Assembly (NCBI RefSeq): GCF_032118995.1
Contig: NC_092648.1
Coordinates: 2,805,001 to 2,869,000, forward strand
DNA length: 64,000 nt
Source: Asterias amurensis
Taxonomy: Eukaryota; Echinodermata; Asteroidea; Forcipulatida; Asteriidae
Direction of reading: 5' to 3'
Below are positions 1 to 64,000 of this stretch, one piece after another. A model generated the notes under the pieces. The model did no database searches, was not told where the DNA came from, and saw only the letters and a program-made list of their open reading frames with translations. The translations under genes were made by a program, and so were the position numbers. Positions within the stretch are counted from its first letter, which is position 1, and each line of letters begins with the position of its first letter.

Positions 1-88
1 GTGACAAGGGTGTTTTTTTCTTTCATTATTATCTCGCAAATTCGACGACCGATTGAGCTCAAATTTTCACAGGTTTGTATAAATGCAG
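1..88 (+). mobile_element. TTAA-target MITE (family M1), right part, cut by window edge
   Basis: The segment matches the right-hand third of a foldback element that recurs at about 8.0, 16.7, 30.7, 32.2, 37.4 and 54.2 kb. Shared landmarks are GTGACAAGGGTG, a run like CTTTCATTATTATCTCGCAA and CACAGGTTTGT. Only the part inside the window is visible. It is non-coding. Confidence 0.7.
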
Positions 89-90
89 AA

Positions 91-188
91 AATAGTTAAT
101 GGCCTGACGTTTCGACCCTAGCAGAGTCTTAGGGTCTTAGGACTCTGCTAAGGTCGAAACGTCGAAATGTCAGGCCTTTAACTATTTT
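91..188. repeat. Hairpin repeat containing GACGTTTCGA / TCGAAACGTC
   Basis: Two arms of about 45 nt (about 92-132 and 140-186) are near-perfect reverse complements, and each contains the word TCGAAACGTC (106-115 reversed, 154-163 forward). A similar sequence occurs at 57.5 kb. The word recurs widely in the window in what look like tails of a Penelope-like element. This copy is an inverted dimer of such tails. Confidence 0.6.
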
Positions 189-540
189 TGGCATAATAGC
201 AGGGGATCACAACCCCACTGTTCAATACAACTTGGAATTAAACGGTTTATTTGTTTCAAATATCAAGTAAATGACCACAAGGGATCAACCGACTGACGAC
301 TTCTCAGGTTACAGTTTTTAGGCATTAATTTACATCTGTTACTCTTGCTTGCTATTTAACTGCAATCAAAATAATCCTTTTGTCTTTAGTTTTTGTTTAC
401 TTGAAAAATGAATCATGAATTTCTTTTTTATTGAACCAGCAGAAAAAAAAACCTAAGGTAAAAGCAAATTATCTGACACACTTCATGTTAATGATGGATA
501 ATGCTCTTTAACACCAAGTTCTTTTTATTTTTGATTGCAG

Positions 541-3500
541 TTAAGCTTACCATCTCCAGGTATACATATCAACAAGCCTGGCCCACAATAAACGAGCATC
601 AGTACTCTTCAGTGAGGTAATTTCCTAACAAGTAAACCTTTAACATTACTTGTAGAAATACTGTAAGCAATTGCTGGGCACGGACAATGCTTTCTAAGCT
701 GAAACAAGTTATCAGCCAAAATGTCAGAAAGATTACATTGTTGCCACTGGCTCCCACCTTCATTTTAATGTGTAAAAACTATTTTTCTAAGTAGGACTTT
801 CTGCTTAACAGCTTTGTGAAATTGGACCCTGCTGAGAAATGACGTGGGCCCAATTTCATGAAGCTGTTAGGCAAAAAACACTACTCAGTTGATTTCTTTG
901 CTAAGCAAAACAATTGTGTGGGGAACCAGTTGCAACAATGTAAACCTTTTGCAATTGTGGCTGGTAAACCAGTTTCTGCAAAGGATTATTTGGAAGTGCT
1001 TAGCAAGTTTTGGTACTTATACAGGCTTTATGAAGCAGGGCCATTGGTTGTTTTGGTGCTTATACAGGCTTTATGAAGCAGGGCCCTTGGTTGTAACAAA
1101 TTGTACTTCTGACCAGGCAAAAACACTGTAGCCTTGACCGGGGGTTGCGATGCACACAGCTTTATAATGACACAAGAATACAAATAACTAGCTTCTCTGT
1201 CCCTTGTTCTGGAGCTTTAATTTGGTTACACTCAACAAGTACTGACTTTTACACGAGGGAGAAGGCCTAAAGCCAGAGGACGCCCTCTGTGGCGAGTTGG
1301 TTCCCCAATCAGCCTGCAAGGGCTGCGAGCAGTGCTCTGGCAGGGTGTCGTGCTGGCACCGATTAATTAGCCCAGTCGATACAATGCCATAATTTACATT
1401 GTGAAAGATACAGGAGAAGAACAAAATTATTCCTTCAATAGAGAATTTATTCCAAAGAAAAAGTAATATTTTATATCCTTTGTTGCTGGAATACAACAGC
1501 TGGTGTACAATTGTTACAAAAGAGAAACAAGCAGAGATTTGCTTAGATATATTATAAATCATAACTTTTGCAACCTCATCAGAATTGATGACAGCTGTTT
1601 TGCTTCAGGAAAAATAGAAAGTGATGGAAAATGCATCTTTAGTCTTTAAATATACATACCTGTTGTCTTGACTATATAAAGAATTACTTTCGTGGGCCTA
1701 TGATAAATTAAGTAAGTAAGGTGTAGAAATATTTGTTTTTAACTAAAAATGTTTTTTGTTTGTTTGCCAGCAGCTCCAGTCTCCTAAAGATCAACATGTC
1801 TGAGACCCACTTATCATCATACCTAACCTGGCATAAAGAACAACCTTCTCTGTAAACAGGTAAATTGAGACCCTTACAATCTCAACCCCTTCTTCAGTAT
1901 CCAAAGTGAAGGATTCAGAAGGACTTGGGACAGTTCAGGCTCAAATGACAGTTGCATTGCACAACAGGTCACATTCCAATCTAATAAAGTACAACCAATT
2001 TGTGGAGTGACAAAGAAGAAGAGGTAATGGAAAGATTGTGGCCACATGCTGGCCAAGATTCTTAATAATAAACTCTCTTTTCTCATCATTTCCACCTTGA
2101 AGCGCCATCCTCTAAATTACATTAAAACCCTATTGGGGGGGGGGGGGGGGGGACATGATCCCAGACCACCACATCTTATGACTTTTACCATTAGTTACTT
2201 ATAGTCAGAAAATAGTAAGGTCAGCTGGTACCATGGCAACCATTAATTGTTTGCCTGTGTGAAATGATAACAACAACTGTAGTTATTTTGGGCTTGTTTA
2301 CCACAATTTACAAACTTTCCATGCATTGCAAGAATTCAAAATGGCAAACATATGCAGCGTCCATCTTAGATTTTTTTTTATTTCAGCATGTACTGAGGGG
2401 TTCAAACTGTCAAAAAAATACTAGCAAAATTATCAATTAGGCATTACAGTCCACCCATGTTGGCTCTCAAAGTTAACGGGAATGTCAATATTTTAAGATG
2501 GGATAAAAAGTGATTGTTTTTTTCAAAAAAAAAAAGTAATAGACGCTTAATAATTACAGTGCCAACAACAGTGGTCATTTAATGGTCTCCTTAAATGATC
2601 CATTTTTTAAACTATAACTGTTTGAGGGAAGAATCAATTTGACTAACAAAATTCTGATTAAAAAATTTGGTATGTTTAAACACCAACACAAAAACCTCAA
2701 GCAAACTGTTTTAGGATTTGACTTCACCTCCAATCACTGTTGCTTACAATAATCCTGATGTGCACAAGTTCGTCAGAATAATCTTTCCTTGTCTCAATAT
2801 TGGTGTTCTGAAGGTATTTTTTAAAACAATTCTTAAGTGAAACCATTTCATTTGAAATTAATTCTTGTCTACTATTTGTTTTGTTACAGGAAGGCTTCCG
2901 ACATTCCACATGGAAAAATACACTGCACTGTTATTTGAGCAGTGCTAGTGTCACCTTTTTTCTTGAGCTTTAGAAAATTAGTTTTGTTAATTTTTTAATC
3001 TCTGCTTCATTTTGCTGTTATTTAAAGTTTTGCTTGCAGTTTGTTTGTGTTTGTTGATGTTTTCCTGTCTGTATGCATGCTCACATTTATTGCCTCGCCC
3101 TAAGCGCACTTCCAACCGACTAAAAGTCGATTGCGGTGGTTGGTAGACCTGAGCGGCAGATACGCGGCCGATTCGGGCATTATGTTAAAGTCCACACAAT
3201 CTTTAGGTTTTCAATCTCTACTCATGTTGTCAACATGGACCTGTTTTGGGACAACAACTGTCTGTCACTTCTGGAATTGGTGAGTTTCTACTTTCAATTT
3301 TGATTTAGTAATTGCACTCTCTAGTAATAGGTACATTCCTAAAAGGCAATTAGTCATATTTACACCTAAATAGCCGCTTTAGTTTGGCTTTACACAAAAC
3401 CAAGAAATGGAAAGCAAATTAACATGATGCAAATAATCAGAATGGTTTGTTTTTTTAACTGTTAGTCTTTTAACTTAATCTTTCAGAGCCAGAGATGCAG

Positions 3501-3597
3501 CTGTTCCCCAAATCAAGTGCAGAGGGAATCAGCTCTACTGGCATCGCTGAAGACTACACATAAGGGAAAGCAACTTTATGAAAACATCAGCGTCTAG
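541..3597 (+). CDS. Candidate 3'-terminal exons of an unrecognised gene
   Basis: Three segments with good splice signals join in one open frame. Exon 541-616 is preceded by TTGATTGCAG and followed by GTAATT (phase 2 out). Exon 3207-3279 is preceded by CTTTAG and followed by GTGAGT (phase 0 out). Exon 3487-3597 is preceded by TTTCAG and ends in TAG at 3595-3597. The join reads KLTISRYTYQQAW..., then FSISTHVVNMDLFWDNN..., then SQRCSCSPNQVQRESALL... and ends LYENISV. I do not recognise the protein. If real, its 5' part lies left of the window. A further plausible exon (1770-1857, after TTTGCCAG and before GTAAAT) would bring an early stop if included. The joins rest only on splice consensus and phase, so this is weak. 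Confidence 0.25.
775..1110. repeat. Dispersed repeat, TTGCTAAGCA / GGGCCCAATTTCATGAAGC family
   Basis: The sequence GGGCCCAATTTCATGAAGCTG with nearby CTGCTTAACAG and TTTGCTAAGCAAA words is shared with 17040-17222, 19495-19735 and about 34700-34830. It also contains a short local duplication (GGTGCTTATACAGGCTTTATG appears twice, near 1013 and 1055). The organisation resembles a short foldback element. No coding potential was found. Confidence 0.55.
2135..2152. repeat. Poly-G tract (18 nt)
   Basis: An uninterrupted run of 18 G. It is one of at least 14 G or C homopolymers of 10 nt or more in the window. Confidence 0.95.
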
Positions 3598-3838
3598 TCA
3601 TCAGGACACACTATAGCTGTTCATTGTCAAGTTATGAATGAACCACCCTGTAATTTGTCTTAAGTTATTTAATTTATTCTAGATGTGTTATTAGGCCTGA
3701 CATGTTTTAATGGTGTTTTTCAATTAAGTTTTTAAACTACCTAAAACATTTCTGTAAATAAGTACACCATTGCAAGCAAGCACATATTATGCGTTTTTAT
3801 GCGCTACTTGGCGATCTTAGGTCCTTGGTGGTGCGGCA

Positions 3839-3952
3839 CTAACCCTAACCCTATTAACCCTAACCCTATTAACCCTATTAACCCTATTAACCCTATTAAC
3901 CCTATCAACCCTATTAACCCTATTGACCCTATTAACCCTATTAACCCTTACT
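3839..3952 (+). repeat. Interstitial telomere-like array 1 (CCCTAA with CCCTATTAA variants)
   Basis: The array starts with two CCCTAA units and continues as about a dozen CCCTATTAA units with a few variants. The right arm of the inverted duplication reads straight through at the matching position (about 9208-9215) with no telomeric repeat. The array is therefore an insertion or expansion specific to the left arm. Confidence 0.9.
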
Positions 3953-4660
3953 AATTGTTTGGAATACGGAAGTACAAAGCATGGGACATTCCAGACTTAT
4001 TGCGAAAAGGGACTTGGACACATGCACGTGGCATGTGGGGTCTCAGCCCGGCCGGTTGTTTCACATCTGGTGGTTGATCTTAAAGGTGCACTCCGGTGTT
4101 ATCACAAACTATGGTTGACCAAACGGGTTAGTTCCTAGTCTAGGCCATGTGTCTAGGGACCACGTTCGGGAGTAGGGGGTGCCCCCCTCAGACGGGGGCA
4201 TGGACCTGGGCGCTCTTTAACTAGAGTATGAGGGACCTGATGATCTCCTGGGCGTGTTTTAGGGATGTCTTGGTACTAACCCTAACCCTAACCCTAACCC
4301 TAACCCTAACCCTAACCCTAACATTGTTTGGAATACGGAAGTACAAAGCATGGGACATTCCATACTTATTGCGAAAAGGGACTTGGACACATGCACGTGG
4401 CATGTGGGGTCTCAGCCCGGCCGGTTGTTTCACATCTGGTGGTTGATCTTAAAGGTGCACTCCGGTGTTATCACAAACTATGGTTGACCAAACGGGTTAG
4501 TTCCTAGTCTAGGCCATGTGTCTAGGGACCGCGTTCGGGAGTAGGGGGTGCCCCCCTCAGACGGGGGCATGGACCTGGGCGCTGATTTAATATAGTATGA
4601 GGGCCCTTATGATCTTCCGGGCGTGTCGGGGCTGGTATCCTGGGACCTGCACGTGGTGGC
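3953..4660. repeat. Tandem duplication of a ~320-bp block within the left arm
   Basis: 3953-4268 and 4323-4640 are almost identical. Both begin ATTGTTTGGAATACGGAAG, and both contain the CATGCACGTGGCATGTGGGG and CCCCCCTCAGACGGGGGCAT segments. Each copy is preceded by a telomeric array. The right arm has a single, more diverged copy (reversed, about 8850-9208). Near-identity implies that the duplication is recent compared with the arms. Confidence 0.85.
4274..4322 (+). repeat. Interstitial telomeric array 2, pure CCCTAA
   Basis: About eight perfect CCCTAA units (TTAGGG on the other strand) sit between the two duplicated blocks. Purity contrasts with the degenerate array 1 and suggests recent expansion or addition. 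Confidence 0.92.
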
Positions 4661-5149
4661 CCTGCTTTTAACTAGCCTTACCAGGATGATATAGGCAAAA
4701 TTATGAACCAAATAAATTAAATGCTTGCGATGGTGCATTTATACAATACCTTACCCTTTACTCTCATGAGTGTAATATCCAATGTAATAATGGCAATTTT
4801 TAGGTCATCAATTTTCTAATGTGGTTTTTCAGCTGTACTGTTTGAAAATAGGTTAAAGTACATTGCTGTGCCAGACATTCACTCTTTTGCTCATTAAATT
4901 TTGGTTGCATGCCTGTTACAACTAGTCAACAGAAAAAACATGTTTGATGAGTTTACTCTTTGGCTCTCACAATCAACAAAACTAGAGAGAGGAAAAGGGT
5001 GTTTGAGAGAACTTGAGAAAAATAATTAAATAAGTGCATTGTCATGAATACATCTGAAGTCTTGTTTTGTGTACAAAATTGCTCAATAAGTTTATATATT
5101 CATGTTGAGTCTGCTTGTACTTTTGGCTGGTTTGGTACCATTTTATTTT

Positions 5150-5460
5150 TCGGTCAATTTTTGTAAATGGGCCGTTTTGAGCCAGGATCTTTGGTTTAAA
5201 AAAACTGCAAGGGGTTAAACTTGTTCTTTTGAATGATTTGGGACCATTTTATTTTTTGGCAAATTTTTGAAAATGGGCCTTTTTGAGCCAGGTTTTTTTA
5301 TTTAAAAAACTGCAAGGGGGTTAAACTTATTTCTTCAAATGATTTGGGACCATTTTATTTGTTGGCCAATTTAAAAAAATGGGCCTTTTTGAGCCAGGAG
5401 TTTTTGTTTAAAAAACTGCAAGGGGTTAAACTTGTTCCTTTGAATGATTTTGAATACGGC
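5150..5460 (-). repeat. 105-bp minisatellite, three reversed units
   Basis: Three units contain CTGCAAGGGGTTAAACTTG, the reverse complement of the unit that dominates 5790-8010. They form the inner end of the left arm, so the minisatellite itself belongs to the inverted structure. Confidence 0.85.
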
Positions 5461-5789
5461 CTTGGCCGATGGTGCCATGAATTTCAAGCCGGGGAGGGCG
5501 CTCTTCAAGGTATTATGGATGCTAAGTACTTCCGCACCCGAGAGGGCGCTACAGCAAAAACTTGTAGGAACTTTTTGATGCCGAGTACTCACGGCCACTA
5601 GAGGGCGCTATAACAAAAAACTTTTAGGCAACCAAAATGATGGGAAAATATGCATTTTTGTTAGTTCTGGCGCCCTCTTTTGACTAACCTTTAAATTTTT
5701 TGATGTAAAAACTGCCCTAATGAACCTCCTCCGATAACCATCCACTCAAAAAGGCTCATTAAATTGGCTGATAATAATAGTCCAGAATC
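5461..5789. other. Unique centre of the inverted duplication
   Basis: The spacer between the reversed and forward minisatellite blocks. It contains a diverged tandem pair of about 60 bp, each copy with AGAGGGCGCTA (5541 and 5601), and a reversed AGAGGGCGC at 5670-5678. There is no gene. Confidence 0.7.
5595..5609 (+). promoter_or_regulatory. CTCF-like site at the palindrome centre
   Basis: CCACTAGAGGGCGCT fits the vertebrate CTCF core CCASYAGRKGGCRSY at every position. CTCF is conserved in bilaterians, but binding here is inference. AGAGGGCGC is itself a frequent word in this window, so repeat origin is possible. Confidence 0.4.
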
Positions 5790-8010
5790 AGTCAAAAGAA
5801 CAAGTTTAACCCCTTGCAGTTTTTTTAACAAAAAATCCTGGCTGAAACGGCCCATTTTTAAAAATTGGCAAAAAAATAAAATGGCCCCAAATCAACCAAA
5901 AGAACAAGTTTAACCCCTTGCATTTTTTTTACCAAAAATCCTGGCTCGAAAAGGCCCATTTTTAAAAATTGGCCGAAAAATTAAATGGTCCCAAATCATT
6001 CAAAAGAACAAGTTTAACCCCTTGCAGTTATTCAAACCAAAAATCCTGGCTCAAAAAGGCCCATTTTTAAAAATTGGCCAAAAAATAAAAATGGTCCCAA
6101 ATCATTCAAAAGAACAAGTTTAACCCCTTGCAGTTTTTTAAATTAAAAATCCTTGCTCAAAAAGGCCCATCTTTAAAAATTGGCCGGAAAATAAAATGGT
6201 CCAATATCATTCAAAAGAACAAGTTTAACCCCTTGCAATTTTTTAAACCAAAAATCCTGGCTCAAAAAGGCCCATTTTTTAAAATTGGCCGAAAAATTTA
6301 ATGGTCCCAAATCAATTAAAAGAACAAGTTTAACCCCTTGCAGTTTTTTAAACCAAAAATCCTGGCTCAAAAAGGCCCATTTTTAAAAATTGGCCAAAAA
6401 ATAAAAATGGTCCCAAATCATTAAAAAGAACAAGTTTAACCCCTTGCAGTTTTTTTAAACCAAAAATCCTGGCACATAAAGGCCCATTTCTAAAAACTGA
6501 CCAAAAAATAAAATGGTCCCAAATCATTCAAAAGAACAAGTTCAACCCCTTGCAGTTTTTTAAACCAGAAATCCTGGCTCAAAAAGGCCCGTTTTTTAAA
6601 ATTGACCCAAAAATTTAATGGTCCCAAATCATTCAAAAGAACAAGTTTAACCCCTTGCAGTTTTTGAAATTAAAAATCCTTGCTAAAAAAGGCCCATTTT
6701 TAAAAATGGCCAGAAAATAAAATGGTCCAAAATTATTCAAAAGAACAAGTTTAACCCCTTGCAATTTTTTAAACCAAAAATCCTGGCTCAAAAAGGCAAA
6801 TTTTTTTAAATTGGCCAAAAAATAAAATGGTCCCAAATCATTCAAAAGAACAAGTTTAACCCCTTGCAGTTTTTTAAACCAAACATCCTGGCACATAAAG
6901 GCCCATTTCTAAAAACTGACCAAAAAATAAAATGGTCCCAAATCATTCAAAAGAACACGTTTAACCCCTTGCAGTTTTTTAAACCAAAAATCCTTGCTCA
7001 AAAAGGCCCATTTTTTAAAATTGGGCAAAACATTTAATGGTCCCAAATCATTCAAAAGAACAAGTTTAACCCCTTGCAGTTTTTTAAACCAAAAATCCTG
7101 GCTCAAAAAGGCCCATTTTTTAAAATTCGCCAAAAAATAAAATGGTCCCAAATCATTAAAAAGAACAAGTTTAACCCCTTGCAGTTTTTTCAAACCAAAA
7201 ATCCTGGCTCAAAAAGGCCCATTTTTAAAAATTGGCCACAAAATAAAATGGTCCCAAATCATTCAAAAGAACAAGTTTAACCCCTTGCAGTTTTTTAAAC
7301 CAAAAATCCTGGCTCAAAAAGGCCCTTTTTAAAAAATTGGCCAAAAAATAAAATGGTCCCAAATCATTCAAAAGAACAAGTTTAACCCCTTGCAGTTTTT
7401 TTTTAACCAAAAATCCTGGCTCAAAAAGGCCCATTTTTTAAAATTGACCCAAAAATAAAATGGTCCCAACTCATTCAAAAGAACAAGTTTAACCCCTTGC
7501 AGTTTTTTAAACCAAAAATCCTGGCTCAAAAAGGCCCATTTTAAAAAAATTGCCAAAAAATAAAATGGTCCCAAATCATTCAAAAGAACAAGTTTAACCC
7601 CTTGCAGTTTTTTAAACCAAAAATCCTGGCTCAAAAAGGCCCATTTTTAAAAATTGGCCAAAAAATAAAACCATTTCTAAAAACTGACCAAAAAATAAAA
7701 TGGTCCCAAATCATTCAAAAGAACAAGTTTAACCCCTTGCATTTTTTTAAACCAAAAATCCTGGCTCAAAAAGGCCCATTTTTTTAAATTGGCCAAAAAA
7801 TAAAATGGTCCCAAATCATTCAAAAGAACAAGTTTAACCCCTTGCAGGATTTTAAACCAACAATCCTGGCACATAAAGGCCCATTTCTAAAAACTGAGCA
7901 AAAAACAAAATGGTCCGAAATCATTCAAAAGAACAATCAAAAGGGCCCAAAAGGGCCCATTCTTTTAAATTGGCCGAAAGATAAAATGGCCCGAATTCAG
8001 TCAAAAGAAC
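5790..8010 (+). repeat. 105-bp minisatellite, about 20 forward units
   Basis: About 20 units share GTTTAACCCCTTGCAG, CCAAAAATCCTGGCTC and AAAATGGTCCCAAATCATTC. Spacing measured between two successive units (7079 to 7184) is 105 bp. Because 105 is a multiple of three, several long frames stay open and spell a 35-residue repeat on the minus strand. These frames are broken by changes in A/T run length, lack gene context and are best read as non-coding. Confidence 0.93.
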
Positions 8011-8018
8011 AAGTTATA

Positions 8019-8408
8019 AGACAGTGGACACTAATGGTATATTTTTAAAGACCAGTCTTCAGTCACTTAGTATATCTCAACCTATTCTGCAAAAAATAAC
8101 AGACCTGTGAAAATTTGAACTTGATTTGGCGTCGAAGTTGCAAGATAATAATAAAAGAAAAAAAAACACCCTGTGACCCTGGTCCCACAAAGTTGTGTGC
8201 TTTCAGATGGTTGATTTTGTGACCTCAAATTCTAAATCTGAGGCATTGAAATCAAATTTGTGGAAAACTACTTCTTTCTCGAAGGCTACCTCACTTCAGA
8301 GGGAGCCATTTTTTCACAATTTTTATACTTTCAACCTGTCCCCGTAGTTACCAAATGAGATTTTATGCTAATAATTATTTGAGTAATTACCAATAGCGTC
8401 CACTGCCT
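8019..8408 (-). mobile_element. M1 MITE inserted in a minisatellite unit
   Basis: A full copy in reverse orientation, with ends AGACAGTGGACACTA and TAGCGTCCACTGCCT. The flanks read GAACAAGT-TATA on the left and TTAA-CCCCTT on the right. The intact minisatellite unit reads GAACAAGTTTAACCCCTT, so the insertion target was TTAA, duplicated on insertion, with the left copy since mutated. TTAA targets are typical of piggyBac-type transposases. Confidence 0.8.
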
Positions 8409-9475
8409 TTAACCCCTTATGTCAATAAACAACATTTACCAGGAGCTACAAAAATCACAGACTCAACATGAATATAAACTTATTGAGCAATTTGTTTACA
8501 CCAAACAAGACTACAGGTGTATATGCTAATCTCATTCATAGCAATCGCACTGCAACAGGGATGCAACCAAAATTTACTAAGCACAAGAGTAAATGCCTGG
8601 CACAACAATGTACTTTAATTTATTTTTAGTCAGTACAGCTGAGAAAACACAATGAGGAAATAAGCTGATGACCTGAAAAGTTGTGCCTGTATTACATTGG
8701 ATATTAAATTCATGAAAGTAAAGTGTAAGGTGTTGTATAAGTGCACCATTGCAAGCAGTTTAATTAATTAATTTCTTAATTTTGCTCATATCATCCTGGT
8801 AAGGCTAGTTAAAAGCAGGGCCACCACGTGCAGGTCCCAGGATACCAGCCCCGACACTACAAGACGTCCCTAAAACAGGCCAAGGAGATCATCAGGTCCC
8901 TCGTACTCTTTTTACAGAGCGCCCAGGTCCATGCCCCCGTCTGAGGGGGGCACCCCTTACTCCCGAGACGTGGTCCCTAGTCCCATGGCCTAGACTAGGA
9001 ACTAACCCGTTTGGTCAACCATACATGTAATTGTGATAACACCAGAGCATCCTACCCGCTGAGGAAGCACCTTTAAGATCAACCACCAGCTGTGAAACAA
9101 CCGGCCGGGCTGAGACCCCACAAACCACGTGCATGTGTTCAAGTCCCTTTTCGCAATTAAGTTTGGAATTTCCCATGCTTTGTACTTCCGGATTCCAAAC
9201 AATTCGAGTGACGCACCACAAAGGCCCTAAGATCGCCAAGTAGCGCATAAAAACGCATAATTGTGCCTGCTTACAATAGTGCACTTATTTAAAAAAATGT
9301 TAACTGTTTGTGTAAAAGAGGGAAAAAGACCAAAACATGTTACTAACACCATGAACACATCTAGAACAGTTTTCAAAATTTAAGAAAATTTATTGGATTG
9401 TCCTACAATAAACATCTAGGGTGTCCTGATGACTAGATGCTGATGTTTTCAAAAGATAGCATAAAGAGACTTTTA

Positions 9476-9759
9476 AAAGCTTGACAGGACTGTCAACTCA
9501 CTAATGCTAGAAGGATTTTTCAAACACAACATGAACCTCTGCCCTCGGATTTAAACCCTACGATCAACCAAAAAAAGCAGTTATATAAACTTGGGAACAT
9601 TACAATATTGGGAATAAGGTGGCCACAGACGCAAGTCTTTGCCAAATGATGATACATACTACAGCTCATGTCTATTCTGACATAGATTTGTGTACCAGCA
9701 TAATGTCTGACACTCTCTAAAATTACCAGAAATGTCAATTTGGAACTGGGTGAAAAATC
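9476..9759. other. No feature seen
   Basis: AT-rich sequence flanking the inverted duplication. I see no coding frame, repeat or signal that I can support. Confidence 0.4.
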
Positions 9760-9826
9760 TGTCACCATGGTCCTGCGGTTACTGCAGGACTTGCAATCAA
9801 AAGGATGTGGGTTCAAATCCTACCAA
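9760..9826 (+). mobile_element. tRNA-like SINE head
   Basis: The sequence has GCGGTTACTGCAGGACTTGC, then GTGGGTTCAAATCC, whose last 11 bases (9810-9820) fit the RNA polymerase III B box GGTTCRANTCC. The preceding part resembles an anticodon arm. A complete cloverleaf and a discriminator end are not evident, so a SINE fragment is more likely than a working tRNA gene. Confidence 0.5.
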
Positions 9827-10488
9827 ACTCAAAAGCTGATTTCACATTGTCTAGTATAAGTACTGTCGTCTGGTGGAAATAAATGTTGTCTGGTTGTATT
9901 GATTGGTTACTGAATCACAATATCTTGATTTATGCAACGCATAAACATAGACAATAAATCAATGTTTGTTTGAGATTTTAACTTTGCTAGCTTGGTGTTT
10001 ATATTCTCTTGTGGGAGTTTGCTGAGTTTCCTTGATGGGAAGCTCACAAAGACAGACAGACACATAATATTTTATTAAAGGAGCTTAACAGAATTGGTTA
10101 GTAACAAATTAAAAAAAGGTCATAGATTTTCATCAAACTTACACGGTCTAATGATGATGACAGTTAAAGAAAATATCCCTTGAAATATTTATGATTGAAA
10201 TGTCATATTTGGTGAGAAATAAATAATCTAACTTCGCATTTGGAGTTTATTGCTCAGTGAGCGTTTCACTAATTTTTTTTTCTTCCATCGATGTCATACA
10301 AAATGTGTTATCAGTTTTTCAATATTCTCACGTGACCCAGATGGTCGATCGATCTCAAACTTCTACACTCTACAGGTTTGTCAGTTTTTGTTTATGGTGG
10401 ATTACATAGAGTGCTTACACTGCCATCAACTGTTTTGTTAGCAAAACTTATTATGTAGTGTTCCTTTAAATGTTTTTCGGGAATTTAC

Positions 10489-10565
10489 CTTTCATTGGAG
10501 AGTGGGTTCAGCAGTCTTGCGTGTAGTTAGATCTCTTCATCTTCTTTGGATATGGTGAGCTTTTA
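10489..10565 (-). other. Candidate minus-strand exon
   Basis: On the minus strand TTTGTGTTGCAG precedes and GTAAATTC follows a 77-nt segment. One frame reads KSSPYPKKMKRSNYTQDC and then stops. It does not join in frame with the other candidate exon at 12531-12625. Its first ~18 nt resemble the + strand candidate exon at 541, which could mean that the inverted duplication once extended further out. Weak evidence only. Confidence 0.2.
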
Positions 10566-10649
10566 CTGCAACACAAAGTGCAAACTTTAAACTTCTGTTT
10601 AAAAATAAACATTATTTGGTTGAACAAAAAAATCCAAGCATATTATATT

Positions 10650-10745
10650 ACTTGGTTGGGATTCGAACCCACCCAAGCAATTTGCCACTGAGTTGTTTTC
10701 AAAGAACTCGGGAAAGCACTGAGTGTAGAGTGCTTTTCTCACACA
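10650..10745 (-). mobile_element. tRNA-like SINE fragment
   Basis: On the minus strand the text GGGTGGGTTCGAATCCCAACC contains a perfect B box (positions 10659-10669), preceded by AACTCAGTGGCAAA, which resembles an A box. The spacing is tRNA-like, but no folded acceptor stem is clear. Confidence 0.4.
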
Positions 10746-10845
10746 TCAGTGTTAAGGGTTGAACAAAAAAACAACTATCCTTTATCCCCGATGTTTATTT
10801 AATTAAATTCTGGTCGAGTAAACCATTTTGAGCGAGACGATTTGG

Positions 10846-10916
10846 TTAGGCCTACGTTGAAATAAATTAACTGTGAAGACTAGTCTTTGACAATTAACAA
10901 TAGTGTCCAGTGTTTT
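10846..10916 (+). mobile_element. M1 MITE, right-end fragment
   Basis: GAAGACTAGTCTTTGACAAT followed by AACAATAGTGTCCAGTG matches the right end of the M1 family. The remainder is missing. Confidence 0.55.
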
Positions 10917-10924
10917 GAGGTAAC

Positions 10925-12010
10925 TTGCATATAGCATTGCAGGAAGAGCAACTAGGCCACACAGGGGCGGAGGGACCACTCTGTCTGGAATATCCAGCCC
11001 CAGGAAAGAGCGTCGGCCATGACATTCTCCTTCCCAGGGATGTACACCGCCGACAAGGCAATCCCCGGCTGCATGCACCAGTGGATTAGGTCCCAGGCCA
11101 GTGCACACAGCCAGGCCGACTGGGTTCCCCCTTGGTGATGATATACATGTGCGCTACCACTGTAGCGTTGTCGGAGTGCACCAGGACGGCCTGCCCCACT
11201 AACTGCGCCAAGGAGTGCTGGAGGGCATTGCGGACCGCCAGCATTTCCAGGAAATTGATGTAGGTTGAGTGGTTTCTACTATCGGGCGGGGGTCGAGGGT
11301 CGCCCCCCCCCCCAACCGTACGGAGACGCATTGATGACGACGGTCGCTGCAACCATGGCAGGCAAAACACTCGACCAAGCGTGAGGTTGGTGTCCTCCAC
11401 CCACCATTGGAGGTGGGGGGTCAGCCAAGGCGTGGTAGGCACCAGGAGGTAGACTAAATGACGGCTGGTCGGGGACAACGCGCACTGCCTGCTTGAGGAG
11501 AAAGGAACTGATCCCCCCTTCGAGAGTGGCGCTTGAGAGGGTCTGACGGGATGGGCGTTGGCCACGTCAGCATGTCCGACAGGGGGGTCCTCGTAATTGT
11601 AGCCGCACGAGATCGTCTGAAGAACCCACCTGTTGGACGTAATCTGAGCCCAGGACCCTACAAGTCCGTTGGCGGGAGGTAGCCTGGAGACAGGGAAGTC
11701 ACTTCCGCCACACCCCGGGGGCGGACGCACGGAAGCCGCGATCCAACTGGGCCCCCTGCTGGCCTTGGGTGGGCGTGCGTGTATTTGCTTGGTTCCCACG
11801 AAACCCACCTGGGGCAGGTCTCTGTGGACGTCGACGGGGAATAATGAGGCTTGTTTGTGTTTCCTCGCCGCCACTAGTGCGGAGGACTCCCCCGCGCTTT
11901 GTCGTAGAAAGGAAGTTTGGATGAGGTTGACCCCCTGTCCGCGGCCAGCTTGTCTGACGAGGAGTCCGCCAGGATCGGCGAGGTTGAAAAATATTTATCA
12001 AAATCCATTT
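10925..12010 (-). mobile_element. Retroelement fossil, DIRS-like (LTR kin)
   Basis: A GC-rich island in AT-rich flanks. Minus-strand translations contain stretches typical of DIRS-type pol proteins: a segment like ITSNRWVLQTISCGY, which lies just before the reverse transcriptase in such elements, and an RNase H-like segment with EMLAVRNAL and VLVHSDNATVVAH. A Pro/Arg-rich gag-like stretch is upstream on the minus strand. The copy is partial and broken in several places. No terminal repeats or tyrosine recombinase were seen. Assignment to DIRS rather than another RT/RNase H group is inference. It looks old. Confidence 0.6.
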
Positions 12011-12075
12011 GTTATAAAATGCATTGGTTAGAAAGATGTTTAAAAAGTGGTTTTCCTTTTACTTTGCGAACTAAC

Positions 12076-12129
12076 ACGGTCGGCCATTTATGGAAGTCAA
12101 AAATTTTACTCCCATAAATTGCCGACCGT
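12076..12129. repeat. Inverted repeat with about 23-nt arms
   Basis: ACGGTCGGCCATTTATGG is matched in reverse by CCATAAATTGCCGACCGT across a short A/T-rich loop. It probably marks a small foldback element. Confidence 0.6.
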
Positions 12130-12530
12130 TTCTGTCGACGAGGTAATAGGAAAACCACGCAATTTCGAGTGATACTTGTGTGGATCATTATATTCTAGTT
12201 TTTAAATATATTATTCTAATCATAACAGTTACATCGCTTTTCAAAGACCAACTCGACCAATCCAAGGCAACGTGTTCCTTTAAAAAGTCTGAAAATTCTA
12301 ATCCCTGGAAGATGCAGGGAAAAAGGATAAAATGTTTGTAGGTAAGAGTGAAATCATTCATGTGGCGGAGTGCAGGAAAAACATGCGGTAAGATCAAGTG
12401 GGAGCATTGTGATGTATTACTACAGAGGCACAGTAAAATGAAAACCAAAGCTTTGTTAAAGCCTAGTATCATCGAACTATCCAAATTCTGTTGGAATGCA
12501 TCTCAAATTAATGGTTGTTGATAAACTTAC

Positions 12531-12625
12531 CAGTTGATGGAGAAGACATCGTTGATTCTGGACACCTGTCAGCTTCAAATCAGGCATCTTGGAGGGGTAG
12601 ACTTCATTTGTCCGTAGCTAACACA
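12531..12625 (-). other. Candidate minus-strand exon
   Basis: On the minus strand, GTTCATTTACAG precedes and GTAAGTTT follows a 95-nt segment, giving strong splice consensus at both ends. All three through-frames contain stops. A start codon inside opens MPDLKLTGVQNQRCLLHQL up to the donor. It could be a first coding exon or a 5' UTR exon. I cannot place it in a full gene. Confidence 0.3.
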
Positions 12626-13494
12626 CTGTAAATGAACAATATAATACAAAAACTAAATCAACAAATCGCTAAATTTGTAAGGGTATTCATTTCTTTTCCT
12701 TCAATGGTAGCAACAATGTGTTTTGCACACAAGAGGGCGCCGTTTCAAATAAAAACCAATTTGAGTTGACGGCGAGTTGATGGCACCAACAGTGAGTTGA
12801 CGGCACCCACCCATACTGGCATGCCATCGAATCCCAAATAGCAACCACATCACGTGATCCCTCTAGTGAGTGACTAGGAAGGAGAATGAAACTCATTCAA
12901 CGTTGATTGTTGGCATAAATAATGCACAAGTGATTTATCGTAGGACGTCCTGTTTACAAGGTGTCCCTAAAATCGTGGCAAATCTGTTAAAAACTATCTG
13001 TGCCCGATGCAAACAGTCCCAAGATAAAATGTTTGTGGTTTGTGGCCAAGCAAAGAGTCTCCTCTCCCTTGACCGAAACTAAGACACAGTAAGGCTCCAC
13101 TGGTTAGCTGCACTTTTGTTTTTTAGGCATTATTACTACAAGGTACAAAAATGTGTCATAATGTTGGGGCCATATAAAACAAAATTGCCAACCAGATAAG
13201 ATTTGATCAAACACTTTTTCAATTCACAATGCACGATGATCAAATCATGTAACTGAACATTCTGCTGAGCATTCTGGAAAAAAATACAGAGGTTTACCCT
13301 TAAAGAAGCCATGTGCCTTATATCATTTTCTAATATATTTCGAGAATTTTGTCTAACCCTCATAAAATCATAGTCGTATCAATATTTATTATTAGTAAAA
13401 TTTTAACACTGTTAAATTATTAATACTTTAATTTTAAGAAGAAAAAAAGAACTAACAAAAATCACATATGAAAGGCAATAATTATTCACACTTT

Positions 13495-13500
13495 TTTATT
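13495..13500 (-). terminator. Poly(A) signal of the 71-aa gene
   Basis: AATAAA on the minus strand, downstream of the TGA at 13648-13646. It is the first such signal met after the stop. Confidence 0.5.
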
Positions 13501-13645
13501 TTTTTATAACCCATGGTAATTTTTAAAATGTCATAAAAAAACATTTTGAATTAAATGAAGATAACTGCTGGCTATAGAGTCATACACAAAGTCCCACAGA
13601 ACACTTGTATAGTAGTCATTGCAGATCTTTCTTTCACGTATGGCT

Positions 13646-15288
13646 TCACCGGGAAACCATACGGTAAAACTCAGAACAAATGGGACCAGTTGAATTGAAG
13701 TCATCGAAGATCGGTGTATCACTGTATGGTGTGAAAATTTCAATGTCCATCAAGTCTAAAAAAAAGTTTGCATACAACCCCAGCATGTACTTTTGTTGCT
13801 TCTCACACATTATAAACAAAATGAAGGTATCTAGGGCTAAGCTTGGGCGATATCACGATATTATCGAATATCGCGATATTAATTTGGAAACGATTTCGGT
13901 ATCGGATGGATTTGGTTTTAATCGAAATATCGATACATCGCGATAATCGCGATATATCCATATATCGATTCAATGTCGCGATGTATTTCGTTGCTGAGAC
14001 ATCTTGCACCCCATTAGGTTTGGAGCAAAACAAGTAGAAAATGTCATTAGACATGTTAGAACACCTCTCTTATGAGCACTATGACTGTCTCTCTACAACT
14101 TGCACTTGGAGTTTTAAGACTGATGATGTCAAATTTCATTAATCGCGATTATATCGAATATCGTGATATATTGTCGGCGATATATCGTGAATAAAATAAA
14201 TCGATATCGCCCAAGCTTATCTAGGGCATCAGTTGATATACTGCATCATTATTATTGTTCCAACTAAAAGAAAAATCCGTAATACGTTGAAGATTGAAAA
14301 CAGGAGTCTGACACAGTACAGTGACAGTAGTGGAGGATAGATCTAACTAATATTAGCTCCACTTGTGTGGCAAAGGCTAGCTGAATCCTTAGCCACACGT
14401 CCATACCATTTCCTCATGCAGCTAAGAAATAACCAAAATTTAAAACATTCTGGCGCATCCCCTGCGAGCCACCCGGCAGTATAAACCGGCTGAATGTGTT
14501 CACCTAACTCTTAGCTTGCTTTGTGTGTATTGAAAAGTTAAACAAATAAAACATTTATGTTTTTGTACGCAAAGCACGGATCAAGTGTTTTTTTTATTGT
14601 AGGACAAACGTATGTTGATAATTCTCCACGTTTGTCCTGGGAAAAAAATAATATGCACACGCTCGTCACGTGTCGTGACTTGGCGATGCGTTCGGCAGAG
14701 TTCGGGGACAATCAGCATTTGTAGTGTAGTGGTAACACGGAGTATTTGGGGACTGAATTACGGTAAGAATTTATAACTTTTAACATTTTTTGAGATTGCG
14801 GAGTGGGTTCTCTGGTCGCCTCCTCGGACGTTGAGATATCGATTCAAAGGACACATAGATGAAAGAGCCTAATTTTGGCGAGATTAAAATTAAAATAAAG
14901 AGAGATTTCTGATGCCAAAATTCGTTGAACAATGATTGAACCATGGGTTGTTAAACGCATGAGAGATATAAACCTATGAGGTTATGGGAGACGATAGCCG
15001 GACGAAACCGAAATAGTTCTAGGAGTAGAGCTTGCACAGTCTCGCGGTATAAAACGGGAATCAAAGTTGGGGTCGAAAACATGCAAGTGTAGTGCCCAAA
15101 ATGTCCCTAAATTCCCAGGTTCAAATTCCTTTACAACGAAAACATCGTTGTGAACGTTGTGAGAAACAAACTAGTAACTCACCATGAACTTGCTGTGGTG
15201 TAGATGTGTCCTTGAAACTCAGTAAATGGTAAAACCTTGAATTTGCTGGAGAGGAATGTGAGAGACTGTACACAACTGGTCCATTCAT
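13646..15288 (-). CDS. Small two-exon gene, 71 aa, function unknown
   Basis: Exon 1 is 15288-15183 on the minus strand and exon 2 is 13755-13646. Exon 1 starts ATG in good context (A at -3) just downstream of GCCGCCATTTTT, a YY1-like motif common near promoters, and ends CATG|GTGAGT. Exon 2 follows a T-rich tract ending in TTTAG and ends in TGA (13648-13646). The intron is phase 1 on both sides and the joined frame is open: MNGPVVYSLSHSSPANSRFY..., then LMDIEIFTPYSDTPIFDDFN..., ending EFYRMVSR. AATAAA lies about 145 nt after the stop (13500-13495). No signal peptide or membrane segment is seen, and I do not recognise the family. The intron contains a hAT-type MITE. Extra small exons in the intron cannot be excluded. 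Confidence 0.55.
13838..14219. mobile_element. hAT-type MITE, 382 bp, with exact 8-bp target duplication
   Basis: Terminal inverted repeats TAAGCTTGGGCGATATC and GATATCGCCCAAGCTTA are bounded by TCTAGGGC at 13830-13837 and again at 14220-14227. An 8-bp duplication is the hallmark of hAT transposases. The interior is packed with palindromic ATATCG words and has no transposase. Exact target duplications suggest a fairly young insertion. It lies in the intron of the minus-strand 71-aa gene. Confidence 0.88.
14640..14761 (+). other. Candidate 5' exon with donor
   Basis: The segment after CACGTGTCGTGACTTGG runs to GAATTACG|GTAAGAATT, a good donor. There is no open frame of note and no identified downstream exon. 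It would be antisense to the intron of the minus-strand gene. Confidence 0.15.
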
Positions 15289-15637
15289 TTTGTTCTTTAA
15301 AAATGGCGGCGGTGCAATGTGCCTGTGTGTCACGTGATCATAAGCACTGCGACATTGAAAACAACTGAGGGCGTCCTCTACTCATTATTTTTTGACACAG
15401 AGCCGATGGGTGTCACGAGGGTGAACCCCAGTACATTTAAATAACAGTCCTATTCAACCAACGCTATAATTGTACATAGTATATTAATATATTTATTCAA
15501 AAATTAACAACAAATATTTAAAAGTCCCCCGCTCATTAAAAACAAAAACATAAAATAATGCATTGACATCTTGACTTCAGTTTTCGTTTCTGAATTATAT
15601 TTTATTGGGGGTATTCCGGGGTCCCCCCGAGCCATAC

Positions 15638-15682
15638 GGCCGGTGTCGCATGCAATTATGTCCTCTATGCAATACTATCCAC
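15638..15682. repeat. Fragment of the TATGCAAT-rich repeat (family O)
   Basis: Positions 15645-15680 are identical over 36 bp to 19867-19902 and 50850-50885. The block contains GCATGCAATTATG and CTATGCAATACTATCC. Here only the core remains. Confidence 0.8.
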
Positions 15683-16316
15683 TATCAATTGAACCACTTT
15701 TCAGAGAAGGAATCGACCTGGTAGATATTAATATTTTCAATTTTAGATTAATATTTCATTTTATTTTATGAATTTAAAAAAATTGTACTTTCGATAATTG
15801 TTTTATTTATATTATACAAGTGTGTAGTTTACTAGCCCTCGGAGATGAATATAAACTTAAGACTCGTCCTAACTCGAGAGATAGGAATAGTTTTAACTCT
15901 TTGTGGAATCCTTCCCATGTATTCATTGGGTTAATTTTAGCTTATTGTGTCTGCTTAGCTTAGTTTCATCTACCATGGTTGACTTATGGAGATAGCGATT
16001 TTGTACAGGAGTGTTCTGCCCCTCTCATCAAATACCCTTTTAGACGTACACAAAAATGTAACTGGTATCAGGCTTTGGTCAGCAGAAATGTTAAGCAACA
16101 TTTTCTGTTTAAAAAAAAACGCAGCTATTATGGCCAGTGTGCACGAATACAAATAAAAGATTATTGGCGCTTAGTGTCAACTTTGTGTTTTCAATTTCCA
16201 ATTCAAAAACACAGCTTTGGACAAAACACTATCAAGCACACAACTTCCACAAACTAAGTGAATAAACTGAAATGTATGTTTGAGAAAAAAAAACAATAAC
16301 ATTACAATAATTGAAC

Positions 16317-16322
16317 ATTTAT
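16317..16322 (-). terminator. Possible poly(A) signal of the GPCR gene
   Basis: AATAAA on the minus strand, about 915 nt beyond the GPCR stop. It is the first match I find. If it is used, the 3' UTR contains an M1 MITE and a second repeat. Confidence 0.3.
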
Positions 16323-16694
16323 TTTTGGTTTAAAATGTCCCAATAACTAGAAGGAAAATTATTGATACAAAATCTAAAGATAAACGCTTCTGAAAAACTT
16401 ATCTGACCCATTTCTAGATGATAACACTGTTGAAATGAATGCAACAATAAAATGCTACTGCCCATAGATGACTACAGTAAAATTATTATGGGAAAATTAC
16501 GTAAATTACTTAACAATTTGATGTCAAAAACTAGGGCGGGGCTGAGAAACCTTGCCCCGCCATCTTTTCCCAATCGAAATTATTAATTTGTATGCACACA
16601 ATGAACGCGTCAATAGGAGAATGAGAGTCATGGTCTTACAACGACGTTTTTCTTCAGTTAGAAATTTTCTTTTTGATCACCAGGTAGACTTTCA

Positions 16695-17008
16695 AGGCAG
16701 TGGACACTATTGGTAATTACTCAACAGAATTATTAGCAAAGAACCTTACTTGGTAACGAGTAATGAGGAGGGTTGATAGAATAAAACATTGTGAAAAACA
16801 GCTCCCTCTAAAGTAATGTAGTTTTCGAGGAAGAAGTAATTTTCCACAAATTTGATTTTGAGACCTCAGATTTAGAATTTGAGGTCTCAAAATCAAGCAT
16901 CTGAAAGCGCACAACTTCGTGTGACAAGGGTGTTTTTTGCATATTATGTCGAGATACCAAGTGAGAAGACTGGTCTTTGACAATTACCAATACTAGTGAC
17001 CAATGTCT
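16695..17008 (+). mobile_element. M1 MITE, full copy
   Basis: Ends AGGCAGTGGACACTATTGG and CCAATGTCT, flanked on the right by TTAA. An internal hairpin (GAGACCTCAG ... GAGGTCTC) and GTGTGACAAGGGTG are family landmarks. It lies in the presumptive 3' UTR of the GPCR gene. Confidence 0.8.
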
Positions 17009-17039
17009 TTAAAAAGTCTGAAATATCTCATCCATCTTA

Positions 17040-17222
17040 TTTAATACAACAACAAGTATGCAACAACAACTTGCTAAGCACAACAATCGTTGCTTATCAA
17101 AAATAGAATATCGGTACACATTTAACCTTGCTGCGAATGGTACCCCAGTCGTGTCTTGCTTAGTCAAGTTTAGTTTGCTAAGCAGAATCTTCTGCTTAAC
17201 AGGTTCATGAAGTTGGGCCCTG
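17040..17222. repeat. Dispersed repeat, TTGCTAAGCA family
   Basis: AACTTGCTAAGCACAACAA followed by CTTAACAGGTTCATGAAGTT and GGGCCC, the same words as at 775-1110, 19495-19735 and about 34.7 kb. Confidence 0.55.
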
Positions 17223-17235
17223 ATCTGTTTGCTAT

Positions 17236-18582
17236 TTAGATCGTAGTAGCCGCGATTTCAATTCCAGAGTCATGCCCGCCCTCTATATCTTCACCGTGTC
17301 CAGCTTTTTCCTTGAAGAGAGCACCAAACAATGCCTTGCGATATTTCCTATAACCCAAAAGTAAAATGACGGGCGTGAGAGCGTACGTTGCGTACGTTAG
17401 AAACACTGAGATGGTTAGGAGCTCGCTTGGTGGCGCAAGATTTGTAGCTGGTTCGAGCGTCTGCAGGCACTTGGCGACCATGTATGGAATCCAGGCTAGC
17501 ATGAGGAGAAGCAGTACCACTGACAGGGTTCGAACCAGCGCCACCTCATTCACGCGGTAGCGCTGTTTCTTCTGCATCTTTTTAGTTTCTTTATACTTTT
17601 GATAAGAAGGTCGCTGGTCATCATCTGAAGATGACGACGATGACGAAGATGATGACGATGACGACGACGATGACGACGACGAGCTGTCATGTTTGTCTAT
17701 TTTTTTCTTCTCCTTCTTTTTCTTCTTCTTCTTTGTCTTCTTGACCTTCTTCGTCAGTTTCTTCTCACGGACCTTTCTGCGCAGCTCTCTTTCTTGCCTC
17801 TTGATTTTCCTTCCATACGTTTCCGGAACAGTCGTTTTATCATTGTCTCCGAGAACGTCCAGTAATCCCACTTTACGTTTGCGGCTTGCCTGCACGACGA
17901 CGACTAGAATGAAGACTACAGATGTGGTGAATGGAAGGACTAGCGTCATGATGAGAGTAAAGACCATGTGAGTGAGATGGCCTTGCCATCCAGCCGCACT
18001 TATCCAACATTGGCGTCCCTCTGCGAGGTAGGCATACCCACCCCAACCGACCAGGGGGAAGAGCGCCAAGACGGCGGCGAAGAACCACAGTCCGCCCAGC
18101 AGGATGATCGTCACGAACGGCGTGAAGATCTCCTTGTGCTTCAACGGTCTGCAGACCTTGAGGTACCTCTCGAAGAAAGCCACCCCCATGGTATGGGCGA
18201 TGAGGTGGAATGCAAAGCAGCTTATGTAGGCCACGACTTGGCACATGACATCGCCAAGGAGCCATCCATCGAGGAAATAAGCTACGGTGCTTGGGATCAA
18301 ACCAAACACCGCTACAATCAAGTTTGCTACGGTGATGTTTAGCAAAATATACCCAGGTCCGGGTTTCTTTAGACTTGGAAACTTAACAAAGATGCCCACC
18401 ACAAAGCAGTTGGCTATAAGAGCCACTAGTGTAATGGCGGACAGCGCCCCACCGAGAGCAAACCTGAGAATGTCTGTCGACACCGTAGGTGACTCTGTTG
18501 TCGACACAATGTCATAGTCCATCAATGTCGTCAGATTGTCATCATAGTAGTAATCCGTTGTTGAGTTGTCAGTGTCATTCAT
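17236..18582 (-). CDS. Opsin-like class A GPCR without the retinal lysine, intronless, 448 aa
   Basis: The first ATG is 18582-18580 (A at -3). The frame stays open to a GTG at 18588, but no ATG lies upstream before a stop. Seven hydrophobic segments are visible. Landmarks: Asn58 in TM1; Cys114 before TM3 and Cys192 in loop 2; ERY at 138-140; Trp166 in TM4; PLVGWGGY at 176-183 as in opsins; Pro217 in TM5; AWIPY at 363-367 in TM6; then TM7 and KYRKAL as in rhabdomeric opsins. The TM7 lysine that binds retinal is Tyr397 by alignment, TM2 Asp is Asn87, and NPxxY reads TPVIL. The long third cytoplasmic loop (about 232-348) has a Lys/Arg-rich stretch followed by 20 serines (300-319). Three N-glycosylation sequons lie near the N-terminus. 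It would sit in the plasma membrane. The ligand is unknown. Class A GPCR is secure; opsin kinship is inference. Confidence 0.85.
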   Translation of the reverse strand: MNDTDNSTTDYYYDDNLTTLMDYDIVSTTESPTVSTDILRFALGGALSAITLVALIANCFVVGIFVKFPSLKKPGPGYILLNITVANLIVAVFGLIPSTVAYFLDGWLLGDVMCQVVAYISCFAFHLIAHTMGVAFFERYLKVCRPLKHKEIFTPFVTIILLGGLWFFAAVLALFPLVGWGGYAYLAEGRQCWISAAGWQGHLTHMVFTLIMTLVLPFTTSVVFILVVVVQASRKRKVGLLDVLGDNDKTTVPETYGRKIKRQERELRRKVREKKLTKKVKKTKKKKKKKEKKKIDKHDSSSSSSSSSSSSSSSSSSSSDDDQRPSYQKYKETKKMQKKQRYRVNEVALVRTLSVVLLLLMLAWIPYMVAKCLQTLEPATNLAPPSELLTISVFLTYATYALTPVILLLGYRKYRKALFGALFKEKAGHGEDIEGGHDSGIEIAATTI

Positions 18583-18589
18583 CTTCACA

Positions 18590-19490
18590 GGTTGTTGGTG
18601 AAAACTGGTGACAGATCGACATAAATGTGGCTACATCAGGAAAGTTTACAAATGATCAAAAAGTAAATTATTTTTGTCCATTGCTCGTCATAATGCTCGC
18701 AGGAGGCATTACGTTAGTATGAATTGATGTGTTCAGATCTTCAGATGCAAGTTAGATGTATGTCCTTCATGAACAGTTCTCACTCTATCAGCTCGACAGA
18801 AGTTTTTTCAATCAAAGTGTTAAGTACAATCCTGCAATGATTCGTATTTTACAAAGTTACAGAGTCCGTGAATGAGTTGGGCGCACTCGTATTAAGGCTC
18901 CTCCTACGCCGTAGATTTAGTATCCGTTTACGGGTCGCTCCTCAGAAAGAACGGGTTCCTCAACAAAGTTCGGCAATGAGGAACTATGGTGCAAAGTTAT
19001 GTCACTTTTAGTATAGCTGCCAGTTTCAACTCTACGGTGTCAGCAAGATGCTTGGTGAATCTCTCCAATTTGATTAACTACAAGACAATTCATCGGATTT
19101 GAAGTTGCTACTATATGAAAGATGATAGGATTGCCTTGTGTACAATAACTGACACTGCTTTTTCACAATGCTATTTTACGATACATGCTAACTGCACAAA
19201 GTACAGTACATACTGTACATGGGGTCCATAAAATGTACATAGCATGTGTATTCATGCTATAAGCACCAAACACATAGCAGCCATGGTACACAAGGGGTAC
19301 CTTAATCCGCTGATAATAAAGCTATTCAAATTTGGTTTATTGAGCGCCTTGCCAACCGCTGTACCCCCTATAAACAAACTTACTCAACTGTGTATTTCGT
19401 TTCCGGGTTGTATTACCATAAAACCAAAACATGTTAAAAGATTGTGTCAAATGGATTGTTTGAAACGGTTATGATAATAATTACCTGTAC
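18590..19490. other. Upstream region of the GPCR gene
   Basis: It contains the 5' flank of the receptor gene. No clear TATA box on the minus strand and no repeat family was recognised. Confidence 0.4.
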
Positions 19491-19494
19491 CCAT

Positions 19495-19735
19495 TTCCAT
19501 AGAGCTGCTTAAACAGAAAATATTGCCTAACAATGTTTTGTTTAGCAGAAATGATAGAGATGAGCATAATAAATTGTATGAAGCCTTAAGAACATAAACT
19601 GATCCGCTTAACACAGACACATAGTGCTTAGCAGAAACTGGTTACAGCCAAAAGCCCGTGTGGTTTACATTGTTGTGACTGGTGCAGCACCCACTTTACT
19701 AAGCAAAGCAACTATTTGCTAAGTAGTCTTTAGTT
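19495..19735. repeat. Dispersed repeat, TTGCTAAGCA family
   Basis: AGCTGCTTAAACAGAAAATA at one end and ACTAAGCAAAGCAACTATTTG at the other, with a GTGGTTTACATTGTTG interior like the copy at 775-1110. Confidence 0.55.
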
Positions 19736-19854
19736 AACTCTAAGACATACTATTTACTTTTTTGTTTGCTCTCAACCATGTCTCAACTTAAGTTTAAGAT
19801 TGCCGAACAGTACAACCAAGAGAGGGCGCGCTGTCTGGACACCATTTCTGTCAC

Positions 19855-20110
19855 AGAGGCTCCGCTGTCGCATGCAATTATGTCCTCTATGCAATACTAT
19901 CCGGAGAACATTATTGCATATTCAATCGTGTCCGCCCGGACGCTGCTGCATAGTGCAATTGTGTCCGCGCTCGGACACATTTGCATATGCGGTTTTGTCC
20001 GCCCCCGTGCAAAACCGTCCTCGCAGTAAATTAAACGCCCTTGGTTATTAACGGAGCACGTTCGCCATTGTTTTACAAGCTAAGTGCATGTCATGCATGA
20101 CATGGGAATA
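19855..20110. repeat. TATGCAAT-rich palindromic repeat (family O)
   Basis: It starts with the 36-bp core also found at 15645 and 50850. Several variants follow of a unit with GTCCGCCCGGACGCTGCTGC and TTGCATATGCAAT-like palindromes, then CGCCCTTGGTTATTAACGG and the perfect 18-bp palindrome CATGTCATGCATGACATG. The words resemble POU/octamer sites. Function is unknown. Confidence 0.8.
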
Positions 20111-20585
20111 GTTCGGCCGTTGGGTATTTGCTCTGAAGAAGACAAAGTTGAGACTTTTGATGGTCCTTACATTTTTAAACCTATCTGACCAGATTCGATA
20201 TTGTTTTGTTAACCTATTTCTTTTTACTGTATTAACGCTTAAACCTAAGTATTCTCATAACAAAACAGTTAATATGCTGCAAGTTTAATTTGACTACAAT
20301 TGGTTCAGCTTGTGAACGTCAAACCTCAAAAACCATAACATTGAACAGAACAATCTAGACATAAAAAGCGCGGATGCGTTTTATCAGAGGAAGCTTTCTC
20401 CATTGATATTTGATTCATCAACTAACAATACAATAAGGTTCGGTTTCAGTTTGAGTCAATAATATTATGAAGATATCTGTTGCAGTCGGAACTGTTAGCT
20501 ACGTGCATAAAGCCATGTTTGAAGCTGTGCATTGTGTGGGAATAAAAAATAAAAAAAGTAACTAGAACTGTGTCAAAATAAACTT
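20111..20585. other. No feature seen
   Basis: AT-rich spacer. I find no gene, repeat family or signal to report. Confidence 0.4.
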
Positions 20586-20589
20586 GCGG

Positions 20590-20765
20590 TTACAACTCTT
20601 TGGCCCTTTTCCAAACCACGGCTTCGGCTTTGGATTTGGCTTAAGGCTCCGTTTTCTCGTCTGAAGCCCTGTGCGCGTATACGCAAAGCACGCGCAATAT
20701 TGTCAAATCAAACGGCGGGGCAAAGCTAGCCTGAGCCGAAGTCGTTTCGAAAAGGGCTATCGTAA
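20590..20765. repeat. Dispersed foldback repeat, copy 1 (GGCCCTTTTCCAAACC end)
   Basis: The block from GGCCCTTTTCCAAACCACGG to GTTTCGAAAAGGGC has near-complementary ends and matches 24778-24946 in reverse. Shared words include GCACGCGCAATATTGTCAAA and GCTAGCCTGAGCCGAA. It is a MITE-like element without coding capacity. Confidence 0.7.
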
Positions 20766-22120
20766 ATCTCCTTTGGGAGGCAGTGTGTAGACTGGTCCCC
20801 TGTCTTTGTCCGCAACAGTAAAGACAGGTATTGGCTCTATGTATACACAAGTACGTCGGATTTAACTGCAAATCGACAGGACCATGAAATCATGTGAATG
20901 AATAGGAGGTCAAAGGTGATTATGTACATGGGCTTAACGGCAGATCTCTGGCGTAGTTCACAGGCCTCGAAGGGTAACGTCCGAAGTTCAAGCTTGAGGA
21001 GTGGAGTCTCTGAAAAGACTCCCTCATCGGTTCTGTAGAGCCAACATTCCTCAACCCTTTCGAGACATATTCATTCCTATAAACACCATACGCCCATCAG
21101 ACAAGGCTAACAATGTATTGTTGATTTGTACACATTTTGTTTTCTTGTAAAAGTGTCTTGAAAAAAACATGAAGGATTTTTTTTTATTTAGGAACAGATA
21201 GGCCTACCCTATAATGTAAAACCTTGGAAAATGTCAGTTCAGGGCATGATCTTCACGTTGACCCTTTTGGCTGAGTGAACGTAAGACAGATCTTCAGGTA
21301 GCCGTTTTCAGTCGATATGGGCATTTTGGTTTCCAAATATTATTGTGTGATTATTATACCCACACCGGAAGAATAGGTAGTGATTTAGTTTTTCTTTTTG
21401 TTGGCATTCCATAAGCTGTTGTTTGTGTTTGTATTTCTACAAATTCCTCTGTTTTCACAACTCTGTGCCTCGATTGTGTTTCCAAATTATTCTGTATTGT
21501 ATTATAATGCTTTTTAAAAGAATGAATGAATGATAAATAAATACATAAAACTGGTATCGATTGTCTCGCCTACCAGGCCCCATTCTTCCATCAGCCCCAC
21601 CCTCTACGCCACACAATGGGGGAACTACGGCAACCAGTTTCGAGTGGTTATAAACTCATAATATTATTTCAAGTGTACATTAATAATTTCGAAACGGAAA
21701 CTTGTAGTTCGGAGCGAATACGTCAGTCATTTAAAATGTACAACACGGAAGTTAATGTAAAAATAACTGAATTGCATTTAGAAACAAATTCAAGCCGTCT
21801 CTTGTTATCAGACAACAACTGTTAAGAGGACGGAAGAGAGGAATTATAACTAAAAGATAAAACTATTCAGTTTTTTGTTTGTTTGTCGATGTCAACAACG
21901 CTGAAGTAGACCTAAAAATATGACAAAAGGGCGACTCTGTGTGTACTGTTGCTATAAATAGTTTATGTTGTCTTTCGCTTGGTATACGTAGTTCTTGAGG
22001 ACGTCTCGATTGTTAATGTAGGTACAAGTTCAAGGACACTGTGTGATCGGCGGTACCCGCCCTCCACGGCCATTACAAGCCATTTGAAGGGAACACACTT
22101 TTCTTGAAAGTGACATCATC
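20766..22120. other. Spacer without recognised gene
   Basis: Positions 20940-21000 (TCTCTGGCGTAGTTCAC, GCCTCGAAG) resemble 51310-51370 and are probably a displaced piece of the family O repeat. Otherwise nothing is recognised. Confidence 0.4.
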
Positions 22121-22123
22121 GCA

Positions 22124-22139
22124 CCCCCCCCCCCCCCCC
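22124..22139. repeat. Poly-C tract (16 nt)
   Basis: An uninterrupted C run, one of at least 14 such tracts in the window. Confidence 0.95.
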
Positions 22140-22502
22140 TTGCGCCGAGTGGTTCTTTCTCCATGGGCAGATTTCAGAAAGATGTAAAATTTATCTGAAC
22201 AAGAGGGAGAGTTAAAGACAGGGTTCACTTCGAGGAATTTTTTTGGGGGAACCCCCCCTCTGCCAGAAATTGGGCATGGTTGCCAAGAGGTTTCATCCAA
22301 CCTGGCTGGGTTCCAAAACGTCGCCAGAACTTATGGCAGTAAAGTTAGTTTGATAACTGAATATTGGACATTCACATTATGTTTGTGAAACCTATACAGA
22401 TAATAATATGAATGTCAAACATCCAATATCGATGTAGGTCTAGGTAGACATTCACTGTACAAACCTATGTGAGTGTCCAACGTCCAATATCAATAATATT
22501 AT

Positions 22503-22750
22503 ATACAATACAATACAATACAATGGGTTTTTATATAGCGCCATTTCATTTAGACCACAGCGCTTTAGACAAACAATAGCAATGCAGATAATACAACAAA
22601 TGAACAATAAAGCAATAAACAGACACTAAGGAAAAAGATGAAAATAGACAGTGAAATTGAGGTGCGTATTGTGATGGGAAGATGGTTCCACAGTCCTGGA
22701 GCGGCTAAGGATATCGATCTAACTTTACTGTTATGGCCAGAATGTGTTAC
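22503..22750. repeat. Dispersed repeat with TATATAGCGCC and ATACA microsatellite
   Basis: It opens with an (ATACA)n run, then TTTATATAGCGCCATTTCAT and ACAGCGCTTTAGAC. A related TATATAGCGC block is at about 62340-62400. This word marks a repeat tail common in invertebrate genomes. Class not determined. Confidence 0.5.
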
Positions 22751-24770
22751 TTGCTACTTGCTTTTGATGTGTTAGTAGGTGAAGGTTTATCAATAGCATC
22801 CTTTCGCACACGCACACGGAAATATACTTCAGCAACACTTTCCGATGATTGATATCCGGTATTTCTCTGTGCAGGCAAGGAACCTGGAACGCTCTACACG
22901 CAACAATAAACAGGTCGGGTTGGGATCATGATCTATCAATGACGTCACGCCATGACCGGTCGGATCTTGTTGTAGCCAGTCTGTATCGGAAACCATAGGT
23001 TACTGACTGGGGCATTTTGGCGGCAAACAAGTTTGTTCCAGTTTTCTTACAAATCGAAAACAGTTTGTGTGATGTGGAAGTCTCGAGAGATACGTACGTT
23101 ATGACCCCTTGAAGTACGCGATGTTGTTTCTTTGTCACTTATGAACAATAATGTTTCGTGAAAGAAAATCTTAAGTTAACTGCGTGCGATATTTGCAATG
23201 TCCAATGGAGGGGAAGTGTGTACCTGCACTATATCGTATCAGTTACCACTCGGTTGTACCGTGAGCTATATGAAGACGATCAAAGCATACTGATCGAAAC
23301 GTCGAGTTGAAACCAACGGTTCTTTCCAGAACCACCCCAACTCATTTAGAGATAGTCAGTAGTACCGCAAACCTTTCCATATCGTATTTCCACCATTTCA
23401 AATCCCACGTATGGTTATGCAGTATACTGCAAGCGGCTTGCACTCAGCGCCGAAGGTATACTAACATATTATTATGAACAGTTTAAGGTGGGGTCACACC
23501 ATTGTTCTGGGGCGGGGAACGTCTGGCCAATAATTAAAACCGTAAAGTTGCCGTGTGCATTTTTTCGATTCAATTAAAAAAATAATAACAGTATGAGAAT
23601 TAAACAGTTCACAGAAATGAAACAAAATCAAAAGCACATACAAATATACAAAATTAATGCTCACCCTAAACCGCGCCCTGGGTTCAGCGCTCTCGCTAAT
23701 ACAAGTAAGGGGTGGTCGAGGTGCGGACATCAATTGTGGGGGAGGGGGCAGTTACGCTCATTGTTTCAACATCAAGTCTTTCTTATTTTTAATGCTAAAA
23801 TATTCAAAGTTCATATTGTTACCAAAGACATAATATTTATTGTTTATATTCACTTCAATTTCGTTTTTCCCGCTTTTTTGTGCAAAACGAGTTTCATTTC
23901 ATTTTATGAATCACGTCACCCTGTGACTGTTCCATTAATTGTGATGACAAATCATTTGGAAAGATACATACATTAAATAATTCACGTTTTACAATGGTTC
24001 GATATTCTGTTCTCGAATTATGTCTGTACGTGGAAGAGGTTGGGGTGGAGGGTGTTTAGGACATCCGGGATATCCGTGACCTTGCCCACAGAATCGGACT
24101 TCCGGTGACCTTCAGGTGGATACGTTCAGTCGGTGAAAGGGCAAGCTGTAGGTGGATAATTCTCAGAATGTGTGATGAAATACATCGGAGTTCTTTGTAA
24201 ACCATTTTGTTGTTGTAAGGTAGTATCCGAATAAGTGGCTTATGGCTACGACTACTGCTTATGGTCACGCAAGGACGTCCTATAATTCAACGCATGATGG
24301 CGCGGCAAACCAATCTAGCCGTAGCCGGGCAAGGCCTACGTACGATGGGCCCGGGCACACCGCCCCTGCCCCTCCGAAATCTGCCGTTGAAGCCAATTCT
24401 ACATCGTATGTCCCACATCCCACAAGACTACATCAATAGTTTACCTAACAGTCCATCTATAAAATTCTTCTGCACAATTTGGTTAAATATTAAAAAAATG
24501 ACGTTTTTGAAGACCCTTATTTCTGCACAAAGAGGGTAACGTTTTTTGTCTCATATTTCTTATTTTTGGATACATAAAATTATGAAATAATTTTTGTAGG
24601 TACAATAAAACATTATTGCTCCGTTTTATGAAAGTTTTTGTCTGTTACAGTATTTAATACTCCCGAATTGGATTTTTTAAAATGTGTCCTCCGAGCTCAT
24701 TATATATTCATAGCCGCGACGGTCATGAATACCTAACAAATGAAATGAAGGTTTTTTCTGACCCGTGCGC
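22751..24770. other. Spacer with one TCGAAACGTC tail
   Basis: At 23270-23345 a segment with GAAGACGATCAAAGC and GATCGAAACGTCGAGTTG resembles a Penelope-like element tail (see 59.1 and 61.8 kb). A CRE (TGACGTCA) is at 22940-22947. No gene was found. Confidence 0.45.
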
Positions 24771-24777
24771 ACTGACT

Positions 24778-24946
24778 GCGGTCCCTTTTCGAAACAACAG
24801 ATTCGGCTCAGGCTAGCCTGGCCCCGGTGTTTTTTGACAATATTGCGCGTGCTTTGCGTACGTGCTCAGGGCTTCAGACGAGAGAACGGAGCCGGAAGCC
24901 GAATCTAAAGCCGAAGCCTTGGGTATGAAAAGGGCCTTTGATGATA
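24778..24946. repeat. Dispersed foldback repeat, copy 2 (reverse of 20590-20765)
   Basis: It reads from GGTCCCTTTTCGAAACAACA to TATGAAAAGGGCC and is inverted relative to the 20.6-kb copy. Confidence 0.7.
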
Positions 24947-27380
24947 TACCCTTGTCCAATTTCTTGGCGCTGCTTACCGCCGCATTCTGCGCTTCTGGCG
25001 CCCTACAAAGCGTGCGGTTCTTGGACTGAAGAACAAGAGTCCGCATTAAAGTCACTGCTGTTTGCATCTACTCACAGTTTGTTCATGAGTCCATTGGTCT
25101 TGGTCAAACCAAATAAATGATGATTAAATTCTTCAACTGCTAATGTATCAATACTCTATACTTTGGTGGGAATTTTATCACACTTTAAAAAGTAACAAAA
25201 CCAACGATGTACTTATCTACGTTTTCCCCGTAAAACTTGTTCGGTGCCGAAAAATGACAGGGTTGATAACAATTGTTTTTTATCTTTAGTGTTTGGGATC
25301 TATCTATATTGTTTTCTCCTCGTGATTTGAAATTGGTTCAACCGGAATAATCTTTGGAGAACAGTCTTTCAAACGACTTATAATTACCATTTAGAAGAAT
25401 TGTTTAAAACTGCTGTGAAACCGTGCAAAATTGCCTCCATAATACAACAGTCCACTGTAAAAACTAGGGTGTTAAAATTGACGCCATAGACGAAGTGACC
25501 TGTGTCACATGTTTACAAAAGATCCACCAAGCCTGGACTTCCTGCAGGCACGGTTTGTACACAGCTCAATGGAAGAAAACATAAAATCTTATGTTTTATG
25601 GAGATTGCACTGTCTAATTCTTATCAACTTTTGATATGATGAAAGGGGGCACATCTCAAAACTTGTCCAGCTTTTACTACTTTCATAACTCTTGGATTTA
25701 TGTGGAAATTATGACCCAAAATGTCAACTTTCCCAGAGGACCAGTGCAGTATCTTGCCTGCCAGAATACCCAAAGAATGCACAAGGTTACACTTATTGTG
25801 AACAAAGTTCACATGGTCTATACACATGGAAAGAATCAACATTAAACAAATAACAAAGTGTGGAAGTTAACGTTATTGTAATACCCTATGGTATAAATTT
25901 TGATTCTGTTGGGGTATCTTTTCATGTGACAACACCCATGGTGCCAACTTCAACACCGCAGTTTCTGCAGTATTCCTTTGCACATGCTTAACGTTCATGT
26001 GCTCCTTTTTTGCCCGGAACTATTGCATCAATTCTGTGGCTTCGAATGTTTCCTCTGGTATGTCCGTTTGGCAATATGTAACTTAATACTTTTTGCCACG
26101 TAGGTCGAGTTCTATCTCTTGCAAAAGGGTTCAGGGATGTTCTAGTCGTCACACCGGTTATACGTCACGAGCTTTATGTTTATACTCCTGCCCTGGACAC
26201 ATCCGTTATAGTCTATCGATGCACGTTAAGTAAATCAACTATGTACGTACTATTACAGACTAGTACGTTCAAAGTTTCCTGAAACTTTTTCATGATGTGC
26301 TTAATATGTTGTGCCGTGTTGTTCCAACTCTGATTGTGCCGTCATTGTGCTATGGGAACCTCGCGCATTCTTTAGAAGATTCTAGGGGGCTTACTTAGCA
26401 AGAGAATAATAGTGTGGGGTCATTTCGGGGACACCCTCTGCCCACATAGACCTTTTCGCAAATACCCATTGTGTAAGCGCTAACTGTTGAATGTTAAGCT
26501 AGGACTCAAACTTGGGCGCTAGCATATAGACAGACCAGCATGCACCTCATTCCACGCCTCCAGCGCACGTAGACCGAGTATTTGCGATAGTTCTTTCTGT
26601 ACAGGGGGATGAAAGGTTTTGCTACTGTTCGTTGTGAATGAACGAGGTTAGATACTGTCATATTCACTCAATTTTAAACATCTTAACATTATTTTGAGAC
26701 AGGCATATTACAATGTTGCAATGTTTGAGAAGATGTCACAAGGGACCATGAACAGTCCAAATATTGTTACCCTGTCACATGAAGTGAAATTTGAACTAAG
26801 TCACAGCCATGCTAGAACCTCTGCTAATATTGTTCTCGTGTGAGCAGGGCTTTATAGTCACAATCCCGAGGGGTACTGGGGTAGGTGGGGATACTGTCCA
26901 GAACATGGTGTTAAAATGTCGATGTGTATAGACTATATTGACTAATTTTTTGATGACCAATTGATCTTTTTTTGTCAATGACCTAATTTAAAAAGTTTAA
27001 TTTATGCGAGGTAGAAGAAAAACCCGAACATTTCTTATTTTATACATAACATCATGACAGCAACATCTAAGCACCCGTTCGTAATTCGTGACGTCATATC
27101 AACCGGATACACGATGATTGCCCGTTACTCTGTGCGCGACTTATGGATTCCCTTAGACCGGATTTACGTTCGAGTTACGACGAGGATGTCTCGACAAGAA
27201 GACTTCGATAAAAACATTAATGTTTATACTATAGTTTAATTTATTTGACTTCCTTGTGGACACTCTTTAAATTATTTGTTTATACCGATGCCGATATGTG
27301 GCAAAGGGTATCCCCCATAATGTTCAAACCCTTCAAAAATAACCACTCCATTAAATATTGCAAGCACACAACGAAAACAC
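24947..27380. other. Spacer without recognised gene
   Basis: Only short open frames without start context, family resemblance or splice partners. A CRE is at 27089-27096. Confidence 0.45.
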
Positions 27381-27384
27381 AATA

Positions 27385-27970
27385 AGGCTGGGGTTGGAGG
27401 TGGGGGGGGGAGGGACACACACACCACCTCCGTTCGTACACCTCATGTCTGCGAGGGGGTGGGGTGTGGTCCCCAGTTTGTACGCCTCTAGTCTGAGAGA
27501 GGTGGGGTGTGCTCCCCAGTTCGTACGCCTCGCGTCTGAGAGGGGTGGGGTGGGGTCCCCCCTTCGTACGCCTCGCGTCTGAGAGGGATAGGGGTGGGGT
27601 CCCCCCTTCGTACACCTCATGTCTGAGAGGGGGTGGGGTGGGGTCCCCGGTTCGTACGCCTCATGTCTGAGAGGGGTGGGGTGTGCTCCCCAGTTCGTAC
27701 GCCTCGCGTCTGAGAGGGGTGGGGTGTGCTCCCCCCCCCCTTCGTACGCCTCATGTCTGAGAGGGGTGGGGTGTGGTCCCCAGTTCGTACGCCTCACGTC
27801 TGGGAGGGTAGGGGTGGGGTCCCGGTTCGTACGTCTCATGTCTGGGAGGGTAGGGGGTGGGGTCCCCAGTTCGTACGCCTCACGTCTGGGAGGGTAGGGG
27901 TGGGGTCCCGGTTCGTACGTCTCATGTCTGAGAGGGGTGGGGTGGGGTCCCCGGGTCGTAAGCTTCATAT
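27385..27970 (+). repeat. G-rich minisatellite, 43-48 bp unit, about 12 copies
   Basis: Units contain GTTCGTACGCCTC, GTCTGAGAGGGG and TGGGGTGGGGTCCCC with small length differences. Runs such as GGGGTGGGGTGGGG could form quadruplexes. Several long frames cross it on both strands, but they only translate the repeat, so I do not call a gene. Confidence 0.93.
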
Positions 27971-28544
27971 CTGAGTACAGAGTGTTACGTGATGCTCCAC
28001 GTACTGTGGAATCAAAGTGGCGTTATTTCCGTTTCCTCATTGAACTACATCGAAGTTAATTCGGATCTCTCTTCATACGTCACGAGTAGAAACAATACAA
28101 TGCCCTTGTGCCTCCTCACAGCTTGTTTAATTACTTCAGATTTGACATTGAACTCGTCTGCAGCTCTATGACGTTTTGTCAGATCTTCCTTCCGAGGGGG
28201 CATATCAAGGGCATGGGTCCTTTTTTTAAAAGGACACAGGTAGATTGCTTGACCACAAGGTACAGGATTTGTAAAATGTCCAAAAGACAATGGAAAAGCA
28301 AAGGAAAGTTTTAACCTGAAATGGTATGTAGACATGGCCCTGAAAATTATGACTTGTAATTGTCAAATAAACAACGGAAAGGCAAAAGTGGTTTCAATTA
28401 TACCAGTATACTTTTTAAAATTATTTTGTAGTGAGAGATCGCCTAACACCACCAGGCCGGACGGCCACTTCAATGTGAGGGCTATACACTTAACTAATGT
28501 GTGTTGTGGACCTAAACCGACTGCAACCAGGGGCATGTTGCCAC
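27971..28544. other. No feature seen
   Basis: Spacer between the minisatellite and the SINE. No supported gene. Confidence 0.4.
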
Positions 28545-28803
28545 CTACTCCTGGGGCTGAATCAGGGTACCCCCCCCCCCCCACTTCACGGTTTGCAAGG
28601 ATGTAGGCATGGGTATCATCCACTAGGAGCATGGCTGGTAGAGCAGAATGCACTACCTTCCATTTTTTTTATACGAAGCAGTAACGGTTAAGTGCCTTGC
28701 TCTGGGGCACAAGTGTCATGACCGGGATTTGAACCCACACTCTGCTGCAGACAACACCAGAGCTTGGGCCCGGTGAACTAGACCACTCAGCCCTGCACGC
28801 CAC
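28545..28803 (-). mobile_element. tRNA-Leu-derived SINE
   Basis: On the minus strand the head reads GGGCTGAGTGGTCTAG (A box), then CCCAAGCTCTGGTG (anticodon arm like tRNA-Leu), a long variable arm and GGGTTCAAATCCCGG (B box, 28724-28735 region). After it comes GAGCAAGGCACTTAACC, a conserved SINE core word. A poly-C tract (28570-28582) lies near the tail. The A-to-B distance and variable arm fit a Leu-type ancestor. Confidence 0.8.
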
Positions 28804-29420
28804 AAACAATAACCTCTATCTTCTAAGACAGTATAAAAAAAATAAAAATAAAAGAAAAGAAAGAAATCCTGTTTATTTTGAAACCGGAGTACTACAATGA
28901 ACCCGGATCAACCCAAGACAAAAAACTGAATAAAATACGGGGGAAAAAACAAGTCGTTGAAATAGAATGTCCCGAAATCTCAAATCCTGGATCTTGCATT
29001 CCTTCTGAGTGTACAATGTAAATGTTGACAGCTTTATAGCTCCCTGGAAATCAAGGATGGCTTCGTTTGTTTTTTAAATCTCTTAACTCAACAATAAGCA
29101 ATGCCGGATTTATATACGTGAAAACAAGAGGAAGGGGGATTTCCCCAATTCTTTAACAATAGCTGCCCCTATTGTTTGTATAAATGCTCTTTTTATATGG
29201 CTTTAGGCAAGGACTGCTCCAAAGTTGCTGTCCGGTTTGGCTAACCTTGCTTGCCAAAATGAAAGAGTGAAAATGTTCACATGTTTAACAATTATTCATG
29301 TTTGGTCACACAAAACAAAATTACTGTCTGCGACTACTTTGTACATCAGCAAAACTAGTGTACTGTGCTGTAAGTTTGCTGTATACCTTTGTTGTACTAA
29401 GCACCAACGGTGGAAATATA
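28804..29420. other. No feature seen
   Basis: AT-rich spacer before the tandem array. Confidence 0.4.
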
Positions 29421-29424
29421 GTCT

Positions 29425-30160
29425 CGAACCAAGACGGTACTGTTTACCCCTGCAACTATCACAATTACACAAGAACACGCCATTCAAAACAAACTGAAGA
29501 ACGCCTTGCACCAAGACTATACATTCTAGCTAAGTACAAATCAAGCCAACGGGAAACGCTGTTTCGTCTTGGCATTATAGCTAGTCGTTACATTACAAGA
29601 CACCATAATAAACCGTAAACGTAAATAAAACGCCTTGTATCAAGACTATATTCTATTCTTAGTGCAATTCACGGCAATGGGAAACGCTGTTTCGTCTTGA
29701 CATGCGAGCCAAGACGCTACTGATAATCCCCAATACACTCTAACAACCACATAAGAACAAACCATGCCCCAAAAACTGATGAACGCCTCGCACCAAGACT
29801 ACATTTTAGCTCAAGTGCAATTCATGGCAATGGGAAACACTGCTCCGTCTTGGCATTTTAGCTAGTCGTAAGCCAAGACGTTACTGTGCAATCCCCTATA
29901 CAGCTGTCGATCGCAATCACATTAGAAGATACCACAACAAACCGATGAACGCCTTGCACCAAGACTATAATCTAGCTAAAGTGCAATTCACGGCAATGGG
30001 AAACACTGTTTCGTCTTGTCGTATAGTCTTGAGCAAAGACGTTGCTGTTCAATTCCTACAAAGCTCTTGCAACACACAATGCCAAAACAACCGGCGAACG
30101 CACTGAAGAAGACTACACTATACCTAAAGTGCAATTCACGGCATTGGGGAAACGGTGAAC
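29425..30160 (+). repeat. Divergent tandem array, about 150-bp unit, about 5 copies
   Basis: Units start near 29501, 29627, 29783, 29947 and 30093. The best-kept parts are GAACGCCTTGCACCAAGACT and GCAATGGGAAAC plus TTTCGTCTTG. The rest has diverged strongly between units. No frame stays open across units. Confidence 0.8.
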
Positions 30161-30407
30161 GGTAGCAAGTAATTTAAAGGAGCATCCCGATTAATGAATG
30201 GGTCCGGTTGAACCCGTGTATACATCAAGTCCATCAGGACGGCACAGTTTAGCAAAATCTAAGAGTCACTTCCACTGAGAGAAGCCAGCACTTCAAACAA
30301 GTGTTTAAAGTGTAGAGCGAAAGTATCTCCAGACGTTTTGTAGCATTTCACCGTGTGGGCTTGGTTTTGTGACTTGCTATACTTCATCTGTTTGCAGTTT
30401 TGAAAGG
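30161..30407 (+). other. Candidate 5' exon with donor
   Basis: The segment downstream of the tandem array ends TTTTGAAAG|GTAAGTTTT. A single good donor and no identified partner exon. Confidence 0.12.
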
Positions 30408-30664
30408 TAAGTTTTTTCATGAAGTGGAATGAGAATTCTACCTCAATGCTTTCATGTAAGTCGTTTTAAAAATGTGCTGAAATTTGTGCGTGGTTTGAAC
30501 TTTGTTTTCTCTCCTATTCAAAGGTTTGTTATTTGCAAAAATATGTTAGTGACCCGACCCTATCCTGTAGCTGCAGGGTCTTATCTTAAAGGTGTGTTAT
30601 TTCATCATATAACACATGACCACTGCCAGTTCCACCAATCCTGTAATATCGTTAGTGCATTAAA

Positions 30665-31050
30665 GGCAGTGGACACTATTGATATTACTCAAAATAATTA
30701 TCAGCATAAAACCTCACATGGTAACGAGTAATGGGAAGAGGTTGGTAGTATAAAACATTGTGAGAAACGGCTCCTTCTGAAGTGACATAGAAGTGACTTC
30801 TGAAGTGAGAAAGAAGTAATTTTCCACAAATTTGATTTCGAGACCTCAAGTCTAGAGTTTGAGGTCTCGAAATCAAGCATCTAAAAGCACACAACTTCGT
30901 GTGACAAGGGTGTTTTTTCTTTCATAATTATCTCGCAACTCCGACGACCAATCGAGCTCAAACTTTCACAGGTTGTTATTTTATGTGTATGTTGAGATAC
31001 ACCAAGTGACAAGATTGGTCTCTGACAATTACCAATAGTGTCCAGTGTAT
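30665..31050 (+). mobile_element. M1 MITE, full copy with TTAA on both sides
   Basis: TTAA (30661-30664) precedes AGGCAGTGGACACTATTG, and CCAATAGTGTCCAGTGTAT is followed by TTAA (31051-31054). It is one of the most complete copies and defines the family ends. Confidence 0.85.
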
Positions 31051-31283
31051 TTAAAACCCGTCCATAAGAGGCATTCATTTGAGTACAATAAAGTAAGTTT
31101 TGAAAATACAACACAGAGAAATTGAGCTTTACTCATGGTTGCGTGGCGCAGTAAGGATTAAAACGGGCTCTTCTCGAAAAACAAAACACAACATTATAGG
31201 AAACCGGGCTTTGCACATGACATGGTGGTGTGTTCGATTCTATTTCACGTACACTGTAAATTTTTGTTAGTAGAAGTGCTGGC

Positions 31284-31370
31284 CCAGATAGAGCCGGTTG
31301 GTTCGTCTCGACGTTCCGATAGTCGTGCTGCGTCCTGCAGACGAGTAGAGCACACTATCGAAACGTCACA
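31284..31370. repeat. Hairpin repeat with TCGAAACGTC ends
   Basis: GACGTTCCGATAGTCGTGCT is mirrored by AGCACACTATCGAAACGTC around a CTGCAG-centred loop. It is related to the segments at 91-188 and 36120-36180. Confidence 0.65.
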
Positions 31371-31387
31371 AACAACAAACAAACTCC

Positions 31388-31438
31388 TATTTTGTTTCAT
31401 TTTGTTTTGTTTTGTTTTGTTTTGTTTTGTTTTGTTTT
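31388..31438. repeat. (TTTTG)n microsatellite
   Basis: About nine TTTTG units with one variant at the left end. Confidence 0.95.
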
Positions 31439-31804
31439 TGAGCATGACATTATTTACTCCCAATAAATAATGCACTTTTAAAAACACCTCATAACATACG
31501 TCAAAACTGTGAACAAACTTTACCTGCATTTTCAAAACATCCCAGAACACAGCGAGCCGAATCCGGGCTGTGTTTTTAACCTTCGGTTTCATGCCCGGTT
31601 CTGGATTGTTCATTTTGAAAGTGCGTCACGGTCGAGCCACGGCTCTGTCTGGAATTGGTTCACAGTTCACAGGATATACAACACAGAGATATTTTCCTGG
31701 CCGAGCTTTGTTGGGGAAAGTATTGTATTCACGGGTGTAGAATTTCTCTATGGGTGTAGTAAGAATAATGAAGTATGGTGGCCCTGAAGGGACATTACAT
31801 ACAT

Positions 31805-32062
31805 ACAGTTAGTACGTAAATATTCCCATAAATATTATTATTAATGTGTTCGATGCCCAAACTCGCAAATATCCAAGTAGATATTTGCGAATGGTACCCA
31901 AATCGTGAATATTTGCGTAAATATACACGTAAACATTCACGAGTTGTTCCCCAGAGGCAAATTTTTACGTAAGTAATGACGTAAATTTTACCCCAACAGG
32001 CGAATATTCACGAAATTATTTGCGATTTTGGGCAATACTGTGAACATTTACGTCAATAATAT
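31805..32062. mobile_element. Palindrome-rich foldback element
   Basis: The segment with ACGTAAATATTCCC, GCCCAAACTCGCAAATAT on the left is mirrored by ATTTGCGATTTTGGGC and GAACATTTACGTCAATAAT on the right. The interior repeats CGTAAATATTCACG-like words in both orientations. It is MITE-like. No target duplication was established. Confidence 0.65.
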
Positions 32063-32150
32063 GATAAGTTTGATGTCCATAACTTACGGCCACCATTGTA
32101 AATAGAACAAATGTGATCAAGTTTGTTCCGAATGTTAACTAGATTGGTAC

Positions 32151-32487
32151 TGGAAACCTTTGGTAATTTGTCAAAGACAAGTCTTCCCATTCGGTGTATC
32201 TCAACATATGCATAAATAACAAACCTGTAAAAATTTGAACTCAAATGGTCGTCGAAGTTGCGAGATGATAATGAAAGAAAATCACCCTTGTCACACGAAG
32301 TTGGGTGCTTAATTTCGAGACCTCAAAAATCAGATTCTGAGGTCTTCTGCTTTCTCAAAAACTACGTTACTTCAGAAAAGAGCCGTTTCTCACAATCTTT
32401 TATACTACCAATAGCTCTCCATTACTCGTTACCAAGTAAGTTTTCATGAACAATTATTTTGAGTAATTACCACTAGTGTCCGTGCCT
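32151..32487 (-). mobile_element. M1 MITE, left end lost
   Basis: A reverse-orientation copy ending CACTAGTGTCCGTGCCT before TTAA (32488-32491). The other terminal repeat is degraded. Confidence 0.75.
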
Positions 32488-32491
32488 TTAA

Positions 32492-33855
32492 TGTAACACC
32501 TCAAACAATCGAGAACACTCAAAGGTACAATTGAATGAATACTTGAATGGAAATAGCACACACTGTGACCCAGAAACGATAAGTTCGATAATATATTTTG
32601 GACTTTGATCTGCTAGAAACTAAACGCATATTTGCACTGTGTATTGCGTCACCACAAGTGTGTATTCGACTTTGAGAACAAAGTGTTTAAATATATATAT
32701 CTATAATATAAATCCAATAGAAGCATTACTGCCCCCTACGTGGTTGGACTTTCATCCATAAGCAGATGAAATGTATGAGCTTGCTTGAAGATTACACAAT
32801 AATCGATAAGAACAATGCGTATGACGTCACCAACACATGATTATGACTATAACATTATCAAAGTGTAGCTCTAAAGATCATAACTTCTTATTAGGCATTT
32901 TGCAGTAGTCTGTTTAAACAAGGAGGTAGAATTAGCGATCTACCCCCCCCCCCCCCACGTCGTCCTCGTACACCCCTACCCATGGCCAGACACCACACAA
33001 TCTACCTTCCCACTGCAGCCCCCAGCCCCTCCCCATACCGGTCATTCAAACTACCCTACACCAGCCAGCTCCTAGTGTTGCATCCAACCCTTTCCAGATG
33101 TGGGGCAACGAATACGATTGCCTCCACGTCCCACTGGTCATTGCCTTGATGCCCTTGAAATGCTCCACTAGAAATTCACCAATGTCGGCATAGGGTACCC
33201 TTTACTTAAGGAGAAAGTGCCTATTTTGACGTTTCTATAGTTCATTACCTACGTAGTCTTTATATTATATCACAAGGTATACCTCTGGTTATGATCCACA
33301 GAGCTATAAAAAAAACTGACGTATTGACACTCAATGTCTAGTCGCGTGATCTATGGGTACCTGGGACAGTGCACGCTTGGGTCCTCACCAGGTCCCCCCA
33401 AAAACACCCTGCACCGACACAAAAGAGCTCTGGAAAAATAAACCATTGTATAACCCGCTGTATTGTTTAATCTTAAGGGACGCAATATAATGACGTCAAT
33501 TTAAGAGTGCGGAACAATAACTCAGAAGATTAAACTGGGTTTTTTTTTTCAAACAATAAAATGTGTGACGTAAACTGACGTCAAACTTTAACAAAAGAAA
33601 CTTGAACAAGCTGGAAGACAAAGGCAATACATAAGTTGTAATCCTTAAATGTACTCATTTGTAGATTGCTACAAAAAAACATTTAAGTCAAAGTTCACGT
33701 GGTTCGCCTATCATGGAGTATTCAAAATAATTTTGCTTGATCATTCTTAATTACGTGTGTGAGTATTTTTGCTCCATTATTCAATACCGCCCTTGATCAT
33801 CACTGTGGCCGAATTTGGATGTCAAGAAATGACATTGGATGTATATAGGTCTATC
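32492..33855. other. Spacer without recognised gene
   Basis: It holds a 14-nt C tract (32943-32956) and three CREs (32822, 33491, 33576). No coding exon was recognised. Confidence 0.4.
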
Positions 33856-33857
33856 AT

Positions 33858-34235
33858 GTTTGTTATTTATTTTGAAAGCACTTCATGGTCTAGCCCCAGT
33901 GTATGTTAGAGACTGGTTGTGTACATCATCTGCCCAATCTGGGACGCCAAACCATAACGAGAAAGAACCACAAGGTCATTGCTCATGTTTAAACAAACTA
34001 ACTGTTGAGTATTCCTAGATCTCATTCTCTATCAAATCTACACCAAAAGTGTCCACTTTACTTCGCACATTTGGTTCCATACGAATCATCAAAAGTCATC
34101 TACAAACTCACTTCTTCGAATCTGCTGTCATTCAGTCCAATACACTTGTCATCTCCCCATTAAATTATTTGTGAACTCCTTCGTCTTAAATATTGTTCTT
34201 CGATCTGCAGCGTCTCGAAATATGGCACTGTACAA
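33858..34235 (+). mobile_element. LINE 3' remnant (C-terminal pol)
   Basis: The + strand encodes ILKALHGLAPVYVRDWLCTS, close to the LHGLAPxYLxDLL motif found near the C-terminus of CR1/RTE-type LINE reverse transcriptases. A decayed continuation resembling SHLQTHFFESA follows and the segment ends near ATATGGCACTGTACAAATGC, which fits the LALYK-like end of such proteins. It has in-frame stops and frame changes, so it is a dead fragment. Confidence 0.6.
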
Positions 34236-35750
34236 ATGCCTGATGAATGGTCGATTGATTTCAAACTAAAATGGCCAACCTACGGCAAAAGTACAGTCAA
34301 AAGAGCAGGGAAAGTGTTCACTGCAACAGGCTACTGTCATACCAACACTTACCGACTTAAGTATAGAGGACTTTCAAATTGTTACAAATACTTTTCTCTA
34401 TGCCCCCCACCCCCCCCCCCCCCCGTAGGTCTACTTGTTCCCATCCTGAACGTACTGTGAGATATATCCATCTATAAATACCATATGATCGATCCATAGT
34501 CAATACTTGATCAATTGCATCATCAATGCTCGTTTGATTGAGTTGAATCAGTAAGAACAACTTTCACTTGTTCTTGTAAGGGAAGACGAGACGAGGAAAT
34601 TGTCGGTTATAAAAACGGAAGCAATATTGGGAAATTTAGAATCTACAGCAATAGTTTTGTTTTAAGCAAAGATCAATTTCATTATACCGTTCAATCAGTT
34701 GTTATCTGGGCCAAATGTCATAATGCTGTCTAAGCAGACATTAGTGCTTAAAATGTCTGCTAAGCAAGACTAAGCAAGACACAGGTCAGGAATGGTATAA
34801 TGTTACTTGACTGGTAACCTTATTGTGGTAAGCACAGGCCTATGTAAAAACATTCGTCGTTGTTGAAAGGGCAAGGGCACCAAGGCATTTTCTTCTTGAT
34901 AAAGGGCACCCTATGAGGAGATTGTAGATTTCTACTTGGGGACCATTTCAAGGGCACCAAGGCAATGACTAGGGGGCTGGGGGAAACCGCCTTCGTTGCC
35001 TCCGTGAAGTAAATATATCAGGCATAAGCATAAGTTGTTTTGTGCTATAGTTACTTTGTGTGCTGAGGTAGATTTCGAGCATTTCGTTTTTCCAAAAGAT
35101 ACTTGAATTATTATTTGCTTTTCTGATGGTAAGACTTCATTTGTGCATGGGTTGGAAGATGGTCGTACAAAAAGAAACAACTTGTTTGGTTTTTTACCGA
35201 TGTAGCTTATCTTAATTCAAAAGAGTAACGAATATCAATGATTTACTTTGGGCTTGGGGATGATCCTTCAGGATCGATTCGTAGTTTTATCCTGCCTCCT
35301 ATTATCGTTGTGTGATTTTGAAAGCCTTTTGGGTGCAATCGTTTTCATGTTATTTATTAATTTGTATATTAATATTATGTCATTGTTGGCAGGGGTCTGG
35401 TTATACACATCTTTCAATTACAGTTGTTTTGTATACTTTTTAAAAACCTTGACAGCCCCTGTCCAATTTGTATTCCTTGTGTAAACGTCTAAATATTTCA
35501 AATAAGTATATACAAATAAATAAATATGAAAAAAGGGTAACGAAAATACTACTGGAACTTTCCCAACTTGACCAATACAGAAACATCTCTTCACAAACAA
35601 AAACAAAATGTAGAAACCATAACCATGATATCTAAATCCATAATTTGAATAATCCTTTCTGCATAATTGAAACGATATTTTTACATCATAATCATAACAG
35701 ATAACCGTCATTCGAGGAAATGGATATTATTCTTTTCTTCATGACACCTT
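34236..35750. other. Spacer without recognised gene
   Basis: It contains a 15-nt C tract (34410-34424) and a TTGCTAAGCA-type fragment near 34.7 kb. No gene is supported. Confidence 0.4.
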
Positions 35751-35997
35751 AGGCATAAATAGTTGTATACAGTCACGAAGTGGAAACGCTTCCGACTACA
35801 CCAGGAAAGGCTGCTTTAAGACAGCACACCTTTGGCGATCGGTTACCATTCATAAACAAGCATTTGACAGAAGAATATCAAAAAATGTTGTACAGAAGTA
35901 ATAACAAACCAACGAGTGTACTTGTGACAACTGAACGTAAGACCGACTGAAACCATACTACATCTTTCCGAGTGTTAACGAAAACGAACTGAACTGG
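35751..35997 (+). other. Candidate promoter and 5' exon upstream of fos
   Basis: ATAAATAG (35754-35761) lies upstream of a segment ending GAACTG|GTAAGTTG at about 35997. The nearest downstream gene on this strand is fos. It could be a distal non-coding first exon, but no transcript evidence is available here. Confidence 0.18.
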
Positions 35998-36314
35998 TAA
36001 GTTGTGGATAGTGTTATCAATTATTTGAAAGTGTATAATGAAAGCCAGAAAGAACTATGAATAAATGGTAAACTTGCGGATACAACCATGTATAAATCTC
36101 TTATGAGTGAGTGTTGGCTCTAAGAAGAGCCGGTTTGGTCTCGACGTTTCGAACAGTATACTCTGCTCGTCTTATTTCTCCACACCATGCAAAGCTTCAA
36201 ACAATACTTACTGAAACCCTTCTGCAGTCCATTTCCGAACTGGCAGACAAGGTAGGTCAAGCAAACTTGGAATTTAAACTTACAAGTTACGACTGTTTCA
36301 TGTACAGGATAGTG

Positions 36315-36382
36315 CCTCCACCTGTGACGTCACGCTATTGTTCCGTCGCTCCATTATGTTTGCATGACGTCACAAGTGGAGG
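36315..36382. promoter_or_regulatory. Inverted pair of CRE sites
   Basis: CCTCCACCTGTGACGTCA (36315-36332) and the reverse TGACGTCACAAGTGGAGG (36365-36382) form 18-bp arms with one mismatch around a 32-bp spacer. Each arm holds an exact CRE, the palindromic site of CREB/ATF and Fos/Jun-type dimers. Confidence 0.6.
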
Positions 36383-36435
36383 ATTAGTAACATAACGAAC
36401 TATGTGTACGTTCATGTGTGTGTGTACGGACGGAT

Positions 36436-36641
36436 GGCCCTTTTCGCCCAGGGGTGGATTTCACAAAGGTAGTCCTAACTTAGGACTAGTCCTAGGCAAT
36501 GCTAAGAGATAGGACCAGTCCTAAGTTAGGATGAGTTACTGGCCCTAACTTAGGACCAGTCCTATCTCTTAGCATTGCCTAGGACTAATCCTAAGTTAGG
36601 ACTACCTTTGTGAAATCCACCCCAGGCCCTTTTCGCCCAGG
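36436..36641. mobile_element. Near-perfect foldback element flanked by 17-bp direct repeats
   Basis: Arms run from GGTGGATTTCACAAAGGTAG on the left to CTACCTTTGTGAAATCCACC on the right (ending 36623). The interior is made of CCTAACTTAGGACTAGTCC words in both orientations. GGCCCTTTTCGCCCAGG occurs at 36436-36452 and 36625-36641. This is unusually long for a target duplication. Confidence 0.85.
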
Positions 36642-36644
36642 CCA

Positions 36645-37385
36645 TTCCTATAACCAGGAATAACGCGCACCGCGGGCACTATCCTATACGGAATTCATCG
36701 AAAACCGAAATATTAAGTAGTCTTTCAGTTTGCAAGGATATTTATAATAGATTGATGGAATAAGTAATTTGGCCGTTATTCACATTTTTTAAACACAATC
36801 TTTCTTTCAAAGTAAAGAGTTCTCTAAACATTTAAAGACAATTTTCCCGTTGGCGCGTGCGTTAACCCAAAGTAGACCCATGCTAAAACACTGTTCAAAA
36901 CTGCAACATAAATAACTCGTCGCTTCAAGAATTTATCATCACTGTATGATTTGTTGTCAAATATAATAAATTAGATATACAATTTGTCATCTTAATAGAT
37001 TCGGTTGTGTTTTCTTTCTACCGATACGGATTAAAGCTCACAAGCAGTGTTTAATATTCTAACAATACTATAATTCTAATCCGTTAGGTCTATACAAATA
37101 TACGGGTTGCGGAATCACACAATTAATCTGCCATGTCATTATAGAATGTATGGTATGCATGGAATTCCAAACGGTATTTTCATTGTTCAATTAATATGGT
37201 TTACAATAATGTATTATGACGATGGGCGTTATTGTTGTTGTTAGGTTTAGCATGTACTTCAGGAATGCTGAAGCTACGCCCCTTGATTGTTGTGGCTTGA
37301 ATGGTTGTAGTTGCCTGTGTCTGTTCCTTGCTCTATTGTTAGTCATAAATGTAATAATCAATAAGGTATATCCCGAACTCTGCGG
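36645..37385. other. No feature seen
   Basis: AT-rich spacer. Confidence 0.4.
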
Positions 37386-37389
37386 TTAA

Positions 37390-37773
37390 AGGCCGTGGAC
37401 ACTATTAGTAATTACTCCCAAAAAGAATTTCATAAAACTTACTTGGTAACGAGTAATGGGGAGAGGATGGTAGTATAAAACATTGTGAGAACGGCTCTCT
37501 CTTAAGTAACGTAGTTTTTTTTTAGAAAGAAGTAATTTTCCATGAATTTGATTTCGAGACCTCAGATTTAGAACTTGAGGTCTCGAAATCAAGCATCAGA
37601 AGAGCACACAACTTTGTGTGACAATGGTGTTTTTTTTCTTTCATTATTATCTCGCAACTTCGATGACCGGTTGAGCTAGTGAAATTTTCACAGGTTTGTT
37701 ATTTTATGCATATGTTGAGCTACAGCAAGTGAGCAGACTGCTCTTTGACAATTACCAATAGTGTCCACTGTCT
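37390..37773 (+). mobile_element. M1 MITE, full copy with TTAA on both sides
   Basis: TTAA at 37386-37389 and 37774-37777 flank AGGCCGTGGACACTATTAG and CCAATAGTGTCCACTGTCT. The internal GAGACCTCAG / GAGGTCTC hairpin is intact. Confidence 0.85.
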
Positions 37774-37777
37774 TTAA

Positions 37778-39990
37778 GATGAGATACACCTATATACATT
37801 TAGAGCTATCAAGTGGGGGCAAAAGTTATATAATAGTCTATAGCAGAAATTTTGTGGAAACTTGGGCGGCAACCTTCTCAGAATGTAATATGCATCGATG
37901 GGTAACCGACTTAGACAAGTTTAATTTGGGTTTAGGCTCAAAGAGTTCAAGTGTTTGGACATTTTGGTTGTACTTTGAAATTAAAGATGATTGTTTCTTT
38001 GGTTGAGTGTATGCTTGAGGAATGCCGAAGCTACGCCCTCTAATTATTTGGCGCATGGATGATGATGACAGCAAACTCTTGGTGTGGTTGCCTTTGTCTG
38101 GACCTTTAATACTCTATGGTTGGTTAGTCATTAGTGTAATAATCAATAGGTATATCCCAAACTCTGCGGTTAAGGGGAGACACACCTATACATGCGATGA
38201 GTTTATTTGACTACCTTTATTTGGAACTGGCCTTCACAGTGGGGCTAAATGATATTATATAAAAAAAATTGGGATGAAATATTGAAATAAATAACATGGA
38301 AATTTGTTCATGTTTATTATTTCAATATTCCATCAAATATTTCATAAATATATTAGTGTTTAGCATTTTAGGCATTGCGTGGTGAGGTATCAATACATAT
38401 TTGATTTGCGGTAACACCATGTGTGTATCTACTTGCCAGCTAGAGGTTGCTCTTAGAGAATTGCAGCAGTATCAACATACGTCAGTGATTAATAAATTAA
38501 ATTCACGTTTGAAAAAAAAACACAACTGGCAAAATAATTCCACAAAAACAACAATAACAAAATCACCAACAAAACAGCAACATAAACAACTCCTTGTACG
38601 AAGCTCAATAATCCAGCACAACGTAGACAGGTTGAGCAAGCCGTCAAGTGTTGCTCGCAAGACGGCCCGCCTTCCATGTCATCTCCCACTGCTCCCCCGT
38701 TCGCCCGCCGTTCATCTATCCATCACATCGGCCAACCAACACGACACACACGACCAAGACACTCGTACCCGTATTATATCGCCTCAACTCCCGCATAATT
38801 TATGCGTCTTGGGAGACCATGCTGCTAATTTCGGCAGACTATGTAATGTTCCGTAGGCAGCTAAATTTAGTCTCACTGTGCACACGGCGTGTTACTATTA
38901 TAATAGCATTCCATTAATTATGCTAATGAGTTCTTCGAATGCCAGGTGCGCATAAGCAATGGGTTATAATGTGGAATAAATTATCTTCAGAGTTTAGAAA
39001 TATGGCTTCTTCAAGATGTATGCTGACAAATATTTATTTCTCCTTTATTGGTTTGCTTCACCTTAGATTATTTTCAAACTAAAATCTAAAAAGTATTTTT
39101 ATTTTCTGTTTAAACGGATCTTTGATAGGCCTACTGAGTTTACACCAAGATTTTGAAATTACCAAAATTCAACAACAAATAGTTTTCTTTGTTGTTAGAA
39201 AAATGGAAATATATAAATAAATTTATTCAACAATAACACAGGAACATAAAAATATAATCACAAAATGCTATATTTTATATATTATAATATCATATCAATT
39301 TTCGGAGGGGTAGGCCTATATGAGTTTCATTTTATTTACTATCATTCATTTTTAAGAGTCAAGTTTATCGGTAAAATAATGTTCAAGATTTACCTTGAAA
39401 ATAAAAACACTGGTTGATCGAATATTCGAAGTTTTCGAATATTTTATTTATTAATAATTTCTATTTGTGATGGACAGAAAAAAATCAAGGAGAAAATTAA
39501 TACATAATATCTTGATATCAATATTTTTTATTATTTTTTTATTTTTGTTATTGCAACCCGACTTTATGGACATTTATTTGTAGCTGTATCTAAAAAGCAA
39601 CCTGGGCATTTTTTGCTCAAATCAAAAGATTGCTCAAATTTAGCTTTTATTTGTTATATTTTTTTAATCCCAAAGATTGCAATTTTTGCATAATACCACA
39701 GGTCCTTCTGATTGGTAAGCACATTGCAACTAACTCTATTTTATTTTTAAACTAATTTTTAACATGTGACAGATTTCCACACATCGGTTTTTATGATTTC
39801 TGCAAACAGTATCGATTTTTCCCGAAGCTGTGAAAAAAAATGCGACGGGTAAAACGAACGCTTAGAATACTGGCCTTGATTATAATGTATTCAATTGAGA
39901 GATTTGCATTGCCATACTGCACGTTGTTATGGTATGCATATAACGCCTGGCACAGCAACAACACAAATCAACAAGGACTCCTATTGGTCA
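37778..39990. other. Spacer upstream of fos, strongly AT-rich at 39.0-39.8 kb
   Basis: An open frame at 38419-38856 has no family resemblance, biased low-complexity composition and no splice partners, so it is not called. The rest is very AT-rich. No gene is seen. Confidence 0.4.
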
Positions 39991-39997
39991 GAGTCAT

Positions 39998-40400
39998 TGA
40001 CGTCACAATGGCCTTTGTGACGCACATCTGAATATTTACTAACAGTACAGCGCCTAGCAACTGCTCACAAAAGCATCAAGACGATTTATTCATGACATGT
40101 TGATTTCTAGAAGTTTCCTTTACCCTCTAATACTGTCAAAATAAGGCTTTTTCAACCCTAAGAGTAATGAAAATTTGGTTTTTAATCCAAGCAAAGCAAA
40201 GATAGGAAACAGGTCACCATTCAGTCCCGGAAATAAAGGCATAGCTGGTATATTGTAACCCGCTATTGGAGAACAAGAAACCGTTTTTTTTATTAATGAC
40301 ATCATGGTCATCGCTATTAATAGATGTGCCTGACTGCGACTGCGCAGCATTAGCTATGGGCAAATAGCGTTGTACTGCTGTAAGTACAAAATGTATATAA
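39998..40400 (+). promoter_or_regulatory. fos proximal promoter (CRE, TATA)
   Basis: An exact CRE TGACGTCA is at 39998-40005 and a TATA box TATATAA at 40394-40400. TCAGTT (40436-40441), an initiator-like sequence, and TGAGTCA (40443-40449), an AP-1 site, follow near the presumed start. In vertebrates c-fos is switched on by CRE, SRE and AP-1-like sites. No perfect CArG box (SRE core) was found in this stretch. Confidence 0.5.
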
Positions 40401-40671
40401 CCAGAGCCTTTGTAGGGAATATCCCATAACCGTTCTCAGTTGTGAGTCATCGCTAGTGGAAGCCCCGATCTCACAGATTCCGAAAGAAATCGAAGCTTTC
40501 CGAGCCCGAACCGAGTATACTACCCATTCACGAGATATACACTTGTATTCTACTACTACAGAAGCATCTCAACTGGAGCTCAGGAGATTTTGGACTAAAG
40601 TGCTAGCCTTCGGTGATTGCCACCTGACCATACCTACGTGCTAGCTGTATACCCCCTTCACATCAAGGGTT

Positions 40672-43600
40672 ATGTACCCTAACGTTACTGTAGCATCGAG
40701 CGACGTAACCAGCCTGATGAAGAATCTAAATGATGTCCTCACTACGATGTCTACAGGCATCATGCAAGGAGACGGTGAGGTAAGAAACAATGATACATCT
40801 CATGGAATCTCCATCTCATATAGCCCCATCAGTAGTAGTGCCATTACGCTGGACTCACGAAGCAGAGGGAGTCCAGCGTTTGGCACTAATTGGTGGGGCT
40901 ACATCTCATGGAGGAAGAACATCTTCCTTCATGATAAAGGGGCTTTAGGTATCCCTTTACTTGCATCACTGTTATTAATAGTAAGATGACTTACACCTCG
41001 AATGCATCCACTGTGTATATCTATCAATCAATCACCAATCTCGGGTCGTCGACCCTGAGTTTCTGGAAAAGGGGAAGCTAGGCTTGAGCCTTAAGCAGGA
41101 CATTAATGTCACACTCTTCCAACAGAATCATGTTAGATTCTCCACTTACTGGATACAGGCTCCACACGTGACTTTTTTTTGCGCAACTCTTTACAAAAAA
41201 AATGCTCATCTTCGGGTTAGTCAAAGTCATGCGCCTTCCGACCCGGATAGAAGGCATATCCCGTTTGGGATTAAGTCAATTTAGTCTCAGGTTGAAGAGG
41301 GGCCCCTCTCCAATTAGTTTGTGTTCTGGGTTGAAAAGTTTTGCGGCTTGGCGCTTTCAAAGCATTTTGGCACAGGACCCCACCGAGTGCGTGTTATAAC
41401 CCTGGACAACTGTTGTTAAACTTTTGCGGTCGCATTGCTGGGATTTCAATTTTGGGGCAAGTTTCACTTTTTGTTTCAAATTAATTGTTGGGACTCGGGC
41501 AGTCAGTCAGTATGTACCCGACATCGGCCAAACTTGTTAAAGTTGAAGCGGTAAGTTGATTTCTACTCAACCAACTTCAAAAAATTTCTTCTTTTTGTTT
41601 AACCGACTCGCATCCAGTTCTCCTCTTGTCAATGAATTTGTGATAATAAATTGTGTGTTTTGTTTATTTTGATTCAGGATTACACAGCATCTGATGATAT
41701 CATGGACATTTCAAGCTATGCCCCACCACCAATGACCAGCTCACCCCACCCGATGAGCACACACCAACATGCCATCCCAACCTCAGTGATCACACCAACT
41801 TCACTGACGAGTGGATGGTTGCCCCATCTCAACAACAACATCCACGGGGGTAACTTTGTCCCACCAACGGTGTCTTCGAACTCTCACTCCCCCGTCGCTA
41901 ACAGGATCCAAAACTCAAGGAATGTCCACCCGGGAAGGGGGATGGTTGTCAGAACGGCTGCCGACTTGGACATGCTCAGGATGTCCCCTTCCACTTCAAG
42001 GAGACGAATCAGAGATGAGGAGGTAATGTATTTTCTTTCATTTCATTGTTATAAAAAAATCTATATTTTTTGGAAAAAGATTCGTATCCTACCACCATTT
42101 TGTCATTCATTGTGAAATCAGTTGGTATCTAATTTACTAAAATTCGATTTTTTTTTTGTTTTTTGAGTCAAAAAGTTGTTAAAAGTGGTGGCAGGATACG
42201 AAAATCTTTTTCAATATTTGTGATGAGGATTGCAGTGTGGTTTAGATAGGATATCAGAATATTGAGAAAAGGAAGTGGACAGCAAAGTTTTGAACACTTC
42301 CGCCCGGAAGAAGGGCACACCATTGTTTTGTGTTGTTAGCCTTTTTTCGGCACACACTTCTTTTGTATGTCGGCCTTCCTCATTCGTCGGTTTCCGGTTA
42401 ACAAAGTCAAATCCTATAAGTGGTTTCCAGGAATTTGAGTTGACTCTTGGTTTTAAGGTTTAAAAAAGGGGGGAGAATGGGTGTATGCGTGGGCGGAATG
42501 GCCCCATATGAAACGCCTCAAAACTGACACTTCCATTTTATTGTTAAGTCATCGTGATATATAGAGGGCAATGTGTAATTAGATCGGAGGCCATTTTCTT
42601 GGAAACATACCATTCGTTCTCTTTACACCGTGTAGTCAACGATGCCTTGGTATTTCGCAAAGACACAAGTCACAACATGCTAAAGGTTTTTTTAAACTGC
42701 TTTAATATAAACGGAAGCCATTTCTCCTCTGGAGTTAAGCCAAACTTTATTAAAACCTTCCTTGCGATGAATCACGTTCAAATCCAGGGTTCCTTTATGG
42801 GTTCAGAAATCTCTCTGATAGAATTTTCTAAAGTGATGACTTGATTTTGAGGAGGAAATACTTAATCAGAAAATGTGGACAGCTTGGCGGTAAAGTAGTA
42901 ACGAATAATCATAGCGTCTACTACAACTCAATGGGTTGTAGCATGGCTTTAGCAAATCCTTGCTCTATGGTTTTTAGAAAAAAAGTGAAAAAAACACCCA
43001 GAGGCCAACTATAAAACCCCATTGTTCAAAATGCCGATTTTACGCAGGACAATAGCGGCTTAAGTTTCAGCAAGGCTGAATGGCTTTAGTGTTTTGGTGT
43101 ACACAAGGCATCAGTTGTATTCAGGGAAAACAAGTTCTGGTAAAAACAAACTGGAATCCTTCAGTGGACTATGGCCAGGGTCAATATTGGGTGAAGATTT
43201 ACGCTGGTACACACATTACATAGGGCTCTGTACGTAGTGCCTCCTTGGTTCTAGCTCTATGGTTGCACGTATTCAAAATGTTGTCTGTTGTTAGCCTTTG
43301 CGTACACTTTAATCTCATTTCACGATAACAAAATACAACTGCGTCAGAAATGTACAGGGTTGATGTATATCTCTACAGACTGTACACGACTGAAGGTCAA
43401 ACTATCGTATTGTGACCATGTTGACATACAGGGGTTATACTGGTTGCAACCAGCATTGTTGGGTTTAGTGCATGCTGTGAATAGAGGGCTAGAATTTCCA
43501 CATCATTATACACGCACAGAGACAGAGAGCGCATACGTGGAATTTCTGCATTGGAAACTCGCGTTATATCATCATGGAGGTATAATAGTCTAGTATTTGA

Positions 43601-44769
43601 TGTGTAGCTTAAGAAGGAATATTGCCTCCAAGAAAGACTGTATTCTTGCCTTAAACATAATACAGTTCTGGCGAAATTGACAAACAACACCGTGGCTCAT
43701 TTGTAACGTAAAGTATATGGTGACGGTTTGGTATGTCGACAGAACGCCCATTGACCGAGCACAGATGGTGTGTACGCATAGTGCATAGCGTATGCTACGG
43801 TGTGGGGTTAGAGTCGTGGATATTGCTCTCAAAATGGCCGCCGTTTAATCTTGACTGCATAATTAATGTTTTGTATCCCTTTGTTCTCCTTTTTTGAACG
43901 TGCAGTTGCCGCCAGATGAGAGAGACAAAAGACGTGTACGTCGTGAGAGAAACAAGTTAGCAGCTGCTAAATGCCGCCAGAGACGTGTGGACCATACCAA
44001 TACACTGATTGGGGTAAGTACAGTGTTACATTATGGGTGGGTTACAAAACAACAACAGCACGAACCTTTATTTTGCACGAAATCATTACGACTGTGATGA
44101 TTTTGGTTTGATAATGAAGTATTTGAAAGAAACGCCAGGATTGTTTATTTGGATAACCCGGACATGATTTTTTTAGCATAAGAACATGTTATCTTTGTTT
44201 AAAATATACATAAAAATTGATATTTCTTTGGTGTAAGCAAGTACAGTTGGTTGTCTTTGAAGAAAAGTGTGTAAATTCATTAGTTGTGTCAAACATGATC
44301 ATAAACGAGCCGAATTTAGTGAGGAACTCAAGGCATTTAAGTTCATCTTCAAATGGGGATTTACATTTATTTTATGAGCATATTTTAATGTATTTTTTAC
44401 CAATTTTGATTTCAGGAAACCGAAGATTGGGAGGAAAAGAACGCCACTTTGGAGCAAGAAATCTCAAAACTGCACCAACAGAAAGAACAACTGGAGTTCA
44501 TACTGGAAGCCCATAAGGCCATGTGCCGACAGAACAAAGCCAACAAACAGACTGCCACCACCTCCACAGCAACATCAACTTGCAGTTTGGAAACCCCTAC
44601 AAATGAAGTGGTCACGCCCACCAGCGTCTTCAATTACTCCGTGGCGAATGGGATGCAAAATGGCGAGTCGGGCGAAGCCATGAGCTGTGGGAGGGAAGCG
44701 ATTAAATCAGAGAGCAGCGGTAGTGACATTTCGAGTCCGGATTCAAACAGGACTCTTATTCAACTGTGA
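40672..44769 (+). CDS. fos: Fos-family bZIP transcription factor, four coding exons
   Basis: Exons: 40672-40779, 41678-42022, 43906-44013 and 44416-44769 (TGA 44767-44769), all phase 0, giving 304 aa. Fos proteins bind AP-1 sites as heterodimers with Jun in the nucleus. The basic region [19 protein letters not shown] lies at about 160-178. The zipper positions are Leu185, Trp192, Leu199, Leu206 and Leu213, followed by EFILEAHK, a Fos signature. Exon 3 is 108 nt, as in vertebrate FOS, and exon 2 begins with Asp-aromatic as there. Ser/Thr/Pro-rich flanks lie on both sides. The C-terminus ends in [12 protein letters not shown], echoing the SSPTLLAL end of c-Fos. Unusual is the Trp at the second zipper position. 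An alternative first exon lies at 41512-41550. ATF3/JDP2 follows 13 kb downstream on the same strand. Confidence 0.93.
40821..40901. repeat. Hairpin in fos intron 1
   Basis: TAGCCCCATC...AGTGCCATTACGCTGGACTC pairs with GAGTCCAGCGTTTGGCACTA...TGGTGGGGCTA around a 12-nt loop, giving arms of about 35 nt with few mismatches. Confidence 0.75.
41512..41550 (+). CDS. fos: Alternative first coding exon of fos
   Basis: ATG at 41512 opens [13 protein letters not shown] up to GCG|GTAAGTTG, phase 0, so it joins exon 2 at 41678 in frame and gives a 281-aa form. It starts MYP like exon 1a (MYPNVTVAS...). VKVE fits the SUMO acceptor pattern (hydrophobic-K-x-E). An alternative promoter just upstream is implied, with TTATAA near 41394 as the only TATA-like word. 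Which exon is used, or whether both are, cannot be told from sequence. Confidence 0.55.
42023..43905 (+). other. fos intron 2
   Basis: GTAATG to GAACGTGCAG. No repeat family or nested gene was recognised. Confidence 0.85.
44014..44415 (+). other. fos intron 3
   Basis: GTAAGT to TGATTTCAG. It separates the basic region from most of the zipper, as in vertebrate FOS. Confidence 0.9.
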
Positions 44770-45023
44770 GAAGATGGAACCGTGACAATTAGAGACTTTT
44801 TTTATTTAAAGGCAGACAGCAGACTATACATTTCGTTATGAGGAATATTTGTAATTTTGCTCAGAAAACCTGTAAAAAACGCTGTGATATTGCAAAAGAG
44901 GAAAATATTCATGATGTTATCATTATTAGGCAAGTGTATTCAGGAGGAAGTAGAAACAACTTCCATTTGAAAACGGAATCATGATATACTTAGTGTCATT
45001 CTTGAATTTAGCATCGGATTGAA

Positions 45024-45231
45024 GTGCTAAAAAATACTGAGAGCTCTAGCCAAAGTGCTAAAATACACGAAGCTAAAGCCTAAAGTGTTAAAATACACAT
45101 AGCTAAAGCCAAAGTGCTAAAATGCTCAGAGCTATAGCCTAAAGTGCTGAAATACATAGAGCTAAAGCCTTGAGTGCTAAAATACACAGAACTAAATCCT
45201 AAGTGCTAAAATACTCAGAGAAAAGGCTAAA
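45024..45231 (+). repeat. 30-bp tandem repeat in the fos 3' region, seven units
   Basis: Units read about GTGCTAAAATACACAGAG plus CTAAAGCCTAAA with point differences. The array starts 255 nt after the stop codon, so it would be part of the mRNA. Confidence 0.9.
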
Positions 45232-46489
45232 GTGCTTTTACACTTATACAATACTCAGAGCCAGACCAACACAATATCATGATCGTAAAGCTATCAACTC
45301 TAAAGAAGTAATTCGTTGTACCAAATTAAATGTAATAATATTTAACTTATTGACAAATGAATGTCACAGCATTGCCTTCATATTTCATTCCAGAACGAAC
45401 TAAACAAGTAGAATGGTGTTACAAAGTGTAATAACAGAAACCATATAAGGTTTCTAGTCGAACTAAATAAATATAGGTGCAATAATATTTATAATAATTG
45501 ATGACTAAACTTATTTGTTGGAAGCAGAAGTATCCCTCTGTGGAATTTTCTCAAAAAACACAAAAACACCAGTGCCAGTATCATACGACCATTATTTTTT
45601 TCTTACTTAAGCCTATTTCAACATTTGTTAGTGTATATGTTTATAATTATCTAAGACTGCATGGTAATGTTAATACCAAGGTTTGCAGATGACAATTCGC
45701 AACAAGTTACTGGGTTACATTTTGCTAAAATGCCATCAATCTATGCGAGAACCATTCATTTCTCTAAGCCGTCGAAATGCTTGGTTTTCCCCACGCATTG
45801 TTTCGGATTGACACGGTGAGGTAATAATGGTCCTCGGACTTGGTCAATGTGAGTCAGACTTCAACGTCTTACTCATCGGCAGAGAACAAGAAAGTTTATT
45901 TGCGGGGACACTTTCACCGACCTGGGGAAAAGTGATGTTAGATTCTCAGTAATTAATCTGACCTTTAAAGAATAATGTTGAGTCATCCTTCTTCAACACA
46001 ATTGCATTCAGACTAGCGAGTGAGAAAAGTTTTTATTTTTAGAACGAGAAATTATTCTGACTGAATTTCTGTCATGCTGCTCAATTCTTTCTCTACATGT
46101 AAAGCCATCGAAGGCCTTGGATTTTTATCATCATCGTTTTTTATTATAATCATTTGATAATCGTTACAAAAAACCACAACACACACACTGAAATATTGCA
46201 GAATTGCCTTACTTGTTTTGCCGAATCAAGGCAGGTTTTGGCTCTTGAAAAACCATGGGGGGATTTGTTATTAGCTTCGTAATGTTTGCCGTTTTGGGGG
46301 TAATTTTTCAACACTTTATAATGCCAAGTTTGTACATTACAATGTCTCATACCACTGCCAACTTTACGACTGTTTTATGTGTATTTTTTAATTTGTTCGT
46401 TTCATATTTTTCGATTACGATAAATTATTTTTTCATAAAAAACAAACGTGACGCCTCTGCGTGGCGTCCAAGAAGTTACGTCATCAAAG

Positions 46490-46514
46490 ATATTTATTTA
46501 TATTTATTTATTTT
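46490..46514 (+). promoter_or_regulatory. AU-rich element, overlapping AUUUA motifs
   Basis: TATTTATTTATATTTATTTA is a class II type AU-rich element. Such elements speed decay of early-response mRNAs such as c-fos. It acts on fos only if the transcript extends to the distal poly(A) signal. Confidence 0.5.
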
Positions 46515-47198
46515 GTAAATACCGTTAAAGTGTCCATGCATTTGTTGATTCGCATTTTGAGTGGATTTCATGTTTTATTCGTTAAGTAATACATGTATAT
46601 GTCAAATGTAGAATGATAAAATGAAGAAAATCAAAACTCGAGTAGTATTCGTACCAATTGTGATTGTGTCTGTCGAAACGTAGCATTGTGGACATCGTGT
46701 CTTTGTGAAGTCACTAATAACTCATTGTTTCAATGTTAAGTGTTTCGTTTTACTACAAACTTGTATCAAAGCCTATGCATTGTTCACTAAGATTTTTACC
46801 ACTGCCAGAAATACCTGTACCATTATTCTCTATCAAGAAGAAAAGAAAAAAAAAAAACATGTATAAAACAATGAGAAAAACCACTGACATATTTCAAATA
46901 CCAATGTAATTTTGCTCATTTTGAAATAATGTAACAAAAGAATCTGAGGTTGAAACATTGTAGGGTATCGTTTAATAAGCCATTATACAGTTGATGTTTT
47001 AAAGGTTTTTTCTTTCTTTTTTGGAAATAAATACCCGCAAAATTGCGGAGAATGAATGAAAAGTATGTGAGGAATTTTGTGATATCATTTGATTATTTTG
47101 TTGCGTAATATTTTTTTCTGGGAATTTGTGTTCAAGTAATGAAATACTTGACCCATTATTGGTATCGCGTTCATTATCACGTGCTGTACGTGTCAAAC

Positions 47199-47278
47199 AC
47201 ATGGTGGTACCTTTAAAAACGTGGTGGTGACGACATACACATGGTGGTACCTTTAAAAACGTGGTGGTGACGACATAC
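47199..47278 (+). repeat. Perfect 40-bp tandem duplication
   Basis: Two identical 40-bp units starting ACATGGTGGTACC and ending GACGACATAC. Perfect identity implies a recent origin. Confidence 0.97.
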
Positions 47279-47344
47279 CAGCAGAATAAATTGACCTTAT
47301 TTTTACTACCTCGTTAAGTAAGTCATACTTGAATCAAACGATGG

Positions 47345-47705
47345 GGGCCGATTCTATTTTTCTGCTTCACCGTAAGCAAACAAATTGGTGCTTACGGAGG
47401 GAATTCCGCGCTTACGTCAAGCGCATTTCACTTTAGCAGGGATTTGTTTTTTTAGTTAGCGTGCGTATTCCACGTAACTGGCTGTCTACGCTTACATTAC
47501 CTGCACACCCGTAGATGTAGATGCAGACAAGTAGATCGCATAGCAGTAATTGAAGTTCGATTTTCACTGCAAGGCAAATGGGTAGAAACTATCAATATTG
47601 TACAATATGAAGGCATGGAGTAAAACGAACAGTAAAGTAGAAATTCCCTGCTTCCGTAAGCGCCGATTTTCGGCTTACGGTAAGCAGAACCGTGACATTG
47701 GGCAC
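47345..47705. mobile_element. Foldback element with GCTTACGGTAAGC-type ends
   Basis: GGGGCCGATTCTATTTTTCT, CTGCTTCACCGTAAGC and GTGCTTACGGAGG on the left are mirrored by CTTCCGTAAGCGCCGATTTT and GGTAAGCAGAACCGTGAC on the right. MITE-like; frames crossing it are not genes. Confidence 0.6.
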
Positions 47706-47894
47706 AGGTGTAATAGTGGGGTTCATTACAGTAAGAAGCCAGTTTCTCTTGACAAAAGAACGGGCGTTGTCCGTCGGGCATTTGGTGCTCGATTCCGCCG
47801 CGTAACTGTGTCTTCATTTATTTTACTGTGGGTGGGCGCGGGGGGGGGGGGGGAGTATTTCGTGTATACAAGAGGGAAATAGTGTGCACATTAT

Positions 47895-48350
47895 GTCAGA
47901 TACCCTCTGTCAGATATCAAGGCATTGTAGATCGTGTGTAATGCGGGGGTAAGTACCGAAAGGAAACCCGTCTTAACAATAGAACATTTCGGGCGTGGTG
48001 AGGCATGTTGGTGCTATATTATGGGGGCATGGTGGTATACTTCCACACACTGTCTGCATTTACTTCGTTGGGGGATATAAAAGGAACAGAGTGGGTGAAC
48101 TTTTAAGGGGACACCCTCTATCCGATCAGGCATTGTAGATCGTGTGTAATGTTGGGGGTATTTAGCGAAATGAAACTAGTCTTAACAATAAAACTTTTCG
48201 GGCGTGGTGAGACATTTGGTGCTCGAAATGGATGCATGGTGGTACCCCCCGTGTGTCTTCAATGACTTCACTTTTCTGGGAATCTCATTAATTATTTTGA
48301 GGCTATTTAAGGATACTTTTGTTCAAGAGGAAAAGAGTGGGGACATTTTA
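47895..48350 (+). repeat. Diverged tandem duplication, about 215-bp unit
   Basis: Both units contain AGGCATTGTAGATCGTGTGT, AGTCTTAACAATA or CGTCTTAACAATA, and TTTCGGGCGTGGTGAG. Related GGGGACA...CACCCTCT words recur near 26.4, 52.0 and 52.5 kb. Confidence 0.75.
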
Positions 48351-48359
48351 GGTTTTTTT

Positions 48360-48930
48360 TTTGTTTTTTTTTGGGGGGGGGGACATCCTTTGCTTGTCTA
48401 GATTCATACAAAATTGGGTTTCGTTTTAGCTGCGGTATTTTTGCAGTCAATTTCGTTTTTTCGTGTACGATTTCGTTCTTCCATTCTGGTTAATTTTATT
48501 TTTAGTCATTCTATTTCACTTATAGGCACTTAAGAATAAATGTTCACGATTCTTCAGTTGAACTTCGAAACAAATATAGGTAGTATAACAAGCAACAGCG
48601 GTCATTTTGAAAACACTTTGATATAAACTCATACTCTACATAATATGTTTGTTTTTTTTTAATTCAGGGGCCGGGAGTCTACAATGCACTCTTTCTCGTG
48701 TCATACTCTGACGTTGTCCCAATTCCATGCTCGTATCATCAAATTCTACAAGTCCCCAAAATAATTCCCCTTTCTGACATGAACATAATTAAAAGAGAAA
48801 CTCAATATCAACAGAAAAAGCAAAATAATGATTCTTCAATTCTCCAAATCAACAAGTTTGTTTCAATATTGCAGTGTCCTTAACAGTGTTTTAGCATTAG
48901 TATTGAATCAGGCGAAATAGGGAAAGACAA
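48360..48930. other. No feature seen apart from a G tract
   Basis: G10 at 48373-48382. The rest is T-rich spacer. Confidence 0.4.
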
Positions 48931-48936
48931 AGCTCA

Positions 48937-48990
48937 GGGCGGGGGCGGGGGGCGGGGAGCGGTGCACCGGCAACCACCGCGGTGGTTGCC
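48937..48990. other. G-quadruplex motif next to a perfect 22-bp palindrome
   Basis: GGGCGGGGGCGGGGGGCGGGG meets the four-run quadruplex pattern with one-base loops. It is followed, 11 nt on, by GGCAACCACCGCGGTGGTTG plus CC (48969-48990), a perfect palindrome without loop. Confidence 0.8.
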
Positions 48991-48999
48991 AGTGACATC

Positions 49000-50600
49000 G
49001 GGGTGCTCTAACTGATCTTCCCAACTTTATAATGAAGGATAGACAAGAATGGGCAAATCTCAACATGATTCCGACCTCAGTCAACTAGAGAGAAAGAGAG
49101 AGATTGAAACCGACAAAGTGCATTCGGGACATATTGAATTGAGTGCATGTTTTAGCCTTGAACTTGACATTGAGTGTGGGCTGAGCGTCAAGGTCGCCTA
49201 GTGGTGGGTGGTTATATAGGTATCTACGGCATGCCCGTACTGGGTGTCCAATTCACTGGGTCTATGACCGTGGGTGGACTCAGTGCCGTAGTGGGCGCAC
49301 CCCGGGGCGAAGGTAAATACCCCGGTAGGAGTGGGTGGGGTTTTGTTGGTGTGTTTTGTATCCCTATTATGTTCCATTGTTGGAAGCCCAGCTGTTGGGC
49401 TCAAGGTGATGTGGTGGGCGGGTAGCGAGTCATATTATGATACCACCGGTGCCGTGGAGTGATTTCACGGGGAGCTAGGTTCCTGCTAAACTTGATTCAA
49501 GTCCCGTTCTCGTGCGAGAGGTCCTGAAGCATATCCGCCCGTCAAAATGTAGCGAATGTGGTCCCGGTTTGGGGAGTTTTTTAATGATAAGGCGATGGAT
49601 GGGACTGAAAATAAACAGGATTTGGACTTGAGTCAAGTCTAGGTTCCTACCCTGCTAGGATTTCCAGAAAAAAGGGAACAGTGTTTGAACATGGAAGTAA
49701 TTCCTACCTCCATGGTTGAAGGAGAGGAAGAGGCGATTACCTTGATTAGGGATGTAGGAGCACTTCCTATGGTAGTCATAGGGTATTTTCGAAAGCACGG
49801 CTCAGGTTTGAGCCTGACTGCAGCTTGGGCTCTTTCCGCCTGTTTGAATCCAAAGGAAAACCTAAGCCACAGACAGGCTCAAACGACCACAGTTTGCCTT
49901 GCCATGCCCGCAAGGACTTATGAGGACGTACAAAGAAACAAGTTGCGTTCTTAGTTGGTTGGGCGGGGCAAAGAAATTGATTTAGGGGGGTTACTCTAAG
50001 ATTTTTGAGCAACGTACAAGACAAACACATACCATGGACCTACGTACATTATACTGCAAAATAAACAGTCTTAATTAATCACCATACATGTTATTCTCAA
50101 AACAGTGTTTTGAAACTGACCAGACTTGCTATGTGGCCAGAAAAAATCCAATGGGTTCTTTTTCTATCGATATTTTGAGGGGTTGGGTAAGGCTACAAAT
50201 GAAAGATGCTTTCATATATCAGTTCCAGTGTTAGATGGTGATGCGTCAGATCAGGTAACCTAGTTTATCCAAGAACATTTCCCCAAATAATGACTTCATG
50301 ATGCTATGACGAATACTTCACTGTGGGCAAAGAGGCTGACTTCATCAGCTAAAATCCATTATTTTACAGGCGAGCAAAAAAACACTACATCGTTCTCAAC
50401 TCATTGACCTGCATTTTGTGTGTAGAGATTGAGTCTTAGTGTATTTTAAACCGATGACGTTATGTACGGTTGCCCCTCTTCAGACACCCATTGACTGAGT
50501 CATGGACAAGTTCACTGACTTTTACTTTGCCAACGGTAGATGGCGCTGTTGAATATTATCACAAAGCGATGTGTAATTGAAAAACTTGTCGTACGTTAAT
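49000..50600. other. Spacer without recognised gene
   Basis: An open frame at 49691-49954 begins with ATG but has no family resemblance or splice partners. Nothing else stands out. Confidence 0.4.
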
Positions 50601-50603
50601 ATA

Positions 50604-50640
50604 ATGGGTGCGTTCGTTTAGCTTCCCTGGGTCGACCTCG
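50604..50640. mobile_element. MITE end, GTTCGTTTAGCTTCCC family, copy 1
   Basis: GGGTGCGTTCGTTTAGCTTC then CCTGGGTCGACC. It matches 51602-51640 directly and 51500-51532 in reverse. Confidence 0.65.
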
Positions 50641-50844
50641 GTCTGGCCCGGTACGTTCGAATAGCTTCGACGGGGCTCACCTTGGTTAGACTGGGCCCCT
50701 GTCTGATATCATCTGATACGTGCAGTGACATAGATGCCCAAATAAGCACTGCTCTCAAGTCCGCAATGGAATTTGACTGCGTATCTATGTGAAATGATCG
50801 AGGTCAGAGGTCAAACTACACGCCGAATTTCCTTTTTTTAAAGG

Positions 50845-51310
50845 CCGGAGTCGCATGCAATTATGTCCTCTATGCAATACTATCCGGAGGATAGTATTGC
50901 ATATGCAATAATGTTCGCCGGACGGTTTTGCATATGCAATCGTGTCCGCCCGGACGCTGCTGCATAATGCAATTGTGTCCGCCCGGACACATTTGCATAT
51001 GCAGTTGTGTCCACCCCCGTGCAAAACCGTCCTTGCAGTAAATTAAACGCCCTTTTTTACAAGCTTAGTGCATGTCGAATGACATGGGAAATGTTCCGCC
51101 CGTGTGGTATTCACTGCAACCATAAAATACGTGAATATTATTCATGCTGAATATAATTTGTTGGTTCAGTGCATTCACGAGCACATACACTACACGTACA
51201 GTTATGTGCCTGTCCGCCGGACGGTTTTTGCATAGCCCCGGACACGATTGCAATGCAAAAGTTTCCGGAGCGGACAGTATTGCATGGCGGACACAATTGC
51301 ATCTGACACC
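50845..51310. repeat. TATGCAAT-rich palindromic repeat (family O), longest copy
   Basis: It starts with the 36-bp core (50850-50885) and continues with GGATAGTATTGCATATGCAA, GTCCGCCCGGACGC, TTTGCATATGCA and AAATTAAACGCCCTT, as at 19855-20110. A second, inverted part follows at 51200-51310. It is immediately followed by the TCTCTGGCGTTATTCACG segment also seen near 20940. Confidence 0.8.
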
Positions 51311-51439
51311 GGTCTCTGGCGTTATTCACGAGCCTCGAAGAATGACGTCTGACGTTCAGGCTACACCTGGGTCAGCCCCCAGTGCCCTGCATGTGGAGTG
51401 GGTCACTTGGGGGTGACCTGAGGTGCATACCGTCACCAC

Positions 51440-51535
51440 GAGAGGGCGAGTGTGATCGTTCGTTTAGCTCTTGTCATGGGCTCACCCGAGTGAGTACAGA
51501 CCCAGGGAAGCTAAACGAACGCACCCATTGCATTG
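51440..51535. mobile_element. Short MITE with GTTCGTTTAGCT ends
   Basis: ATCGTTCGTTTAGCTC on the left and GGGAAGCTAAACGAACGCACC on the right form inverted ends of an element of about 90 bp. Part of the same family as 50604 and 51602. Confidence 0.65.
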
Positions 51536-51601
51536 TGTTCCAATGTGTTCTCAAAATCTCTGGAAGAGTTTAGGAAGTACAAGAGGATGGGGTGTGTTAC
51601 A

Positions 51602-51640
51602 GTGGGTGCTTTCGTTTAGCTTCCCTGGGTCGACCCCGGT
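51602..51640. mobile_element. MITE end, GTTCGTTTAGCTTCCC family, copy 3
   Basis: GTGGGTGCTTTCGTTTAGCT then TCCCTGGGTCGACCCCGG. Only one end is present. Confidence 0.6.
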
Positions 51641-51644
51641 GTGT

Positions 51645-53520
51645 TTCAAATGTATACTCCTCCCCAGAGAGAAGAAACATGTGCCAATTAATTTGTGACT
51701 TGGTGTGTGTTTAAAATGTGTTAATAATTATTGTGTGCTTGTAACCCCAGTTTAGAGGATTAGGTACTTCAGTACAAGAGGAAAATATATACATGTAGTG
51801 TTAAAGTGTCAAAGTGTTTCCATTTTGTGGAACTTTGTAAAGTATTTAGTTTTTGTCGCGCGGAATTCTTTAGTCTTTTCAGTTTGCGGATAGTTGGTCA
51901 GGCAGCCCGTGGTCCGTTTTAAGTTGTGTTGTGCTCCGCGTAGTAAAAGTTCGTTTATTGTTCTGGGGGGTCGAGGTTCAGAGAATTCCATATTTGGTCA
52001 TGATATTTGGTTTGGGTTTTGTGAATGGGCACATTATGAACATGGTATGGGGACATTTTGAGGGGAGGGGACTGCATGGTACCTCCCCCCCGGGCATAAA
52101 ATCATTAAGTACGAGTGACCAATTGCGTTTACTTTGTTACTGACCCTTCATGACCTCATTCCTACCCCCCCCCCCTCTCTCTCCCTCTCTTCAATTTTGC
52201 CTCAGTGACAAAAACCTACAGTACAGTGTCAAAGCTACAAATAAGGTGTTGGGCGCTTGAAAGACACAGGGTTGTTCATGGACTAGTTGGGATCTGTGGG
52301 TGTGATGTCGAGTGTGCTCCTCGACTGACAATCTTAAAGAAGGGCCTACGTAAAAATGGGCACATTTGTTACCCTGGCTCTATCATTTTCAAAGGTATAC
52401 GTCTCCCTATGTGCTGATTTGTGGCATGGTGTATGTACCCCCTACCTATTGTTTTCAGTTGTGTTCATTGTACGTGTGCTTACAATTTCAGTTGTAGGTA
52501 CTTCAACAGGAATCTGTTAAAGTATGGGAACATTTCGAGGGTTAGGGGTCTGGCACCCTCTCCCCCATCCCGGGCATAATTCGAAAAGCATCGAGTACAT
52601 GACCGGTTGCTTCGTTACGTGACCCCTTCTTGTATAACGGCACTCCCCCTCCCTCTCTCTTTCGTAGCCTATTAAATAGACTAATTTTTTTTTAAATACA
52701 ATTTTGCACCAAGTGACAAAACCTACAAACCTACAGTTAATTGTCAAAGCCTACCGTCAACTAAAAGCGGCCGCTGCTCTCTACACGGCACCGGTTGTTT
52801 TGTCAGAGCAGCAATTTGTTAAGAGCGCCCTCTAACGTTGCGAATGACACAGCTCATTGTGCTATGCATTAACAAAGCAGCGATGCGTCACCCGATACCC
52901 TAACAATGACGTCATGCATCTATTCTAAGCAACGCCTACCTTTGAATGGGTTTGTCGTGGGTTCTGATTCACCCCTTATATAAATCATTATCAGGGAAAA
53001 ATGAGTCACAAGATTTCAAAGGCAACCTTTTTAAAGGAAAGTTTTCATAACTGTCGCTTTTAATTCTATGTCCCGCAATTATTGCAACCGCTTGTTATCA
53101 AACAATTATAAAAGCTTACCTATGGAAAAGATGATGAAATGTTTGGAAAAACCAAACTTTCTCAATTTCAGACGAATCGACCACCAGCAACCTTTTATTA
53201 CTTCTCAATACAAATTCTTTCCGATACAACTCATACCATGACTGCATTTTCTTTTTAATAAAATAGAAAGTAATTGTCTACTGCACTTTTTAATTGCAGT
53301 GATTCCGAAGGAAAAAAAAAACGAAGGGTTTTACAATGCACTAGATAAATGATAAAAATAATTATACTGGCCTACCTCTGGTTTAAAAAATAAACCGAAC
53401 CTTTCAAACAATCTGTGAAACTTTATGAAACTTTATTTAGTTGGAATCCACTTCTAGTCAACTTGTCTTTGTTCAACCCGACATCATTTAAAATTTACCC
53501 GGTCAGTTATAATGAAAGAG
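51645..53520. other. Spacer with diverged repeats, no gene
   Basis: 51950-52120 and 52490-52640 share words such as GGGGACATTTTGAGG or GGGAACATTTCGAGG and CCCGGGCATAA. A CRE is at 52907-52914. No coding exon was recognised. Confidence 0.4.
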
Positions 53521-53523
53521 TAG

Positions 53524-53600
53524 GGGTTAACTCTGGTGTGTCTGGTCCAGGAAGCACCAATGTTTACAGGTTTCCTCAGGCTTGTAAGCTAAGCTAGTGA
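53524..53600. repeat. Repeat fragment paired with an inverted copy at 55.6 kb
   Basis: GTTAACTCTGGTGTGTCTGG and GTTTACAGGTTTCCTCAGGC match, in reverse, GCCTGAGGAAACTTGTAAAC and CCAGAAACACCAGTGTTAA at 55630-55690. Confidence 0.65.
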
Positions 53601-54230
53601 TTAATTCAGTTATGAGGCATCCTTAGTTTTCATTACCAGAAATATATAATAATAAGTTAAGGGGAAAATTGCATGTTCAATCATTCTCCCATGAAAAATA
53701 AAAGAATTCATATTACAAGAGAGTCCACTGAGTTTGACACAGTTTCTATACTGACATACACTTCTACTGGGGTCGAGCTACTATTATATGACACGCTACC
53801 CCGGTGTCCATATATAGCCCCATTCGGTGTGACTTCGACAGCGCAGTCTGCACCCAAGGCCAACAGTCTACTTTGGCCAATGTTTGTAAACAAAAGTCGA
53901 GGTGGAGTGGATTCGAAACATCTCAAAATAAACTGTGACGTCATCTCACTCCTTTTCTCCGGTCACAACATTATTTTATACATCAGTTCGAAATTGAACT
54001 ATCCCTCTAAACCGGGATCCTATTATTTATGTCTAACCATTTGTACCTAAAGAAACTTTGGGAGCAGCCTCATCAGTGTGACGTCATAAAAACTTGATGA
54101 ACGATCAGCTGTCTTTGAATCATTCAACAATGACAATATTTTATCATTTTCAGAGTATTGTGTTTTTGTCTTGCCCTCCTGGTCTTGTGTTCCTATGTTT
54201 TCCTATGTTGTAGTTTTAGTTTTTTTTAAA

Positions 54231-54618
54231 CTCACTAGACACATTGGTAATTGTCACAGACCAGTCTTCTCACTTGGTGTATCTCAACATAATATGTACA
54301 AAATAACAAACCTGTGAAAATTTGAACTGAATATTATTGATCGTCGAAGTTGTGAGATAATAACGGAAGAAAAAACACCATTGGCGCACAGGTTGTGTGC
54401 CTTCATGCTTGATTTTGAGACCTCACGCGTGAGGTCTCGAAATCAATTTTTAAAAAATTACTGAGAAATTTCTCCTTTCTCAAATACTATACTTCCGAGG
54501 GAGCCCAGCCGCATCTCGCAATGGTTCATACTATCAACATCTGTCCATTGCTCGTTACCGAATAAGTTTTTATGCTAACAATTATTTTGAGTAACTACCG
54601 AAAGTGTCCAGTGCCCTG
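54231..54618 (-). mobile_element. M1 MITE, degraded full-length copy
   Basis: A reverse-orientation copy running from CTAGACACATTGGTAATTGT to GAAAGTGTCCAGTGCCCT, preceded by TTAA. The ends have diverged. Confidence 0.75.
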
Positions 54619-54893
54619 AAGTGGCCTCAAAGATACTGGTCGAGGATATAACGCAATGTTATAGGCATATCTGGTCATTATAAAATGCATAAATAAAAAC
54701 TTGTTATTATTATCTGCACTATCGTATCAGCCAACTAGCTGTGTCATCGTTGTGTTAACTTGATCCATGACTTGATAAAGTCATCTTCCATCAGCCGCCC
54801 CCCCCCCACCCCCACCAACCCCTCCCTTCCATACCCAAATAAAGGCTTGTCCCAGCCTTAAACCAAACAATAGACACTCCCAATATCTAGGGA

Positions 54894-54958
54894 TGACTCA
54901 TTAATATTCATGAGCACACAAGGGCAGACATACAAAACAACCTCACTGAGCATAAAAG
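54894..54958 (+). promoter_or_regulatory. Candidate promoter of the ATF3/JDP2-type gene (AP-1 site, TATA-like)
   Basis: TGACTCA, the AP-1 consensus, is at 54894-54900 and ATAAAAG at 54952-54958. A second TATA-like word (TATTTATAG, about 55022) follows a TGATGTCA ATF-type variant. Vertebrate ATF3 is induced through AP-1/ATF sites. Assignment to this gene is by position and strand only. Confidence 0.4.
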
Positions 54959-54984
54959 CCTGGATTGGTCATCAACCTACACGT

Positions 54985-55491
54985 CGGCAAAATTGGCGAG
55001 CGCCATGTTGATGATGTCATGACTATTTATAGCTCTTACTTTACCTTTCAAGCGCATGGCGCAATTATTTGTTGTTATCAATATTGTTATCAACAGTGGT
55101 TTGTTATTGAAGAAGTCCTGACTGGTCTGGACACGCTCAAAATTCAATCCTTTAGAGTTTTGAACCCTCTTTGGAATTCCCCCAATTGGAAACTGATCAG
55201 CTGACAGTTTCTGGGAGCTATACAAAATATTTCAACATCTGTCATAGTTTACATCATCAAAAGACACCAGTGGAACAACAGTCATCTTATAGAGTAGGCT
55301 AGCTCCAACTATAAGAAAAGAGGTATACGGGTGTGTGTTTCACAGGGTGTTGTTGCGAAGTTCTACTGCAAAGTTCTACGGTGCAACTTCCGTATTTTGC
55401 TGAGCTGCGTTCAAATGAAAGCATAACGTCCTGAACTCATGTGATACAAACCCGGATTCAACAGGAATCTTTATCCTGAACTCAATCGCTG
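54985..55491 (+). other. Candidate 5' UTR exon of the ATF3/JDP2-type gene
   Basis: The segment ends ATCGCTG|GTAAGTTTG. If joined to 58162, an in-frame TGA at 55477-55479 sets 58204 as the first usable ATG. Short upstream frames (ATGTGA at 55439; ATG AAA GCA TAA slightly earlier) are present. Confidence 0.3.
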
Positions 55492-55611
55492 GTAAGTTTG
55501 CTGATTTTTTTTAAATCTTGTTTGAGAAATGTTTTTCATATTGGTTCTGATCTATTGGTTAAAAAAATTGTTATTACTATTATACTTAAACGTTTCTAGT
55601 AATTAAGCCAA

Positions 55612-55695
55612 TGATGCTTCACAAGCTAGCCTGAGGAAACTTGTAAACAAGGGTGAAATGTGAACCAGAAACACCAGTGTTAATTTCCATGATAA
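55612..55695. repeat. Repeat fragment, inverted copy of 53524-53600
   Basis: Contains CCTGAGGAAACTTGTAAACA then GGGTGAAATG, loosely like the CTGA...GAAAC layout of Penelope-type tails. Confidence 0.6.
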
Positions 55696-55699
55696 GTGT

Positions 55700-58161
55700 T
55701 CTTTTTACACGTAATTACGTGTCAAACCTAGTGCACTTGACCTCCGGCAAATGTTTCCTACAAGACATATTTTGGGGCTGAACTGAGCCCAAAGCTGTGT
55801 CCACTCGCTGATAAAAAATATTTTAGTCGGACAAAATTCGAAAATATCTGGCAACGTAAATGAATGAATTATTTTTAAGACCCGAAATAATCAGCCACAC
55901 AAACATAAATTACACATTTAAGTGTATTTGATATTCCTTTCGAAACGTTCCTCAGACGTGTATAAAATCGTTCGAAGAAAAAAATCGATAATTATAATTT
56001 GGACGAAAATCAGGCAATACTTTACTACGTTTGTTGCAAAAAGTGTTACGTATGGACAGTCGCTGTAGAAAAAAACTCACCTTTTGGGGTGACTGCTGGG
56101 AAAAAATAGTCTATATTCCCGCTCGGTTTCAGTTTGTAAAACGTCAAGTTTTCTGTGTCGGCCTACTTATGGTTTGGAAGTCACTGATGATGAAACGAGG
56201 GAGTCTTTTGAATATTAAACGAAATTTCTAGAAGCTGAATCGTTCGGCTGATGCAACTCTGATAAATTTGCCTACCTTCTTGAGCAGTATATTGAATGTT
56301 TATAGTGTCCTTTCACACGAGGTAGAGTTGGTAAAACTTTGACAACCATGCTAACATTATACAAGGGACCCTTGTTAGATTGCGTCGTGTGAAAAGGGTT
56401 TTTGTTCCACAATAAGAAGTGTTATACCGAGTAATCTAAGACAATGTGGAATTGCATTTTTTGGAACAGACTCAACATGAGTTTAAAGATATCTGTCTTA
56501 CTGCATACATTTAGAAGAAAATTAAAACATCATCTTTCTGTTGGCCTTCGAGAAAGACTCTGTAAGAGCCGAAACCTCAGGCTATTATTTACTATTTTAT
56601 ATTATGTTTTTATTTGTAATGAACTCATGTCAACCTTCTTCACCTAGTCTCTGCTGCCATCCTGTACTCTATTTTCGGTAAAAAAATGTTTGTGTTTTGG
56701 ACTCTAGTTTTGTCTGTCCAGTTCTGTCTGTCTAATAGGGAAAACCTCAAAAGCAAATCTGAGCTTCTTTCTTTCCCTATGTATACGGACAGGATGTATA
56801 CATACATTAACACAATGGTATGTACAACGTAATATCAATCTGAACAGGTATAATGATGTACATTGTGCATGTACTGTTTAGTGTTCAATACAATTAAGGA
56901 CAATGTAAACAAAATGGTTTTTATTCGATTGCGAGTCATTGCAAACATTGGTCGAAAGAAAATTCTAGAAAACCATATCGCTGATGTAACACTGACGATT
57001 GGTGTCTTTTTTAATTTGGAATATTGTTAAAAAGCGCCAATTCATCGTTTATTTTGCGTTCTGTTTGCATCATCATTGCGTGAATCATAATGAACTGTCG
57101 AGTGGCATATAGGCATTGTATTTATATAGAGCATGAACTACACGTTATAGAATATGGAATACTGTCCAACAAACAATGACGTAATGTTTTGATTGTATTT
57201 CACCATGCGTGCATGCACGCACGCATACATAAGCGCATGGGACGTGGAATAGGGTTGACAGAATCGGAAAAGCATCGCATACGACCATACGACCGCAAAC
57301 CAGACCTAAATTGCATGATGTTGACTTCAAATATTTGAAAAAAAGTGGTAAGTTCTGGATGATCAATGAATGGTCAAGTTAAAAATAATTTCTTTCCTTT
57401 TTGAAAATATAAAAAAATATTGTAAGAAAACTCACGCATGGGAGTCAGCACGGGGTCAAATCAACGCGCAAGAGAAATGCGCATGGACAATGTCTTTACA
57501 AAATGATGTTTCGACCTGATGTTTCGACCCTAGCAGAGTCTTTCTCGAAGGCTAAATTAAAAGGGAGTGTGTGGAAAATGTTATGCCAATGCCATGATAA
57601 GCATCGTATCATAGGAATAATGTGTTTTTTCCGGTTTATTATTATTCAGTTATTTAAATTTATGTTGTGAAAGCTCTTTGAATATTTAAATGAATACGGT
57701 TCGGTTCACTGGTGATACTTGTTTGGTTGACAGTTAAAAAACATTAGGCTGTAACTTCTCCGGATCATTTTAAATCAAGGAGCGCATGAACGCTACTTAT
57801 TAAAACATTATGCTAATTTATTCAGATATTCACATGACTTAATTAATACATGTCTTACAATTTTGTCCCGAGATTATCTTGGGCATTTCTTGTATTATAG
57901 GCCTACTTCAAAGGAAGAGTAAACTCATGAAATTATTGTATTCCTGTAACATAATTAAATAAAACTCATGTTGTCACACTCCAATGTTTATGGCTGTTAT
58001 TTTTAAATAGTTTTTATTTTATGTAAAGTCAACCCTTCGATTCGACAGGGACCCCCCCCCCCCCCCCGCCCAGCCCCACTCAAATATGCAAGGTGTTCAC
58101 TGCATGTTTCTTTACATAAATAACTGTAATATTCCTCTCGTCTTTCTTTTTGTCGTTGCAG
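55700..58161. other. Probable intron 1 of the ATF3/JDP2-type gene
   Basis: It contains a segment at 57505-57560 related to the hairpin at 91-188 and a C16 tract (58052-58067). A frame at 56444-56647 vaguely resembles the C-terminal end of LINE pol (LHTFRRKLKHHL) but is too short to call. Confidence 0.4.
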
Positions 58162-58203
58162 ATTTTCCATCAAGTTTATTTTGTCAACGAAAATAAGAAA
58201 GCA

Positions 58204-60710
58204 ATGCTAACTGGAACGATGTCTACAAATGGCGCGACGCAGCAACAGGGTGCCCTTTACGGGGGCGGGGCCTCACCGATGTCCAGCGAGTTTAGTGGGG
58301 ACGGGGTCTTCGAGCCGGAGTTTGAGCTCACCCCTCTGATAAAAGAAGAGCTCCGCACCACAATACGCAACCGGAGAATCAACAGCGGCAAATCGGACGA
58401 CTTGAGCTACGATGACGGTCCTAAACCACAGTACAAGGTGAATATTGATTGTGTGCCAAGCCCGATAGTTTTATAAATTTGTGCATTCGTTCCAAACTGA
58501 TGTACATTTGTATTTTGAGTTCACTTGTAAAAAGTAAAGCTTGGACAAATGGACTCACACAGGGAAAACTTCACAATTAAAGAAACATAATAAGTAAAAG
58601 TTAATGAATTAAAAACAAAATATGACTGTTTCTTTTTAAACGACTGTGCCCCTGAGTCTATATATTCAAAATATCTCTGAATGAATATTCATTACGGTAT
58701 TTTAGATACGATACTTCATTATCAATCTCTGAGCTTAGACGGATCAATATAAACAGGCAACATTGTAATAACATGTCAAACATTTTATTCAAACAAGTTT
58801 TTATTTGTTCCTCCTTAATTTCAGCTGACCCCCGAAGAAGAGGAGAAGCGAGAATTGAGACGGGATCGCAACCGTGTAGCTGCCGCTAAGTGTCGCATCA
58901 AAAGGAAGACAGAAGTCTGTTGTTTAACAATGGTGAGATTCTAAACACACTTTCATTTCCCGATTTGGTTAAAACATCTCTGCATGTGGTAAATTTATTA
59001 CAGTATTAATTTGTTAGACTTGCCAGTTACAGAAGCCATTTTGACTTAGTTCCCGCGCGATTACCCATTTTTCTGTAATTGCTTTGATTTTGTTCTGTCC
59101 TGAAGACAACCAGAGCTTACCGATCGAAACGTCGAGATGTTGCCTAATTACTCCTATGGATAAATCGCGCAATGGTGTTACCGCAAATATTACAAAGACT
59201 GTACCTCCACCATGAACAGATTTTAAATCATACTCCCATACATTATCCTACTGATAACCTAACTTAATGTGTCTACACCATGCAAAGGTTCAAATCCTTA
59301 TCAAAAGTGTGTTGATGTGTTTTATGTCGTTCATGAATAATGACCGTCGTTGCATCGAGACACCTCGTTTTGAAACAGGTCTCGTGCTCAATTCTTTTCT
59401 TCTGAGAAGTATTTTCCATAAAAAAAAACAATACACGACCTCAGAACTTCATTGTCCCACTAAACGGATAGATTATATGATTGTGTGACGTCACTTATCA
59501 CGCACGAGCCATGCGTTTACCAGGCACTTCCGTTTCAAAAGGATACGTTGAGCGTAAACAAATTGGAATCATGTGATTTTGTTTGTTCCTCAATTTCACT
59601 CGTCGATGTGTCAATTCATATTGATAAGTTTTGCTTGAAGTCATGTGATGAAGCATTGGGTTGGGGGGGGGGGAGGGGTTGGCTGTCTACCAGTGGCTTA
59701 TTATCGTTATTATTTCAAGGTACCCGTTTCCCATCCCATTGTAAGCTCTACTTGTTTATCAGTGCCAATAATGAAAGTGACATTTGCAGGCTGTTTCTGG
59801 TTGCCTATTGCATTATATACAAAACAGTGAACATGCGTCCGTTAAAGTAACACGTTGCAACTCCGTGGACAAATTGTACTCACAGGCAGGCCTTGCTTCA
59901 CGGAGGCAGCGAGTGCTTCCATGCCTCCTGGTCATTGCCTTGGTGTCATATCAGTAGAAATGTAAAATTTACCCATCTACAGGGTGCCCTTTACCGAGGA
60001 GAAAATGCCCAGGTGCACTTTCTATTTCAAAAACGACAGAGTCCTCAGTATGAGTGGGAAAAATTACATACATTCAACCTCACATTACAATGGTTTACAC
60101 TATTGTCACTATCAATACCCTTCCAGTGTGAGATTTGTCAATATCACCCCATGACATCGTGTTGGTCTTAACGTGGGTCTGTGCATTTCTTGTAAGGGGA
60201 ATTGTTGGTTCGTTCCCGACTTTTTTTCAGAGCGAAATTTGAAACATGGCGTCACTGGGTTTCAACAACCAATGGTTCTTTCCATTCCAAAGAGGAATTT
60301 TCCGTCCGTCAAATTAGGTTAACTGTTCAAGGCACCGTTCTGATTGAATACGTCAGAAACGCGTCAGAAATAATGTCAGAAACGCGTGTCTGGTAAAGCA
60401 ACACCAATGAGAGCCCCCTACGTTCAGAACTGAAGCAATTTTATCAATGGAATTTTCCTATACTTATAGTGTTGTTTCCAGACGTTTTTATTCATGTCTG
60501 ACTCATTCTTTTCATGCACAGGAATCTGAGCGACTGCAGTTGACCAATGAGAGACTCCGTGAGGAGATCCAGAGACTCAAGGATGAAAAGAGAGTCATTC
60601 TAGAACTGATTAATTCACATCGGCCATCTTGTATTGTTACACCACCGATCAATGTCCCGGATGTCCAGATGGCGCAGGCTACGTCATCGTCCTACGACTC
60701 GGTCAGGTGA
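58204..60710 (+). CDS. atf3: ATF3/JDP2-type bZIP transcription factor, three coding exons
   Basis: Coding exons: 58204-58437 (exon begins 58162 after CGTTGCAG), 58825-58932 and 60522-60710 (TGA 60708-60710), all phase 0, 176 aa; a start at 58219 would give 171. ATF3 and JDP2 bind CRE/AP-1 sites as homodimers or with Jun and mostly repress. TPLIKEELRTTIRNRR (43-58) matches the TPFVKEELRFAIQN block of ATF3; IKEE fits the SUMO pattern. The basic region RRDRNRVAAAKCRIKRK spans 90-106; zipper positions are Leu112, Leu119, Leu126, Leu133 and Ile140. HRPSCIV (147-153) is the family signature after the zipper. The junction before ESERL is the same as in human ATF3. It is probably the single ancestor-type gene of vertebrate ATF3 and JDP2. 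fos lies upstream on the same strand. Confidence 0.92.
58438..58824 (+). other. ATF3/JDP2-type gene intron
   Basis: GTGAAT to TTAATTTCAG. No internal feature was recognised. Confidence 0.85.
58933..60521 (+). other. ATF3/JDP2-type gene intron splitting basic region and zipper
   Basis: GTGAGA to CATGCACAG. It contains a tail-like segment CTGAAGACAACCAGAGC then GATCGAAACGTCGAG at 59100-59140, a CRE at 59486-59493 and a G11 tract at 59663-59673. Confidence 0.85.
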
Positions 60711-62790
60711 CGGCCCTTGACGGTCCGTGGCGGCTGATGACGACGACAAAACACTTTGCAGGAACTATATTCATGCGTCGTGTGTTTTATTCGCATGCAC
60801 AACGTGTTTTCACATAAAGACTTTTAATATGACCAGTGACGTATGTCTAAGGAAATAGCCTGATGTTTAAAGTATGGCTGACGTTTGTTTTCCAACGTCA
60901 CTCAAGAAAGGTTTGATTATTTAGACGATCTTTACGTCATTGGAACTTGGCAAGCTCCCACATAGGAGGATACAAACACCAAGCTGGCAACAAACGTTGG
61001 CAAACGTTCCATGCTAAGATGGTACAGAATGATGCCAATAGGTTACCGGTTTGCTCCGTTGAAATATCTAGAAAGTAACTTCATGATTTTACGAAGGCCC
61101 ATTAACGGCAACACACAAACTATTGTTACGGACTCAAACTCCGTTATTATGCATTCACAACCGAATACGCTTCACAATCCGTTATTATGATGGACTGATT
61201 TGTTTCGCCAATGTGACACGGAGACTCCGTAATTACCGATTCACAAATTAGCCGTTATTACGGAACCACAATCTGCAAGTAACGTCCCTCCTTTGTGAGT
61301 CCGTAAACGGTGTGTAAACCATGATAACGGAACAATAATTGGTAATATTGTAAACTCGTAATATCGATGGTGAATCCGTACGGACATTGGGCCAATATAA
61401 ATCTGTGATGTTTATGTCGTAGCTGTGGGGCATTTAGTATAACTACCTAAATACGGCTCTTTACCGTAAATATGTTATCACTTTATCAGCAAAATGTATT
61501 ATACGATATTTTATAAGAAAGTGCAAGTTTTGAATATATATAAAACCTACAATGTACTTTTGTATTGCGCCTTTTGTACTGTAAATGAAAACTATTTTGT
61601 CGATTTAACTTTCTATTTTCTTCAATGAGTATGTGTACTTTTTCTGAACCATCGCGTAAAATCCTTGTCTACCAAAATACCAAAACATTTTATTCGGGTT
61701 CGGAGGTCCAACAACTGGACTACCAGCGTCGCAATTTTAAATCCAAACACAGGTTTTGATTTCTATAGTTTGTTATCATCAATATTAAAAGTCTACAGCT
61801 TGCTCCTGAAGACCATTACAGCATATAGTGAATGAAACGTCGAGTTGTTGAAACACCGGTTCTTCTCAGAGTGGCAACAACTCACATGCACGGAGAGTAA
61901 ACGGCCATGTACTTATAATTATCATGTCTAAATTATCATGGCAAACCTCGATAGAATGTGAACAGTCGAACGCAGTTATACAACATTTTGTTTTGTGTTT
62001 TGAATAATATATGAGATTTGTTTATTTTCTGACATAACCAAACCCACATTGTATGTACAGCAAACCTTGTATTGGTAGAACGTAAACAGTCAAACACAGT
62101 TATACAAAAATCAGGTTTTGTTAACTTTGATATTTGTTTACTTTCTGACATGATAAAATCCGCATTGTACTTTGCTGCACTACCTCATTATTAATGTGCA
62201 GTTGACATTATACTATAACATGACCCTGTACATAGGTTATATATTTCGTTAAATTATTTGTGATTTTATATCACTTTATATCAGTGTACAGTGTACTTTA
62301 CTTATTTAATACCTTGTTATAACAATAACAATATCGAAGTCTTATATAGCGCACGTATCTACCAAACAAGGTACTCAAGGCGCTGAGTATATTATACAAA
62401 CTTTCAGAAAGATATGTTTTGGAAGTGATGAATTCTGAGACCCAATTAAGTAGCACATTATAAGGGTTTACAAGGTGCTACTTTATAAAACACAAATCTG
62501 GAGTATAAATACTATGGGCATTACTAAGTAGTCGTTACGTCAAACGCTACGCATCTCCTGTTATAAAGAGTTACGTATGTAATAACACTGAAAGAGGCTC
62601 TCCTAAAGAGCACGTTATAAATGTATGTTACTTATAATAACACAGGAATGCATCGTCTACAGTTGCAGATTCTGATGATTAATACTATTAGCCACTTTGA
62701 TAGATTTACTATATTTTGTACTTTCTATTAATATGTAATATTTATATCAACGTTGGTGGGTTTTTGTTTTTGCAATAAAGCAAACATAAC
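60711..62790 (+). other. 3' UTR of the ATF3/JDP2-type gene, to AATAAA at 62774-62779
   Basis: AATAAA inside TTTTGCAATAAAGC at 62774-62779 is the best poly(A) signal. Within the region are scattered ATTTA words, a stretch rich in CCGTTATTA (61130-61390), a Penelope-like tail segment (61805-61880) and a TATATAGCGC repeat (62340-62400). Confidence 0.5.
61130..61390. repeat. Repeated CCGTTATTA / TAATAACGG words
   Basis: CCGTTATTA occurs at least three times, with ACGGA, CCGTAAT and TTCACAA variants between. It may be a degraded palindromic element. Confidence 0.45.
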
Positions 62791-63190
62791 GTGAGTACTT
62801 TAATAACATGTGGCTGCATTTTTTTTATTAAAGGCTCAGTCTCTATTTGTAAACACATTTATTTTGTTGGTTTAAATACAGCAGTAAAATGTCAATAATA
62901 TTTGCATCACCAAAACAATTCAATTAACATAAACTCAGAATTCGACCAGAAAATATTTCTCCAAATTATCGGGAAGCTCGTGCAGGGCAAGATTCAATTT
63001 GAAGGGACAATTATTGATCTTTAACGTACATGTCGTATTGCTGAAATGAGCATTGACTTGCAATAATGACCCATAATTTACACGAGCGAATATTTTACGT
63101 GGAGCCAAACTAATATAATGCCCCCCCCCCCCTTCCCCTCCCCAAGGTTGGCCGTAGCTTCACCCAGTGGTAATTTCTCAAAAGTTAATT
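62791..63190. other. No feature seen apart from a C tract
   Basis: C12 at 63121-63132. Otherwise AT-rich spacer. Confidence 0.4.
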
Positions 63191-63222
63191 AAGTACTGCC
63201 CCGATGCATCGGGGCAGTACTT
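63191..63222. repeat. Perfect 32-bp palindrome
   Basis: AAGTACTGCCCCGATG is followed directly by its exact reverse complement CATCGGGGCAGTACTT. There is no loop and no mismatch. Confidence 0.97.
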
Positions 63223-63556
63223 ACACAACGCATTTTGGCTTGCAAGCAAGATCTCTGCTTACTATAGTGCTTAGCAAGTTGCGTAAGCCAGTACTCAAGA
63301 TCAACAAAATAAACGGAACTTTGATTGAAGTTGTGCACACACGGGACGTGTGGCGGACTTAAACACGCGTTTAAATGACTATGGTGGTTATAATACAAAC
63401 AAGAAGCTCTAACTGTACTTTTTCTACAAAAAGTTCCACGATCCGTCACTGGAAAAAACTAGTTTAAATTGCCATAAATAACTTTTCCGCTGACTGGTAT
63501 TGCACAGCAATGGTGCAATAATATCTACCCCCATAACAACAGGCAGTGAATCACAG

Positions 63557-63700
63557 TGACGTCACTCAATTGAACGCAGCCTTAGACACGTTGGAACTCA
63601 ACAGAACGGAAAACGCGCATGCGTGTATTGACCGTTTTCCCGATCCGCTATTGTACTGTACTGCTATAAAAGCAAGTTGTTCCACTGCCAACTCTTCATT
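63557..63700 (+). promoter_or_regulatory. Promoter-like CRE, TATA and initiator arrangement
   Basis: CRE TGACGTCA at 63557-63564, TATA box TATAAAAG at 63665-63672 and initiator-like TCATTC with A at 63698, 33 nt after the first T of the TATA box. This is the most canonical promoter layout in the window. No known exon follows inside the window. ACAGCCGT occurs three times downstream (about 63773, 63844, 63961). The gene it drives would lie to the right. Confidence 0.5.
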
Positions 63701-64000
63701 CAGATCGCATGCAAGCCACACAAAGCATCTACATGTATGTGTTATCGGTGAGCCGCTAAATCAAGCACACAACAGCCGTTGATCAAGGAAACGTAGGTTG
63801 TTTGTTATCGTAATTGCGCCACGGGGGAAAAACGAAACATAAGACAGCCGTATACAGATCAACTCGGTAGGTTGATCATTTTATAGCGTTGAATAGGAAG
63901 GAGTCCTGGAGCTGTTTGGATTTAATCCAATGTCAAGGCTACCCATTCAATCGCACATAAAACAGCCGTCACTATCACTCCAGGGGGTGAGAGTCTGTGT
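63701..64000 (+). other. Possible 5' UTR of the next gene
   Basis: No open frame with support. The three ACAGCCGT words are the only pattern seen. Confidence 0.25.

Follow-up and report, generated by a model that had tools for sequence, protein, structure and literature searches.

Fos and ATF3/JDP2-type genes in the window

The window, a stretch of 64,000 nucleotides on chromosome C1 of the sea star Asterias amurensis, carries a complete Fos gene and an ATF3/JDP2-type gene, designated g2 (Table 1). As in the original prediction, the two genes adjoin on one strand: their exons were joined in phase with 40672 and 60710 as the outer limits, and both lie on the plus strand, head-to-tail, with 13.4 kb between the stop codon of Fos and the start codon of g2 (ca. 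14 kb had been predicted). When the interval was scanned for genes by codon usage, from sequence alone and after training on four stretches of coding DNA, the list contained a single frame, of low score and on the minus strand (C1:2854219-2854431, score 14.5), in agreement with the statement that no gene is recognised there. Rfam gave no matches on the window at gathering scores.

In-phase splicing of the four Fos exons yields a predicted protein of 304 residues, whose score for Pfam bZIP_1 (36.3 bits) was above the cut-off of 27.6. In a search of PDB chains, its bZIP matched the solved FosB and c-Fos with E values from 1e-17 to 1.7e-10, the next family being JunD (4.7e-4), and the five top raw pair scores of the gene were those of the five Fos-family reference rows. 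The basic region occupies its own 108-nt exon with phase 0 at both ends, and that of human FOS likewise lies in its own 36-codon exon. In a comparison with the FOS family (c-Fos and FosB; PDB 2wt7 and 5vpa), the bZIP of the window Fos, basic region as well as zipper, aligned gap-free with FosB, whereas the second zipper position, a leucine in FosB, is a tryptophan.

The bZIP_1 score of g2 was 41.2 bits against the same cut-off. The highest raw pair score of g2 was obtained with the human ATF3 reference (203), followed by another sea-star gene, g5 (187), JDP2 (184) and the best Fos row (157); no ATF3 or JDP2 chain is among the PDB rows for g2. The ATF3-type clade containing g2 had a support of 64 in the first tree, and a grouping of g2 with BATF was not rejected under a mixture model (AU p = 0.392). 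These results support the predicted identities of both genes, in that both pass bZIP_1, Fos matches FosB and c-Fos, and g2 scores best with ATF3.

Table 1 Features of the window and of the adjoining part of C1. Positions are those of the window unless C1 is given.
Feature	Position	Strand	Remarks
Full CRE (TGACGTCA)	39998-40005	.	674 bp before the Fos start codon; ATTGG (CCAAT) box nearby; putative function
Fos gene, complete	40672-44769	+	Start codon at 40672
Fos coding exon 1	40672-40779	+	ATG, 36 codons, phase 0 at end; GT donor; in phase with exon 2; start codon chosen by us
Fos coding exon 2, N-terminal region	41678-42022	+	AG/GT sites, in-phase joining
Fos coding exon 3, basic region	43906-44013	+	Precisely 36 codons, both boundaries in phase 0; bZIP matches
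Fos coding exon 4, leucine zipper and C-terminus	44416-44769	+	Stop 44767-44769
Two full CREs	53936-54086 (at 53936 and 54079)	.	ca. 4.1-4.3 kb before the g2 start codon; putative function
ATF3/JDP2-type gene g2	58204-60710	+	3 exons, 176 residues
g2 coding exon 1	58204-58437	+	Motif FELTPLIKEELR; start codon chosen by us
g2 coding exon 2, basic region	58825-58932	+	Exactly 36 codons, phase 0 at both ends
g2 coding exon 3, leucine zipper	60522-60710	+	Ends in HRPSCIV; stop 60708-60710
g3, second ATF3-type gene	C1:2869674-2873314	Same as Fos and g2	Outside the window
g4, Fos/BATF-class gene	C1:2888496-2895073	Same as Fos and g2	Outside the window
g5, third ATF3-type gene	C1, ca. 0.29 Mb beyond the array	Inverted

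A longer bZIP array on C1

The array continues beyond the window on the same strand with g3 and then g4, giving the order Fos - ATF3/JDP2-type - ATF3/JDP2-type - Fos/BATF-class on one strand within 49 kb; the gene models of Fos, g2 and g4 join in phase. In all five genes (Fos, g2, g3, g4 and g5), the basic region is encoded by one exon of exactly 36 codons, in phase 0 and with splice sites, and such an exon was seen at none of the bZIP loci off C1 that were read in frame (L001, L008 and L036, whose right frame was not read, are left out of this comparison). This common exon marks the five genes as products of duplication. The zipper exons of the array genes are gap-free in the alignment up to the final H...C, and searches of the whole genome with four of the five as queries brought up the remaining members on C1, though in many cases as weak matches of single exons.

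An N-terminal KEEL-type motif is typical of human ATF3 and JDP2. The sea star has three copies of this family, and a motif of this kind precedes the bZIP as FELTPLIKEELR in g2, FELRPLIKEELR in g3 (PLIKEELR in both) and MLREELR in g5. Over 155 kb, g2 and g3 were the sole matches to a PLIKEELR-type pattern, and 30 simulated stretches gave none. We had assigned g3 to BATF at first; this was dropped when the upstream exon carrying the ATF3 motif was found, and g3 is thus read as an ATF3-type gene. Its bZIP has diverged so far that the raw scores favour no family (JDP2 136, FOSB 135, FOSL2 135), and the first tree placed it, on a very long branch, with Jun. For g5, the best human row was, narrowly, ATF3 (193; JDP2 192, FOSB 187). 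An ATF3 clade of g2, g3 and g5 was not rejected (AU p = 0.407).

By our arithmetic, the chance of finding the two named genes within 14 kb of each other is ca. 6e-5 (28 kb in a genome of 491.5 Mb), and the proper alternative to conserved linkage is tandem duplication rather than chance. An assembly error as the source of the adjacency appears highly improbable. Hi-C was used for scaffolding according to the assembly paper (PMC10625585), and pieces can end up in the wrong place at such joins; however, the same paper gives PacBio HiFi reads and a contig N50 of 8.05 Mb, which far exceeds the 49-kb array, and the window contains no N.

Together, the 5-kb stretches in front of the four array genes contain seven full CREs as against 1.25 expected from control loci, and these sites belong to three of the genes, g4 having none. 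AP-1 sites were at expectation (22 against 22.0), and 22 CArG boxes were counted against 14.7. The CRE control consisted of five sites in 79.9 kb, mostly near other bZIP exons, and the test was set after the sites had been seen. Since CRE words are frequent in these control loci as well, the excess was dropped as strong evidence and is treated as suggestive only. The CREs upstream of three array genes suggest a shared, partly self-regulating control.

Phylogenetic placement of the five genes

The trees use 74 bZIP columns. The reference sequences of human ATF3, JDP2 and BATF and fly Kay were supplied by us and not drawn from a database. The pair scores and the first tree do not include an ATF2-like row of the sea-star genome, which had gaps. 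In the first tree, the branch separating the window Fos together with human and fly Fos from all other rows had a support of 82 (SH-aLRT 96.9). Under the mixture model, 12 of the 14 inner branches were open and the Fos rows needed two changes; a Fos clade was not rejected (AU p = 0.442).

These data bear on a recent tandem expansion confined to echinoderms, in which case the likeness to the human FOS-JDP2-BATF order would be coincidental. One exon type and one chromosome are common to all five genes, g3 and g5 show that duplication did occur here, and a joint sea-star-only origin of Fos and g2 alone was not rejected (AU p = 0.061), all of which fit such an expansion. On the other hand, a single sea-star origin of all five genes was 12.4 log-likelihood units worse (AU p = 0.0375, not corrected for the ten tests made) and is thus weakly rejected by this alignment; Fos is far closer to the solved c-Fos and FosB (best E = 1e-17) than to the next family (4.7e-4), with the Fos-family reference rows taking its top five raw scores. 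We consider a recent expansion unlikely.

The placement of g4 decides how much of the array has a vertebrate counterpart. If Fos and ATF3 are ancient neighbours and g4 is a second Fos-like gene or an orphan, it is the pair, not a trio, that is conserved with vertebrates. The best solved match of g4 was indeed c-Fos (50.7 bits), although no ATF3, JDP2 or BATF chain competed among the PDB rows compared, and its raw pair scores with g5 (184) and human FOS (180) exceeded that with BATF (149). When a human BATF sequence was used as the query, five exons elsewhere, the best with 30.4 bits, outscored the g4 exons (22.3 and 22.0 bits). Furthermore, g4 has a long glutamine- and histidine-rich tail, whereas vertebrate BATF proteins are short, and its basic region reads AAARCR as compared with AAQ(K/R)SR in vertebrate BATF, although the vertebrate form of this site may be the derived one.

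Other observations speak for BATF. The first tree set g4 beside BATF (support 33), and this grouping was the cheapest at 0.86 log units, as against 2.01 for the ATF3 group and 2.74 for FOS. The summed BATF-query scores of the two g4 exons (our addition) exceed the best single exon, even though the second match crosses two stop codons before the exon. In addition, the pattern search gave no ATF3-type motif in g4, nor was a Fos N-terminal sequence seen there by eye. Placements with BATF, FOS and the ATF3 group were all not rejected (AU p = 0.415, 0.289 and 0.256, respectively), and with 74 residues only, the tree cannot decide whether g4 is BATF. An ancient Fos-ATF3 pair followed by a Fos-like or orphan g4 is, in our estimation, a substantial possibility that falls somewhat short of an even chance.

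Origin of the array and the human FOS region

Vasohibin, Prospero, IFT43, SNW and LIN52, which we take to lie in the human FOS region, were located by genome search, and all five of these tested families were on C1, which makes up 7.7% of the genome; LIN52 was placed there by one match of 34.9 bits. This result also speaks against a recent expansion. Because the families are 0.7 to 31 Mb away from the array, the result demonstrates a common chromosome and does not extend to a conserved neighbourhood. The original prediction of an ancestral bZIP cluster gains from this shared chromosome, from the extension of the array by g3 and g4 and from the 36-codon exon, and it has to be amended in two respects. 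A single ATF3/JDP2-type gene is true of the window, but the genome holds three by our reading (g2, g3 and g5), and the cluster was not wholly kept intact, since g5 lies apart from it and is inverted.

Based on these observations, we think it likely that the locus is an old tandem array of the Fos/ATF3/BATF superfamily of bZIP genes, which arose by head-to-tail duplication before the deuterostome ancestor and whose order has been kept. One ancestral bZIP gene would have been duplicated head-to-tail before that ancestor, and Fos, two ATF3/JDP2-type genes and a Fos/BATF-class gene would then have kept this order and a common strand along 49 kb. Each array gene encodes a basic region, for DNA binding, and a leucine zipper, and the products most likely form AP-1/ATF dimers, chiefly with the product of a Jun-like gene, which we located on another chromosome, C13. 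Such dimers would bind AP-1 and CRE sites as early regulators, presumably induced by stress and growth, and shared CRE control may be one reason why the array genes stay together. A more far-reaching version, in which the complete Fos-ATF3-BATF array was already under shared CRE control in the deuterostome or bilaterian ancestor, was kept in order and strand by sea stars and vertebrates through shared regulatory DNA and was multiplied as a block in vertebrates, is put forward tentatively, and we rather doubt it.

Jindrich and Degnan (2016; PMC4736632) treat FOS and ATF3, as here, as separate families and place their split on the bilaterian stem, which makes the Fos/ATF3 pair older than the sea-star lineage. 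The terms 'synten', 'tandem', 'linked' and 'BATF' do not occur in the main text of that paper, and no printed report of Fos-ATF3 linkage was among the matches listed in the open-licence part of PubMed Central.

An ancestral array would mean that Jun's partners and rivals (Fos, ATF3/JDP2 and perhaps BATF) started as one tandem block and that the vertebrate linkage is a relic of it and no coincidence of genome duplication. Position would then serve as an orthology test where the short bZIP sequence fails, above all for BATF, and the joint regulation of early-response genes would become testable in an animal that regenerates well. Should the array also be co-regulated, the AP-1/ATF system would be an ancient gene cluster rather than a number of dispersed relatives.

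The closest known system is human 14q24.3, where FOS, JDP2 and BATF presumably follow each other on one strand. The sea star likewise has Fos first, an ATF3/JDP2-type gene next and a further bZIP gene last, all on one strand, and this order matches the human one if g4 is BATF. Unlike the human region, however, the sea-star array has two ATF3/JDP2-type genes between Fos and the last gene, and a third ATF3-type copy lies, inverted, ca. 0.29 Mb away.

The bZIP genes in and beyond the window

The assembled genome comprises 491.5 Mb on 23 contigs, and the contig carrying the window (C1) has 38,009,675 bases; the window spans C1:2805001-2869000. The original prediction that fos and an ATF3/JDP2-type gene (g2) are same-strand neighbours, as in the human order FOS-JDP2-BATF at 14q24.3, held for this genome. 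The two genes are 13.4 kb apart on the plus strand, and a codon-usage scan of 155 kb around them (C1:2765001-2920000), trained on only four coding stretches, found one low-scoring minus-strand frame between them.

In a search of solved structures, the bZIP domain of Fos matched FosB and c-Fos with E values of 1e-17 to 1.7e-10, the next family being JunD (E 4.7e-4). The matches of g2 were at superfamily level only (FosB, E 3e-6); the rows of the solved-structure searches with the bZIP queries contained no ATF3, JDP2 or BATF chain. The raw BLOSUM scores of g2 were 203 with human ATF3, 187 with g5, 184 with JDP2 and 157 with the best Fos-family rows. The motif FELTPLIKEELR is present in g2 and resembles that of ATF3. 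Sea-star Fos has tryptophan at the second zipper position in the alignment, where FosB has leucine.

Three related genes lie past the window: g3, located by a Pfam bZIP search, and g4 and g5, found by a genome search with g3. Since its upstream exon carries FELRPLIKEELR, g3 was read as a putative second ATF3-type gene; the ATF3-type motif pattern matched only g2 and g3 in the 155 kb and nothing over 30 simulated stretches. MLREELR upstream of the bZIP region led g5 to be read as a putative third. The tail of g4 is rich in glutamine and histidine. In all five genes, the basic region is encoded by an exon of exactly 108 nt that begins and ends in frame between AG and GT splice sites, and the zipper exons align without gaps to the final H...C.

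The whole genome was searched with four of the five genes as queries. With E values between 0.03 and 3, the g3 query retrieved g2, g5, Fos and g4; the g4 query retrieved g5, Fos and g2, the g2 query g5, Fos, g3 and g4, and the Fos query g5 and g2. The remaining matches were bZIP exons elsewhere, e.g. a Jun-like gene on contig C13 with a 333-residue open frame. The exon break at the array-gene position was absent from all bZIP loci read outside C1, a set that excludes L001, L008 and L036. Because the searches score the best candidates only, exon by exon, a divergent copy could escape detection.

Other features of the window are included in the table. The third loop of the GPCR frame is long and rich in lysine and serine, and the top solved matches of the frame (best 60 of 373) are divided among opsins, muscarinic receptors and adenosine receptors. 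The telomere-like repeats are chromosome-internal, about 2.8 Mb from the contig start. The 302-residue frame, which had no Pfam match up to E 0.1, gives the impression of a disrupted RNase H region from a retrotransposon.

Features of the window and of C1 (Mb and kb values are C1 positions)
Feature	Location	Strand	Description
Telomere-like repeats	window 3846-3948 and 4276-4322		TAACCC type
Tandem arrays	window 5131-7936		105-106-base unit; block 5131-5450 opposite in orientation to block from 5771 on
302-residue frame	window 11086-11994	-	
GPCR frame	window 17236-18630	-	uninterrupted, rhodopsin type, 464 residues; 7tm_1 115.3 bits
Repeat unit of about 32 bases	window 19914-20004 and 50871-51016		latter between Fos and g2
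Fos	window 40672-44769	+	4 coding exons, in-phase join, 304 residues
Fos zipper tryptophan	window 44416-44440		
g2	window 58204-60710	+	ATF3/JDP2-type; 3 coding exons, 176 residues
g3	C1:2869674-2873314	+	bZIP gene; first exon read by eye
g4	C1:2888496-2895073	+	in-phase join, 285 residues
g5	about C1:3183.5-3185.8 kb	-	MLREELR upstream of bZIP
Vasohibin	C1:3.61 Mb		5 matches
IFT43	C1:9.50 Mb		2 matches, one with internal stop
SNW	C1:10.3 Mb		4 matches, one with internal stop
LIN52	C1:15.4 Mb		1 match, 34.9 bits
Prospero	C1:34.2 Mb		3 matches

Phylogenetic placement

A first tree of 17 rows and 74 columns set the Fos rows, including the window Fos, apart (support 82, SH-aLRT 96.9), and placed g2 with ATF3/JDP2 (64), g4 with BATF (33) and g3 with Jun (68), the last grouping being likely a long-branch effect. 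Under a mixture model, 12 of the 14 inner branches were open, and ten constrained groupings were compared by AU tests (p uncorrected). Holding all five sea-star genes together cost 12.4 log units (p 0.0375, one of ten uncorrected tests), and holding Fos and g2 together cost 10.8 (p 0.061). The Fos clade (p 0.442) and ATF3/JDP2 with g2 (0.467) or with g2, g3 and g5 (0.407) were not rejected, nor were g2 with g3 (0.321) and g2 with BATF (0.392).

For g4, placement with BATF (p 0.415), FOS (0.289) or the ATF3s (0.256) was likewise not rejected. Its top solved-structure match was c-Fos (50.7 bits). When human BATF was the query, 17 matches came up, of which the two g4 exons were the sixth (22.3 bits) and seventh (22.0 bits); the top match (30.4 bits) was an exon on contig C11 that we take to be ATF4-like. 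Given the tree, AU, c-Fos and BATF-query results, g4 belongs to the Fos/BATF class, and its identity as BATF is favoured by position but only weakly by sequence.

Predicted function and CRE sites

The bZIP domains of the encoded proteins exceed the Pfam cut-off, and dimerisation and DNA binding are therefore to be expected of them. Fos is an established partner of Jun, and sea-star Fos would pair with Jun as well. The full CRE (TGACGTCA) occurred 17 times in the 155 kb, as against 1.3 in simulations. Seven of these sites fall in the 5-kb upstream flanks of the four array genes (Fos 3, g2 2, g3 2, g4 0), as compared to 1.25 predicted by control loci (Poisson P 3e-4) and 1.48 from the rest of the 155 kb (P 9e-4), both tests having been made after the sites were seen. 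The g3 start codon is preceded at 233 bp by a CRE beside a TATA-like stretch, and that of Fos at 674 bp by another with an ATTGG box nearby. Since the control is small (79.9 kb, 5 sites), lies mostly around other bZIP exons and was applied post hoc, that the array genes may share CRE control is a fair hypothesis and not a result. Two palindromes besides the CRE word are likewise in excess in the same 155 kb: TAGGCCTA was counted 14 times against an expectation of 1.0, and TACATGTA 27 times against 3.8.

Linkage and age of the array

Five families whose human genes lie close to FOS or to its duplicate region (Vasohibin, Prospero, IFT43, SNW and LIN52) were tried, and all five are reported. Each was found on C1, and the genome search gave zero matches to them on other contigs. 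As C1 makes up 7.7% of the genome, the probability of this under independent placement is about 3e-6. The linkage shows a shared ancestral chromosome rather than a conserved neighbourhood; with Vasohibin, 0.7 Mb away, the array perhaps forms a conserved neighbourhood.

The paper of Jindrich and Degnan (PMC4736632) places the FOS-ATF3 split on the bilaterian stem and describes pairs of FOS genes in cnidarians; the terms synten, tandem, linked and BATF do not occur in its main text. The same applies to synten, tandem, BATF and JDP2 in the text of a Ciona AP-1 paper (PMC8369891), and to JDP2 and bZIP in that of a hemichordate chromosome paper (PMC11175523). Among the matches listed in the open-licence literature, there was no published report of Fos-ATF3 linkage.

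An old tandem bZIP array has likely been retained in the sea star, its age being judged from the human order and one echinoderm genome. The array is likely a new example of a conserved gene cluster, of a kind already known.
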